From contig OY743168.1 of the NCBI GenBank assembly GCA_963555705.1, positions 19,102,139 through 19,166,138 on the forward strand: DNA of 64,000 nucleotides. Reading direction: 5' to 3'. The notes under the pieces were generated by a model, which did not search any database, was not told the origin of the DNA, and worked only from the letters and a program-made list of their open reading frames with translations. This DNA is from Ligustrum vulgare (Eukaryota; Streptophyta; Magnoliopsida; Lamiales; Oleaceae). This document shows, piece after piece, positions 1 to 64,000 of this stretch (position 1 is the stretch's first letter; every line of letters starts with the position of its first letter). The position numbers were made by a program, and so were the translations under genes.

Positions 1-269
1 TATTCGTATAGCCAAGTCAAGAAATAATCGAGATCGTTCGATTTTAAATTAAATTCCGAATTTCTAAAAATATCTCCATTCTCTTGATTTAAAGTATATT
101 AAGTCTAAGTACTTAATTCAATGTTATCACAATATTTATTTGTACAAAAATTACTTTTATTATTTAAATTAAGAAAATATATGCAAGCATGAGAGGTTCC
201 ATTATATATAATAATTATGAGAATCTTAATTTAATAAATATGGAAAAGTATATAAATGGTTGATAGATT

Positions 270-690
270 CCATTATATGTAATCATGAAGAGCATAATAT
301 TTGTATAAATATGGAAAAGTATATGAATGAATTATATACTCCATTATATATAATCATGAAGAGCATAATATTTGTATAAATATGGAAAAGTATATGAATG
401 ATTGATAAGACTCCATTATATGTAATCATGAAGAGCATAATATTTGTATAAATATGGAAAAGTATATGAATGAATTATATACTCCATTATATATAATCAT
501 GAAGAGCATAATATTTGTATAAATATGGAAAAGTATATGAATGATTGATAAGACTCCATTATATGTAATCATGAAGAGCATAATATTTGTATAAATATGG
601 AAAAGTATATGAATGATTTATATACTCCATTATATATAATCATGAAGAGCATATTATTTGTATAAATATGGAAAAGTATATGAATGGTGC
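270..690 (+). repeat. Tandem repeat, ~71-bp unit, about 6 copies
   Basis: Each unit contains TCCATTATAT, CATGAAGAGCATAATATTTG and TATGGAAAAGTATATGAATG. Alternate units end in a GATTGATAAGAC-type or an AATTATATAC-type tail, so the array has a higher-order pattern. The mirror array is at 6670-7140. Confidence 0.85.
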
Positions 691-919
691 TTTACTTTAA
701 GAAAGTGATGTGTTAAAATTAATAGAATTGAATGATTATGTTTACAATATGCCAACTTTATACATCTATTTAAACCCATCTCTTTTACACACAACTCTAC
801 ACATATACACTTATTTCCAATCTCTTGACAAAATCCACAAGTAAGAGAAATTCAAGGTGGTCAAGAAAGTTTTGGTCCATTTACTACTACACTTCATTTT
901 AATCTTTTAAAAGGTAAGT

Positions 920-1330
920 ATATCTTATGTTTTTATGAAAAGTAAGTATGTTTTTATGAAAGGTAAATACACATTATGTTTTTATGAAAAGTAAGTATGT
1001 TTTTATGACAAGTAAGTATATCTTATGTTTTTATGAAAAGTAAGTATGTTTTTATGAAAGGTAAATACACATTATGTTTTTATGAAAAGTAAGTATGTTT
1101 TTATGACAAGTAAGTATATCTTATGTTTTTATGAAAAGTAAGTATGTTTTTATGAAAGGTAAATACACCTTATGTTTTTATGAAAAGTAAGTATGTTTTT
1201 ATGACAAGTAAGTATATCTTATGTTTTTATGAAAAGTAAGTATGTTTTTATGAAAGGTAAATACACATTATGTTTTTATGAAAAGTAAGTATGTTTTTAT
1301 GACAAGTAAGTATATCTTATGTTTTTATGA
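920..1330 (+). repeat. Tandem repeat, ~98-bp unit built from ~24-bp subunits, rich in splice-donor-like GTAAGT
   Basis: Units alternate TATGTTTTTATGAAAAGTAA, GTATGTTTTTATGAAAGGTA and GTATGTTTTTATGACAAG blocks, with about 4.2 copies of the 98-bp unit. Every subunit carries GTAAGTAT or GTAAATAC. The first follows AAAAG at about 913 and reads as a consensus plant 5' splice site. The mirror array is at 6050-6465. Confidence 0.85.
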
Positions 1331-1965
1331 AAATGTTTGGATCATTGCTATGAAATAAATCTCACAAGATTGTTATGGGTTCCATATGATATGTTTATGA
1401 TTATGCTAAGGGGACCGGAGTTTAGTAGCGCTACTCATAAGAATTCTTGCCATTTAAGTTCGGTAAAATTCTTGTGTCTCCCTATGTTTATGAATATTTC
1501 AATCATATCCTATGTTATGATGAAAATGATCCATATGCATTCAAAAGAAAATTTATGCTTGGTATACTTACTGGGATTTTATAAATCTCACTCCACGATA
1601 TTTACCATTTTCAGATAATTGAAGGTTCGAGGCGGTCAACATGGAAGTGGCAAAAGTGGTTAAGATTGATGAGATAATTATGTTGAACTTTATGTAAGAA
1701 AATTTTGTTCTATTTTTATTCACAAATAAAATTATGGGATTCTAATTATTCTTTTGAATAATTTTACATTATTATTTAAGTCTCGATAATATGATATGAG
1801 TCACTTTTTGTGGCACTCGAATGGTCGAGAATTCGGGTCGTCACAAATTATGTTGAACTTTATGTAAGAAAATTTTGTTCTACTTTTATTCACAAATAAA
1901 ATTATGGGATTCTAATTATTCTTTTGAATAATTTTACATTATTATTTAAGTCTCGATAATATGAT

Positions 1966-2178
1966 ATGAGTCACTTTTTGTGGCACTCGAATGGTCGAGA
2001 ATTCGGGTCGTCACTTGAGAGGCACCCAAGTGGTTATGTGCAACGTGAACTTCTCTCCTTATACGCTCAGTTTAACGAGGACAAAAATCGTTATAGTCTC
2101 CAAAATATAATAGCAAAAGATCCTGTTTGCCAGTCTGTTTTACAAAATGAGGCTTCTGGCAGTTCAACAATGATATAA
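1966..2178 (+). pseudogene. 5'-truncated copy of the basic zinc-finger gene, fused to LTR sequence
   Basis: The 70-codon frame starts inside the LTR arm. From about residue 18 (ERHPSGYVQRELLSLYAQFN) it matches residues about 140-180 of the 190-aa protein at 36663-37235. The N-terminal two thirds, including the Cys motif and basic cluster, is missing because the LTR end joins at 2013/2014. The C-terminus differs slightly from the intact copy. The homology then continues through the intergenic DNA into the LOG gene, so this is one end of a colinear copy of the two-gene cassette. The chimeric frame is unlikely to make a functional product. Confidence 0.7.
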
Positions 2179-2283
2179 GGTAAATCTCTTGATACACATT
2201 TAAAATATTTTGCTGTTTTCTTTCACGCGTTTTGGAAATAAAATATATTTTCCTTTCTCGAGTTTTGATAAAGCTGGAAATAA

Positions 2284-2299
2284 ATCACCGAAAGGTGAT
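2284..2299 (+). promoter_or_regulatory. Short hairpin with GAAA loop upstream of LOG
   Basis: ATCACC-GAAA-GGTGAT is a perfect 6-bp stem closed by a GNRA-type GAAA loop. The same TCACC-GAAA-GGTGA hairpin lies at the equivalent place before the second LOG copy (37326-37339), although the surrounding sequence has diverged. Its function is unknown. Confidence 0.5.
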
Positions 2300-2390
2300 A
2301 TCTTTGGTAAAACAGTCAAAAGTTGGCCGATTTTGACAAAAGTAAATCTTTACTTTTTCATAATCAATCAAAAACAGTAAATTTTTTCGG

Positions 2391-2402
2391 CTTTAAATAG
2401 CC
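2391..2402 (+). promoter_or_regulatory. Putative TATA box of LOG copy 1
   Basis: GGCTTTAAATAGCC lies about 75-80 bp before the LOG ATG. The same TTTAAATAGCC stands at about 37409-37420 before the second copy, so the gene seems to move with its own plus-strand core promoter. No transcript evidence is available from sequence alone. Confidence 0.45.
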
Positions 2403-2474
2403 AAACATATTTCATAGTTCAGGCATCCCAAAATCACATCTTCTTCGTAAGTTTTCTCTTCTATACTATCAAAG

Positions 2475-3128
2475 ATGGAAGCACCAAAACTTCGACAGAT
2501 CAAAACTATTTGTGTATTTTGTGGATCAAAAGTGGGGAAAGGCTTCAGTTATCTAGAAGCGGCCGTAGATCTTGGAAAGAAACTGGGGGAAAAAGGTATC
2601 ACTCTTGTGTATGGGGGTGGTAGCAGTGGTCTAATGGGTTGTGTTTCCCAATCTGCTCTTGCAGAGAAATCAAAAGTAATCGGTGTCATACCTGTCCCTT
2701 TGGTAGATGTTGCAGGCAAAACACGAGGGCATGAAGTTCAAACCTTATCCATCCATGAACGCATAACTTGTATGCTATATGGTTCTGATGCCTTTATAGC
2801 CCTGCCCGGAGGTTTTGGTACCTTAGAAGAAATCTTTAACATTACCTCGTGGGCTCAACTAGATCTCCATACTAAGCCTATTGGGCTTCTGAATGTTAAC
2901 AATTTCTTTGATGGTTTGTTAACCTTTCTTGATTATGCTGTGGAACAGGGATTCATCTCTCCATTTTCCAGAAGGCTTCTTATTTATGCTCCTACTATTG
3001 ATGAACTACTGGATAAGCTGCAGTCATATATCTCAATACAAGATCCAGCAGGGGTTAAGATAGATTGGTCGCAAGGAAGGGGAATCAAGCGAAAATGGAG
3101 TCCGGTTAATGTAAACTTAACTTTATGA
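2475..3128 (+). CDS. Intronless LOG-type cytokinin riboside 5'-monophosphate phosphoribohydrolase, copy 1
   Basis: The 217-residue protein is full length for the plant LOG family, cytosolic enzymes that release active cytokinin bases from their riboside monophosphates. Visible motifs are an N-terminal ICVFCGS Rossmann strand (12-18), YGGGSSGLMG (46-55; usual form GGGSVGLMG), HER (94-96) with the conserved Arg, and PGGFGTLEE (111-119; usual form PGGYGTLEE) with its terminal Glu. ITSWAQL, KPIGLLN and GFISPF follow the family pattern. The lysine that normally follows the HER arginine is Ile here, and a basic C-terminal tail (about 195-217) is unusual. Plant LOG genes normally have several introns and this one has none, so it looks retro-copied. 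The ATG is supported by the TATA-like box 75-80 bp upstream and by conservation of the start in copy 2. The protein is 204/217 identical to copy 2. Enzyme activity is inferred. Confidence 0.9.
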   Translation: MEAPKLRQIKTICVFCGSKVGKGFSYLEAAVDLGKKLGEKGITLVYGGGSSGLMGCVSQSALAEKSKVIGVIPVPLVDVAGKTRGHEVQTLSIHERITCMLYGSDAFIALPGGFGTLEEIFNITSWAQLDLHTKPIGLLNVNNFFDGLLTFLDYAVEQGFISPFSRRLLIYAPTIDELLDKLQSYISIQDPAGVKIDWSQGRGIKRKWSPVNVNLTL

Positions 3129-3138
3129 ATCTTAGAAT

Positions 3139-3351
3139 AGGTGGGGGTAGAGTACGGAGTATTCTTACTCTCGAGACACCCCTCTAATTTCCTAGGATTT
3201 CCTTAATGTTTAAATCTTGTGTGTACCTCAAAGGTTCCAGGTGGTAGATTACGGAGTATTCTTACTCTCGAAACACACCTCTTTGAAGGTTTCTTTATTT
3301 CCTCAAAAGGTCAGAGGTGGTAGGATACGGCTACTCCGGAAACACATCTCT
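3139..3351 (+). repeat. Three tandem hairpin motifs in the LOG 3' region
   Basis: Three related ~40-47 bp units start near 3139, 3239 and 3313. Each opens AGGTGG-TAG, has a core like TACGGAGTATTC and closes with CACCCCT, CACACCT or CACATCTCT, so an outer stem AGGTG/CACCT and an inner stem AGAGTA/TACTCT can form. In the third unit both sides of the outer stem are altered. The same three units follow LOG copy 2 (about 38157-38360). Confidence 0.65.
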
Positions 3352-3420
3352 CAATTTGAGGAATTTCCCATGTTGCTTTCTTTTGATTTTGCATGTTTCA
3401 TGTATTTCTTTCCAATGTGA

Positions 3421-5141
3421 CTCTTGTGTGTTCTCCTTACGAGAAAATAATAAATATCTCTGTTATCATCTACTAAATCTCGTTTGTGATGTAAATGAAT
3501 TTGCATGTCTAACCTCAATTCTCTTAGTGATTGCATACCATACTATGCTCTTAATTCCAAACGATAAAATTCTAAGCAGAGTTTCCTTTGAAATTTGGAC
3601 TTATTCAAACCGTAAGCATACTTCATAACTCACAATAATAAATAATTCCACATTTGATCACAACGATCTAAAAATTGACCACAATTTCATCAAACTTCAA
3701 TATCATAAAAAAAGTATTCCAGAAAATCAATTCATAATTCCTCAACATAGAAATTTCAAATCATAGTCGTCAATATCACAATATCACTTCCTTCAATACC
3801 TTAATTGGCTCAAAAGATTACTCATACTTATATTTATAAGTCATAAATCATATTCCCAAAATTTAATCACAGGGCCAAAGTTCATAATAAATTTCTCTTC
3901 AATATAGAGACATAATTCACTTACTCAACATAATATCCATTACTTAATTCCCAATAACCAAATCTTTAAATCTCTAACTTCATAATGCTTCTCATAAAAG
4001 TCTCATTAAAATCATATCACTTATAATCTTAACATCTCATAAAAATTCATAAAATTGGCTCGCTATTTCTCATTAAATCTAAATGATAGATAATCTGAAC
4101 ATATTTCTAATCATTTCTGTTGACTTCTCATACTTAATGCCATGTCTAAAATCAATTATGCAAAGTCCATTTAAGGTTTATCATTTCTAAACTCGAGGAC
4201 AACAATTATTTTGAAAATCATTCTTAAGTCATATTATTCCCATTATGCTCAACACCCGTTCTCTTTCTTTCTTTTCTTTCTGAATTTTTTTTTTTTTTTT
4301 TTTCAGAATTGAAACTTGAAGAGTGGTACCAATAATCATCCACAGTTTTTCCTTGCTTTTAAGCAAAGGTAGTGATAAAGGGATAAATTATTGAACCGAA
4401 AATTGAAACTTGAAGAGGAAGTACTAATAACCATCCACAGTTTTTCCCTTGTTTTTACACAAAGGTAGTGATAAAGGGATAAATTATTGTACGAATTCAT
4501 TATCAATTTTGTTTGTTTAATATATTATTCCATATATTTTGGGCAAAAGTTACAACCCAACTTAATTTCTAATTGAGTCAATCTTACAAAGCTTAATATG
4601 CACCAAAATTCATATAAATATCCTCTCTGTCTCATGATTCTACATTGAAAAGAATAAAAAAATTGAGTCTTCTATCAATTTATATCATACTTGACATGTA
4701 TATTATGTGTAACACATAAAGATTCATAACATATGAAGATTTCATACTTAACATGTCTTAATAAAATCGTAAATGACTTGCAAAGCATATAACATACCTG
4801 GTTCGAGGAGTCAATACGTGGAGAGTGACATAGTAGAGTGATGAGTTAAAATATTTCATATAATCTTATTTTCCTTTAATCAACAATAATTTAATGTGGT
4901 TGTATCCAAATCAACATTTTCTTGAATCATAATTCCTAATTAATCACAGTCTTCAAAACAAATCCAATATCGATATAGTAATTATCTCCCCATCAATAAT
5001 TAATAACTTAACCCAAATAAAATTTATCGTCAAATCTTATTTTTCCTTTAGTCCCCGAACTTCTAGAAATTTATCAAAGACATCAATATAAACATCATAT
5101 CACTAACTAATTATATTCCATAAAATTTTCAGGACATTACA
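3421..5141. other. AT-rich non-coding stretch between LOG copy 1 and the Gypsy remnant
   Basis: No gene is visible. The stretch contains a ~93-bp tandem duplication (about 4308-4400 and 4401-4493, with repeated AGTGATAAAGGGATAAATTA) and a poly-T run near 4290. Read on the minus strand from about 5136 leftwards it begins TGTAATGTCCTGAAAATTTT, like the start of a Gypsy LTR. The LTR's far end could not be placed. Confidence 0.5.
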
Positions 5142-5398
5142 AACTCCCTTGCTTAAAATGAATTTTGTCCTTGAAATTCGCACATCAAATTTCATCATGC
5201 TTTTCAAAATCATAACCATACTTGACATGTGAAAATTCAATTTTTTTTTATAATGAATAGTGATTTCGTTCACTGTTCATCATGAATAGCACGTCGTTTT
5301 ACTGTTCACGTGAATAGTGATTTTTTTTTTTTTTTTAAAGAAATAAAATTTCAAAAATCTACAGAATCGTTTTTAAAACTCTTTTCTCTGATACCAAC
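5142..5398 (-). mobile_element. Internal remnant of a Gypsy element: primer-binding site and pol end/polypurine tract
   Basis: On the minus strand, just after the right-arm LTR, TTGGTATCAGAG (5386-5397) is a typical primer-binding site complementary to the 3' end of initiator tRNA-Met. Only ~245 bp further on, GAATTTCAAGGACAAAATTC (about 5160-5180) resembles the usual C-terminal end of Gypsy pol, followed by a purine-rich AAGCAAGGGAG and the start of another LTR. Gag, protease, RT, RNase H and integrase are absent, so almost the whole interior is deleted. The following LTR start differs from the right-arm LTR, which suggests recombination between two subfamilies. Confidence 0.6.
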
Positions 5399-6049
5399 TG
5401 TGACGACCCGAATTCTCGACCATTCGAGTGCCACTAAAAGTGACTCATATCATATTATCGAGACTTAAATAGTAATGTAAAATTATTCAAAAAAATAATT
5501 AGAATCCCATAATTTTATTTGTGAATAAAAATAGAACATAATTTTCTTACATAAAGTTCAACATAATTATCTCATCAAAATCATATTATCGAGACTTAAA
5601 TAGTAATGTAAAATTATTCAAAAGAATAATTAGAATCCCATAATTTTATTTGTGAATAAAAATAGAACATAATTTTCTTACATAAAGTTCAACATAATTA
5701 TCTCATCAATCTTAAACACTTTTGCCACTTCCATGTTGACCGCCTCGAACCTTCAATTATCTGAAAATGGTAAATATCGTGGAGTGAGATTTATAAAATC
5801 CCAGTAAGTATACCAAGCATAAATTTTCTTTTGAAAGCATATGGATCATTTTCATCATAACATAGGATAGGATCGAAATACTCATAAACATAGGGAGACA
5901 CAAGAATTTTACCGAACTTAAATGGCAAGAATTCTTATGTGTAGCGCTACTAAACTCCGGTCCCCTTAGCATAATCATAAACATATCATATGGAACCCAT
6001 AACAATCTTGTGAGATTGATTTCATAGCAATGATCCAAACATTTTCATA

Positions 6050-6465
6050 AAAACATAAGATATACTTACTTGTCATAAAAACATACTTACTTTTCATAAA
6101 AACATAAGGTGTATTTACCTTTCATAAAAACATACTTACTTTTCATAAAAACATAAGATATACTTACTTGTCATAAAAACATACTTACTTTTCATAAAAA
6201 CATAAGGTGTATTTACCTTTCATAAAAACATACTTACTTTTCATAAAAACATAAGATATACTTGCTTGTCATAAAAACATACTTACTTTTCATAAAAACA
6301 TAAGGTGTATTTACCTTTCATAAAAACATACTTACTTTTCATAAAAACATAAGATATACTTACTTGTCATAAAAACATACTTACTTTTCATAAAAACATA
6401 AGGTGTATTTACCTTTCATAAAAACATACTTACTTTTCATAAAAACATAAGATATACTTACCTTT
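6050..6465 (-). repeat. Mirror copy of the ~98-bp tandem array
   Basis: This is the reverse complement of the array at 920-1330, with about 4.3 units. Single-base variants such as CTTGCTTGTC at about 6262 distinguish units. Confidence 0.85.
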
Positions 6466-6669
6466 TAAAAGATTAAAATGAAGTGTAGTAGTAAATGGAC
6501 CAAAACTTTCTTGACCACCTTGAATTTCTCTTACTTGTGGATTTTGTCAAGAGATTGGAAATAAGTGTATATGTGTAGAGTTGTGTGTAAAAGAGATGGG
6601 TTTAAATAGATGTATAAAGTTGGCATATTGTAAACATAATCATTCAATTCTATTAATTTTAACACATCC

Positions 6670-7140
6670 TTTTCTTAAAGTAAAGCACCATTCATATACT
6701 TTTCCATATTTATACAAATATTATGCTCTTCATGATTACATATAATGGAGTCTTATCAACCATTCATATACTTTTCCATATTTATACAAATATTATGCTC
6801 TTCATGATTACATATAATGGAGTCTTATCAACCATTCATATACTTTTCCATATTTATACAAATATTATGCTCTTCATGATTACATATAATGGAATCTTAT
6901 CAACCATTCATATACTTTTCCATATTTATACAAATATTATGCTCTTCATGATTACATATAATGGAGTCTATAATTCATTCATATACTTTTCCATATTTAT
7001 ACAAATATTATGCTCTTCATGATTACATATAATGGAGTATATAATTCATTCATATACTTTTCCATATTTATACAAATATTATGCTCTTCATGATTACATA
7101 TAATGGAGTATATAATTCATTCATATACTTTTCCATATTT
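6670..7140 (-). repeat. Mirror copy of the ~71-bp tandem array
   Basis: This is the reverse complement of the array at 270-690, with between 6 and 7 units. The copy number and the order of unit variants differ slightly from the left arm, so unequal exchange has occurred since the arms arose. Confidence 0.85.
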
Positions 7141-7472
7141 ATTAAATTAAGATTCTCATAATTATTATATATAATGGAACCTCTCATGCTTGCATATATT
7201 TTCTTAATTTCAATAATAAAAATAATTTTTGTATAAATAAATATTGGGATAACATTGAATTAAGTACTTGGACTTAATATACTTTAAATCAAGAGAATGG
7301 AGATTTTTTTAGAAATTCGGAATTTAATTTAAAATCGAACGATCTCGATTATTTCTTGACTTGGCTATACGAATACGTCGTGGCGTTAACTTAATAAAAA
7401 TGGGTGAAATAGTAGCGACACGATTTTCTATTAAAATAATTATTAATCGCGTAAAAATTCTTGGTCGCTACA

Positions 7473-8488
7473 TGCATTGCCCTGTCCTAGTCAGTAATAA
7501 TCCCTATTGGTTCCTTACCCTCCATACACTCAAGCCATGTACGGAAGATCCACACGAATGTCTCTGTATCCTCATTTGAAAGCAAACCACATCCGAGTAA
7601 CATTGATTGACCATGATGATTTACTCCAACAAAAGGGGCGAATGGCATATCGTACTTATTGGTCAAGTATGTGGTATCGAAAGTTACGACATCTCCAAAC
7701 TCTTTACATGCTTCCCTGCACCTATTATCGCACCAAAACACATTCTTCAACCTACACTCATCATCCAAATCTACACTGAAATAAAACCCAGGACAATTTG
7801 CTTGCATTTTAGAAAAATATGTGTGAATAGCAATGGCATCCCCTTCACCGAGCCTTAGGCGTCTAACCCTGTCGATGAAGTTTCTGCAATCCTTTTCGGT
7901 ATATGTCAGTTGCTCGTAACCACCAGCTTCAATCACAGTTGAGTTGTAGCTTTTGTGCATGGGAATTCCATCTATATCATTCAATTCAAGCCGCCTCTTC
8001 ACTTGGTCGGTCATTTCTCGATTACATCGATACAATCTGGATTTCGAAGGACTTGTTGCATGATTATGTTCCAAAATCACTTTCGTCAGAACCCACATTC
8101 CCGATATTTCACACATAGTTGTCAACCTAGCTAGACAACCAGTATGCATTGATGGTTGCGGCTTCAAAGAACTGCTTGAGGAACTACTTCTTCGGCCTTC
8201 TCTAGCACATGTGAAGGTAGCATATCTTTTCACACCATCCTCGCCCTTCCTCGAACTTCTTTTTCTCACAGGGAACCCCACACTAAAAGCATGACGTTTG
8301 TAAAACTGGAACACTTCATTCTCGTCAATGAACTTCATCCCAACCGTTGGCACAATTTCACTGATTTGTTGCCCCGTTTCTTCTTCTGTAGTACCAATGT
8401 ACCTATCTCCTACTGTGTCAATATTTTCCAATAACTCTACATCCACATTTACTGAATTCACATTCGTTTCCTCATCATCAGAATACAT
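7473..8488 (-). pseudogene. FAR1/FHY3-related (FRS) gene, truncated by LTR insertion
   Basis: The 333 readable residues hold a FAR1 DNA-binding domain (about 50-155; Cys94, Cys118 and His141-Asn-His143 of the WRKY-GCM1 type zinc finger). A linker follows, then the start of the MULE-transposase domain (about 262-333) with FDTTYLTNKY supplying the first catalytic-type Asp and GIITD the next conserved Asp block. FRS proteins are transposase-derived nuclear transcription factors of light signalling. The codon after ITD is TAG where the family has Gln, and the next codons (GAC AGG GCA ATG) still fit the family, so a nonsense mutation lies just before the LTR junction at 7472/7473. The C-terminal half of the transposase domain and any SWIM zinc finger are missing. 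The start at 8488 follows an intron-acceptor-like TTTTATAG. The gene is very probably dead unless a truncated product is used. Confidence 0.85.
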
Positions 8489-9640
8489 TCTTAAACCACC
8501 TATAAAACCAAAATAAATTACTTATATTACTGTCAGTGCTAGTTACATAGCTATCAGATGAAAGTATAGTCAAGAAAAGTATGTCTACATGTTCACGGTG
8601 AGAATAAATTCATAAAATAAACTCAATTCTCAAATCAATACTTATGATGAACTTGCATAATAGTGGTGATTTTACATTAAATTCATCAATTCTTTTTGAA
8701 CACTTACCCAACTTCATCAATTCTTACTGAACACAAGTTCAAATTGAAATGCATAATAGTGGTCATTTTACATTATATTCATCAATTCTTATTGAACACT
8801 TACCCAACTCCATCAATTCTTACTCAACACTTACCCAACGTCATCAATTCTTATTGAACACAAGTTCAAATTGAAATTCATAATAGTAGTCATTTTACAT
8901 TACATTCATTTCGCAAATTCATATGGAAGGCGCATATAATTAGTTGGACCACAATATATTTCAAATTACCAGAACATTGTAAGAAAATGGAAAAGGAAGC
9001 ATTTTACGTCTCACCCTTGAGTGTGAATTCTATAATTTCAGTTGGCTCGTTTATATTTCCAGAATGCACAGCCTGAGTTCTTCGAGAGCTACCGGATCTG
9101 AAAACTGGACATACACAGAAGCTCCAATAATCAGGTAAATAATGGACTACACCTGATATCTTCAAAGGAGCTCAAATATGGGCATGAATCTGCAGCTTCG
9201 ACCTCGCTGAAAAAGGACAAATTTGCTTCCTTCGCAGCTTCGAAACTGAAGAGGAAATCTGCCATCTTTGGAAGAGCTCAAATGTGGAATGAATTTGCCA
9301 TCATAATGTAGCTTCAATCTTGATAGAATCTGACTGGAAATACGTTTGGCTTCATATTTTGCAGATCCACGAACCCAACAAATATTCAGATCTTGGTCCT
9401 GAGTGAGAGATGAAGAAGCTATTTGCAAAAATCATGAAGAACTTCCAGCAGTGACACCGGTGATAGCATTTTACGTGACACCGGTGATAGCGGCAGGCGG
9501 TATGTGGGCGTTTGCAGTCGGAGTACGAAGGAGGCGAGAGTTGGGTGTGAGTTGAAGAGAGGAAGTTGCTGAGTGAGAGATGAAATGCCCGATTTTGGTG
9601 GCTTCTTTTTGTTTCAGTCATTTTCTCGTGTTTCCATCAT
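8489..9640 (-). other. Putative 5' intron and leader region of the truncated FRS gene
   Basis: Upstream of the FRS ATG, TTTTATAG reads as a 3' splice site, implying a leader intron. About 8690-8900 contains a small repeat family (CATCAATTCTTATTGAACAC, ACAAGTTCAAATTGAAAT). About 9000-9640 is less AT-rich and has open frames on the minus strand with no recognisable domain, so it may be 5' UTR exon sequence. GACACCGGTGATAGC occurs twice near 9450-9490. Exon boundaries cannot be fixed. Confidence 0.35.
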
Positions 9641-12600
9641 TTTCTCGTGAGATGTCATCTGTTTGTAAACTAGTTAGTATAATGTGTTAGTATGTCTAGC
9701 ATTATCCTATTATTCTATGCATCACATAACAGTTTTTGAATCTTTCAAGAACCTCTACCATGAGTAAGCCCCTATTTGATTTTGTTTTAAAAAAAGTTTA
9801 TTTGATTTTTTAGGGGAACGTGAAAAAAAGAAATTGAAGGGGCTCAAATAAGGGCTAAATATAATAGGACATATTCACATAGGGAGCTATCCTAGGTTGG
9901 TGGGGGTGGGGTAGGGGAGTGGAGTTGGGTTGGGTTGGGTTGGATTGGGTTGTCCAAGTATAAAAATTCTATTTTGAAATGAAAATCTGGCATAAAAATA
10001 GGATGTTGTTAACGTGATGTCTATTATTTGAATGATGAAGATGTGTCCATGTAATAAAGCATGCAACCCATTTCTTCATTATCAATGTCGAGGCACCACC
10101 TAGACATGTTTTATTTTCAAATTTCAATTTTATGTCCATGTAGAAAATTAGCTAGTCCAAAAATTATAGAAGGATGATTGTGTTAGTCTCTTTCAATTGC
10201 AATTTGAAGTGCTAAATATATCTTGCTTTAATATTGTCAGATTCTGCTTTTTTTCATTAAAAAACTTGTAATCAAAGTTTTTTGACTAAACAACCTTTTA
10301 TTTTAGCAACTTGGATTTTATCTAATTTCAAAAACATTTTGTACCCACTCACTCACCTTGAATTAGACACTTCAATGACCGATTTTGTGTCACAACATTT
10401 TCTCTTTACATGTCATAGTTAAAACGTCGAATTTAAGATGGTACTAGAATTTAACTTAAATTTCTTATAATAACAGAGATATAAATAGATTTGAGTTCGA
10501 ATTATAGGGACGTGATATTGAATTATTGTGCATATTCAGCTACAACAAAATTTAAGATGGTACTAGAATATAACTTAAATTTCTTATAACAACAGAGATA
10601 TAGATAGATTTGAGTTCGAATTATAGGGACGTGACATTGAATTGTTGTGCAAATTCAGCTCCTGTTGTAGCTGCTACCACTGTTTTTTTTTTTTTTTATC
10701 TAAATTGGTCAAGGATGTTTTTCGATTATATACTTGTAGGACTATTAAGTACTTTCATTATCGTACAACAATGTGACTTGATTTGAGATCTACTAATTTA
10801 TTTAATTGCATACCGTGGTTTTAAACCAACCAAATCGCAAAAAATGATTTGGTTTGGTTTTGGTTTAAGAAATGAAATGGTTTCGTTTGGAAAAATCTCA
10901 AACCGTTTCAAACGATTTGGTTTAAAATTTTGCTACAAACTATTTATACCAAATCGTGTTCACACTTATTTTGGATAGCTAGTGGATTAGTCAGCACCCT
11001 ATTCATAAGCAATTTGTAAGGGTAAGATAGACACGATCTCTTTAAAAGTAGACGATACGTATGAGTTAACGGTTTGGACACGTAACAGAGTTGTTAGAAT
11101 AATCATTGAACATTTCAGTAATGAATTTCACTAAGTAATGCCATCATGTAAACGGAATGAGAAAAATGGGACGGAAGATAAGACGAAATTGTCAGGACAA
11201 TATTAAACACTCCACTTAGGACAACTTGCGTAATTCTTAGGACACAACGTGTTCTTGCATGAGCTGAGGATTGATTCGATTACTTTAATTTCTATTCTTT
11301 TCTCTTTTTTTTTTCACAATAAACAAAAAAGCATATAAATTTGTATTCTATCGAACTAAATAGTAAACAGTAGTTGTCTCCAAACTTAGGTATATACGCA
11401 AAAAGAAATCGTTACAACTTACATGTAGTTGTAAGCAAGTCTCTCATCCAATTGAAGTAGATTAAAGGTGTTAATTCGGGTGGTTCGGTCGGGTTGGTCC
11501 ATCAACATGTTAGCCTGCCAACTTTAAAAAAAGTTCATCCATTGTGGGACGAGTCAGCCCACAAATTTTGACAACCTAGGCCCGTTGACTGCCCATTCGA
11601 ATGGCGATTCATTTCCTTTTGGACCATATGAATAAAAAATATAGAATTTTTCATATTTATACCAAAAAATATTTTTTGTTAAATTGTTAAATATGAAATA
11701 AATATAATGATAAATTCATATTTATATCAAGAAATATTTACATATAATTCAAATTTATGACTCATGTTATAGGAGTTATTTTGCAAAGTTAAATACAACC
11801 ACCGGTGGACCTAGGCTGGGGTCTACTGGTGATCGAACGTGCCCCACTAAAAATTTGACTTTTTTTTTTTTTTTTTTTTTTTTGCTATTTGTTGAATATT
11901 TATTTACCATTGTAATTTCCAATTTGTATATTTGCATTACAATATGTTTTATGAATAGATGTTGGTTGAATATTTATTTAATTTTTTTATTATTCGTTTG
12001 TTTCAGTTATGAATAAATATTTTAAATCTAGAAAATAATTGTAATAAAATTTCAATTGTTTCTTCATTTTCCAGCCTCTTCCCATCGCGTCGACATATTT
12101 CATTTTCATATTTCAATCTTATGTCCATGTAGAGAAGCTAGTCCAAAAATTATAGAAGCATGATTGTGAGGAACGGATTGTCAAAATAATTCCATTAGTC
12201 TCTTTCAATTGCAATTTAAAGTGCTAAATATATCTTGCTTTAATATTGTCAGATTCTGCTTTTCTTTTTTTCTTTTCAATAAAAAACTTATAATCATAGT
12301 TTTTTGACCAATCAACCTTTTATTTTAGCTACTTGGATTTTATCTAATTTTAGAAACATTTTGTACCCACTCACCTTGAATTAGACACTTCAATGGACGA
12401 TTTTGTGTCACAACATATTCCCTTTACATGTCATAGTTTAAAACGTCGAATTTAAGATAGTACTAGAATTTAACTTAAATTTATTATAATAACAGAGATA
12501 TAGGTAGATTTGAGTTCAAATTCTAGGGACGTGACCTTGAATTGTTGTGCATATTCAGCTCATGTTGTAGTTGCTACCACTGTTTTTCGCCTCGAAAAAC

Positions 12601-13430
12601 ACATGTCTATCTTTGTGCCCCATTATTACAAATTCTCTACATCTGCCAATGAATACAACATAAATAAATAACAAATAACAACTGAATGAGTTTCTAATTA
12701 TTAAATATTTATAGCTTAAGTATATCTCAATTAGATTGATACCTACTTTACTATAACTTATAATTTAAGTACATCCTTACTAGATTGACACATCTAAAAT
12801 AGATAGATAGGACAGAAATATACATGTATATGTTGTTTTAAAATTTTAATTACATTTTCCTATTTTCTAGGAAGAAAAATGAATTAAATGTTAAAGACAA
12901 AGATTCAAAATTGTGACGAGCAACAAGAAGTGCGAAACAACATGAATCAACTCGAATAAACTTAAGGCAAAGAGTACAGCAATTGGCCAGGGGTGACAAC
13001 GAATCGAGCTGTCGACTCATTCTTAAAATAAGTTAACAAAACAAGTCCAAAATAGAACATTTTTTAAGAAATTAATAAAATAAAATTGAAAAATGAGAAA
13101 AAAAATAAGTAGCCCACTAGTTGAGAAGAGCAGCTGAACACGCTCAACTCTTAAAAATATATCGAGTCGATTCAAGACTCGTCTCAAAATAAATCCAAAC
13201 CATCAAATCGGGGGTGAAATAACTCGATCTTTCTGTCATCTCAAACCATGGTGTATGAGGTTGGTGGGGGTGGTTACAAGATGGGGTATACAGTGGATCC
13301 ATGATCTGCAGTGCACATTCCTATCATTATTTGTTTTTGTTTTGTTTTGTTTTGATTTTTATTTTGTTTTGTTTTGTTTTTTAATCTTGTGAATCTATGA
13401 ATCCATCCTTCATTTATAGGGATGGCTAGG
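9641..13430. other. Repeat-rich intergenic DNA with a ~550-bp direct duplication
   Basis: No gene is seen. About 10105-10680 and 12093-12590 are direct copies (shared TTATGTCCATGTAGA, TTGCTTTAATATTGTCAGAT, ATAGGGACGTGA-type blocks). The first copy has an internal ~115-bp tandem duplication (about 10434-10660). A TTGGG-rich run lies at 9920-9955 and a poly-T run at 11861-11883. About 10810-10990 contains hAT-type 'aaaccg/ggtttggtt' sequence like that at 26.2-27.3 kb. Confidence 0.5.
13316..13382. repeat. TTTTG simple repeat
   Basis: This is an irregular run of TTTTG units. Just after it, AGGGGTGGGCAAAAAAATCG (about 13430) resembles a hAT terminal sequence, but no partner end was found. Confidence 0.6.
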
Positions 13431-13899
13431 GGTGGGCAAAAAAATCGGAATCGAGCCGAACCGAAAAAATCGGAACCTTATGGTTTTAAAAAAATAAAAT
13501 AGGAAATCGGTTTTAGAACCGAGAACTGATTGGTTTTTGATTCGGTTCTCGGTTCCACCTTTAGAATCGAAAAATCGAAGTTAGAACCGATCTTTGATCC
13601 TTGTTTATTTTTTTTTATGGTCTTAATTGGTTGTCCTAAAATTAAAAATCAAAAGAATTTGTAATTTTTTTGAATAAAATGAAAATGATTAATTTCTTTT
13701 TATGAACTTTGTTACGTCTCTGCCTCATTGTAACCTTTAATTTCACACTTGGACTAAAATTCTTAGTAAATGAAAATCGAATAAGACTAACTTATTAATA
13801 AGCGAAGTTGTAAATGATCACAATGGAGTTAATTAAATATTTAAATACAAATATAAAATAATTAATAATAATGCATTTAAAACTCATGATTCATCCTAC

Positions 13900-16319
13900 A
13901 AGTTTATTATACTGTTATGCTCGAAAAATCTTCTATGCCATTTGTTTCATATTTTTGTTTATGAATATCTTCCGTTTCATGGAGAATCATATACTTTTTT
14001 TGGGGTGAAAGGATTTTCGAAATCCTTGATCTTGGTATATTCGGTAGAAGTTTATTTCAGATTATTGACTCACTTCCCGAGGCCTGATGCTCCTCGATAA
14101 AGCTCTCGAAAAAAATTATTATTGATTTAGATTGTTTCTTTTTTAGAATAGTGATACAATATTCTTCTGAAATATTGTACTATAATATTGAATGTAAAAC
14201 ATACATTCGAACAAATGTTTATTGTAAGTTAGTATAATCAAAACGATATAATAAGATCGAATAATTTTTCCACTTTCTATGAAAATTCAAAGTTAATGGA
14301 ATACAAACCTTTACTTTGAGTAGAAAAAGAAACTCGTGAACAAGTAAAAAAATAAATTGAATATTTATCATAAAATAAAGTTGTTATTCTTTAGGAATAA
14401 TAACAAAATACTTTTTCAGAATATCAAATTAATAACATATCTCATAATATTGGGTTCTTCGGGATCAAATTATATTCCATTATTATATTTCATATGAGAT
14501 AAAATTATGATTCTTCAGGAATCATCACAACAATATATTATACTACATCATAATAATCTTCTGGATTATTAATAAATTCGAATTTCTTTGAGAAAAAGAA
14601 TGTAATATTTATCACATGAATAATAAAATAATATTCTTCTAGAATATTGAAATGTAGCAATAACGCAATATTCTTCTGGAATATTGATTCGAATCTCATT
14701 CAATTATAACAATAATTAATATCTATTATGCTATTTAGGAGCAAAATAACGAATTATTCTTCTGGAATAATTATATTGCTAAAATTGCAATTCACCAAGA
14801 ATAATAAGTCAATATTCTTCTGAAATATTGATATTAATGATTCATTCTACCTTTCAAGCTAACAATATTTGTACTCTACACGAGTGAGGTTAAAATATTA
14901 TTCTGGAATATTTACCTAACGTGGGTTGTCTTTATTCGAGAACACCAACACCATATTCATTTAAAACATATTTTAAATTATGCTTCTTCAAGAACATTGG
15001 ATCAATATTCTTCTGAAATATTGAAATTGTAATATACTGCACGTTACAAGCAAGTAATATTCTTCTAGAATACTACTATTGTTGTCCTACTTCGTGAGCA
15101 ACAACATGATACATTATTAAATCAGAATTTATGAATGAACATCTACAAATATTTAATCATCTTAAAGAATATTAATTACCATATAAACATAATATGAATT
15201 TATGCATAAAAATGAATTCTCAAACGTACATCAGGAAAAAGAATCTCCATATATAAAAGTTAACAAAATTGACTAAATCTTTTATTGGCTAAATCTTTTA
15301 CCAATTTGCAAAAGATACTAAACATGCACGTGAATTCCATATATAAAAATTAGATATATAAATAATATATGGTAGAATCAAATCTAGTGTATTTGAGAAT
15401 TCAAAATAACGTAGTGATTGCCAATGACTAAATTAAAAGAGCAAAAAATAATAACAATAATAATTTGTTGGAATAAGGTATACTTTAACGAATTTATTTC
15501 GATTCTTCCAAAAAAAATAATAAATTAATATTCTTCTAGAATATTGAAAATTATAATTCATGCTCTTTAGGAGCAAATAACATCCTTTTAGGATATTAAT
15601 TTTAATGTCGTACAACTTCAGGAGTAACAACAAATTATTTATAATAGACAATTTTACGATTAATATTCTTCTGGAATATTAATTATTTATTACGTTACTT
15701 AGAGAGCAATAACGAATTATTCTTCTGAAATAATTATAGATCTAAAATTGTTATTATTCAAGAATAAAATGTCAATATTCTTCTAGAATATTGAAAATTA
15801 CAATGTATGTTCTTTAGGAGCAAATAATATTCATCTGAATTATATGTTGTGCTACTTCAGGAGCATCAACAAATATTTGTAATAGACAATCACAGATCTG
15901 TGATTAATATTCTTCTGAAATATTAATATAACGTTGTACTACTTCAGGAGCAATAACGAATGAACTAATAACATCAATAAATTTGTAATGAACAAATCTA
16001 TAATTAATATTCTTCGGGAATATTAATATATACTATTGTACTACTTCAGGAGTAACAACATAATGAATTATCAATATAAAGATCAAAATCTGTCGAATTG
16101 GTTGGAGAAAATCATATTCAAATTTATGAGCCGCAATTGCTAATGAACAACATCGTAATGAATAGATGTGAATTGCAATTGAATAGTAATAAAAAAAATT
16201 CATATGTCACCAAATTAATTTCGGTGCATATGATTTTACCTTATAACTAATATTTTGGTTTATGAGATTCTAAAAAAGAAAATTCTAACTCAATTTGGTA
16301 GAGATTCGTACTGATAACG
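13900..16319 (-). mobile_element. Left-truncated interior of a Copia-like LTR element carrying many hairpins
   Basis: This AT-rich stretch lies directly 3', on the minus strand, of the LTR at 16320-16484 and its primer-binding-like sequence. No protein-coding frame survives. It holds at least a dozen perfect hairpins in which the stem varies but the loop is TTCTG, TTCAG, TTTAG, TTCTA or TTCGG. Examples are 14551-14571 (8-bp stem), 14666-14686, 15659-15683 (10-bp stem) and 16003-16027. No polypurine tract or second LTR was found on the left, so the element is truncated. Confidence 0.6.
14630..14686. repeat. Example pair of variable-stem, conserved-loop hairpins
   Basis: 14630-14648 is AATATTC-TTCTA-GAATATT and 14666-14686 is CAATATTC-TTCTG-GAATATTG. 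Neighbouring members have different stems (14507-14525 ATGATTC/GAATCAT with loop TTCAG; 14752-14772 AATTATTC/GAATAATT with loop TTCTG; 15561-15575 TGCTC/GAGCA with loop TTTAG). The pairing is therefore preserved while the bases change. Confidence 0.8.
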
Positions 16320-16484
16320 TGTTATAAACTAGAGAGAAAAGTAGAGACACCAATAAACTTGTGTATTCTATTATGAACCAGAGCCCCCATATATATAGGG
16401 GAAGAAAGGGATATACAAAGTAATTATAACTAGGGTTACGGGGATATAATTTTCATTCACTAATACAAGATAATATTTACAACA
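16320..16484 (-). mobile_element. Copia-like LTR (165 bp), 5' LTR of the hairpin-rich remnant
   Basis: The LTR runs TGTTATAAACT...ATTTACAACA on the plus strand, so TG...CA on either strand. It is closely related, in reverse orientation, to the LTR at 63506-63677 (shared ATATATAGGGG and AATACAAGATAATATTTAC blocks). On its left the sequence GATTCGTACTGATAACG corresponds to the tRNA-Ile-like primer-binding site seen complete beside the LTR at 39549. Confidence 0.7.
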
Positions 16485-16518
16485 CAATTGAGATTTTGTC
16501 AGCTATTAGAATAGAGAG

Positions 16519-17714
16519 TTTTTTTTTTTTTTGAAAGTAAACCATTCTCATTCAATAAATCATGTTTGGATCGTACAATTTAAGAATAGAGGGATATGGT
16601 CAATCCAGTCTCGAGATAGAGAATGCATACAAGCAAAGGAGGTTACGAAGTGGGCAATCTTATTTCTCTCGCGAGGAATAAAGTCGTAAGTACCACTATC
16701 CGTTTCTCCCAAAAGCATAACAATCTCATTCAAAATAGTTGCATTGGGAGAAAATTCAAAATCACCCTTCAAGTTGCTCACCAGCCGCAAGCAATCTAAT
16801 TCCACCATGTCGAGAGGAAAGGTGTGTTCCTGGGAGAATTTCAAACCAGAAGGAGTGCATGGGCCTCCGCTTCCTCAACATTCGAGTATCCAGGAAAGAG
16901 CTTCGGTGAGACCAAAAAAACTGAACCTGAAGAATCCAAGATTGCTGCACCAGTAGTGAAGAAAGGCAGTTCGGCCCTGACAGACGCATAAACTTGAAAT
17001 TTTGAATTTACCTAGTTGAGGGAATGAGGGGCTGTCAGATGAGAGGGTCATCGGTTTCTCCTTTCCCAAGTTGGTATCATACACAGTTAAGCAATCAAGA
17101 GCAGTCAGAGCAATAAGTTTGGCGTCTCTCTTGGCCGAGTCATGAACGACCCTATTCCGTTTGAATCACATCATCCACGCCGTAAAAATAATCAGTCTAA
17201 GGTCCGCAGCGGAGAGGCTTGTGGAGATGCTGAAGACCAAGTCCTTGATATTCTCCCCGACTCGAAATTTCTTGAGAATCCACCACAAACCTGAAGACTT
17301 CTAAACGAATCCCGAATGTGGGCAGTGAAGAAGGAAATGACCTGCAGATTCGGGAAGTCCGCAGAAGATACACCCCTCATCCTTTGAAATGCCCGCAGAA
17401 GATACACCCCTCATCCTTTGAAATGCCACGACGATATAGGTTCACCATGGTAGGGATGGCGTCGTTCTAAATTCTCTACCAAGAAATGCAAACCTTGGGA
17501 GGGATGGTTAAGTTCCAAATGATTTTCCACCAAGCATTCGTTTGGCTTGATCCCAGCTCGGGGGCTGCTGGAAGTAATAACTTATAGCCACTCCTGATAG
17601 AATACCTACCGTTTGAAAAGTAAAGACAACGAAAAATAAGTTGGCATTGACCCATTATACAGGAAAAAAACCCAGAGATATTCGGAAATGTGACCACATG
17701 ATAGGTGATGGAAG
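16519..17714 (-). pseudogene. Decayed LINE 3' end: RT zinc-binding segment and RNase H-like domain
   Basis: On the minus strand, RYSIRSGYKLL followed by WWKIIWNLTIPPKV (about 17480-17600) is the typical zinc-binding segment after plant LINE reverse transcriptase. Further 3' (16560-16950), fragments ending DFIPRERNKIAHFVTSFA match the RNase H-like domain common in these elements. A poly(A) tail shows as the T run at 16519-16532. In-frame stops follow IPPKVCISW, and a 34-bp tandem duplication (17361-17394, 17395-17428) breaks the frame. The 5' side is interrupted by the hAT element at 17715. Confidence 0.75.
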
Positions 17715-18445
17715 TAGAGATATCAAGACGGACGGGCCGACCAGACCCGTGAAAACCGGCTCGGATTGACCCGGGACCGCGGGCCGATCCAGACCAGTGC
17801 GGGCGGTTCACGGGTCAAGAAGTTGTGAACCGTGAGTTTTGCGGGTCAAACCTTTGCGAGCCGCGGTTAACCCGCTGGCCCGTAAAAAAAAAAAAAAAAA
17901 AAACTGTTTTTATTAAATATGGTAACATTGAAAATCTCTCTTCTTCTAAAAACTCTAATACAACTTTTAAAATAAAATCTTATTTTTTTTCCCTAATAGC
18001 TAAAAAATAATGTTTTTTGATAATAGTAAATAGAAATATATTTATCATTTAATTGTTATTTGTTTATATTTTATTTAAATTTGCAAATTTAGAAGTAATT
18101 CATATAACATAAACTATAATTTTAAATTCTATGTAAATATTTTATGGTATAAATATGAATTTATCATTTTAATCATTTTGTATTTAGAAACTTGACAAAA
18201 AATTTGCTATAAATATGAAAAAATCTATGTTTTTATTCATACGGGCCAAATCAGAAAAAACCGCGACCCGCATGGGATCGACCCGGATGGGCCAGCGGGC
18301 GGGCCTGGGTTGTAGTTCAAAATTTGCGAGCTGACCCGTAACCGACCCGTAAACCGCAGCGAGTGGGCTTTTTTTCAAGCGGGCCGTTACCGGGCTTTTT
18401 ATTGGCGGGTCGACTCGAACCGGATCACCCGGATTGACACCTCTA
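17715..18445. mobile_element. Non-autonomous hAT element, 731 bp, with perfect 8-bp TSD
   Basis: The ends are TAGAGATATCAA on the left and TAGAGGTGTCAA as the reverse complement of the right end, both hAT-like. They are flanked by the 8-bp direct repeat GATGGAAG at 17707-17714 and 18446-18453. The interior is GC-rich at both ends ('acccg/cgggt' composition), AT-rich in the centre, and encodes no transposase. It sits inside the LINE remnant and is therefore younger. Confidence 0.9.
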
Positions 18446-18453
18446 GATGGAAG

Positions 18454-19311
18454 CATCGATTTTCGATTTTTATGAAATATGGTTATAATAAGCTGCCGAA
18501 AATGTTACCCTTCCACCATCAACACTTTTACCTTTCCTTCTTTCTTTTCTGTTTGGTACCGTTGAATGGTTTATAAACTAATTTATTCATGATTTTGAGA
18601 TAAAAAGTAGCTGTTGAAAATTGGAGAAAGAAAACATAAACAATTAAAAATAGTTTGAAAAATTATGTAATTTATAAACTAATTTATAAACTATTATATT
18701 TTATTTACCAAAACCCTTGCTAAATTTTTTAAAATCAATATAATAAAATAATTTTTTTTCATTGATTTCATATCATTTGATTTGAGATAAGCTTCAATAT
18801 GAGTATAATATCCATATAAAAAAAATCTTTTAAAAATAAATATTTATGACATATAAATTATCAATTCAAGTTAAACATATATGCCCATAATTTTTTTTTG
18901 TTATCTACTTAAATTTGTAGACGCAAGTTTCAAAAATCAAAAAAATATAGTTCAAAAACGGATTTGAAAAATTGTGTATATTATAAATAGAATTGTATTA
19001 TAAATCAATTTTTCAAACGAATGCGAAGTTCTTTTGGCCACAAAAGATTGTCACATCAACTCTAGAATAGGTAAAAACCACCCACTTAGGCTCTATTCCG
19101 CGGCCTTGTGTACGTTATAATGTGTTTTATTTGTATTTTCTAAGTAAAATGTGTAGTTAAAAAGTAGAGAGAAAATATGTATGGTTAAAAAAGTGATTTT
19201 GAAAACTGTGCACAATATAAATTGAATTATAATTTGCAATGATTGCATAAAAGAACACATTTTGTCTCAGTTTGAGCCTCATTATTTGAGAAATAATATA
19301 ATTTTGAATAG
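18454..19311. other. Dispersed MITE-like repeat segments
   Basis: No gene is seen. 18560-19035 and 19085-19230 carry a repeat found many times in this window (GATTTTGAGATAAAAAGTAG, AAAAGTAGAGAGAAAATATG, GTGTAATTTATAAAC-type blocks; also near 40600, 49920, 57000, 58600, 59300, 60110 and 63900). Copies at 56990-57155 and 60110-60285 have inverted ends like GCCTCYGTTTG, which suggests a MITE family. Confidence 0.45.
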
Positions 19312-20749
19312 TGTTGATAAGTGTATTTTATACACTTATTTCTATCCTAAAAGTAGGATTTTAATGTTTGTTCAAGAATATTTGTTATTTATTTTGGTTG
19401 TATTTGTTTATATTTCAGGAATAACCCAAAGTCGAGAAAACAACGGAATTGAAGCCAAAATCGAGTAATTGGATGATAAAAGTGTCAAAGTGTGCAAATC
19501 AAGAGTTGATGTAGTTAATCAAGAGGCCAATTAGAAGAAAATTGATAAAAAAAAAAAAAAAAGAATCAAATTGGGAGAAATCAAAAGTTTGTGGACTTAA
19601 TTGTATTAATTGAAGTTGATGAACTGAGGTGCAATAAAAGTTTGAGGACCAAATTGTAGCAAATGAAAAAAAATGCATGGAAAATTTATAACTGTGCGGT
19701 CGCATGGTGTAAAATTCATGTTGTCGCATGACCTAAAAAAAAAAGGAACAGAGCCGAAATTGTTATAACCGTGCGGTCGCGCCATTTGTACCGTGCGGTC
19801 GCATGGTTGACCGACTGGGCCAACTAACAGGCTTTTTGCGCGATTTTCAGCGAATTTCTCTTATTTTTGACCTAGGATTCGGGAGATTCTATATATACCA
19901 GACTTGGGACACAAAATTAAGGGTTCCCAATTATGATATTTCATGTCAAAACGCTGTCAAATTGTCGAGGGATCCAAACCACGCCAAGATCGAGATTGAA
20001 GATACAATTGCAAGGATATGAATTGAGTTACATCTTTTCTTATCTTTTGTTATTTATTTTCTATTATGTTTCCAGGCTAGGTTAATTGTGTAGCGCCCCG
20101 AGTTCCGTATACCCGATTCACTACGTCATTTTCTTTCTTAAAAAATTTTTCGAATAATATTTTTGCGGAAGAAATAATTGAAATTCATTTTTGGCAACAT
20201 TAAATAAACTGTAATGGCCGCTAAAATTGAAAACATTTATGAAACCATTTGAAATAGTAAATCGAACCATTAATATTGTAAAGAAATTGCCAATATCATA
20301 ATTTCTCAAATAAATGAACTTCTCTAAATTATTCGATTGTTTGGAAAATACGGAAATCATTAACGTCAAACTTTCAACCGTTCAACGATTATTGCCACCA
20401 TCATTCATCGCTCGCCACCGTCTCCGAAATCTGCAAAACTGTTAAAAAGTAGGGTGAGTATTTCATGGGGGAAATACTCAGTAGACTCATCGCAAATTAA
20501 TTTAATTTATAAGATGATTAAACACATAAATCCCGGCTCTTTATAAAACGGGCATTGATAGAGCTTCTTTATAAAACTGCTATTGATAAAACTCATATTG
20601 TGCATTACAGCACGGGACATATTTTGCAAATCATATGCTCTTTGAAAACATCTCTTTGAAAACAGTTCTTTGAAAATCATATACTTATAAAAACATTTTA
20701 ATTATGTCAAGCATAATTTCTTTTGAAAGCATAACATAAGATAGGATTT

Positions 20750-21200
20750 AAATCCTCATAAACATAAATAGACACAAGAACTTTACCGAACTTAGGTGGC
20801 AAGAATTCTTATGCAGTAAAATCATAATAACAGTAAGTTTTCATCATAACATAGGATAATATCGAAATCCTCATAAACATAAGAATTTTACCGAACTTAG
20901 GTGGCAAGAATTCTTATGTAGTAAGTCATAATAACAGTAAGATCATAATAACAATAAGTATACCAAAACATAATTCATGAAATTCATAGGGATCATTTCC
21001 ATCATAACATAAGATAGGATCGAAATCCTCATAAACATACGCGACAGGAATTTTACCGAACTTAGGTGGTAAATCCTCATAAACATATGGAAAGGCAGGA
21101 ATTTTACCGAACTTAGGTGGTAAATCCTCATAAACTTATGGAGACACAGAATTCTACCGAACTTAGGTGGTAAGAATTCTTATGTGCATAGCAATGATCC
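20750..21200 (-). repeat. Degenerate tandem repeat in the solo LTR
   Basis: About five units share TTTTACCGAACTTAGGTGG and CCTCATAAACATA. The related single-copy sequence is at about 1440-1500 and 5880-5930 in the LTR arms. Confidence 0.65.
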
Positions 21201-21489
21201 AAAACATATAAAACATTATCGTAAAAACATAGGGTATACTTACTTTTCATAAAAACATAAGGTATATTTACCTTTCATAAAACATACTTAATTTTCTTGA
21301 AAATTGACTTTCACAAGTCACATGACATTTATATGAAATCATAATTTAAATCAATTAATAAGTGCGAGTCTACCTCAAATCCGACGAGTGCAAAGTTGAG
21401 CGGGAATGACTTCAATTTCTTTAAATTCTCCGTACGCTTCGTCTTAGCCAATAAGTCACTTTAGTATATCGAATATATAGTTCAAAATG

Positions 21490-21790
21490 ATAAATTATAA
21501 TTTGAGGACTAAAATTGATGTTTTGAAAGTTGAGGGACTAAAATGAATACTTTTGAAAGTTCAGGGACTAAAATAGATATTTTGAAAGTTGAGGGATTAA
21601 AATGAATACTTTTGAAACTTGGGCTTAAAATCAAATAAAGTAAATCAGCAGGGACTGAATTGATCAGAATTTTAAAATGAAAGGGCTGATTAAAATCATT
21701 TAAAACTTAAGGGCTGAAATTGATGATTTTAAAACTAAAAGGACTGAATGGAAACAAATTAAAATGTCAGGGACTGATTTGCAAATTCTG
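21490..21790 (+). repeat. ~30-bp tandem repeat 'GAAAGTTGAGGGACTAAAAT'
   Basis: Repeated TTGAAAGTTGAGGGACTAAA blocks degrade into AAGGGCTGAAATTGATGATT-type units towards the right. Confidence 0.65.
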
Positions 21791-21799
21791 GAAAGTTAA

Positions 21800-22720
21800 A
21801 TATATCAGATCTTTCTCTCTCTCTCTAACCATTCTCTCGTTATACTCTCTCTCTCACTTCCATACTCTCTCTGAATCGCTCTGCCTCTCTCTCAAAATCG
21901 GACCAGAGAGGAGAGGAGAAAGGCTCGTGCTGGTTTGGGTGCGAGATTGGAGGTAAAACAGTGGCTAAGATCGCGATTTCCGGTGGTAGAAAATCGGTCA
22001 GCGCAGTCGGGGTCGAAGTAAGTAACTGGGTAATTGATTTTCTTGGGTTTTTGGGTTTGATTTGGGTTTGGGCAGCGAAGGGTGCGAAGATGGTGAACGG
22101 TGAGGGCTCTGCAGGTTTGTGTGGTTGGGGTCAGCCGGTAATACAAACTGGCCGTGGTGGTGACTGTCAATTACTTTGGTGATTTGAAGGTGGCGGTTTG
22201 AGTGGCTCAGATGCTTGGTTGAGCAGGGGTTGTAGGTGGAGGCTTGGGTTTGGTTGGCTGCGGATGGTTGCTGCTTGATTCGGTGATGATGATGAGTGGT
22301 GGTGCTGCAGGGGTGGTGACGGTTGAACTGTGGTTTGAGTTGATTGTGGATTGATGATGATTATAGTGATTGTCGTGATGGTAGGACTGTGCTTGCAGGC
22401 GATTGGCAATGGTTCTGTGAAGGGCTGCAACCGGTGGTTTGGGTTGCTGCAAGCTGTCGAGGTTGCAGTAAAATTGATCATGGTGTTGATAAGGGATTTT
22501 GGCTATGGTGGAGGTGCTGATGTTCAGACTTGTGGTGTTGGAATTGTGGCATGGTGGCAGTATGGTCTGCGTGATGGCAGAGTGATGGACGGTGAGGCAG
22601 TGTGGGTGGACTGTGGTTGCACTCGTCTGGGATGGAGATGGAGCTTGGTGCAGGTGATGAAGATGTATGCTTATATATATTGTATTGTGGAATCTAAGTA
22701 CATGGAAGTGTGAGTTGTGC
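21800..22720 (+). other. GC-richer insert within the solo LTR, possible captured leader or exon
   Basis: A CT-rich stretch (21810-21895) is followed by a more GC-rich region with open frames on both strands (for example plus-strand 22351-22713) but no recognisable domain. It is absent from the ~2 kb family members at 1-7472. Its plus-strand CT-rich leader followed by GATTGGAGGTAAAAC looks like a host 5' UTR and splice donor, antisense to the LTR. This is weak evidence for capture. Confidence 0.3.
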
Positions 22721-23843
22721 CATGAGTATTGAAATGAAGATGGGGTAGATGATGATAATGATGAAGATGCTTTGCTTTGGTGTTTGTATAATGAGATGGA
22801 ATATGAAATAGATGTAAAATTTATATATATAATGATGATGTTTTTGTATAAGGAATTGTATTAAAACTGATATATTTTGGACTGAAAATAAATTTGAATA
22901 AGGAAAATTGAAATATTTTAATAAATTTGGAATTCAAAATAATTTTGAAAATAATACTTTGAATAAACAATTAAAATAACATAATTTTAGAAATTTGGAC
23001 ATTTAATTTAAAATCGAACAAATTCGATATTTCTTGACTTGGCTAGACGAATCCGTCGCGGCGTTAACTTCAAAACAATGAGTGAAATAGTAGCGACACA
23101 ATTTTCTAAATATTAAAATAATTATTTATTGCATAAAAATTCTGGATCGCTATAAATTGTGTTGGAATTGTGATGAAGTTTTGATTTCTTGACTCCTATT
23201 TGATCTATTATTTAATCTATGAAATTCATGATTTTGAGAAATTGATGCGTGCTTTTCTTATTATGCAATTACTTGATCACTAATTATATGATTTTAGATT
23301 ATGTTTTTTTAAGTTCGAAAGATTAGGAATTCATTAGACTAGCTTCAATTGTCACAAAGTCCGATAGGGGATAGATTTATACCCCTATGCTTTGTATTTT
23401 CTGTTATAGTATTCACAAATCTTTTAATGCTTTCTTACACATTCGGATTCAACATAGAAATATAGTTGGGTCGTGCATAGAAATATGTGCTAATGCTTGT
23501 CCGAAAGGGAGTTTTAACTACATTTGGAATATGAAAATTCAAAACCCGTCAATTGTATTTAAATAAATTGGTTAAAATATGAATGATAGAGTCAAAATGG
23601 ATTCATAATTCTAACGCATTTATTTTCATAAGTTTTAAAATCAAATTTGTCAATTTTTTAGTTTAATCTTTATTTTAATTTTCAAAAACAAAAATTCCAA
23701 CTGAATCAAAGTTTTTCTCTAGTTCCGATTAGGGATTCGTAATCTAAAATACAATTTAAAACAATCTCTGTGGGATCGATACTTGGACTCACATCCACTT
23801 TATTACTTGCGCGACCCGTGTACTTGCGGAGCGATCAAGTTTT

Positions 23844-23861
23844 TGGCGCCGTTGCCGGGGA
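23844..23861 (+). promoter_or_regulatory. Athila primer-binding site
   Basis: TGGCGCCGTTGCCGGGGA follows the LTR end by six bases. It is the primer-binding sequence characteristic of plant Athila/Tat-type Gypsy elements. Confidence 0.85.
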
Positions 23862-24003
23862 TTGTAGTTTAAATTTATTTTTAGATTACCTTCACTAATT
23901 CAGACTTTTTACTTGTTTGTTTTTTATTTTACTTTTATTTTTATATTTAGGATTTTATTTTTTTTAATTTTAGTTTAGTCACTAGTTTCAGATTTTTTCT
24001 TAG

Positions 24004-24990
24004 TTGTGTATGTTACGTTTGAAGAACGGGAATCTTTTCAAAGTTGACCCAAAAATAGAACGTACTTTACACCGTAGATTAAGAGAACTCAGGGAGCTAG
24101 ATAAATCCAAAAATAAAAAAGAGAAACAAATGGCAAACAACAATCTGGTTTTACCTGGTGTTGAGTCAGATGATGAGGGGAACAGACTTGTAGGAGATTT
24201 CATCATCCTGCAAATTGTCCAAAACCAATCAAGCATAGTTTATTCACCTTTTGGTCTTGAGAACTTTCAATGAAAGACCAATGTGATAAACAAGTTTCAA
24301 AATGGACATCAATTTTATGGAAAACCCGATGAAAATCCACATGCACATGTGTCTAAATTTTTAGACATGTGTGAACATTTTAAATATCAGGGTGTTTCAG
24401 ATGATGCCATCAGACTTAGGTTGTTTTCATACACCTTAAGAGATAAGACAATAGATTGGTTAGACTCCCGTCCTCCTGCAAGTATAACAACTTGGAATGA
24501 CTTGGCTCAAAAATTTTGCACAAAATTCATACCTCCAGCCAAAGTCGCTAAACTCAGACATAACATAACAATTTTCCAATAACAAGAGTCTGAATCATTT
24601 GATGAAGCATGGAGCAGGATTAAAAGCATGCTTAGAAAGTACCATCGACATGAACTACCCAAAAATGAGCAAGTAAGGTACTTTTACATTGGCTTGCTCC
24701 CTCAATTCAAGAGTCTTGTTGATTCGTCATCCAATGGATCAATAACTACCCAAACTCTTGAAGGAGCACTTGAACTGTTTGAGAGAATAGTCAATACCAA
24801 TGCAATGTGGGCTTCTGAGAGAACAATCCAAAAGAAACCAGCAGGAGTTTATGCAGTGGATGATGTTTCGGAATTGTCTTCTAAAATAGACTCTTTGATG
24901 AATTTCGTACAAACCAACCATTCAGTGAAAAGTGTAGTAACTTGATGCGAGGAATGTGGAGCTAATCATAATACATCAGATTGTCCAACT
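24004..24990 (+). pseudogene. Gag of an Athila-type element, inactivated by three in-frame stops
   Basis: One reading frame runs through 24004-24984 with stops only at 24271, 24580 and 24943. It encodes a retrotransposon gag domain (NPDENPHAHVSKFLDMCEHF-like region, then LRLFSYTLRDKTIDWL and the ITTWNDLAQKFCTKF core). At 24946-24984 it ends in a C-x2-C-x3-H-x4-C zinc knuckle. Gag packages element RNA into virus-like particles. Directly after the knuckle, at the 7-bp sequence CCAACTA (24985-24991), the gene jumps into LTR sequence, so protease, RT, RNase H and integrase are deleted. Confidence 0.85.
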
Positions 24991-25931
24991 AATGGGCTTT
25001 TTGCGCAATTTTCAGCGGATTTCTCTTATTTTTGACCTAGGCTTCGGGAGATTCTATATATACCAGACTTGGGACACGAAATTAAGGGTTTCCAAATGTG
25101 ATATTTCATGCCAAAACGCTGTGGAATTGCCGGGGGATCCAAACCACGCCAAGATCAAGATTGAAGATACAATTGCAAGGAGATGAATTGTGTTACATCT
25201 TTTCATATCTCTTGTTATTTATTTTCTATTATGTTTCCAGGCTAGGTTAATTGTGTTGGAATTGTGATGAAGTTTTGATTTCTTGACTCCTATTTTGATC
25301 TATTATTTAATCTATGAAATTCATGATTTTGAGAACTTGATGCGTGCTTTTCTTACTATGCAATTACTTGATCACTAATTGTATGATTTTAGATTATGTT
25401 TTCTTAAGTTCGAAAGATTAGGAATTCATTAGACTAGCTTCAATTGTCACAAAATCCGATAGGGGATAGAAATATACCCCTATAATTTGTATTTTCTGTT
25501 ATAGTATTCACAAATCTTTTAATGCTTTCTTACACATTCGGATCAACATAGAAATATAGTTGGGTCGTGCGAAGGAATAGGTGTTAATGCTTGTCCGAAA
25601 GGGAGTTTTTACTACATTTGGAATATGAAAATTCAAAACCCGTCAATTGTATTTAAATAAATTGGTTAAAATATGAATGATAGAGTCAAAATGGATTCAT
25701 AATTCTAACGCATTTATTTTCATAAGTTTTAAAATCAAATTTGTCAATTTTTTAGTTTAATCTTTATTTTAATTTTCAAAAACAAAAATTCCAACTCAAT
25801 CAAAGTTTTTCTCTAGTTCTGATTAGGGATTCGTAATCTAAAATACAATTTAAAACAATCTTTGTGGGATCGATAATTGGATCTACGTCCACTCTATTAC
25901 TTGCGCGACCCGTGCACTTGCGGAGCGATCA
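24985..25931 (+). mobile_element. Truncated 3' LTR of the Athila-type element
   Basis: The sequence from CCAACTA to GCGATCA is colinear with 19820-20088 plus 23160-23837 of the 5' LTR. It shows the state of the LTR before the solo-LTR insertion. CCAACTA also occurs at 19820-19826, so the deletion joining gag to this LTR happened at a 7-bp microhomology. Confidence 0.8.
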
Positions 25932-26227
25932 AGTATTTTTGGGAGAATGTATAGTTAAAAATTGTTTGAAAAGTCAAATTTTGTTAACTTTAGTAAAATT
26001 GATGGTTGAGATTGAGCGTTTTAAAATTTTAGTACTTTTATAGCCCACTTAAATGAAGTAAGGATACCTCTCTAAAAGAAGAACTCAAGCTTTCCCATCA
26101 TCCTCTTCCTTGTGATCCTATCAATTCAGTCATCACCTACTCCTTCTAAAATAATGGGGCCCAAACAGGGGCTTGGTAACACTATTTGGTTTATAAAATG
26201 GTTTATTTATGATTTTGAGGAAAAATA

Positions 26228-27264
26228 AGGGTGAACAAATAAATCGTCAACCCACTAAACCGAACCAAGCCATAACAAATTGTTCAATTTGATGCGATTT
26301 CAAACATGAATGGTTTGGTTTGGAAAAATTCTAAACAACTTCAAACGGTTTAGTTTAGATTTCAATTGTCAAAATTGCGGTTTCAAAAACCGCAAACCGC
26401 CAAGTTTTAAACAAAGTATAATAAATAAAAAAATGAGTGAAAAAATAAAAAATAAAAAATGAGTGTAGGAATAGCTTTGAAACCTTTTAGTCATTCTGAG
26501 TGCTATTTTAATTTCTTTTTCCAATAGAAATGGGTTATATAATAACTTTTATCAAAATCTGGACGTGTTCTTGAAAGATTTCTAGTATCTGTCAATTGCA
26601 AAAAAAGTGGGATTTTTTTTCGAAAAAAACTATGTTCTAATCTATGTAAGTTTGATCCATCCTATAAGCAATCCAACCTCATTTCCATCTAGAACTATTG
26701 AATGTTGTTGAAAAGTTAAAATGAAATATGCAGTTTTCATTGAAGAACTTTATAAACAAACTAGAAGAGAATTTATTATGACACAAATTTATAGCAAACT
26801 AAATAGAAGAAATACTCTTACTATAACACAGTTTGTTAACTTTTATTCACGTGAATGGTTCTGAACAAGTAAATCTCATTTGTAGTTGCAACCCGCCATC
26901 TTGAAAAAAAATTAAGAACTCCATTTGACGTAATCTATGTAATGGTCAGTGGGTATTTCTTAGTTATCAACCCAAAGTTAGTGTAGATCATTCACTCAAT
27001 ACTATGTATTGATTATGAAATCCGTGATCTTTGCTAGATTAATCAATCATTCATTCATTATAGCATTACCGTACAAGAATGTGCCTTGGTTTGGAATCTA
27101 CTAATTTATTTGATTGCAAACCGCGGTTTTTAATCGCACCAAACCACAAAAAATGGTTTGGTTTAGGAAATGAAATGATTTGGTTTTGTTTGAAAAAAAA
27201 TTCAAACCGTTTTTTGTTTGAAATTTTGCTACAAACTGCCCTAACCAAATCATGTTCACCCCTA
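26228..27264. mobile_element. Probable hAT-type non-autonomous element (~1.0 kb)
   Basis: The ends TAAGGGTGAACA (left) and TAGGGGTGAACATG (reverse complement of the right) are hAT-like, with 'aaaccgc/ggtttggttt' subterminal sequence on both sides. It splits a dispersed repeat whose uninterrupted form is at about 18590-18640 (GATTTTGAGATAAAAAGTAG). The target duplication has diverged, so the exact ends are uncertain. Confidence 0.55.
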
Positions 27265-27480
27265 ATAAAAAGCAGTTGTTCAAAATTGGAGAGAAGAAAT
27301 GTGTATATTTCAAAAAATAGTTTACAATATTGTGTAGTTTATAAACATTTTTATAAACCCTTTTTTTATGTTTACTGAACACATAAAAAAATAATCCCAA
27401 GGAAAAAATACATAAATCAGGCCATTACAAATTCACAATTCATAATTAGCAAACATCTTACATTTATTCATTAATCAGGT

Positions 27481-27482
<2 letters not shown>

Positions 27483-27563
<81 letters not shown>
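27483..27563. repeat. (TA)n microsatellite
   Basis: An uninterrupted TA dinucleotide run of about 80 bp. Confidence 0.95.
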
Positions 27564-27564
<1 letters not shown>

Positions 27565-27569
<5 letters not shown>

Positions 27570-30390
27570 TCAATTTCAACACCACCCTCACCCCAACCCC
27601 AGTAACATGCATCAAAGTCGACATCTCACCACCACAGCCGCCGCCGCAGCCGCCTCCACTTAAAACTTCGATGCATCACCACCATATCTAATGACTCACC
27701 ACCACCAACGCCCCAATCTCCCATGCACCATCATCATAACCGTGCAATCCGACACACCACCACCACCATCATATTCACCATCATCATCACCGACGACGAC
27801 GACCACCAACAACCACCACGATGACTATTACATGTGGCCTAAGAAATATTACATGGATGCTGAGAAATTGAACGAGTGACCTGAAAAGAAACGTGTGATG
27901 TGAGAGTATATGAATGTAACCTAAGAAAAATTGAACATGTGACTTAGGGAATTGAATGTGTGATCAAAGAAATTTGTTGAGGACATCCAGAAGCCACCAT
28001 CCAACGAACCACCACCACCACCACCACCACAATCTCCGACGCTCCACCACAATTACCATCACCATCGTAACCATGTTCATGAGGAAGTGAATGGTTGTAA
28101 CTTAGAGAAAATTAACAAGAGAAGAAATGAATGTGTGTGACCCTAGAAAATGAGCATAGATCAAATGAATGTGTGTGACTATAAAATGAACATGTAATTG
28201 AACGTGTCACTTGAGTCCTAACCCGTGACTTAAGAAAATCTCAAACATTACACTACTGTCAAACGAAATGGTCTCAACTCCACACCACCTGAGACAATCA
28301 ACATGTGACTTGAGACAATCTCAAACATCATACCACTTTCAGACTCCATGGCCTCAACTCCACACCGCCACCACTATGGTGCCACGACAACCATTTTCAC
28401 AAGCCACAGCCACCCCTTCATATGAACCCTACAACCTCCGACACCTACAAAATCGACCCCTGCACTACACCCACACCCATGATTCTGAACTTGGTTTTAG
28501 GAACTTCGGCGCATTCAGCACTACACCCACACCCACACCCACAACCATGATTCTGAACTTGGTTTTAGGAACTTCGGTGCATTCAGGTTGGATCTCATAA
28601 TAAGAATCACAGGAGCTCCATGAACCCTCTAGTTGGGTGTAGGAGACTAGCGCTCTTGTGCACAATATGATACCACATCCAACGGGGATGAGGGACGAAT
28701 GCGCTGCATCAACGACAATGGGTCGTTTGCGTGTACGCTATTGTGCCCATGGATGTTTCCGCTAGGGTGGAATGGTTACAATTCGTGGGATTTGAAGAGT
28801 AAATATAAAGGGTTGGATTTAGAGAGGACAGTGGTTGAGGTAGCTAGTGAAGGAGTGGTGGAGGAAAAGGGAAAGGGAAAGGGGGAAGTGGAGTCTGAGG
28901 AAGAGGAAGGTGGACCTGCCATTGAAACTAACGAACAGAGTTTTTAGCCTTTTAGGTAAGCTATATATTAGGATTTTAATTAGAAAGGTTCATTTAATTT
29001 AATAATAATATTTTTTTATAATTATAAATTGAATTAAGACCTGATTTTTGAATTTATATAAGTTTGATCTTATATTTGAACTTGGTTTCTAAAAAACAGG
29101 ATTGGTTGTAATTTTCTCAATCATTAACTATAAAAATAAAATCACTAACATTCAATATGGATGGTGAACTAAAATATGGTGCCATACTAAATTAAAAAAA
29201 TTGGAAATCACGCCCTTACATCCTTTTGAACTTCACAGTTCAAAAATCAAATTTCTAAGTTCTTTATAAAAAATCAGATCATAACTCATTTTTAATTATT
29301 AATTAATAATATATTAAATTCAATTAATTTATCTGCCCCCATCTCTAACACCTGCATTACCCACTTCAACCCTAGTTCCAATGATCTGCTCATACCCTCA
29401 CAAACACACTTCTGTCAACTACATAAGAAGTAATATCCTCAAGAAGGTAAAGAATCCAAGGCCACCGCAGGAGTTCACCCTATCGTGCTAGCGATGGGCG
29501 ACGGGCCGATGCCCCCATCATCACTCTGTAGACTGCATGAAGCAGCGACATCGGAAAATACAACACCGAGCATTGCTGCTTCATACATAGCAACATTCAT
29601 GAAGCGTAGAGGCAGTGAGTTGCGCTACAGCCGTCTCTGCCAACGATCTGTCATTTTCATCTTCCTCTGTGTTTGGAGTGATATAATTGAATTGGGAAAC
29701 ATGATATATTAGAGGAGGTGGTGCATGTGTACTGTACTCTATGTATGTGGCGGTGAGTGATTTATGAGTATGTCATGGTAGTGGACGATCTGTGCTAGGT
29801 ATATGTGGTGTGGTGTGGTGTGGTGTGGTGTGTGTATGGAAGCAGATCTATGTGTATGGAAGTCGATTTGTGTGTTTTTGGTCGGAAGTGGTGGTGGCGG
29901 TTTTTTTGGAGTTGTTTCTTGCTCAAATCTATTGTTTAGCCAGAATTTCTGGGTGTTTTGTTTGTGCAGACGGTGTTGGTAGTGGTGCGACAATGGTGAT
30001 GCTTGTGAGGTTACGATTGCAGTGGCGTTGGCGTTGGTTCTAGCGGTGTAGATGAGGTGGCACGACATTCGTTGTCACCAGTGGTGTAGATGGGGTGTGT
30101 GGTGGTGGTAGTGGTAATGGTGATGTGGTGGCATGTGGTGGGTAGGATTGTGATGATTAAATTTATAATTTGTGATCAAATTTCTTTTAAATTACGACTA
30201 AATTGTTGCATTTTTTGGTGCGCAGTATCTGAGGAGGTAACAAATGGCAACTTATTTTTGTTATGGTTTCAGTTACGTGGTATGTGCATGGTTGTGTTTG
30301 TGGTGGTGGTGGTTTTGTTGGTGGCGACTTTAGCGACGATTGTGGTGGAGGTGCATGTAGTTGGTAGTGGTGGGGTGGTGGGGTAGTGTA
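27565..30390. other. Low-complexity CCACCA/GGTGGT-rich region without a recognisable gene
   Basis: Long compositionally biased stretches (CACCACCAC at 27580-28060; GGTGGTGG and TGTGG runs at 29805-30390) open frames on both strands that look like simple-sequence artefacts. A ~76-bp direct duplication with CATGATTCTGAACTTGGTTT occurs at about 28479 and 28547. 28699-28947 encodes an 82-aa frame with an acidic, Lys/Gly/Glu-rich tail and no known domain. I do not call genes here. Confidence 0.45.
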
Positions 30391-31250
30391 GCATAAGATG
30401 AAATTGTAACCAATATTGAGATTGTGATCAAATAATTTGTAATCGTAACTCATAAATTTAACTTGTGACCATTATTTTAAAATTTTGTGATGTAAAATAA
30501 GTTGTGATCGATAAATGAGTCATGATCTTAGAAACCTGTGATCAAGAAATATGTTGTGACCTATAAAATTTGTAATTTGTGATCAAGAATTAAGTTGTGA
30601 CCTATAAAATTCGTGATTTGTGACCAATAAATAAGTTGTGACTTGCAAAATTTGTGATTTGTGATCGAGAAATAAATTATGACTTATAAAATTTGTAATT
30701 CTGACCAAGAAAAAAGTTACAACCTATAAAATTCGTGATTTCTCATTACCACTGGATTTCTTCGAAAGAGCAAGGTTCGCTTTGCTCTTTACAGAGAATC
30801 TCCGAGTATGCTAAAAAGCGACATCTCATCTCTATAATACGATAATTGTGGGTGGAGAATACTTGTGTATTCTACACGTACAAAATCTTTGTATCGAGAA
30901 ATAAGTCGTGACCTATAAATTTTTATTTTGTGATGGATAAATAAGTCGTGACCTTTAATATTTGTAATTTGTGACCGAATAATAATTTGTGATCAATTAA
31001 TTTGATAATTTGTGATCAAAAATAAGTTGTAACCTATAATATTGTGATTTGTGATCGATAATCAAGTCTTGACCTAAGAAATTTATAAATTGTGACCTAC
31101 GAAATTCGAAACTTGTGATCAAGAAATAAATTGTGACTGTGACCATACACTTATAACTTGATTTGTAACTTGTGACATAAAAAATTGTGACTTGTAATCA
31201 TAATAAGTTGTGACCTAAAATATTGTGACTTGTGACCATAAACAATAAAA
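30390..31250. repeat. Degenerate array of 'TTGTGACCTATAAAATTTGT' units
   Basis: Units of about 30-40 bp alternate TTGTGAC(C/T)-(T/A)ATAAAATT and GTGATTTGTGATC(A/G)AGAAATAAG. About 20 copies are visible. The array is broken at about 30740-30890 by unrelated sequence containing GAAAGAGCAAGGTTCGCTTT. Related sparse units occur at 27880-28230. Confidence 0.6.
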
Positions 31251-31291
31251 TATATAATTAATTATGACCTGATTTTTGAAATAAAACCTTA

Positions 31292-31830
31292 GGGTCTGTT
31301 TAATTCACTTGAATTTTCCTGGAAAATGTGAAAATGTGGAAAACATTTTCTACCTTTTGTATTTGTATGTTGTTTGAAGACAAAATTTGCCTTGGAAAAT
31401 ATTTTTCAAGGTACAACCAATTAAAGCACACTTAACTCATTTACCTTGAAAATATTTTTTTATCTATTTGGTAAGAAAATATTTTCCACCTTAGGTGGAA
31501 AATACATTTTCGTTACGTTTGATCATTTTTGTTGTTGTTAATTGACTTTTTTTTTTCCAAAAATTAAATATTACTATTATCAAGTACAAATAAGTGAAAA
31601 ATAAATTTTTTTATTAAAATAGCTAAATTTTGATTTATTTGGCTATTTGCTATGGAAAATAATGTCAATCAAACAATAAAATTAGGAATTTTTTCACTTT
31701 TTCACCTGGAAAATTAATCCAATCAAACACTTCCAATTAGCATTTTTCAGGAAAATATTTTCTAGACAAATCAATTCCTAGAAAATATTTTCTTACCATC
31801 TATTTTTCTTCTTTTGAATCAAATACAGCC
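31292..31830. mobile_element. Harbinger-like MITE, 539 bp
   Basis: The ends GGGTCTGTTTAATTC and (reverse complement of the right) GGCTGTATTTGATTC form imperfect terminal inverted repeats, bordered by TTA on the left and TAA on the right. The interior is rich in GGAAAATATTTTC and resembles the MITE at 39812-40327. It has no coding capacity. Confidence 0.6.
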
Positions 31831-31834
31831 TAAA

Positions 31835-32517
31835 TCTTAATTTTGAAAATGTATACTTTAAAAATCTTAATTATGTATTCTTTCAATGTAAATTGCTAAA
31901 CAAACAAGGGTCTGTATAGACTGGCCCGACCCCGACCCCTCACTGTATTGTGAGGGGCCGGTTATACAACTATACAAGGCTCCATTTATGTATAGCATAA
32001 TAATCCATAGAAAATGAAGCGAGCAACACGAAAAAAAATGTGGTCAAAAGCTCTACTGATTAATTTTTTTTTTTTTTTTTAATTATAAAAATGGGAAAAT
32101 AGATAGAATAGACTAAAAGGAGTGAAATAAAACCCAACCTCAAGAAAAGAGAAGAAAAGAAAATAGAAACGATACCATATTAACTAGCTCTAGATAAAAC
32201 TACTGCATATTAATGTCTCCATTTGGGTTTATCATAACTTTAATATCTTCTTAAGCTCATCCATTCTTTACACAAACACTTCCAATTACTGCAGGAATAC
32301 AAAGACTAGCTGAATTAATTATTAGATTTTCACAAGTTGTATGAAATATGATTGTCAAGTATCGTTCATTCCATTCTTTTCATCAGTTATTCACGAATCA
32401 AATGAACAATTCTGCAGTATATATTTTGGAAGTCAAGTAATATACAAATGCAACAACTTATTGAAAAAGTTAACGACTTAACACATATGGAGAACGACTT
32501 TGAAGTCATCGTCTCTG
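31835..32517. other. 3' flank of the proline-rich gene, paralogous to 58250-58800
   Basis: No other gene is seen. Blocks such as AGACTAAAAGGAGTGAAATA (about 32110 and 58370) and the TTCCTGCAGGA-type region match the downstream DNA of the gene at 58805. They mark this as part of a duplicated locus, probably 3' UTR and flank. Confidence 0.5.
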
Positions 32518-32718
32518 TCAGCTCTGATGAAGAGGTGGCGGAGGAGACCTGTAAAAATAAGGTCTCCTAAGTCTGGAAATTTGTGGAGATGGAGGTGGAA
32601 ATGGAGCACGACTTCTTGCGGTGGTTTGGGAAGGAAAGCTTATGGCCATGATAATGATCAACATAAGAGTGGCAATATTGAGAAAGGAAATATAATATCC
32701 ATTTCCTTTAGTTCCCAT
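32518..32718 (-). CDS. Small secreted proline-rich (extensin-like) protein, short paralogue
   Basis: The 66-residue product begins MGTKG and has a hydrophobic segment (SFLNIATLMLIIIMAISF, about residues 10-27) that looks like a signal peptide. A short mature part with FPPPSP and SPPPPLHQ motifs suggests a wall or apoplast protein. The frame is open further upstream to 32838, but a TATA box (TATATAAA on the minus strand, about 32750-32760) lies just before this ATG, so the internal start is chosen. It is clearly paralogous to 58805-59095 but about 30 residues shorter, having lost most Pro-rich repeats, so it may be degenerating. Specific function unknown. Confidence 0.6.
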   Translation of the reverse strand: MGTKGNGYYISFLNIATLMLIIIMAISFPSQTTARSRAPFPPPSPQISRLRRPYFYRSPPPPLHQS

Positions 32719-33767
32719 CTTTGCTATACAAAAATGGGTTTGCTTCTCTCCATTTATATAGATAGGGCTAATCCTCATAATTAGTGAAGTTTCATTTAGC
32801 CTCCATTCGGCGGTTAAATTTATAACACTAAAAGACAAAATTCAACACAAAATTTAATTTACACAATTTACCAAACAACTTTTTAACCATCCATATTTTC
32901 TTTCTCCAATTACACAATTTCTCAAACTAATTTTTAACCCTACATCTTACCTAGAAAATACAAATAAATCCAACACAAAAATTAATTTCATAATTACTGT
33001 CTACCGAACATAGCCTTAGAAATTAATTTACTCAATAGAAACGTTCAATGAGAGTTAGGTGACAATATTGACCTAATACTTTAAATTGCACCTTTGTTTC
33101 ATAGAGGCTGCAAGGAAAAAAAGTAATAGAGTAGAAACACAATGACAATTATTTGATGCATCTATTCAATAACAGACTATCTACAGCTGGTAGACTGTGT
33201 GTTAACGTGATATAAAATGTAGTGTGAGTAACTCAATTTCATCATTCATTGAATCTATCATATAATGCCACCTTGATTGATAAATTATAGTATCATTGAC
33301 TTTGAATAACACATAACATGTTATTCGCTATTTTAATTTTATTGGGAGACGATTTAGTTTTGAATAAAAGTGATGATTCGTCAGCAAAGAGAGAGGGGGA
33401 CAATTTCAATTAATGAAATGTTGACTAATATGGATCAATTTGTTTGGGACCGCTGCTGAATATATAGTAATAAGACACTGAAAGTACTTTGGCCAACATT
33501 ATTTCTATTCTATTCTATTCTATACTATAATATAAAATGACGGTAGTGCCTTTTTATTAATGAATGATGATCAATGATGAACTAAAAAATCTTATTAATA
33601 GATGAATCAAATTTTTTACAAGAAAGATAACAGCATCCTCAATGGTTGGGTCTATGTACTGGAATCTCTCATCAAGATTGTTTAATTCAACGCGAATGTC
33701 CAGAAAATGCGAAATCCGTGAAAAAAGACAATATGCATTGGTCAAAAATTTCGAAAATAAAAGTCAG
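32719..33767. other. Upstream flank of the proline-rich gene and duplicated block A
   Basis: 32820-33010 holds a dispersed MITE-like repeat. From about 33640 the sequence is paralogous to about 56170-56280 (shared GGTCTATGTACTGGAATCT). On the minus strand, 33557-33745 encodes a 62-aa frame (LNNLDERFQYIDPTIEDAV) also visible in the paralogue. It may be an exon fragment of an unidentified gene. The LTR element interrupts the block at 33768. Confidence 0.45.
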
Positions 33768-34001
33768 TGTTATAAAACTATCAAAATCTAAACAAGAATT
33801 AGAGATGAAGAGATGGAGAGAATAAAGAGGAGAATTCTCATTCCATTAGGTGTGTCAAATACAACAATGAATACCTCTATTTATAGGAAGATAAAGTCAT
33901 TCACAATAATTCTTTACAATATTAATTAGGTGGGAGTTAGGTAAGAAATTAGGTAGAGATCTACAAAGGAATTTCTTAATAATTTCTAATAATTTATAAC
34001 A
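33768..34001 (-). repeat. LTR (3' copy by element polarity)
   Basis: This 234-bp LTR is identical to 39549-39782 except for A/G within the AATGAATRCCTC stretch near the TATA box. The minus-strand TATAAATAGAGG suggests the pol II promoter. Confidence 0.9.
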
Positions 34002-34033
34002 CTCCCCCTTGAATGACTTATTGCTCAATTGTC

Positions 34034-34760
34034 TTCCTCGTTAAAACCTTGCTAAGAAAATCCAGTGGGATAAAACTTGAGCAAAGGAAAAAAGAGTACA
34101 GCTGCTCCCCCTGATGTTGGCCATCATTAATCATTGAGTCTAATATCCAAAATGACATCAATAATAAGTAGTACAAATCATGTACTGAAATCTGAAGTGC
34201 TTCGCTGCTTCAGTGTTTTAGTGCTTTAGTGCTGCCTCGTTAAAACCTTGTCAGTAAAACCCAATGGGACAAAATCTGAACGAAGGAAAAAGAGTACAGC
34301 CGCTGCCTCGTTAAAACCTTGTCAGGAAAACCCTGTGGGACAAAACCTGGACGAAGGAAAAAGAGTACAGCATGACAGCATGATTCTCCCCCTGAAGTGT
34401 GCAATCAAGTATTCATGAACCTTTTGAATAATGATATCATCTTTCTTCTGGAATATATATGAAAATCTTCCTGTGTGTAGCCGATATCATAACATTCTTC
34501 ATAAGATGTGTATGATTTTCTTCATTTGTTGATATCATTCCAGTATAACAATGTGTTGCTGAATTATAGCTTGTTGATAGCTATGATGATGCCTCAAAAA
34601 CCTTGCTAGGAAAACCCTGTGGGACAAAACCTCAGCGAAGGGAAAAAGAGTGCAGTATTCTCATTAATTTTCATCAATACGCCTCAACTGTTGCCTCATT
34701 AAAAACCTTGCTAGGAAAACCCTGTGGGACAAAACCTCAGCTAAGGGAAAAAGAGTGCAA
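34034..34760 (-). repeat. Five copies of a ~68-bp Copia 3'-region repeat
   Basis: Copies start near 34034, 34232, 34303, 34590 and 34692. Each has CCTCGTTAAAACCTTG (or CCTCA-), GGAAAACCC(T)GTGGGACAAA and GAAGGAAAAAGAGTACAGC. Similar repeats are common near the 3' end of plant Copia elements. CTCCCCCTGA polypurine-like complements occur beside several copies. Confidence 0.75.
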
Positions 34761-34921
34761 CGCGTATTTATTCCTTTTCATGGAATATCACAAGTATATT
34801 GATGCAATCACGAATCTTTTCATCGTATAATTTATGATGAGCTTTATATAAATCGTTCATAGCTCATGATGTCATAACATGCTATATTAAGCAATGTTGT
34901 ACTAATTTATTGATTGCATCT

Positions 34922-35260
34922 TTCACTTCTGGTGAATAATCAAATTTAGAATTCACTTCTGGTGAATAATTAAACATATTCATTTTCATATTCACTTCTG
35001 GTGAATAATTAAATCTAGAATTCACTTCGGGTGAATAATTAAACATATTCATTTTCATATTCACTTCTGGTGAATAATTAAATCTAGAATTCACTTCTGG
35101 TGAATAATTAAACATATTCATTTTCCGAATTCACTTCTGGTGAATATTCATTTTCCGGATTCACTTCTGGTGAATATTCATTTTCCGGATTCATTTCTGG
35201 TGAATATTCATTTTCCGAATTCACTTCTGGTGAATATTCATTTTCCGGATTCATTTCTGA
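34922..35260. repeat. Array of ATTCAC-TTCTG-GTGAAT hairpins
   Basis: About a dozen copies of a perfect 5-6 bp palindromic stem around a TTCTG loop are spaced by AATTAAA- or ATTTTC-type spacers. This is the most regular part of the hairpin family found in this element. Confidence 0.85.
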
Positions 35261-36662
35261 TGGATAATATAATTTTGCATATTGAAAATCAATTGCATGC
35301 CCAAATATTCAAATATAATAATAGTACACTCCAATTTCACTTTCAACATATTATATCATGAAGTCATTTGTATCATTCTATAGTGATACTAATCTGGGCA
35401 TATTGAATCTTTCAATGATTTATACATGTATGTTCTTGCACTTTATAAACTGCAATTTCTAATTTGCAGGAGCATAATCAATCATTGAAATAGATATCAA
35501 TTTTGACATATAATCTACAATCATTTTACTTGAAATCCCAACGTACCGCGATCAACTGGTACATCAAAGAATACTCTCAAAGTACCGAGATGAGAATCAT
35601 ACATTTTGATCTCACTCATTGGTATATCAAAGAGCTCAAGCTAGTGATTTAGACTATAGTCTATCCACCATATGTCATGTTACACATTTAAGCATTTAGA
35701 CTTCAGGTCGCAATTTGGACTTCAGGTCCTTGAACAATAATCCCTACATTGGGTTTATATACTTGGCCAAAGTATTATAATTTCATCAACCTCATTTTTA
35801 TAAGAGGGTATGCAGTCGACTTATTTATCGATTCCATTTTAATATAACATAGAGAGATCTCTATATATGTTCTATCATCAGGTACCTGAGTCTCTTACAT
35901 TTAACTATGTCCCTTTTACTCACTATGAGTATTTAACCTCAAAGGGATCATTTCAATCATTCAAGAGATATTTATTTTTGGAATCGATAGTCATTATGCT
36001 TCAGGCATAATTACGCTTCAGGCGTGTTTTCCCCAAATATTATATTATATCAATTGGCTAAAATGCCGCACATGTCGTCCCTTTTAGGGATGTAATTTCA
36101 ACCATATATCTCGCTTTGGTAGATTGTATACATACCACACTTTTACAAATCATAAAGCTTCTCGAGCTAATCCCGTTTATTATAGAACTTCTGGTTCAAT
36201 ACGGTTTTATTTCATTTTGATGTATGAATATTTGATTCAATACAATATTGCTAAACTTCTGGTTCTGGTTCATACTATATACATATTTCACTTGTACGTA
36301 TGAACTTCTAGTTCAGTAAGATATTTCACTTGTACGTATGAACTTCTGGTTCGGCAAGATATTTTACTTGTACGTATGAACTTCTGGTTCAATACAGTAT
36401 TCATTTCATCAGTACATATTTATGTACAGTTCAAATCAGTATGCCTTTATTATTTTTATACCGAAAAATCAGGTACAATATCCAAGGAAATATCTCATGA
36501 TCTCAATCTTGTCGCCAAATCTTCTCTTATATCGAAAAAGGTAATGACGCATTATCTCACCTTTTTAATAATTTATTCCATTATTTCTTGATGGAATCTA
36601 TATTACTGACACGCGGAGCCACCGCTCTTTTACGCGTTAAATAATGCATTTAAATAGATGAT
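35261..36662. other. Non-coding interior of the LOG element with dispersed hairpins
   Basis: No protein frame with recognisable homology is seen. Perfect hairpins occur at 35717-35729 (GGAC-TTCAG-GTCC), 35994-36010 (TTATGC-TTCAG-GCATAA), 36013-36025 (ACGC-TTCAG-GCGT), 36301-36315 (TGAAC-TTCTA-GTTCA) and 36377-36391 (TGAAC-TTCTG-GTTCA). Confidence 0.6.
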
Positions 36663-37235
36663 TTGGGAAGAAGGCTAGATCCATCAAAAATGGATATCAT
36701 ACTTTCAAATATTCGCAAATATTATTCCAATCTTCCAGTAAATGATTTGAGAAAAATTTATCGAATTAGGCTCGAAAGATTGAGGTTGCTGATGGATCAT
36801 GGTATCCCAGAAGATGTTCGCTGGTTGATCGAAGCAAAAGTTCGATTAGCTGGTGAATTGCCATTGACATTTCCTAAACACATGCCTGGTTTAGGAAAAA
36901 GTACTTTTGCAAAGAAACGAAGAGCAAAAAGGCTTAACGGTTGTTACAAATGTGCTCGTTGGACATGTGATACTCGTTGCAAATCAGTAGGATATTCTTC
37001 TGGAAATCGGGATGACAAAATCGATTTCATTAAGGGTGGACTGAGTAAGGAGTCATTGGATGATATCCGATTGACTCTTGAGACGCACCCAAGTGGGTAT
37101 GTGCAACGTGAACTCCTTTCCTTATATGCTCAATTTAACAAGGATAAAAACCGTTATAGTCTCAAAAATATAGTAGCAAAAGATCCTGTTTGCCAGGCTG
37201 TTATAAACAATGATGTTTTGGCTGTTCAGCATTGA
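36663..37235 (+). CDS. Basic Cys-motif protein, similar in pattern to viral nucleic-acid-binding proteins
   Basis: The 190-residue frame is intact. An N-terminal helical, basic region (about 10-65) is followed by a Lys/Arg cluster FAKKRRAKR (82-90) and four cysteines at 94, 97, 102 and 106 (C-x2-C-x4-C-x3-C), then a charged C-terminal part (about 130-190). A basic cluster directly before a compact Cys finger recalls the small cysteine-rich nucleic-acid-binding proteins of plant RNA viruses such as carlaviruses. That likeness is a visual inference, not a search result. An alternative is an unrelated host zinc-finger gene. The gene lies on the strand opposite to the retroelement transcript, 257 bp upstream of LOG in the same direction, and its 3' half recurs before LOG copy 1. 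The start is the first in-frame ATG. Confidence 0.6.
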   Translation: MGRRLDPSKMDIILSNIRKYYSNLPVNDLRKIYRIRLERLRLLMDHGIPEDVRWLIEAKVRLAGELPLTFPKHMPGLGKSTFAKKRRAKRLNGCYKCARWTCDTRCKSVGYSSGNRDDKIDFIKGGLSKESLDDIRLTLETHPSGYVQRELLSLYAQFNKDKNRYSLKNIVAKDPVCQAVINNDVLAVQH

Positions 37236-37325
37236 TACAAGGTAAATCTTTTGATATATATGCACATATAAAATATTTTGCTGTTTCCTTTCACGAGTTT
37301 TGATAAAGGCTGTTTAAATATTAAA

Positions 37326-37339
37326 TCACCGAAAGGTGA
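37326..37339 (+). promoter_or_regulatory. Short hairpin with GAAA loop upstream of LOG copy 2
   Basis: TCACC-GAAA-GGTGA has the same position and sequence as 2284-2299 before LOG copy 1. Confidence 0.5.
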
Positions 37340-37408
37340 GTAGGGTGATTTTGTCAAAAGTAAATCTTCACTTTTTCAAAAAACGAGCGGAAATAGTGAA
37401 GTTTTTCG

Positions 37409-37420
37409 GTTTTAAATAGC
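37409..37420 (+). promoter_or_regulatory. Putative TATA box of LOG copy 2
   Basis: TTTTAAATAGCC stands about 80 bp before the ATG. It is conserved with copy 1 and gives the plus-strand gene a promoter independent of the LTR. Confidence 0.45.
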
Positions 37421-37492
37421 CAAACATTTTTCATAGTTCATTCATCCCAAAATAACATTTTCTCGTAAGTTTTTCCTTCTTTACTTTCAAAA

Positions 37493-38146
37493 ATGGAAGG
37501 ATCAAAACTTCGACAGATCAAAACTATCTGTGTATTTTGTGGATCAAAAGTGGGAAAAGGTTTTGGGTATCTAGAAGCAGCCGTGGATTTAGGAAAGAAA
37601 TTGGGAGAGAAAGGTATCACTCTCGTGTATGGAGGAGGTAGCAGTGGATTGATGGGTTGTGTTTCACAATCCGCTCTAGTAGAGAAAGCAAGAGTGATAG
37701 GTGTTATACCTACTCCTTTAGCTGATATCGCAGGCAAAACACGAGGGCATGAAGTACAAACCTTATCTATCCATGAACGCATAACTTGCATGTTATATGG
37801 TTCTGATGCCTTCATAGCTCTACCTGGAGGTTTTGGTACTTTAGAAGAAATCTTTAATATTACCTCATGGGCTCAACTAGATCTCCATACTAAGCCTATT
37901 GGGCTTTTAAATGTAAACAATTTCTTTGATGGTTTACTAACATTTCTTGATTATGCTGTGGAACAGGGATTCATCTCTCCATTTTCTAGGAGAATCCTTA
38001 TTTCTGCTCCTACTATCGAGGAACTGCTGGATAAGTTGCAATCATATATTTCAATACAAGATCCAGCAGGAGTTAAGATAGATTGGTCGCAAGGAAGGGG
38101 AATCAAGCGAAAATGGAGTCCGGTTAATGTAAATTTATCTTTGTGA
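37493..38146 (+). CDS. Intronless LOG-type cytokinin riboside 5'-monophosphate phosphoribohydrolase, copy 2 (inside LTR element)
   Basis: The 217-residue protein has the same landmarks as copy 1: ICVFCGS (12-18), YGGGSSGLMG (46-55), HER (94-96), PGGFGTLEE (111-119) and the extra basic tail (about 195-217). Thirteen residues differ from copy 1 and none is in these motifs. In the first 64 codons I count 18 synonymous against 4 non-synonymous codon differences, so the protein has been conserved while silent sites drifted. The host retrotransposon is very young (LTRs 233/234 identical). The gene points against the element's own transcription. Expected role: release of free cytokinin from riboside monophosphate in the cytosol. 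Activity and expression are not shown by sequence. Confidence 0.9.
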   Translation: MEGSKLRQIKTICVFCGSKVGKGFGYLEAAVDLGKKLGEKGITLVYGGGSSGLMGCVSQSALVEKARVIGVIPTPLADIAGKTRGHEVQTLSIHERITCMLYGSDAFIALPGGFGTLEEIFNITSWAQLDLHTKPIGLLNVNNFFDGLLTFLDYAVEQGFISPFSRRILISAPTIEELLDKLQSYISIQDPAGVKIDWSQGRGIKRKWSPVNVNLSL

Positions 38147-38156
38147 ACTCTAGAAT

Positions 38157-38360
38157 AGGTGGTGGTAGAGTACGGAGTATTCTCACTCTTGAGACACACC
38201 ATAAATTTCTAGGATTTTATCAATGTTTTAATCTTGTGTACCTCAAAGATTTAAGGTGGTAGAGTATGGAGTATTTCTTACTCTTGAAACACACCTTTTT
38301 CTTTATTTCCTCAAAAGGTCAGAGGTGGTAGGATACGGCTACTCCCGAAACACATCTCTT
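38157..38360 (+). repeat. Three tandem hairpin motifs in the 3' region of LOG copy 2
   Basis: Units begin near 38157, 38252 and 38321. They match the three units after copy 1 in order and spacing (AGGTGGTAGAGTACGGAGTA core, CACACC close). Confidence 0.65.
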
Positions 38361-39548
38361 ATTTTGAGGATTATAAATGTTTTTCCCCTTTTTCGTTTTG
38401 CATGTATGACTCGTTTTATGCTTATTCAGGAGCAATAATAATATCATTTCAGTATATTTAGATGATAATTTTTACTTCTTCTGGAGTAAATATGTACTTC
38501 TTCTGGAATACATAAGTGCTCGTGCAAGAACTTTTCCAGACACTTATCATCTAATATTCATCTCATAATACTGATGAGATTATTTTCACATTAGCTATGT
38601 CCGTGCTATCATGTGATATTATTTTATCATACATCAACATTCTCTTGTTGAATAATTTTCATCCACCCATTCAAATTCAGATATTGGTAACTTCTGGTAC
38701 CATTGGATAAAATATTTTTATCAACATTTACCAACTTTTTGGTAGTGATAACTTCTGGTATCATTTGATGAAATATTATCTATCTTTAGTAGTGATAACT
38801 TCTGGTATCATTTAATGAAGTATTAAATAACAATATTTTATTAACAATAATAATATTAGGGTTATACCACCAAGTATATATTAACAATAATATTGTATAT
38901 ATATTAACAATAATAATACTGGGGTTATACCACCAAGTATATATTAAAAATAATATTGTATATATATATTAACAATAATGATACTGGGGTTATACCACCA
39001 CGTATATATGTTGACAACAATCCTCTAATATGTTAGAATTAACCAACAATTGAGGTGTTTATATGTATTCAATTGATAAACCGACCATATAGGCGGTGTC
39101 AACATAATAAAATAATTAAACCGACCATATAGGCGATGTCAACATAATGAAATAATTAAACCGACCATATAGGCGGTATCAACATAATGAAATAATTAAA
39201 CCGACCATATAGGCGGTATCAACGTAATGAAATAATTACCTTTCATGAGTGAGTGAATCATATCTTTCAGTCAAGGTATTCATAATAGTCCAATCCGTTA
39301 CGGTGCGTGAATTTGCTTTGAAAGTTTCGGGTTACACAATTTCTCCAATTTTTTTCTATGGACTTGGAATTGATTTTCTAATCTATGATGTATAAATGAT
39401 TTTCTAATACCAAAAACACTAGATTTGAAATATGAAACGTTGATTAATAATAATCTGGTTTCTGATACAGAAGTTCATCATTTAGATGCAACTGTAGAGC
39501 ATACTCCCGTCGTATTACTCAATTGGCTAGAGACTCGTGCTGATAACG
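38361..39548. other. Non-coding 5' interior of the LOG element (minus orientation) with tandem repeats
   Basis: The stretch holds TTCTG-loop hairpins with a bulged stem (TGATAAC-TTCTG-GTATCA type, 38690-38815), three ~60-bp units with GGGGTTATACCACCA (about 38865-39005) and four 40-bp units starting AAACCGACCATATAGGCG (39077-39238). No coding frame is seen. Confidence 0.6.
39521..39548 (-). promoter_or_regulatory. Primer-binding site complementary to the 5' half of tRNA-Ile
   Basis: The plus strand reads like the D-arm to anticodon arm of plant tRNA-Ile (GGCTAGAG...CTCGTGCTGATAACG), so the element RNA (minus strand) is complementary to it. It adjoins the LTR directly. Priming from an internal tRNA half is known for Copia-group elements. 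The tRNA identity is my reading of the sequence. Confidence 0.6.
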
Positions 39549-39782
39549 TGTTATAAAACTATCAAAATCTAAACAAGAATTAGAGATGAAGAGATGGAGA
39601 GAATAAAGAGGAGAATTCTCATTCCATTAGGTGTGTCAAATACAACAATGAATGCCTCTATTTATAGGAAGATAAAGTCATTCACAATAATTCTTTACAA
39701 TATTAATTAGGTGGGAGTTAGGTAAGAAATTAGGTAGAGATCTACAAAGGAATTTCTTAATAATTTCTAATAATTTATAACA
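39549..39782 (-). repeat. LTR (5' copy by element polarity)
   Basis: This 234-bp LTR is followed on its right by the target duplication GTCAG (39783-39787). Minus-strand transcription would start from its TATAAATAG. Confidence 0.9.
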
Positions 39783-39811
39783 GTCAGCATTATTCTTTCT
39801 CAAAAACTTTA

Positions 39812-40327
39812 GGATATGTTTGATCGCGATAGTGAAATTTGGGTAGAAAGAAAACGAATTCTAGGAAATTGAATTGTTGGAAATTTATTTTCGTGAAAAT
39901 TGGAAGTTCAATGTCTTTGATTTATTTAATTTTCTATGTGAAAAAAGTGGAGAGTTTTTTATGTTTTATTGACATTATTTTTCATGAAAAAAAGCATAAT
40001 TTTGTTATTTTAATCAAAATTATTATTATTTTTTTAATTATTCACACGTTTGTACATGATACAAATAATGTTAATTTCTAAAAAAAATGAATTAATTAAC
40101 AACATAAAAAAGATCAAACGATGTGAAAATGATTTTCCGCGGTGGAAAACCAATTCTTACCAAAGTGGTAGGAAAATAAATTCCATTAAAACAAGGAAAA
40201 TTTCAAGAATCAAGAAAAGCTAGAAAATAAATTTCATGAATAATGAAGGCAATCAAACAGCAAATAGTAGGAAAATATGGTGGAATCCGTATTTTTCATG
40301 GAAAATAATTTACAATCAAATGAACCC
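39812..40327. mobile_element. Harbinger-like MITE, 516 bp, with paralogous empty site
   Basis: The ends GGATATGTTTGATCG and (reverse complement of the right) GGGTTCATTTGATTG are bordered by TTA (39809-39811) and TAA (40328-40330). The paralogue at about 56510-56525 reads AAAACTTTAGACATTCTC without the insert, which supports the boundaries. It has no coding capacity and is related to 31292-31830. Confidence 0.75.
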
Positions 40328-40330
40328 TAA

Positions 40331-40816
40331 GACATTCCCATCTATTTCCCTTATTAGAAAAAGTGTCGATGAAATTTCATGTTTGATTCAACTACATTGA
40401 CATAATCACGTGAATTTGGATAATTATTATTATTATATTATTTTATTTTATTTTATTTTATTTTTTGAAATGGTGTGTATTTGGATTTTGGACCGACAAT
40501 TAAGACGACAAATCAAACGAGTTGTTTAGGTGAGGACTAAAACCGACAGAGAATGCTGCACGCATTAGACTTTCCAGAATTAGCCTCTATTTAATAGTTT
40601 TTGTTTATAAAAAAAAATGATATTATTTTTGAATTAAAATATGTAGTTAAATGTGATTTTGGGAGATGTGTATGATTAAAAAATAGTTTGAAACTTATTT
40701 ATAAACAAGTTTACCAATAAGAGAGGCTAAGATATTAGCTTTAGCATTAATATGCAATCTTCATTTTATTTTAGCTAACAAAAAAAAAATTATTGCTTTG
40801 TGATTCACTATCAATA
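40331..40816. other. Duplicated block A continued, with a dispersed MITE-like segment
   Basis: No gene is seen. The sequence is paralogous to about 56520-56600 and 56920-57210. A GCCTCTATTTAATAG...-type MITE segment lies at 40580-40740. Confidence 0.5.
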
Positions 40817-43573
40817 TCTATACTATATATAGAGAATGTAATGTGGATGTATGTCAAATGTAAATGCAAAAACTAGATAAATGTGAACGCATTTATTACC
40901 CTAATTATATATAAAAGTACTAATATTATGATAAATGCTAAATAATGATTGATATTTTTTAATCAATTTTAATTTTATCATTAACACTAATATTGAATGA
41001 GTTCAATTAATATTTTTAATTATTAGTATTAAAATTATTATTAATTATTATTTTTTTATTTATTTGTTATTCTTAATATTTTAAATTATACGTGTACTCA
41101 TCAATATAAAAATTGTGTTTTAATTATTAATAATCAAATCTTTGTTATCTTTAACATTAAAAACTTTTTTTCTGAAAAATATGTACTTAAAAATGCGCTG
41201 CTTACAAATAATTTATAGAAAAAGTTATTGAAATAAAGATAATATTGAATAATTAATGATTTGATTTCCTTTTAGTTAATAATATCAATAGAATGATTAA
41301 TATTTTTTAATCATTCTTAATTTTAATAAATTTTATAAACTATAGGGTATAAGATTTTTCTGTATAATTTTGTGATCTCCAACTTTACTGGGTTGTCGTA
41401 TTATGATAATTGCGAGATTTTCAAATTATTATTTTGATTACTTATTTTAGTAAATAAAGTTTTATTGGTTAAATTCAAATATTTTGTTTACTTATTTTCC
41501 AATTATTGTGATTGATGTTTTTTTAATGAAATTGAAAAATATATTAAATACGAGAGTCAAATGTAGAAATTATGAGAAATATATTAATACATTTTACATG
41601 CATCAATATTTGTACACATAATATTACATCAAACATGATATATCATTAAAAAAACTACTAACTTTACATTTTTAATAAAGTTAATATAAATTTATAAAAA
41701 TTATTGAAATCAATAGTCATTTATTATTTAAATATATAAGTTGACGTTTATTATTCAAAAAAGTTTTTAATAATTTGAATTAGTTATTATTAGGAAGATA
41801 CAAATCTAAGAAGTAAGATACACAAATCAAAGAAAAGTGACGACTTGCAAAATGGGGAAATCAATGGATCATTGAGATTTGAGACAAAAATGAGGAGATC
41901 AAGGAATCAATGAGACAAGTTGATGTATCTTCCATCTTTGATTTGTGTATCTTCCTAATAGTTATATTATTTTTTAAATTCTAATAATTATTATAATAAA
42001 AACTTTCATACATCGCAAGGTGAAATACTAATAAATATCAATAACGAAAGATGCAAAAATGCATTCCAATGAGCAAACTACATTAAAACGTGAATACAAA
42101 ATCTGGATAAATGTTTTAATAAATTTTAATTTTATTATTAATACTAATACTGAATGAGTTCAATTAATACTTTTGGTTATTAGTATTAAAATTATTAATT
42201 AATTATTAATTATTAATTATTTATTTGTTGTTCTTAATATTATAAATTCTATGTGTAGTCATCAACATAAAATTGTGTTTTAATTATTAATTAACGGTCA
42301 AATCATTTGTTAACTTTAATATTAAAAATCTTATTTTCTAAAATATATGTGTGGTTGAAAAAATGCGTTGTTTATAAATAATTTATAAAAAAATTATTTA
42401 ACGAAGGCTAATATTGAATAGTTAATACTTTGATTTCTTTGATTCTTTTTATTTAATAATATCAATAGAATGATTAATATTTTTTTAATCATTCTTAATT
42501 TTAATAATTTTTAAAATATAATAGGGTATAAGATTTTCTGTATAATTTTGCAATCTCCAACTTTACTTGGTTGTCGTATCATGATAATTACGAGATTTTC
42601 AAATTATTATTTTAACTACTTATTTTAGTAAATAAAGTTTTATTGGTTAAATTCAAATATTTTGTTTGCTTATTTTCTAATTATTGGGATTGATATTTTT
42701 GAATGAAATTGAAAAGTATGTTAAATACGAGAGTCAAATATAGAAGTTATGATAAATATATTAATACATTTCACGTGCATCAATATTTGTACAATTAATG
42801 TTACATCAAACATGATATATAGTTAAAAATAATTAATAAAATTATTGAAATCAATAGTCATTTATTATTTAAATATATAAATTGAATTTATTATTCAAAG
42901 AAGTTTTTAATAGTTTGAATTAGTTATGTTATTTTTTAATTTCTAATGATTATTGTAATAGAAAATTATTTTTTATACATATGTTGATTATGTAAGCATT
43001 GAAATTTTATGAATACTTATTGAAAACGATATACTGGATAACAACTTTGTATATCGCACGAGTGAAATACTAGGCTATATATAAAGAGAGAGCATTTCCC
43101 AAAAATAGGTTTTGGAACTTTTTCCACTTAAATTGTCTTTCCTGAAATGAAAGTATTTCAATGAATCAGAATACCTTTGGTAATTATACTATTATTTTGA
43201 AATTAAAAAAATATGCAACGTGGGTATCAAATCGAAGATCTCAACGAGAACTTTAATACGAACTCACGAGTGAGAGTCAACTATAAACATGTCTTCCCTA
43301 AAATAATTTTAATAATTTGAATTAGTTATTATTAGGAAGATACAAATCTAAGAAGTAAGATACACAAATCAAAGAAAAGTGACGACTTGCAAAATGGGGA
43401 AATCAATGGATCATTGAGATTTGAGACAAAAATGAGGAGATCAAGGAATCAATAAGACAAGTTGATGTATCTTCCTTCTTTGATTTGTGCATCTTCCTAA
43501 TAGTTATATTATTTTTTAAATTCTAATAATTATTATAAGAAAAACTTTCATGAATCGCACGGTGAAATACTAA
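40817..43573 (+). mobile_element. Helitron-type insertion, partly tandem-duplicated
   Basis: It begins TCTATACTATATATAG after an A and ends CGCACGGTGAAATACTAA before a T, matching plant Helitron ends (5' TC..., 3' CTRR) with no target duplication. The paralogous block at about 57215-57240 lacks the whole segment. Inside, 40850-42088 and 42090-43630 are diverged copies of one unit, and the first ends with a similar 3' terminus at about 42018-42032 followed by a copy of the host flank. A third terminus (CGCACGAGTGAAATACTAG) is at 43073. No Rep-helicase is present. Confidence 0.6.
41791..41951. mobile_element. Small MITE with TTAGGAAGATAC ends, copy 1
   Basis: The inverted ends TTAGGAAGATAC...GTATCTTCCTAA enclose ~140 bp. 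A near-identical copy is at 43335-43503 in the duplicated Helitron unit. Confidence 0.55.
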
Positions 43574-43964
43574 TAAATATCAATAAAGAAAGATTCAAAA
43601 ATGCATTCCAATGAGCAAACTACATTAAAACCCTTATAAAATAATAATGTTAGGCCGAAAGGAAATTATTATTTTAGAAGATTAGTAAATTATTGATAAA
43701 CAAATATTTATTTATTGAGTATTTTATATTTTATAATTTGTCTTATATTTTACCAGCTATATAGAAATAGAAAATTTTAAAAAAAAATAAAAATGATGAA
43801 GGTGATAAAATCTTTCCAAATATTCCAATGATAAACTGACGCGGTGATGAAATCTCATGTCGATGAACATATTAATTGAGGAAACCCAATAAACCAATCA
43901 ATGACGATCGATCAAGATGATAGTTATGTTTTACTGACTTTTTCATCGTGACATTTCAAGCCGT
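43574..43964. other. End of duplicated block A
   Basis: 43590-43760 is paralogous to 57235-57410 (GCATTCCAATGAGCAAACTA, TTTATTGAGTATTTTATATT). No gene is seen. Confidence 0.55.
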
Positions 43965-44667
43965 CACTGCAATAAAAATAGCCTTTTACAACGTTCAAAA
44001 CATGTTGTCAAAAGATTTTTACAACAATTGGTAAGTGTTACAAATCGTAGTGTTGCCGTAGAGCAAAAACTTTTTGCAGCATTTTTTGAACGTTGCAATT
44101 GACATTTTGTAACGTTTATTAAGTGTTGTCGTAGACCATTTTGTAATGTTTATTAAGTATTGCCTTAAATCTTTTTGTAACGTTTTTTAAATGTTACCGT
44201 AGACCCCTTTTGCAACGTTTTTTAAGTATTGCAATAACTTTTAACCCAAGCTTTTGTAACGTTTATTGAGTATTGCCGTAAACTCTTTTACAACGTTTTT
44301 TAAAGTGTTGCAAACACTTTTAACACAACATTTTGCAAAGTTTATTAAGTGTTGCGGTAGAGTCTTTTTACAATATTTTTTAAGTATTGCAAAAAAATTT
44401 ATCACAACATTTTGCAACGTTTTTTGAACGCTGCTATATATATTTTTTTTAATATTATTGAAGAAATTATTTATAAAACTCAAATTTTTTGAATTAATTC
44501 ATTAAAATGGTAATTTACATGAAAAGCTAAAGTAAATGCATTATGAATTTTCGAATTCATACAAAATAAAATCTTGATAATGTTTAACAAATCCACAAAC
44601 CATACATAATAACAAATCCACAAAAGAAAGTGATGATAATATTTAACAAATTCGCAAAAGAAAATCA

Positions 44668-44782
44668 TCATCATATCCCAAAAGAAAGATTTTACTACAG
44701 GAACATCAACTTTATCCAGCAATATAACCGCACCTTTAGATCGCAAAATCCGGTCCATCTCCAAAAGAATATATTTGAAGTT
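44668..44782 (-). pseudogene. Captured fragment of a PMT/QUA2-type putative methyltransferase
   Basis: The minus-strand peptide LLEMDRILRSKGAVILLDKV closely follows the 'LLEMDRILRPxGAVIxRDxVDV' block near the C-terminus of the plant PMT (DUF248, QUA2-like) Golgi methyltransferase family. Only this exon-sized piece is present, with a diverged C-terminal side. A second, shorter copy of its DNA (CAAAATCCGGTCCATCTCCA) is at 45280-45299. It is almost certainly non-functional cargo of the CACTA element. Confidence 0.6.
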
Positions 44783-46062
44783 GCACCTATAAAGAATTTG
44801 AGCAAAGTTATAAGTGAATATCACACTTTACTTAATAAATGATAGAAAAAAATAAAAAATAGAGTTAAAACCCATAAATTTATATCTTTCCAATGTGATT
44901 TCATAGAAATTGATATAACTAATCCTAAATCAATCTACTAGACCCGAGACGTGAAGTGCACCAATGACAAATGTCAGCTAGATGTTAGATCTACCACAAA
45001 AAAAAAATGACCTTTCACCCCAACTGTAAAAACCTAAAATTAGACATGTTAACTTCCCTTCCCTTCCCTTCTATTGTAAAAATTTTTACAGAAATTTTGA
45101 CAAAAACTCCCTTATAAATTGGACTTAGCCAACCTGTAAAGAGACATCACAACCAACATAATAATTTAAAACTCAAATCAACAACTCAAACAACATCCAA
45201 CATCAATCCTCAACTCCTCAACCTCACAAATTCAACAAAAAAACTCCATCTAACTAAATAGGATATTAAACTTGTTGCAAAATCCGGTCCATCTCCAAAT
45301 CAAATTTAAAACTAATTCATATTATCAAACAAAAGTATAAAAACTTTTGAATTCAAATTAAACTTGTTTTCAAATGGACTTCTCTAGTTAGTCATAAATA
45401 AGAATTACACAAGATCATTGAATAAATAAATGATTCTTACCACAAGAAACTCTTCTACCAATATTTTCAGTGCTCTTATTCAGTTCATAACCACCTAAAA
45501 GATTATATTATCTAGCTACTATATTTTTATAGTACTATAATAATTTACATTTTACTTATCTTGAGTAAAACATAAACTCATGAACAGATTCAATGGGGGC
45601 TGGACTACATTGTAGTCATGCCCAGATCCAGTACTGATCCACTTTGTAAGTCCAATTTTTTTATATAGGCCTTGAAGTTGTTTCTAATTCGCAAGTTCTG
45701 GCTGCTTTTTTGCTTTTTAATTAATTGATGATGATTAATGCAAATAATTTTCAAATAGAATATGGGACGGAGATTTGATCTCTCTTATAATCAATTCAAG
45801 AAAATTGAATGTTGACTTTAACTCAAATTAAAATCTAGATTTTTCATTATTCCAAACAGGGGCATATGTAAGTTTTATTGACACTCAGAAAATTTTAAAG
45901 CCGGTGTGTCACAAAGATGATGCCTATTAAGGCAGGGACTGAACTGAAGAAGTACCATTACGTTCATACAACAAGATAGCACTCCAAACACGTTAATTCA
46001 AGCATCAAATCTTGAGGTAAAATATTTAATCATGAGATGATAAAAACAAGAACAACCAAAAC

Positions 46063-46328
46063 CTGCTTTCCTGCGTCCCTCTGAATGTAATCACAACTGC
46101 ATTAAGATCCTTTGCAACCCCAACAAATGCCTGCACAAGATCTTAACAGTTAATAATATACTAATACAAGTTTAAAACCTGATAAGACATAAAAAAATGT
46201 TCCGTAGAAGGGGGAAAAAAAAAGGGGAAAAGAATCCAGCTAAAAAAGAGCAGGATTCAGAAGAGCCCACTTTTCCTAACCTGCCGGAAGCGCTCCACGT
46301 CGATAATCAGGTCGATAATTTCAAAACC
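46063..46328 (-). pseudogene. Captured class-3 lipase gene fragment, two spliced exons
   Basis: Exon 46281-46328 encodes GFEIIDLIIDVERFRQ between an acceptor (TATGCAG) and a donor (GGTTAG). Exon 46063-46130 encodes AFVGVAKDLNAVVITFRGTQ and ends at a CAG/GT donor. The two join in phase exactly as in plant class-3 (alpha/beta hydrolase) lipases, just upstream of the usual catalytic serine region, which is missing. This is known gene structure kept inside a transposon. The right-hand GC-rich part (about 47880-48290) may be its leader. Confidence 0.7.
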
Positions 46329-46379
46329 CTGCATAGGTCACAATATGACATCATTGCCAAGGTCAGATTCTTATAGGCG

Positions 46380-46545
46380 TTCTATGATCGTATAACTAAC
46401 ATTAGCATGTTATTTATACTTAATCTTGGCATAGTGTGTTGCTCATTACCTTGGTTATAGATGTTCTGTGATCATATAACTAACATTAGCATGTTATTTA
46501 TATTTAATCTTGGCATAGGGTCTTGCTCGTTACCTTGGTTAAATG
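46380..46545. repeat. ~83-bp tandem duplication
   Basis: CATATAACTAACATTAGCAT and TTTAATCTTGGCATAG blocks occur twice, within an intron-like part of the captured lipase fragment. Confidence 0.75.
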
Positions 46546-47689
46546 ATCACATCTTGAGCAAGTCCAAGTAAACAGTTCGGTCACGTCTGACAAAATATAC
46601 CAGCAAGATACAGGACCATAAAGAGAATTCGAGAATCACTTTATGTTGATACTGCACAGAAAATAACTAAATCAACTTAACCCAACCTAACACCTCTGTA
46701 ACCAACTTCTCATAACCGACACCAAAAAATCTAGCAATTAAATTTTCAAAGCAAATGATCAATAAAATCAGCATGCCTCCTAAACATCACATTCCAAGGA
46801 GAGTGATATAAATGAGGACTCCTTTTACCAAAATCACAAGTATAAATCCTGCCGTGAGAAACTAACCAGGTGAATGCCTTAATCTAGTAAGGGATTCAAG
46901 ATATTCAAGTGATAGTGTAAAATTCAAACACAGGTAAACAAATTTGATCTTTATGGAAGGATTGCAAGAAAATAAAACCCAAAAGAGTTTAGCCCTGTAG
47001 CCAATATGGTTTTGTAAAATCACCTCAAGAATGCTTGAAAAGGAGGACAAATGTGAGATCTCACTGTCTCTTAGATCAAGGAAAAATTATAGATTCAAGA
47101 TGATATTGATTTAAAAGTATCATTCAAAAAAATTTATGAGAACATTTTATTAAATCTCAAGGTATTGTACAGTGATTGCAGTCTAGGATAAAGATGATAT
47201 AAAATAAGGATCACCCAACCATTCATCTCCCAAAATTTGATTCTATTTCCGTCCCTACATCTCATTTTGATTATTCTGAACTAAATGACAGAAAAAATCT
47301 TTGAGAAATGCATTTCCAAGAGTTCTTAAAGAAGCCTTTTATAACTCCTTCATTTTGATATTACCCATACCCGTCAATCATCCTCATTAGTCACGTTTAT
47401 GCACAAAAACACAGAAAAGCTTTCATTTAATCTGTTACGTACTGTTAGAAGCTAAACTATGGTGTAATACAATATCAAGTAAACCATGGTGTAATGGCGC
47501 ATCCAACTCTAGATTGAATAGAACATCGACTCCTATTGACCAAGAAAAGAATATGAATTGAGAGAAAAACCTTTTTCAAGCGGTAGGTGGTGGACTGGTG
47601 GACCGATGTAAGAACTGGTAGGAAAACTGAGGCAGCAGGGTTTTACTAAGGAAGCGGACTAGTCGATGAACTGAGTGGGAAAACTGCAC

Positions 47690-47691
<2 letters not shown>

Positions 47692-47727
<36 letters not shown>

Positions 47728-47738
47728 GATGATGATGA
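47692..47738. repeat. (GA)n and (GAT)n microsatellite
   Basis: An AG dinucleotide run of ~30 bp is followed by GATGATGATGATGAT. Confidence 0.9.
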
Positions 47739-47879
47739 AACATAAATACCATGTATTACCCATTAAATTCATGAAATCAAAAGTAGAAAAATTTCATCAA
47801 TTGACAAAAAAAATTCAATAAAACACAAATGATTTATCAAATCAAACCCTTCATTCTCATGTTAATTTACCTCCCTCAG

Positions 47880-48290
47880 AACCCAATTTCAATTCCAGTT
47901 ACAACACGAACGACCCTGATTTGAATCCCAATTTGCCAACCAAATCCAGCAAGCAATCGAAAATCTCAAAGCACAGTTGAAATGGCTCTCTATATGTGAG
48001 TATTGACGCGAAGCCTCCGTTCTGATTTTGGGCAGAAAATCCGAGTTTTGCTTAGAAATCTCGAAGCCCAGATGCTGAAGAACCCCCAAATTGGCCGAAC
48101 TCACAAACCCAAAAACTTGATTTTTATGGGAGAAATCAAAGTAATAATGTAAGAGAATGTATTTACCGGTGGTGGAGGTTGTCGACGGCGGTGGGGGGGT
48201 ACGCCGGCGAGAGGGAGGCCGAGGGAGGGAGGCGGGTGCAGAGGGAGTCGAGAGAACTGAGAGTCGGGTGTGAGATTTGGATATGTTAGG
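47880..48290 (-). other. GC-rich leader-like sequence captured in the CACTA element
   Basis: On the minus strand a CT/GC-rich leader (48160-48280) ends ACCACCG/GTAAATAC, a plausible 5' splice donor. A second exon-like stretch (47880-48080) follows after an intron-like AT-rich segment. The order and strand agree with its being the 5' end of the lipase fragment, but the coding part is not recognisable. Confidence 0.4.
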
Positions 48291-48774
48291 TTTAAATATA
48301 ACTTTTGATAATTTGCAACCCAGTCCCCCAACATTCATAAATTGTAGACGGGTATTAGGTTGTAAGTTTTATAATTTGCAATTTAGTAACACGTGTTTAA
48401 ATAATATGAATTAACCCCCCCAAAATTAGTTTAGGCTTTTGCAACGTTTAACTGTTTGTTAAACGTTGTAATAGCTCAGGCTTTTGCAACGTTTGTTAAA
48501 CGTTGCAATAGCTCGTACTTTTGCAACGCAAATCATTTGTAACATTTGTAAAAAGTTGCAAAAGCTAAATTTGAGTGTTACAAAAATTTCAACTTATTGC
48601 AACAATCTTTAAACGTTGCAAAAATGTATAAATCTCAAAAATATGAACCAAATGCAACATTTGTTGACGTTTGAATGTTGCAAAAGCCTCATTTTGTTGT
48701 AGTGAGTGGTAACCTTAAATTAAACAATTACTTTCTACAAAATTTTAAAAAATATATCAAATGCAGGACGATCA

Positions 48775-49680
48775 TGTTGGAAAATATATTTGGCAATTGA
48801 TTTTCACTTGAGTAAATGTGAAATTGATCCCACATTGATTGAAAATTGGGATTTGAAGAGGAGCCTTAAAAGGGATTACAATCCCACATTGGTTAGAAAT
48901 AGAAAAGTGGGAATAAGTGGAGGCTATAAATAATAGTTTCATCCCACATTGGAAAATGGAAAAATGTGGAAATGTTGGGAATGCTTAAATAGTTATCCCA
49001 CATAGGATAGAAATGAGTTTGTGGACCAATTTATATATGGTTAACAATTTGTAAGGTGTAACCATTTGTTGCATAGAGACTCCTCCATGGCCTACGCGCC
49101 CGCAGGGGGGGTGCAAATCTTGGACCGACTTGGCCTTCGAGCCTTGAACTTGTGTGCGGGCGCGACCTGCGTACACGAATGTCGGACCGAACGAGTCAAA
49201 AATTGGCCACAAAGTGCAAGCCACGTTTTGGAATTTTGTTTTGCATTTTTCATTTAAAACATAACTCCAAACTGATTTCCATTCAAACTGTAACTCCAAA
49301 AACGCCTGGAGTAAGTGTAGAATTCAAATGCAGGAGTAAGTGCAGAATTCAACTGCAGATGTAACTCCAAAACGTCTGGAGTAAATACAGAATTCAACTG
49401 CAGTACTAAATGCAAAGGCTCCTCCCTGCCTATATATAGAACAACAATTCCTTCAGTCTAGACACCACAACAACCACGAAAATCTCTCTGCATTTGTCTG
49501 TCCAGCTTCCTGCCTTCCTTCTTCCAGTCTTGGTGATTCTGTTCAAGCACATTTTCCGTTCGCCTGCACAGCTGCAGTTCCAGCCGCTGTATCCTGGGAA
49601 GCAAGCGCTCGAGTTACTCCGGTGAGAGGGCGAATATTGCTTTAAGGACACTGTGTTGAACACAGGCCCCGGCTCCAACA
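48775..49680 (+). mobile_element. Solo Copia-like LTR, 906 bp
   Basis: It starts TGTTGGAAAATATATTTGG and ends GGCTCCAACA, perfect TGTTGG/CCAACA ends. CCTATATATAGAACAAC (about 49430) is a likely TATA box. The downstream sequence GCGCTCGAGTTACTCCGGTG and the following 50 bases look like a conserved Copia LTR leader. No primer-binding site, polypurine tract or clear target duplication flanks it. The GC-rich part at 49070-49210 encodes nothing recognisable. Confidence 0.65.
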
Positions 49681-49773
49681 TTCATTTTGTTTACTGCTCA
49701 AGAACATTTTGTTTACTGCTTACTGCGAATTATTTCTACAGTATCTTACTATATACAGCTTACTGTATATTTT

Positions 49774-49851
49774 CTGGAGTTTGGTTCGGTGCAAAGAAAA
49801 AGTATATTGACTGGAGTTTGGTTCGGTGCAAAGAAAAAGTATATTGACTTT
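49774..49851. repeat. 39-bp tandem duplication
   Basis: CTGGAGTTTGGTTCGGTGCA plus AAGAAAAAGTATATTGACT occurs twice in tandem. Confidence 0.9.
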
Positions 49852-52066
49852 AGATGCATATAGAAAAAGAGGCTAATTAAGGGAGTATTCGGCATCTACA
49901 AATAAATTATGATGTGTTCTACTTGTGTTTTCGATGTAAATTGTGTGGTTAAAAAGTAGAGAAAAAAATATGTGTGATTGAAAGTGATTTGAAAAATTGT
50001 GTAATTTAAATTTTGGACTTGCTAATGATGAGGTGGTCGAACGGACCCTAAAAACATGTTGTCAAATAAAAGTTTGTTAATTTTTATTATTATGAAATTT
50101 TATGAATATAAACATTAATTATTTTATATATATTTGTTGGACAAAAAATGATTTAAAAAAAAAATAAATTATTATCTTATACATTTAGGAGGATTATTAA
50201 TTTCGTTCACTGACTCAAGTAGGGATCGAAAAATTTTATAATTCATGCGAGATTATTAGTTTATTGAATATTCACCTAACGAGATTTTAATTTAAGATTT
50301 TTGGTGCCAAACAGTGATCATAGAGCTAGGATTTCTATGTTACGAGGGCAAAAAGTATGGGGTGGAGAGGGAGGTCCCCTTCCGGGGGGGTTCGGAGTGG
50401 AGCCTCTTAAATTTATTTTTATTTTATTTTTTTGAACAAAAATGATTAAAATCGATGATTTTGATTATTAAAGTAGGCAAATTAAATTGCTAAATCAAAT
50501 AGATTATTGATTTTCTTGTCAATGCCAATAGTTGGTACAACTCGAGAAGTGTTGTCAAATTTTTAAATTGAAAGTTACGCTAAGTGAATGCATTAGAATG
50601 AATTGAAAATTTAATAATAAGTCGTCTAGTGTTTCTAGTAAGTCTAAGACATTTTTATTATTGAATTTTATACTTTAAGTTATTGGGCTAATATTTGTCA
50701 ATTGAAAAGAATAAAAAAAAAAAAATTAAAATTTTTGGGAGAGCGAACGAAAAATGTCCCGAGGGCAAAACTTAAAAATACACAATAAATTGACTATGAA
50801 TAATGGACCGATGAAATTGGGAGCGGTCGTCACCTCCCTTCCCCCTGCTCCAGTCTCTGCAAACAACATTGGCTCATTTTGATCTCCATGGCAATCTATG
50901 TTGGCAAGAAGTTAAAAAAATATTATCTAATCTAAAGCAAGCAAAAGAACGAGATACAAGAATTTAACTATATTTGAATAATATTTGTATAATTAATGTT
51001 ACATCAAACATGATATACAATGAATTTAAAAATAATTAATAAAATTATTGAAATCAATAGTCATTTATTATTTAAATATATAAATTGAATTTATTATTCA
51101 AAGAAGTTTTTAATAATTTGAATTAGTTATGTTATTTTTTAATTTCTAATTATAATTGTAATAGAAAATTATTTTTTATACATATATTGATTATGTAAGC
51201 ATTGAAATTCTATGAATACTTATTGAAAATGATATACTGGATAACAACTTTGTGTATCGCACGAGTGAAATACTAGTTATATGTAAAGAGAGAGCATTTC
51301 CCAGAAACAGGTTTTGGAACTTTTTCCACTTAAATTGTCTTTCCTGAAATGAAAGTATTTCAATGAATCAGAATACTTTTGGTAATTATACTATTATTTT
51401 GAAATTAAAAAAATATGTAATGTGGGTATCAAATCGAAGATCTCAAAGAGAACTTTAATACAAACTCACGAGTGATGGTCAACTATAAACATGTCTTCCC
51501 TAAAATCACATCAAAAATTAAATGTAAAAGTTTTATTTGTACATTTTACTTTTTTCAAATGGCACACTATTTCAAAATTATTTTATTTAAGTAATGATAT
51601 TTATAATTTCTTAACTAAATTTAATTTGGTCGTGAAAAATTAATTTCAATTCGAGTTGACATATATAATCATGGAATAACCGTCACCATTTTATGTACAT
51701 AGTTTTCCGTCCATGTTCACCTGCCATTTTAGAGAATTCTTATTTTTATCAATTTATTTTAATACATGAGTTCGAAAAGTTCAATTAATGCATGTAATAA
51801 ATTATTTATGGATTTGTGAAAAAAAAATTATCTATAAAAAGTCAAATTATAGATTATTTCGAACGAAAAATATGCAATATGGGTGTCAAATTCAACATCT
51901 CAACGAGATCTTTAATACAAACTAAGAAATGAGAGCAAACTCCAAACATATTATTAATAAAATCATCTTAAATAGTAAATTTAAAGTTTTACTTATACTT
52001 TTTACTTTTTTCAACATCCAATATTTTTAATTTATCTCATTTAAGTCCTAAAATGATACATATCAT
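49852..52066. other. Intergenic DNA with Helitron-end repeats
   Basis: No gene is seen. 50930-51490 is a copy of about 42700-43300, including a Helitron-like 3' end (CGCACGAGTGAAATACTAG, ending about 51273) and the following AGAGAGCATTTCCCA flank. 49915-50040 is a dispersed MITE-like segment. Confidence 0.5.
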
Positions 52067-53454
52067 CAGGGCTACACAAAAAAATTGCAAAATCGCAAAC
52101 CGAACCTAACTAGTTGGTTTGAAATCGCGTGGACCCGTGGTTTTATTTTTCTCAAACCGAACCTAACCGTTTCAAAATGATTTGATTTAGGTTTTGATTT
52201 TCAAAAACCTTCAAAAAATCGAACCAAAAAGCTTTTGTTTTTTTAACTAAAAAATTAATTTTTTTAATTTGAAATTACTTTCCACAAAAAATAAAATTCT
52301 CATTTATATCTTTTCTTATTTATATATTTTCTCATCTTAATTGCATTGTGATTATCTTAGAAAAGACTACTAGTGTTTGAAATTGGGGATCTTATTTCTT
52401 CTTTACATACATAGGAATAAATTTCAATAGTCATCTAACGTGAATTTCCTATGAAATCTCTGCAATCCCAATTAATTGTTTAGCAAACCTTAATCTCCCG
52501 ATAAAGGATTTTCACAAAGTTTTGTAAGTTGTCTAAATCACAAATGCCCTTCCTACTCAACTTTTGTAAGAGATTAATGAAGCGATCTAGGTAATATTAG
52601 AGTTTTTGAAAATTCATCTCCTTAATGAGGACATTCTCAGTAGTAATTGATACATCGATGATGATCTCTATAGTTTGAGAAAGAAGTTCCATTATCAGAC
52701 CAAGAGACGGATTATTTACACATTCATTACTATTTTCTAACTAATAACTTTTATGGACCAGTATGATGACCAATCTCATGCAAGGAAATCCACAAACCAC
52801 TCAACCGAAGAAGCTGCTCAATCACATTTACTATAACCTCAAATAACTTGCATTAGGAAGGTACTCAAAAATCATTGATAAGTAAAAAGGCAATCAGAAA
52901 ATAAAATCAAGATTCTCAACTTTATATTAAACTTGAAATTTTATATGACTACCCTTGAGCCCAAATAATGCTCAATTCCAGTACGTCAGAATTTTAATTC
53001 ATCGATCAGAAGCAATCAATTATTTATGTTCATCTCTTACTGCATGGTAGCGACATGCATTTATAGCCCAAGCGAGATTGACATCAAAAAAGAAATTGTT
53101 AATAGTATAATGTGCTTTATGAATAATAATCAATTACAATTAGATGTATATGTATATGTGTCTGGTGCATTTAGTGCTTTGTTATCACCCGTAATGGTAA
53201 CGAGGTAAACAAAGAATTAAAGAATGTTACCATATATTAGCTTATATTAATTTATTTTAGCTTTATATATTTAGAAATATGAATTAGTTTGACATCTATA
53301 ATATGTCATATTATGTAGATAGGTAAATCGCAGATCAAAATCGAACCAAACCACAAAAAATGGTTTGGTTTGGTTTGGAAAATGTCAAACCGCTTAAAAT
53401 TGTTTGATTTGAAAAAATGTCACAAACAGCCCAAACCGGACCGCGTCACCCTTA
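52067..53454. mobile_element. hAT-type non-autonomous element, 1,388 bp
   Basis: The left end CAGGGCTACAC and right end (reverse complement) TAAGGGTGACGC are hAT-like but diverged. The flanking 8-mers CATATCAT (52059-52066) and CCTATCAT (53455-53462) match at 7 of 8. Subterminal 'aaaccgaacc' sequence is on both sides. The uninterrupted paralogue at about 51590-51620 (AATGATATTTATAATTTCTT) supports the boundaries. No transposase is seen. Confidence 0.6.
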
Positions 53455-53462
53455 CCTATCAT

Positions 53463-55139
53463 TTCTTACTTAAATTTAATTTGACATAAATGATTAATTT
53501 TGAATCTTATTCTTATAAAATTGAAAGAAATAATAGATATTCGATATTTCTAAATAATCTATACATATATAATAATAGGATAACCGTCACCATTTTATGC
53601 ACATAGTTTCCCGCCCATTTTCACCTACCATTTTAGGATATTTCTTATTTTCATCAATTTAGTTTAATAGATAATTAGGAAAGTTCAATAATGAGTCTCA
53701 AACAGGTGTTTAATACATTCTCCACAAAATCATTATCATAAAACTTATTTTGTAGATAATGATTGTTCAAATAAGGATTAAATATTCTCACATGAGAAAA
53801 ACGTAATACATAAAGGGAGAGCACTTCCCAAAAACAGGTATTGACTCATTTACCTGTCTAAAACACATTTTAATTATATGAAAGGTTTTTAATATTTGCT
53901 CACTTTTGTTTTTATGTCCTCGGTTTTTTTTCCAAAATATTATTATTCTTAACTTTCAATTAATTAGCATATTTTATTTTTAGTTACAATTTATATCCAA
54001 ATATTCTGCTAATATGCATTAAAAAAAGGGGAAAATATTTATTTTTTACTTTTGTATTGATTATTTACTTCAATTATTTAAAAATACGATAGATAAATAA
54101 TTTTATTTGGTCCTCATAAGAAATATTTTGGATAAAAAACATATTTATGAAAAATATATGAAAATTAATAGATGGTTCATGATAAAAGATTTATATAAAA
54201 AACTTGGGAGTATAAGTGTAAAAATAAGAAAAACTTTGAGATATTAATTAAAAATAAAACGTGGTGTAATTAACAAATGTTGTGATGTTAATATAATTAC
54301 CATTTTTCTTTTCTTTTTTCGTTTTAATAAAGTTCTGAGCTTATATCACAAATATATCTATTTTTTTTTACTTATTACAAATTCTATTTAAATGTTATTT
54401 TTTTTTCCATCTTATGTTTTAAAGCAATTCAAATTACAATATTTAAAGAATTCAAGGAACGATAAACATAAGAATCATAGGAAAAAAAATTAAGCTGTGT
54501 AATGTACATTTTTTTGTGATTAGAATTAATTGTCTTCCTTCATTTCTCATTTTTTAATTTTTAATTAAATATTAATTTCATATGTTAACATATAAACTCA
54601 ATATGTGTGAGTAACAAATGATCGTGAATCACACGGGTGTAACAGCATATTTCATTTTTTTTCCTGCCTTTTAGTTTGATTTTCTGATTAATATGATTAT
54701 TATTATTTATTTACTTTTTGTACTAGGACGTCTATTTTTTTTGGTTGGAAGGTTCAATCTTTATACCTTTTACTGATCCTACTTTTAAGGTATTACTTTC
54801 AATACATACAATCTAATTTCACGAAAGTATTTTTATTTCTTTATTTCTTTCTTTTTTTCCTTACATTTTGTTGTACGCTAATTAGAAGTTTGTTTTAAAA
54901 AAATCGTACATTTAGGTTTATACTTAAAATTTAAATTTAAATGTATTATTTTCTTCACAAGCACATGTATACTACATTTAAAATGTATTACTGTGATTTA
55001 ATTTGAAATTTCTTCTATGTTAACTTTTAGGGTCTCTCAAGTCAATTAAATTCTTTTAGAACGCAGTCCACACAAAAAGAAAATTCAGCTTCCAACGGAA
55101 CATTTGCACGTTATTATATACTCAACGAAATTACGACAC
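53463..55139. other. AT-rich intergenic DNA
   Basis: About 53560-53680 repeats sequence at 51670-51760 (ATAACCGTCACCATTTTATG). AATCACACGGGTGTAAC near 54630 resembles a Helitron 3' end. No gene is seen. Confidence 0.45.
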
Positions 55140-55227
55140 GTGCGTCAAACTAGTGTTCAATATAAGAGTGGCAATACTGAGGAAGGACAAAAAATCGCCC
55201 TTTTCCTTTAGTTCCCATCGTTGCCAT
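55140..55227 (-). pseudogene. Truncated, frameshifted copy of the proline-rich secreted protein gene
   Basis: On the minus strand, from ATGGCAACG at 55227, the sequence follows the gene at 58805-59095 (GGAACTAAAGGAAAAGGG, then GATTTTTTGTCC). One extra base after the Gly-rich start shifts the frame, and homology stops near 55150. Promoter homology with the 59.1 kb gene extends upstream, with TATA-like TATATAA on the minus strand near 55256. Confidence 0.65.
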
Positions 55228-55363
55228 ACGAAAATGGGTTTGCTCGTCTCCATTTATATAGGGCTTGTTTTATCGACTCCCTCTAGTTAAATCTTCATTT
55301 ACAAATTAACCCCTTTTAAATTATCCAAAATTAATTATGTGAAAATATTGATATAGTGAAATG

Positions 55364-55930
55364 GGATTAATTACACAAAATATCACTCATGTTTATTAAA
55401 AAATTCAAATATACTACTAACGTTTCAAAAATAACGCCAACTACCACTTATGTTTAAAATTCTTACACCATATATAATTCTCTTAATTTTCTAGCCTAGT
55501 TGAATGTTCCTTGATGATATGTCTATGACGTGGTTTTACCTTCTACCACAATGACGCCACATATGCATTGAAATGGAATTTTTAAAAAAAATAAATTTGA
55601 AAGAGGTTACACATTTTTTTATATTATTTTTTAATGAAAAATTAAAATTGAAACATCTAAAAATTAATTAGAAAAATTAAAAATTAATTAGAAATAAATA
55701 AAATTAATTAAAATAAAAATCCATTTGAATGCTTATATGGCATCATCTTGCTAGAAGGTCCCACTTCGGAGACATGTTATTATTTAACATCCAACTAGGC
55801 TAGAAAATTAAGAGAATTGTATATGGTGCAAGAATTTTAAACATTAGTGGTAGTTTGCGTCATTTTTGAAACGTTAATGGTATATTTGAATTTTTTGGTA
55901 AACATTAGTGATATTTTGTGTAATTAATCC
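55364..55930. mobile_element. Mutator-like MITE, 567 bp, long inverted ends and perfect 9-bp TSD
   Basis: The ends are perfect GGATTAATTACACAAAATAT inverted repeats that continue imperfectly for ~135 bp each. The flanking 9-bp direct repeat is AGTGAAATG (55355-55363 and 55931-55939). The paralogous locus at about 59230-59245 (GATATAGTAAAATGTGTTTC) is the empty site. It has no coding capacity. Confidence 0.9.
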
Positions 55931-55939
55931 AGTGAAATG

Positions 55940-56605
55940 TGTTTCTTATTTGTCAAAAATTTCAAAAAACTCACATTATTTTTAGAAAAAATGATTAAAT
56001 AACTACTTATCACGTTGATGAATTTTCGGTTTAAATCCTACAACTTTGAAATAATCACGCGTATTTGAAAGAAAAATTGACGACAATTCAAACCAGTTGT
56101 TGAACGTAATTAATAGAGATGGGGTCTATTTACTGGAATTAAGACGACAATTCAAAATTAGCACAAGAAAAGTAGTAATAGAGATGGGGTCTATGTACTG
56201 GAATCTTTCATCAAGATTGTTTAGTTTAACGCAAATGTCTAGAAAGTTCGAAATTCGTGAAAAAAGAGTTTTGGTAGAGTAATGCTATTTATCTCAAGAT
56301 TGAGATAAATCTCAACTCAATTATCATACATTTATTGGAAAATGAAAATGTGTCCATGTGCACATACTCAAGTCACATATTTAATTTTTAATTGAAGAGT
56401 ACCAACTGAGCTGAAATTTATCTCAACCTTGAGATACATACCATTATTCGTTTTGGTAACAATATGCATTGACGTAAAGAACTTCGAAACTCGACATTAT
56501 TCTTTCTCTAAAACTTTAGACATTCTCATCTATTTTCCAGTTATAAGAAAAAATGTTGATGAATTTTCACGTTAGATTCAAATACATTGACATACAATTA
56601 AAACA
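55940..56605. other. Paralogous flanks, block B
   Basis: About 55940-56080 matches 59240-59300 and 59455-59560. About 56170-56280 and 56460-56600 match 33640-33767 plus 39783-39811 and 40331-40400. The point equivalent to the LOG-element insertion is about 56490. No gene is seen. Confidence 0.55.
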
Positions 56606-56640
56606 ACAAATCAAACAAGTTGTTTAGGCTAGGACTAAAT

Positions 56641-56912
56641 CAAACAAGTCAGCCCCCAGGACACATCTTCCAGTGATAAAGAGAAGGGTTGGTAAGTGCT
56701 CAATGCGTCCGGGTGTAGGGTTCGAATCCTGAAATATTGGATTTGCTCCTTGTGTAAAGCAGAAGTTATTGAGAATTGCTCATACTTACTCAATCCCTCC
56801 ACCCTGGTCACTGGGAGACATAAAATGGATTTACAATCTTGAACCAATGACCTTGAACGTGGTCGGTTCGAGCCCTCAGAGTGTGAGATACACTTTTTTT
56901 TTTTTTATTTTA
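56641..56912 (+). mobile_element. tRNA-derived SINE-like element, 272 bp, with ~35-bp TSD
   Basis: GGGTTCGAATCCTG (about 56718-56731) is a perfect pol III B-box, preceded by an A-box-like GGTTGGTAAGTGC. The element ends in a T-rich tail (56894-56910). It is flanked by ~35-bp direct repeats (56606-56640 and 56913-56947; ACAAATCAAACAAGTTGTTT...). The paralogue at about 40510-40545 has the target once. A T-rich tail recalls the Au-type plant SINEs. Confidence 0.65.
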
Positions 56913-56947
56913 ACAAATCAAACAAGTTGTTTAGGCCAGGACTAAAT

Positions 56948-58804
56948 CGACAGACACAGAATGCTGCACACATTAGACTTTTCAGATTAAGCCTCTGTTT
57001 GGTAATAATTTTTGTTTACAAACAAAGAATATGATATTATTTTTGAGATAAAATATGTTTTTAAAAAGTAATTTTAAAAAAATGTGTGTAATTAAAAAAA
57101 TAATTTGAAACTTGTTCATAAATAATTTGAAACTTGTTCCCAACGGAGGCCAGTGTATTAGCTATAACATTAATATGCAATCTTCATTTTAGCTAAACAA
57201 AATCTTTCTTTGTGATTCAATATTAATAAATAAAGAAAGATGCAAAACTGCATTCCAATGAGCAAACTACAGTAAAACCTCTACAAAATAATAATGTTTT
57301 ATAATAAAAAAAAGAAATTATTATTTTAGAAGATTAGTAATTTATCGATAAACGAATATTTATTTATTGAGTATTTTATATTTTATAACTTGTGTTATAT
57401 TTTATCATAATGCACCTATCAATGATGGTCATTGATCACAATCAAATTGTCAAAGATTGGATTGATGCCTCTGAATTTAACCATTATTTGGAAAATACTA
57501 TTTAAACCCCAGACTTGCCCAGGCCCCACCCCCATGTGAGTGAGAGGGTAAGCTTGGGGACAAGCCTGGGGGCACTCTAGCATTGTTGCCATTATTTTTC
57601 CCACCTACACCTACCGCGCTGCTCTTGCCAATTGGTCAATAACTTGCGTGATGTTCTCAAGTTCAAGGATGGCCCACGAAACTTTTAAACATACATATAA
57701 TTTCTTTTATTTTTCTATTTTTACTATTGAATTTGCTGAAGCGCCGCACATATATATATATATATATTTTTACAGTATTTAATTTTAATCATTCATTAAA
57801 AGTCAAACTTATAATACTTGATTTTTCAATCAAATCTCAATCACTCATTCTCCTAAAAATCACTATTCATTTCAAAACAACTCTTTTTAAACAATATAAA
57901 AAACTAACACGTAGTGATTATGTAAATATTTTTGTTACCTAGATAATATCAATTCCCCAAAATCAATTTTCAGTTGGACAAAGGGGGGAAAAATCCATGT
58001 TAAAGACAAATTATCTCTTCACATGCCTTATTTCTTTAGGATGCTAGTTCTTTGATTAAGAATAAATTATCATGTCACAAGAAGACGAAAAAAATAAAAA
58101 TAAATAAGACACCGGACGGGACTTGATCTAAAATGAAACATAACGATTTGTGCTAGTGAAATTGGAACCAACGTTGTCGTAAATTTGGTGCAAGATTGAT
58201 GCACAACATGAGCTTAAAATAGCGTGCCAATGAGAAATGATGGAGCAAGCAATAGAAAATGGGGAGAGCACTACTAAAAAAATTAATTAATTAAATAATG
58301 TCAAAAGCTCTATTTATTCATTTATCATAAAAATTGCAAGTTGTGATCCTGAAAAATAGAATAGAATAGACTAAAAGGAGTGAAATAAAATCTAATCTGA
58401 ACTCAAGAAAAGATAAAATAAACAATACAATATTATCGAGCTTTAGATAAATAAAACTACAAAATCATGTCTCCGCTGGGTTTATAAGCTCGCACATTCT
58501 TTACTCAAACACTCTTCAATTTCCTGCAGGATTTGAAAGTCTAGCTGTCAATAATTGTGAGATTTTCACAAGTTGTAAGTTCATTCATTTATAAACAGGT
58601 TTATTTATGTTTATTAAATAAAAAATAGTGTTTGAAAATGAGAGAGAGAAAATATGTGCGGTTAAAAAGTTTTTTGAAAAATTGTATAATTTATAAACTA
58701 ATTTATAAATCAATTTATTTGATTTACTGATAAGATGGTAATTGAAAGTTTAGAGAATTTAATGCATATCAAGAATACCTTTGAAGTCATCATCCTGTCT
58801 CCGA
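56948..58804. other. Intergenic DNA with MITE segments and the 3' flank of the proline-rich gene
   Basis: 56990-57155 is a MITE-like segment with inverted GCCTCTGTTTGG / CCAACGGAGGC ends. 57235-57410 ends block B. 57420-57720 and 57750-58250 show no gene. 58250-58600 matches 32000-32330. 58570-58730 is another dispersed MITE-like segment. Confidence 0.5.
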
Positions 58805-59095
58805 TCAGCTATATTGAGGAGGTGGCGGAGGATACATGTACACGTAAGGTTTCTTGGGAGGTGGAGTTGACATTGGTGGCGGTGGCGGCGGCACATAGGG
58901 TTTCATGGGTGGAGATGGCGGTGGAGACTTAAAATGGTTAGGAGTAGAAATTCTTGGAGATGGAGGTGGAAATAAACGACGATTTCTTGCGGTGGTTTGG
59001 GGAGGAAAGCTTATGGCCATAATGGTCAATATAAGAGTGGCAATATTGAGAAAGGACAAAAAATCTCCCTTTCCTTTAGCTCCCATCGTCGCCAT
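58805..59095 (-). CDS. Secreted proline-rich (extensin-like) protein
   Basis: The 96-residue product starts MATMGAKGKG and has a hydrophobic segment (FLSFLNIATLILTIMAISF, about 12-30) that should act as a signal peptide. The mature part is dominated by PPPSP, SPPPSPP and PPPPPP runs and Tyr-rich KPYVYMYPPPPP, typical of small extensin/PRP cell-wall proteins. The frame is open to 59128, but the TATA box (CTATATAATAG on the minus strand, about 59130-59140) would put transcription start after that first ATG, so the ATG at 59095 is preferred. Paralogues are at 32518-32718 and 55140-55227. No intron is apparent. The specific role is unknown. Confidence 0.7.
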   Translation of the reverse strand: MATMGAKGKGDFLSFLNIATLILTIMAISFPPQTTARNRRLFPPPSPRISTPNHFKSPPPSPPMKPYVPPPPPPMSTPPPKKPYVYMYPPPPPQYS

Positions 59096-59129
59096 ACAAA
59101 AATGGGTTTGCTCCTGCCTCCTCTCCATC

Positions 59130-59141
59130 TATTATATAGGG
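59130..59141 (-). promoter_or_regulatory. TATA box of the proline-rich gene
   Basis: CTATATAATAG on the minus strand is conserved in position with TATATAAA upstream of the 32.7 kb paralogue and the 55.2 kb pseudogene. Confidence 0.55.
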
Positions 59142-60646
59142 CTTGTTTTATCGACTCCCTCTAGTTAAATCGTCATTTACAAATTAACCCCTTTTAAATT
59201 ATCCAAAATTAATTAGGTGAAACTATTGATATAGTAAAATGTGTTTCTTATTTGTCAAAAATTTCAAAAAACTCACATTATTTTTTGAAAAAATGATTAA
59301 GCCTCCATTTGACAAACATGTTTTTTCCTACACAATTCTCCAAATCACTTTTTGACCATACACATTTTCTCTCTCTATTTTTCAACCATACATTTTACCT
59401 AGAAAATATAAAAAACATGTTTTTAAACAAAATTTTTTTAATAAACAGGCTAAATAACAACATATCACGTTGATGAATTTTCGATTTAAATCCTACAACT
59501 TTGAAATAATTACCCATATTAGAAAGAAAAATTAAGACGACAATTCAAACTAGTTGTTGAACATATATAGTTAATTAATTAGATTATTATAAGTGAATAC
59601 TAAAATACGGAGACAAACTTTTATCTAAGTAATTAGATTCAAAGTAAAACAAATTATGATTTTCACGGTACACGTGTCGGTATGGGGTTCTTTGGGGTTG
59701 GTGAACCTCACTTTCACCTAGAGAGAGAGATCGATCGATATCGATCGTGTCTGTTCAAAGTAGTTAGATCAAGGTATTAGGTATAACATCATTTAATCTT
59801 GATTTGATATATGTTGTTAGATTTATTGTAGAAAACTGAAATTTGCCCAAAAAATTCGTATAAACCGGGGCCAGACAAGGGCTAAGGTATTAGGTAGCAT
59901 TATTCAATCTTTGGTTTTAGATGCAAAAAAAAAAGTCTTGATTTGTGATAGATCATGGTTTACTCTAGATCAATTATGTTAAATTAATGTGAGGTTTTAT
60001 AATAATATTTTACTATAGCAAAGAAACACACAGAAAATATATATATTATATTTTTTAAATAGTTTGTTTTAGCATCTTTATGTGGGTCGATGATGATATT
60101 AAGCCTCCGTTTGATCCCCAGTTTTTGAGAATTTTTTTGGTTTTAAATAATGATTTTGAAAGAATGTGTTGTTAAAAAATGTTTAAAACGTAAAAAATGG
60201 TGATTTGACTAAGATGGATGGTGGAGATTAAGTATTGAATAAATTTGATTTTTGAAAAAATGAGGGCAAACAGGGCTAAGTGCCGTTAAATAAAAGACAT
60301 CAAATTTATGAATCACATGCATAGTTCGATCTTCAATTTATTTAACTAATCGCATATAACTATCTAGACTAGTATTATAACACGAACTCGTGCGGGCTGC
60401 ATAATATCATACTTGAGACGTAAATTGTGTTATGTTATAGACCTTATGACCCAACAGATAAGGAAAAATAAAACAAATCTTCTTCTAGATCAGTATGATA
60501 CAAAATTATTTTTGTCGGGTAAACTAACCTTGACCGTATCCTTCTTGATCGGAATAACTACAAACTCGAAGGCTTAGAATTTTTGAGTGTTCGGCAGCCA
60601 AAGTTGACCAATTTTTTTGATATTTTGATGTTTTCTAGGTAAAATG
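59142..60646. other. Intergenic DNA with MITE-like segments
   Basis: 59300-59455 and 60110-60285 are MITE-like segments with AAGCCTCC(A/G)TTTGA and AACAGG(G)CTAA ends. CGATCGATATCGATCG at about 59732-59747 is a perfect 16-bp palindrome. No gene is seen. Confidence 0.45.
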
Positions 60647-61369
60647 TGATGTGTTCCGGACCATCGACAATCGGAGTCATAGCAAGCTTGACGGAAAAAG
60701 TTAAATATTCAAGCCAAATAAAAGTGCAATCTAGTCAACCATGTTGGAATTAGATGCATAATATATGTTTTTCGAGTAGAAATTGACCACTAAACAAAAT
60801 TCAGGGGCTAAAGCCCTTGAGCCGACTGATTTTATGACCAAATTTCATCATTTGGGGCTTCAAAACAGCAAGTCAATTATGCAGACGGAAATTAGGATTT
60901 TTGCGTATTTTTAGGTTAAATTTTGTTTTTAATTATTTGTTTGTCTATTTTAGAATTTTAGTCTAATTAGAATTCTATTTTGAGTCAATTAGCGGCTATG
61001 TTATTTTACTTATTTATATTCCTTTCCATTCATTGTAATTCAGACTTGAGATTTGATTTGATTAAAAACAGTTTTATTGAGGATTCAATAAAAGTTATAG
61101 GTGGATTCATATGTTTTCGAACTTATCAAGAATATTTCTTGTGGCGTTCAAATATCGAACTTATCAAATATTTGCTAGAATATTTGTGGCGTTCAAAACC
61201 AGAAACTTATCAAGGAGATTGGGCAATTCCTTGTGGCGTTTCGAAAGTCTTGGTTCTTTATTCCGCATCGTCGAACCATCGCGTCTGAATATCGGGTCAA
61301 GATTCCACCGTCCAACCACAACCTGGGTTCGGAATTTCCGGTGTTTCTTCCGCGCTTCGAATCTCATCA
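60647..61369 (+). mobile_element. 5' LTR of a deleted Gypsy element, 723 bp
   Basis: It starts TGATGTGTTCC and ends ATCTCATCA, giving perfect 5-bp inverted ends TGATG/CATCA. GGTATCAGAGCTGG (about 61373-61386) follows as a tRNA-Met-type primer-binding site. Its first ~390 bp recurs at 63027-63416. Confidence 0.8.
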
Positions 61370-61849
61370 TCCGGTATCAGAGCTGGACTTTGAATTCAGG
61401 TTTTTCTATCCAGTTTAATTTTAATGTTTATCATCGAGTCCCATAAAAATCATCCATATCTTGTTGAGTGTTTTGTTTTCAGTTTTTTTTAGTTTTCTTG
61501 TTCTTCGTGTCGTAAAAACTTTCAGTTTTTGATTCATATAAAAATTCAAGTAAAATTCAAAAGTGTTTGTTTTATTCGATTCTTATCAAAATCTTGTTCC
61601 TTTTGTTTTGTTGCGTTCGTGTCGAATTTTCGGATTTATTAAAAAAATTTATTTTTTATTTAATTCCGAAAATTCATTATTCAAAAAAAAAAAAAAAAAA
61701 AAAAAGTTATTCCAAATTCAAGAACCACTTTCTTGAGTTTCTTTAAAATTCTTGATATCCATTTCCTTCCAAATCAATAAAAGTCGTTTTTTGCTATTTG
61801 ATGTCTAAATCCTCTTCATTCTTGAATTTTTTTTAACGCCACATAAGGA

Positions 61850-62605
61850 ATGGATTATGATCCGGACTCTTTATTCCAAACTAGATGTTATGTGGATCAT
61901 AAGGGGTGCAGTTTGGCGAATGATGGAAAGTGCTTTTCTAATTTCGTTAGTAGCACTGTAGTTGAAAAATTAGGATTGCTCCTAGAACCACACTATAAAC
62001 CTTATAGGATGACGTGGATGAGGGAGTTAGGGAATTTCAAAGTAACCAAACAAGTTCTAGTGCCTATTGCTCAGGGAAGGTATAGTGAGGATGTATGGTG
62101 TGATGTAGTACCATTAAAATCTTATCATATTTTATTGGGAAAATCATGGAGATGTATGAGGGAGGCTGTTTATAATAAGAGTATGCACATATACAAATTT
62201 CTTAAGAAAGGGAAAGCATGCGTACTATATGGATTGACATTAGAGGATGCACTAGAAGATTCACGAATGGTAAGGAAGGAGAGTGAAAGGTGGTGTAATA
62301 GGAAGCGTCGTGGGGGTAAGGCCATTGAAAAGAAGGAGGGGGAGTTTAAATTAAAAATAGATAATCAAACTCCAAAATTTGATGAGGAAAATGTGGAGTT
62401 GGGTAGCGAGGAAATGATTAAGAATGAAGTTGTTGATGATGAGAGGAATGAATTGGAAGTTGGGGTAGAAGTTCAAAATTTGGGTTTTGAATTGGTAGAT
62501 CCACATTTGGATAGTGATGAGGTAGTGTGCGAACATGGTAATACGAATGTGGGGGTAGAAAATGTGGTTGAATTTGAAAGAAAAAAATTTGAAGAGGTGG
62601 ATTAG
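61850..62605 (+). pseudogene. Gypsy retroviral-type aspartic protease segment, catalytic motif degenerate
   Basis: The 251-residue frame aligns by eye with the protease region of plant Gypsy polyproteins (FVSSTVVEKLGL, QVLVPIAQGRYSEDVWCDVV, SYHILLGKSW blocks at about 30-110). At the active site D-S/T-G is replaced by DGKC (LANDGKCFSNF, about 22-32), so proteolysis is unlikely. The C-terminal half is acidic and low in complexity. A stop at 62603 ends the frame, although similar codons continue to about 62720. Gag, RT, RNase H and integrase are absent between the two LTRs. Confidence 0.7.
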
Positions 62606-63009
62606 CTAGAAAATCTTGAGTTAGAGGAAGTAACCGAGCTTGAGAGAACAGAGATAGAGGGGGGTGAGCAAGAAGTTGCAAAAGGAGAACGAGGTGAAGA
62701 GAAGTGTCTCATGGTTCAAAGGGTGGAATTGACGGTGATAATTCATGAATACAAGGATCCATACATTATACCTCATGAACCTAACATTTCCTTCCCCGCT
62801 TTATTTAATTTTGTCTTCCAGGTTAAATGTACTTGAAAATTTGGGCAACACCACCAATGCCCACAGGAGTTTCTACTTCAATCCATTCATGTAACCTAAG
62901 TTACAGGATACTATTGGTCATTCTTCTGGCATGGAAGCAATAATTTTCCGTTTGATCCAGGAGGTGAAGTGAAACAACAGTAACAAAACTATGATTCGGG
63001 ACAAATCAT

Positions 63010-63416
63010 CCTAAAGAAGGAGGGTATGATGTGTTCTGGACCCTCGACAATCGGAGTCATAGCAGGCTTGACGGAAAAAGTTAAATATTCAAACAAATAA
63101 AAGTGCAATCTAGTCAACCATGTCGGAATTAGATGCATAATATGTGTTTTTCGAGTAAAAATTGGCCAATAAACAAAACTCATGGGCTAAAGCCCTTGAG
63201 CCGACTGATTTTATGGCCAAATTCCATCATTTGGGGTTTCAAAACAGCAAGTCAATTATGCAGACGGAAATTAGGGTTTTTGCGTATTTTTAGGTTAAAT
63301 TTTGTTTTTAATTATTTGTTTACCTATTTTAGAATTTTAGTCTAATTAGAATACTATTTTGAGTCAATTAGCGGCTATGTTATTTTACTTATTTATTTTA
63401 CTTATTTATATTCCTT
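63010..63416 (+). mobile_element. Polypurine tract and truncated 3' LTR of the Gypsy element
   Basis: The purine-rich AAAGAAGGAGGG precedes TGATGTGTTCTGG at 63027. The LTR matches 60647-61036 with scattered substitutions and a small duplication of TTATTTTACT near its end. It then stops at about 63416, where Copia sequence begins. Confidence 0.8.
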
Positions 63417-63677
63417 CGTTTGATATTTTTGTCCAATTGAATTTTTATCAAACAAGGTTTTAACTAGGCAGATATTTTGTAATATCATATGTCATTCAAG
63501 GGGAGTATTGTAAATATTATATTGTATTAGTGAATGACAGTTGTACCCCTAAAACCCTAAGTATTATTACCTTGTGTATCCCTTATTTCCCTTATATATA
63601 TGGGGGCTTTGGTTTATAATAATACATAAGTTTCTTGGCCTCTTTATCTCTTCTTTATTTCTCTATAGTTTATAACA
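63417..63677 (+). mobile_element. 3' end of a Copia-like element with LTR
   Basis: ATTCAAGGGGAG (63494-63505) is a polypurine tract directly followed by a 172-bp LTR (63506-63677) from TATTGTAAATATT to TTTATAACA. The LTR is the reverse-orientation relative of 16320-16484. The interior and 5' LTR are missing, and the fragment is joined to a broken Gypsy LTR. Confidence 0.75.
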
Positions 63678-64000
63678 TTTTAATATATATATTTTTTTAA
63701 AATCCTTTTTGTTTAAAATTTTGAATAGTTTTTATTATAAAAAAAATAAAAAATAAAAAGCTACAACCTTGAAGAAGCCGACAAGACATTTGCGTGACGA
63801 CTCTCAAACAAAAGTCAATCACAATCACAATTACTCACAGACTCACAGTGGGTTCGGTGTGCCGACAGTTTTTCTATTCCTTTTTTTTTTTTTTTTTTTG
63901 TAAAGTAAATGTGTGGTTGAAAATTGGGGAGAGAGAATTTGTGTGATTAAAAAGTAGTTTGAAAAATTGTTTTATTTATAAATTTGTATTTAAATTGTGA
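63678..64000. other. AT-rich flank with a MITE-like segment
   Basis: 63890-64000 repeats the AAAATTGGGGAGAGAGAATT / AAAAAGTAGTTTGAAAAATT type of dispersed repeat and runs off the window. No gene is seen. Confidence 0.45.

Follow-up and report, generated by a model that had tools for sequence, protein, structure and literature searches.

The window, a 64,000-nt stretch of Ligustrum vulgare DNA, carries at 33768-39782 a member of what is probably a non-autonomous, recently active LTR retrotransposon family, with an antisense NABP and LOG pair kept by selection as an accessory module and with gag-pol borrowed from elsewhere. It is commonly assumed that non-autonomous elements bring along nothing of use. 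In this case one genome keeps at least 149 open LOG copies, and 25 of the 26 that were fetched have NABP next to them, a pairing of genes linked to silencing and to a growth hormone.

The preliminary description had placed an LTR element at this position, with an intact intronless LOG instead of gag-pol, and the present analysis bears it out in these respects. The LTR pair consists of direct repeats of 234 bp each (33768-34001 and 39549-39782) with termini TG...CA, identical at 233 of 234 positions, and the sole mismatch (A/G) is at repeat offset 106. The paired LTRs are flanked by the TSD GTCAG, and a primer-binding site (PBS) and a polypurine tract (PPT) lie inside them, as in an LTR retrotransposon. 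Which strand is the element's own? The placement of the PPT and the PBS-like stretch, together with a putative TATA box CCTATAAATAGAG read in the LTR on the minus strand, indicates that the element sense is the minus strand, and LOG, being on the plus strand, is therefore antisense to the element. The PPT sequence CTCCCCCTT was found inside the left LTR in all 18 elements displayed, and the PBS-like stretch was identical in 16 of these 18, with a one-base difference in L046 and L049. There were no tRNA genes in the window, nor any Rfam match at gathering thresholds. The features of the element are as follows.

33763..33767, no strand: left TSD GTCAG, read from the sequence
33768..34001, minus strand: 3' LTR, 234 bp, 233/234 match to the other LTR
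34002..34010, minus strand: polypurine tract AAGGGGGAG (minus-strand reading), adjoining the 3' (left) LTR, read from the sequence
34032..34760, minus strand: five degenerate copies of a box of about 70 bp (D3), from repeat analysis
34922..35288, no strand: tandem repeats of 69/30 bp (D1), from repeat analysis
36649..36657, plus strand: TATA-like TTTAAATAG, 41 bp upstream of the start codon of NABP, putative promoter
36690..37235, plus strand: NABP ORF, 181 aa, Viral_NABP/Carla_C4, with CX2CX4CX3C and KKRRAKR, antisense to the element
37411..37419, plus strand: TATA-like TTTAAATAG, 82 bp upstream of the start codon of LOG, likewise present in copy 2, putative promoter
37493..38146, plus strand: LOG ORF, 217 aa, with PGGFGTLEE and Arg96, ending in KRKWSPVNVNLSL, antisense to the element, from ORF and profile matches
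38158..38362, plus strand: three repeats GGTGGTAGAGTACGG..TACTC..GAAACACACC 3' of the LOG stop, shared with copy 2, from repeat analysis
39533..39548, minus strand: PBS-like CGTTATCAGCACGAGT (minus-strand reading), adjoining the 5' (right) LTR, read from the sequence
39549..39782, minus strand: 5' LTR, 234 bp, from the repeat pair
39783..39787, no strand: right TSD GTCAG, read from the sequence

The element has no gag-pol ORF. Besides LOG and NABP it contains no stop-to-stop frame of 150 aa, and the longest further frame, lying opposite LOG, is 144 aa. Among the 25 fetched elements that have an LTR pair, an open-frame check likewise found no gag-pol-sized ORF; the single other frame of at least 150 aa between the LTRs of these 25 loci is 168 aa long (L047), and L063-L066 have no other frame of at least 150 aa anywhere in the fetched locus.

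The product of LOG releases active cytokinin bases, and ordinary plant LOG genes have introns. In the window the gene is an uninterrupted ORF of 217 aa that matches PF03641 (7.3e-34) and TIGR00730 (2.2e-47) in profile searches. Against the NCBI equivalog NF058542 (phosphoribohydrolase) it scored 106 bits versus a cut-off of 300 bits, in a scan made without an ordinary plant LOG as yardstick. The predicted structure (pLDDT 87) has the Lysine_decarbox fold, with Arabidopsis 2a33 as its best structural match (0.8 A rmsd), and the family motif PGGxGTxxE and the conserved Arg are present. Among 42 aligned element-type rows, Arg96 is kept in 41, Glu118 in 42 and Glu119 in 41; these three we take to be the catalytic residues of LOG. 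The motif GGGxxGLMG is kept in 99 of the 120 element-type relatives listed versus 120 of the 120 LOG3-type sequences listed. The Lys following the conserved Arg is present in 6/6 aligned LOG3-type rows; the corresponding Lys97 is lost in 39 of the 42 element-type rows, with Ile or Met there in 37, and by this replacement the substrate or rate may differ. Catalytic motifs and fold are kept, and the protein would presumably release cytokinin. The TATA-like TTTAAATAG ahead of both genes, a candidate antisense promoter, occurs 8 times in the window (both strands) versus 3.2 expected, a count that 2 of 100 shuffles also attain. The three repeats that follow LOG were considered as an RNA structure and set aside, for between 2 and 85 of 200 shuffled sequences fold equally well or better.

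The NABP ORF matches Viral_NABP (PF05515, 2.4e-7) and Carla_C4 (PF01623, 3.1e-5), both beyond the curated (gathering) cut-offs, and at E 0.01 the two profiles match 49/49 and 48/49 of the aligned members, respectively. Its structure model is poor (pLDDT 63, pTM 0.29); a fold search with this weak model gave nothing significant, the top viral row being a flexivirus NABP at E 0.66. No matches came from scans of viral contigs with NABP, LOG or the 70-bp box. The 16-mer of the PBS was found in 22 viral contigs, by a rough estimate about the chance level for so large a collection.

Is the element mobile? The host genome (1.385 Gb) has at least 150 LOG places at 98-100% identity, 150 being the number of best-scoring matches listed, and 149 of these 150 have no stop. 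Twenty-six of the listed places were fetched; 25 of them sit between an LTR pair, each time with an exact 5-bp TSD, and 24 distinct TSDs occur among these. LOG is kept in 26/26 of the fetched loci and NABP in 25/26, and the same layout is repeated at independent insertion sites. The earlier suggestion that LOG is now mobile is strongly supported by these copies. It had been allowed that all other copies might lack LOG, yet the best 40 LTR matches make up 23 elements and every one of them carries it, frameshifted in one. It had also been allowed that LOG might lie in a nested insertion with boundaries of its own; this is unsupported, since among repeat families of at least 30 nt the LTRs alone flank the cassette on both sides. 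Weak inverted matches number 21 (14-31 nt long, with 74-93% complementarity); several bracket the cassette (for example 36529-36542/38293-38306), and these look like chance products of AT-rich DNA. On the whole, the mobile LOG-bearing LTR element of the preliminary description stands, while its antisense strand, the NABP partner and the diverged clade of the LOG had been missed.

The two genes travel together. Of 150 NABP places listed, 99 pair with a listed LOG, all on the same strand and none on the opposite one, with a start-codon spacing of 803 bp (804 in one pair); the other 51 have no partner among the LOG matches listed. The NABP and LOG lists (119 sequence lengths each) were also compared for lengths in common. 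There were 4 between 1200 and 20000 nt versus 0.8 by chance, and 7 between 600 and 20000 nt versus 2.6 by chance, a weak hint of coupling; the common lengths 873 and 1018 are too short for both ORFs, and 905 comes from rows of different sources.

A second, diverged copy lies in the same window.

2014..2154, plus strand: truncated NABP (about the last 48 matching aa), upstream of the second LOG, from sequence comparison
2475..3128, plus strand: second LOG, diverged but intact, 217 aa, 94% aa and 89% nt identity, dN 0.032, dS 0.489

This copy (2014-3396) sits among inverted LTR-like arms (1-2014 / 7375-5400).

Do these genes matter to the element, or are they passengers? The cassette might be filler amplified between good LTRs, its proteins useless to the element. 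The fetched LTR pairs are identical in 23 of 25 cases and have one mismatch in the other 2, so young that their recent integrity needs no selection, and the LOG list, being the best-scoring 150, is biased to intact copies. However, diverged pairs keep both frames, with a dN/dS of 0.065 for LOG (bootstrap 0.033-0.106; dS up to 0.49) and 0.175 for NABP (bootstrap 0.087-0.308; dS up to 0.34). Judged by these substitution ratios, the diverged copies of both genes are under purifying selection, part of the signal of which could come from gene conversion or survival of a master copy. The ratio is 0.33 for the truncated NABP of copy 2, and between subfamilies the LOG interval is wide (0-0.294). The same gene pair is also found outside the host, NABP and LOG being joined in two gene models of Orobanche gracilis (P0021, P0030), and we regard mere cargo as improbable. 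Another origin would be an ordinary plant LOG newly acquired by one element. The LOG is indeed plant-type and highly similar to Arabidopsis At2g37210, which, with At5g11950, we take to be LOG3 and LOG8, respectively. On a tree that left out other LOG paralogues, however, it joins 117 further element-type rows in a group (support 100/98) that excludes LOG8 and the 18 LOG3-type rows. Many of these relatives, not each of which was placed in an element, are multi-copy and dispersed, such as 37 Reevesia rows on 16 chromosomes (a hand count from gene names). With the LOG in so diverged a clade, a fresh capture is unlikely from the tree, and such a late event in one element seems highly improbable.

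A further question is whether cytokinin is the point at all. The LOG fold may instead be a scaffold whose basic, alternating-leucine tail recruits TOPLESS-type co-repressors, with an effect on chromatin or silencing. A strict terminal LxLxL is found in 95 of the 120 element-type relatives listed versus 0 of 120 LOG3-type, where shuffled tails predict 0.6, and the LOG3-type set forms one cluster at 70% identity, so the control represents one lineage. Clustering of residues 1-190 at 70% identity gives 16 clusters, 12 of which show the tail; a basic pair lies within the last 20 residues in 108/120 versus 5/120, and the loss of Lys97 described above is in line with such a change of role. On the other side, the conserved Arg and Glu are retained, the window LOG has only a loose form of the tail (VNVNLSL), and the tail is disordered in the predicted structure. 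From these sequence features a scaffold role of this kind is rather unlikely. A literature search found neither the NABP partner nor the EAR-like tail reported.

The reading of a selected accessory module gives the following scenario. The element keeps its cis copying signals (LTRs, PBS and PPT) and would be copied by gag-pol from other elements. Its only recognised genes are the antisense pair on one strand: NABP, of virus type with a zinc finger, and the intronless LOG, whose EAR-like tail is of alternating hydrophobic residues. As the pair has been kept intact by selection over many copying rounds, it appears to serve the element as an accessory module. According to PMC12172455, viral cysteine-rich proteins suppress silencing, and one of them works as a transcription factor that brings about hyperplasia. 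Like the cysteine-rich proteins of flexiviruses, NABP would most likely shield the element RNA from silencing or regulate transcription, and LOG would most likely release cytokinin bases on the spot; this would favour meristem-like, dividing cells, in which a new insertion gets into the germ line. Hormone biology may thus be part of the element's way of life. A bolder version, possible but doubtful, is that an element without copying machinery lives by virus-like host manipulation: antisense NABP would lower silencing, the EAR-tailed LOG would raise local cytokinin (or reprogram transcription via TOPLESS), and cells would be pushed to divide and become permissive, with the RNA then copied by borrowed machinery and passed to the germ line. 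The question whether transposons spread by manipulating plant hormones and silencing becomes testable. The candidate LOG sources added to one genome number well above a hundred, and the findings suggest that some annotated 'LOGL10-like' genes may be element genes.

How does the family compare with known systems? A LOG-type domain in plant LTR elements is already published: the part of PMC9289625 consulted, citing Steinbauerova 2011, reports YgdH (LOG-type) domains in LTR-retrotransposon consensus sequences of Citrus and Populus trichocarpa. As here, a LOG-family domain lies within plant LTR retrotransposons. Those sequences, however, are Gypsy-type and were detected through reverse transcriptase, while the window element has short LTRs and lacks a gag-pol ORF, and that part of the account mentions neither an NABP partner nor a tail, a selection test or the strand. 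The same source describes an ALKBH m6A demethylase in Gypsy elements of orchids, likewise a case of a plant retroelement that has taken up and kept the gene of an enzyme, though the enzyme is another one and the elements have their own reverse transcriptase (PMC9289625). Antisense additional ORFs between pol and the 3' LTR are known from Grande gene23, RIRE2 and Retand ORF4; according to the sections consulted, they too are conserved antisense ORFs of plant LTR retrotransposons with roles unknown, but they encode nuclear, SMC or TRP28-type proteins in elements with gag-pol, unlike the window element (PMC7264820, PMC11963269). Neither YgdH nor cytokinin occurs as a word in the text of either paper. 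Arabidopsis At2g37210 (2a33) and At5g11950 (1ydh) share the fold, PGGxGTxxE and the conserved Arg with the window LOG, but they are on a separate tree branch, and the LOG3-type set is without the basic LxLxL tail. As for NABP, the cysteine-rich proteins of carlaviruses and mandariviruses have the same Pfam families Viral_NABP and Carla_C4, a basic motif and zinc-finger-type cysteines (PMC12172455). In those cases NABP belongs to an RNA virus, whereas here it is in at least 150 plant-genome places, 99 of the 150 listed being beside a listed LOG.

The element boundaries in the preliminary description are correct: a 234-bp LTR pair with one mismatch, TG...CA ends, the target-site duplication (TSD) GTCAG, a polypurine tract (PPT) and a primer-binding-site-like (PBS-like) sequence. 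The PPT lies just inside the left LTR, the PBS-like sequence just inside the right LTR, and the LTR TATA box is directed leftward; thus the element sense is the minus strand. The carlavirus-type nucleic-acid-binding-protein-like (NABP) frame and the cytokinin-activating-enzyme-like (LOG) frame are both on the plus strand and therefore antisense to the element. No further stop-to-stop frame of 150 aa was found by a frame scan of the window element. The features are:

33768-34001, left LTR, 234 bp, TG...CA ends
36690-37235, plus strand, NABP ORF, antisense to the element
37493-38146, plus strand, LOG ORF, antisense to the element
39549-39782, right LTR, 234 bp, one mismatch against the left LTR

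At published substitution rates (7e-9 to 1.3e-8 per site per year), the single mismatch in 234 LTR positions corresponds to an insertion age of about 0.2-0.3 million years.

How many such copies does the genome (1.385 Gb, 51 contigs) hold? The LOG protein search gave at least 150 places, the best 150 of 9417 first-look candidates, all spanning residues 1-217 at 98-100% identity. The intact LOG noted earlier recurs genome-wide: 149 of these 150 are stop-free and one has one TGA. Since the list takes the top scorers, 150 is a minimum and intact copies are over-represented in it. The best 150 of 8869 NABP candidates cover at least residues 2-181 at 91-100% identity, some with stops. With the best 150 LOG places as partners, 99/150 best NABP places have a listed same-strand LOG at one spacing, and 0/150 have an opposite-strand LOG within 3 kb. 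The other 51 are unpartnered among the best 150 of 9417 LOG places (9 among the 108 NABP places listed at >=98% identity), which is not taken as absence because only the best 150 of each were compared.

Is LOG peculiar to a few copies, with other members of the family lacking it? The LTR search of the genome speaks against this: the best 40 of 1390 candidates make up 23 elements (hand count), and 23/23 carry LOG. Seventeen coincide with listed LOG places; the remaining six (L053-L058) all have NABP and LOG, the latter frameshifted in L058. With nucleotide identity of about 90% in NABP and 97-98% in LOG, these six are, judged by sequence, a second subfamily. Among L053-L056, TSDs are exact in L053 (by eye), L054 and L055 and match at 4/5 bases in L056. 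Two further elements, L059 and L060, are of the main type with exact TSDs.

For mobility, 26 of the 150 listed LOG places were sampled, 20 hand-picked mostly from the top of the list and six lower down. An LTR pair is present at 25/26, L050 being the exception. All 25 elements with an LTR pair have an exact 5-bp TSD, 24 of them different (22 scored by script, 18 + four; L042, L061 and L062 by eye). LTR mismatches number 0 in 23 and 1 in two (L031, L064). LTR lengths are about 175, 196, 197, 209, 224 and 234 bp, so several LTR variants bear the same NABP-LOG pair; the ~175-bp LTRs of L042, L061 and L062 end in TA rather than CA, with exact TSDs. LOG is intact at 26/26 places and the adjoining NABP at 25/26. 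Only one extra frame of >=150 aa lies between LTRs (168 aa, in L047); four others are outside them (L033, L040, L041, L049). The family mobility and gene integrity are as good as shown; for the NABP-LOG module we infer a biochemical role. The L050 locus (G000:C12:37380886-37388536) is rearranged; a 4-kb stretch of it holds two oppositely oriented NABP-LOG cassettes, and no LTR pair was recognised.

Has selection kept these genes? The window LOG and the diverged copy 2 (2475-3128, plus strand) differ at 71 sites, of which 51 are third codon positions (dN 0.032, dS 0.489, ratio 0.065, bootstrap 0.033-0.106). Between subfamilies, NABP (window vs L053) gives dN 0.059, dS 0.339 and a ratio of 0.175 (0.087-0.308), and LOG a ratio of 0.099 with broad limits (0-0.294). 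In copy 2, where NABP is truncated, the ratio for this gene is about 0.33 (0.095/0.291) over 47 codons, the weaker constraint to be expected once a gene is broken. Copies may have undergone gene conversion.

The window LOG matches PF03641 (E 7.3e-34), and its best solved relative is Arabidopsis At2g37210 (E 2.1e-58); the predicted structure (pLDDT 87) has 0.8 A rmsd vs 2a33. In an alignment of 48 LOGs, including the window's two, the 42 element-type rows have Arg96 in 41, Glu118 in 42 and Glu119 in 41. The residue after Arg96 is Ile or Met in 37/42 of them and Lys in three, vs Lys in 6/6 rows of ordinary plant (LOG3-type) LOGs. GGGxxGLMG occurs in 99/120 window-LOG relatives listed vs 120/120 LOG3-type listed. 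A tree was built from 116 of the 120 relatives (4 dropped for length), the window's two, every sixth of 120 LOG3-type matches (20, 2 dropped by length), LOG8 and bacterial LOG. The 118 element-type rows split from 19 others with support 100/98 and 100/97 (careful and quick tree), for groups picked by search and with other LOG paralogues absent. A terminal LxLxL is found in 95/120 relatives listed (100 in a looser form; shuffled-tail expectation 0.6) vs 0/120 LOG3-type listed, and by cluster in 12/16 at 70% and 29/36 at 80%, the LOG3-type set being a single cluster at 70%. A basic run, e.g. KKRK, usually precedes it. The tail, KRKWSPVNVNLSL in the window and the 26 sampled loci, is the loose form, an EAR-like ending; EAR motifs are associated with TOPLESS. 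Thirty-seven of the relatives listed are Reevesia genes on 16 chromosomes (gene names, hand count), a dispersal expected of a mobile family. A threefold repeat directly 3' of the LOG stop (38158-38362 and 3135-3358) is kept in both diverged copies; it has weak hairpin potential and is possibly the 3' end signal of an antisense transcript.

The NABP ORF scores above the cut-offs of both Viral_NABP and Carla_C4. Of 339 relatives found, 120 are listed, 104 with CX2CX4CX3C and 92 with the basic motif; a minority of rows name their source, in each case a plant (Orobanche, Populus, Acer, Xanthoceras).

Other repeats lie in the window. Near-perfect inverted arms (1-2014 and 5400-7375, 95.5%) with internal tandem repeats flank the copy 2 LOG; the right arm ends in CA beside a PBS-like TTGGTATCAGAG on the minus strand, which suggests a rearranged palindrome with LTRs as its arms. 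LTR-like direct repeats (60647-63403, 94%) flank an open frame at 61847-62602 that by eye resembles a Gypsy protease region; a Pfam scan of this frame gave no match. Mutually inverted pieces of another LTR family, with PBS and PPT style like the LOG element, lie at 16288-16485 and 63404-63680, a possible lead to its gag-pol partner. Two further features are:

7490-8521, minus strand, FAR1/MULE transposase open frame, 344 aa
near 61374, PBS-like GGTATCAGAGC within the 60647-63403 repeat structure

The element is best read as a member of a non-autonomous, recently active LTR family with an antisense accessory module. In the literature searched, largely by title and abstract start, there was no published report of Carla_C4/Viral_NABP in a retrotransposon, of a lysine decarboxylase, under that name, in an LTR retrotransposon, or of the NABP-LOG pair; for the module in a high-copy family lacking a gag-pol ORF, and for its selection and tail, this literature appears to hold no earlier account. 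Antisense ORFs in plant LTR elements are described in two papers (PMC7264820, PMC11963269), the former stating that clear similarity to database proteins had not been described for them. Cucumber DNA contains a sequence resembling a flexivirus replicase (PMC3136472), and roles of viral cysteine-rich proteins are given in PMC12172455. LOG inside LTR elements is already known: PMC9289625, citing Steinbauerova 2011, reports YgdH domains in Gypsy-type consensus sequences from Citrus (two species) and, once a filter is off, from P. trichocarpa. Two Orobanche gracilis gene models run from NABP (61-63%) into part of LOG (54-57%), hence in the same order and strand as in the Ligustrum element.
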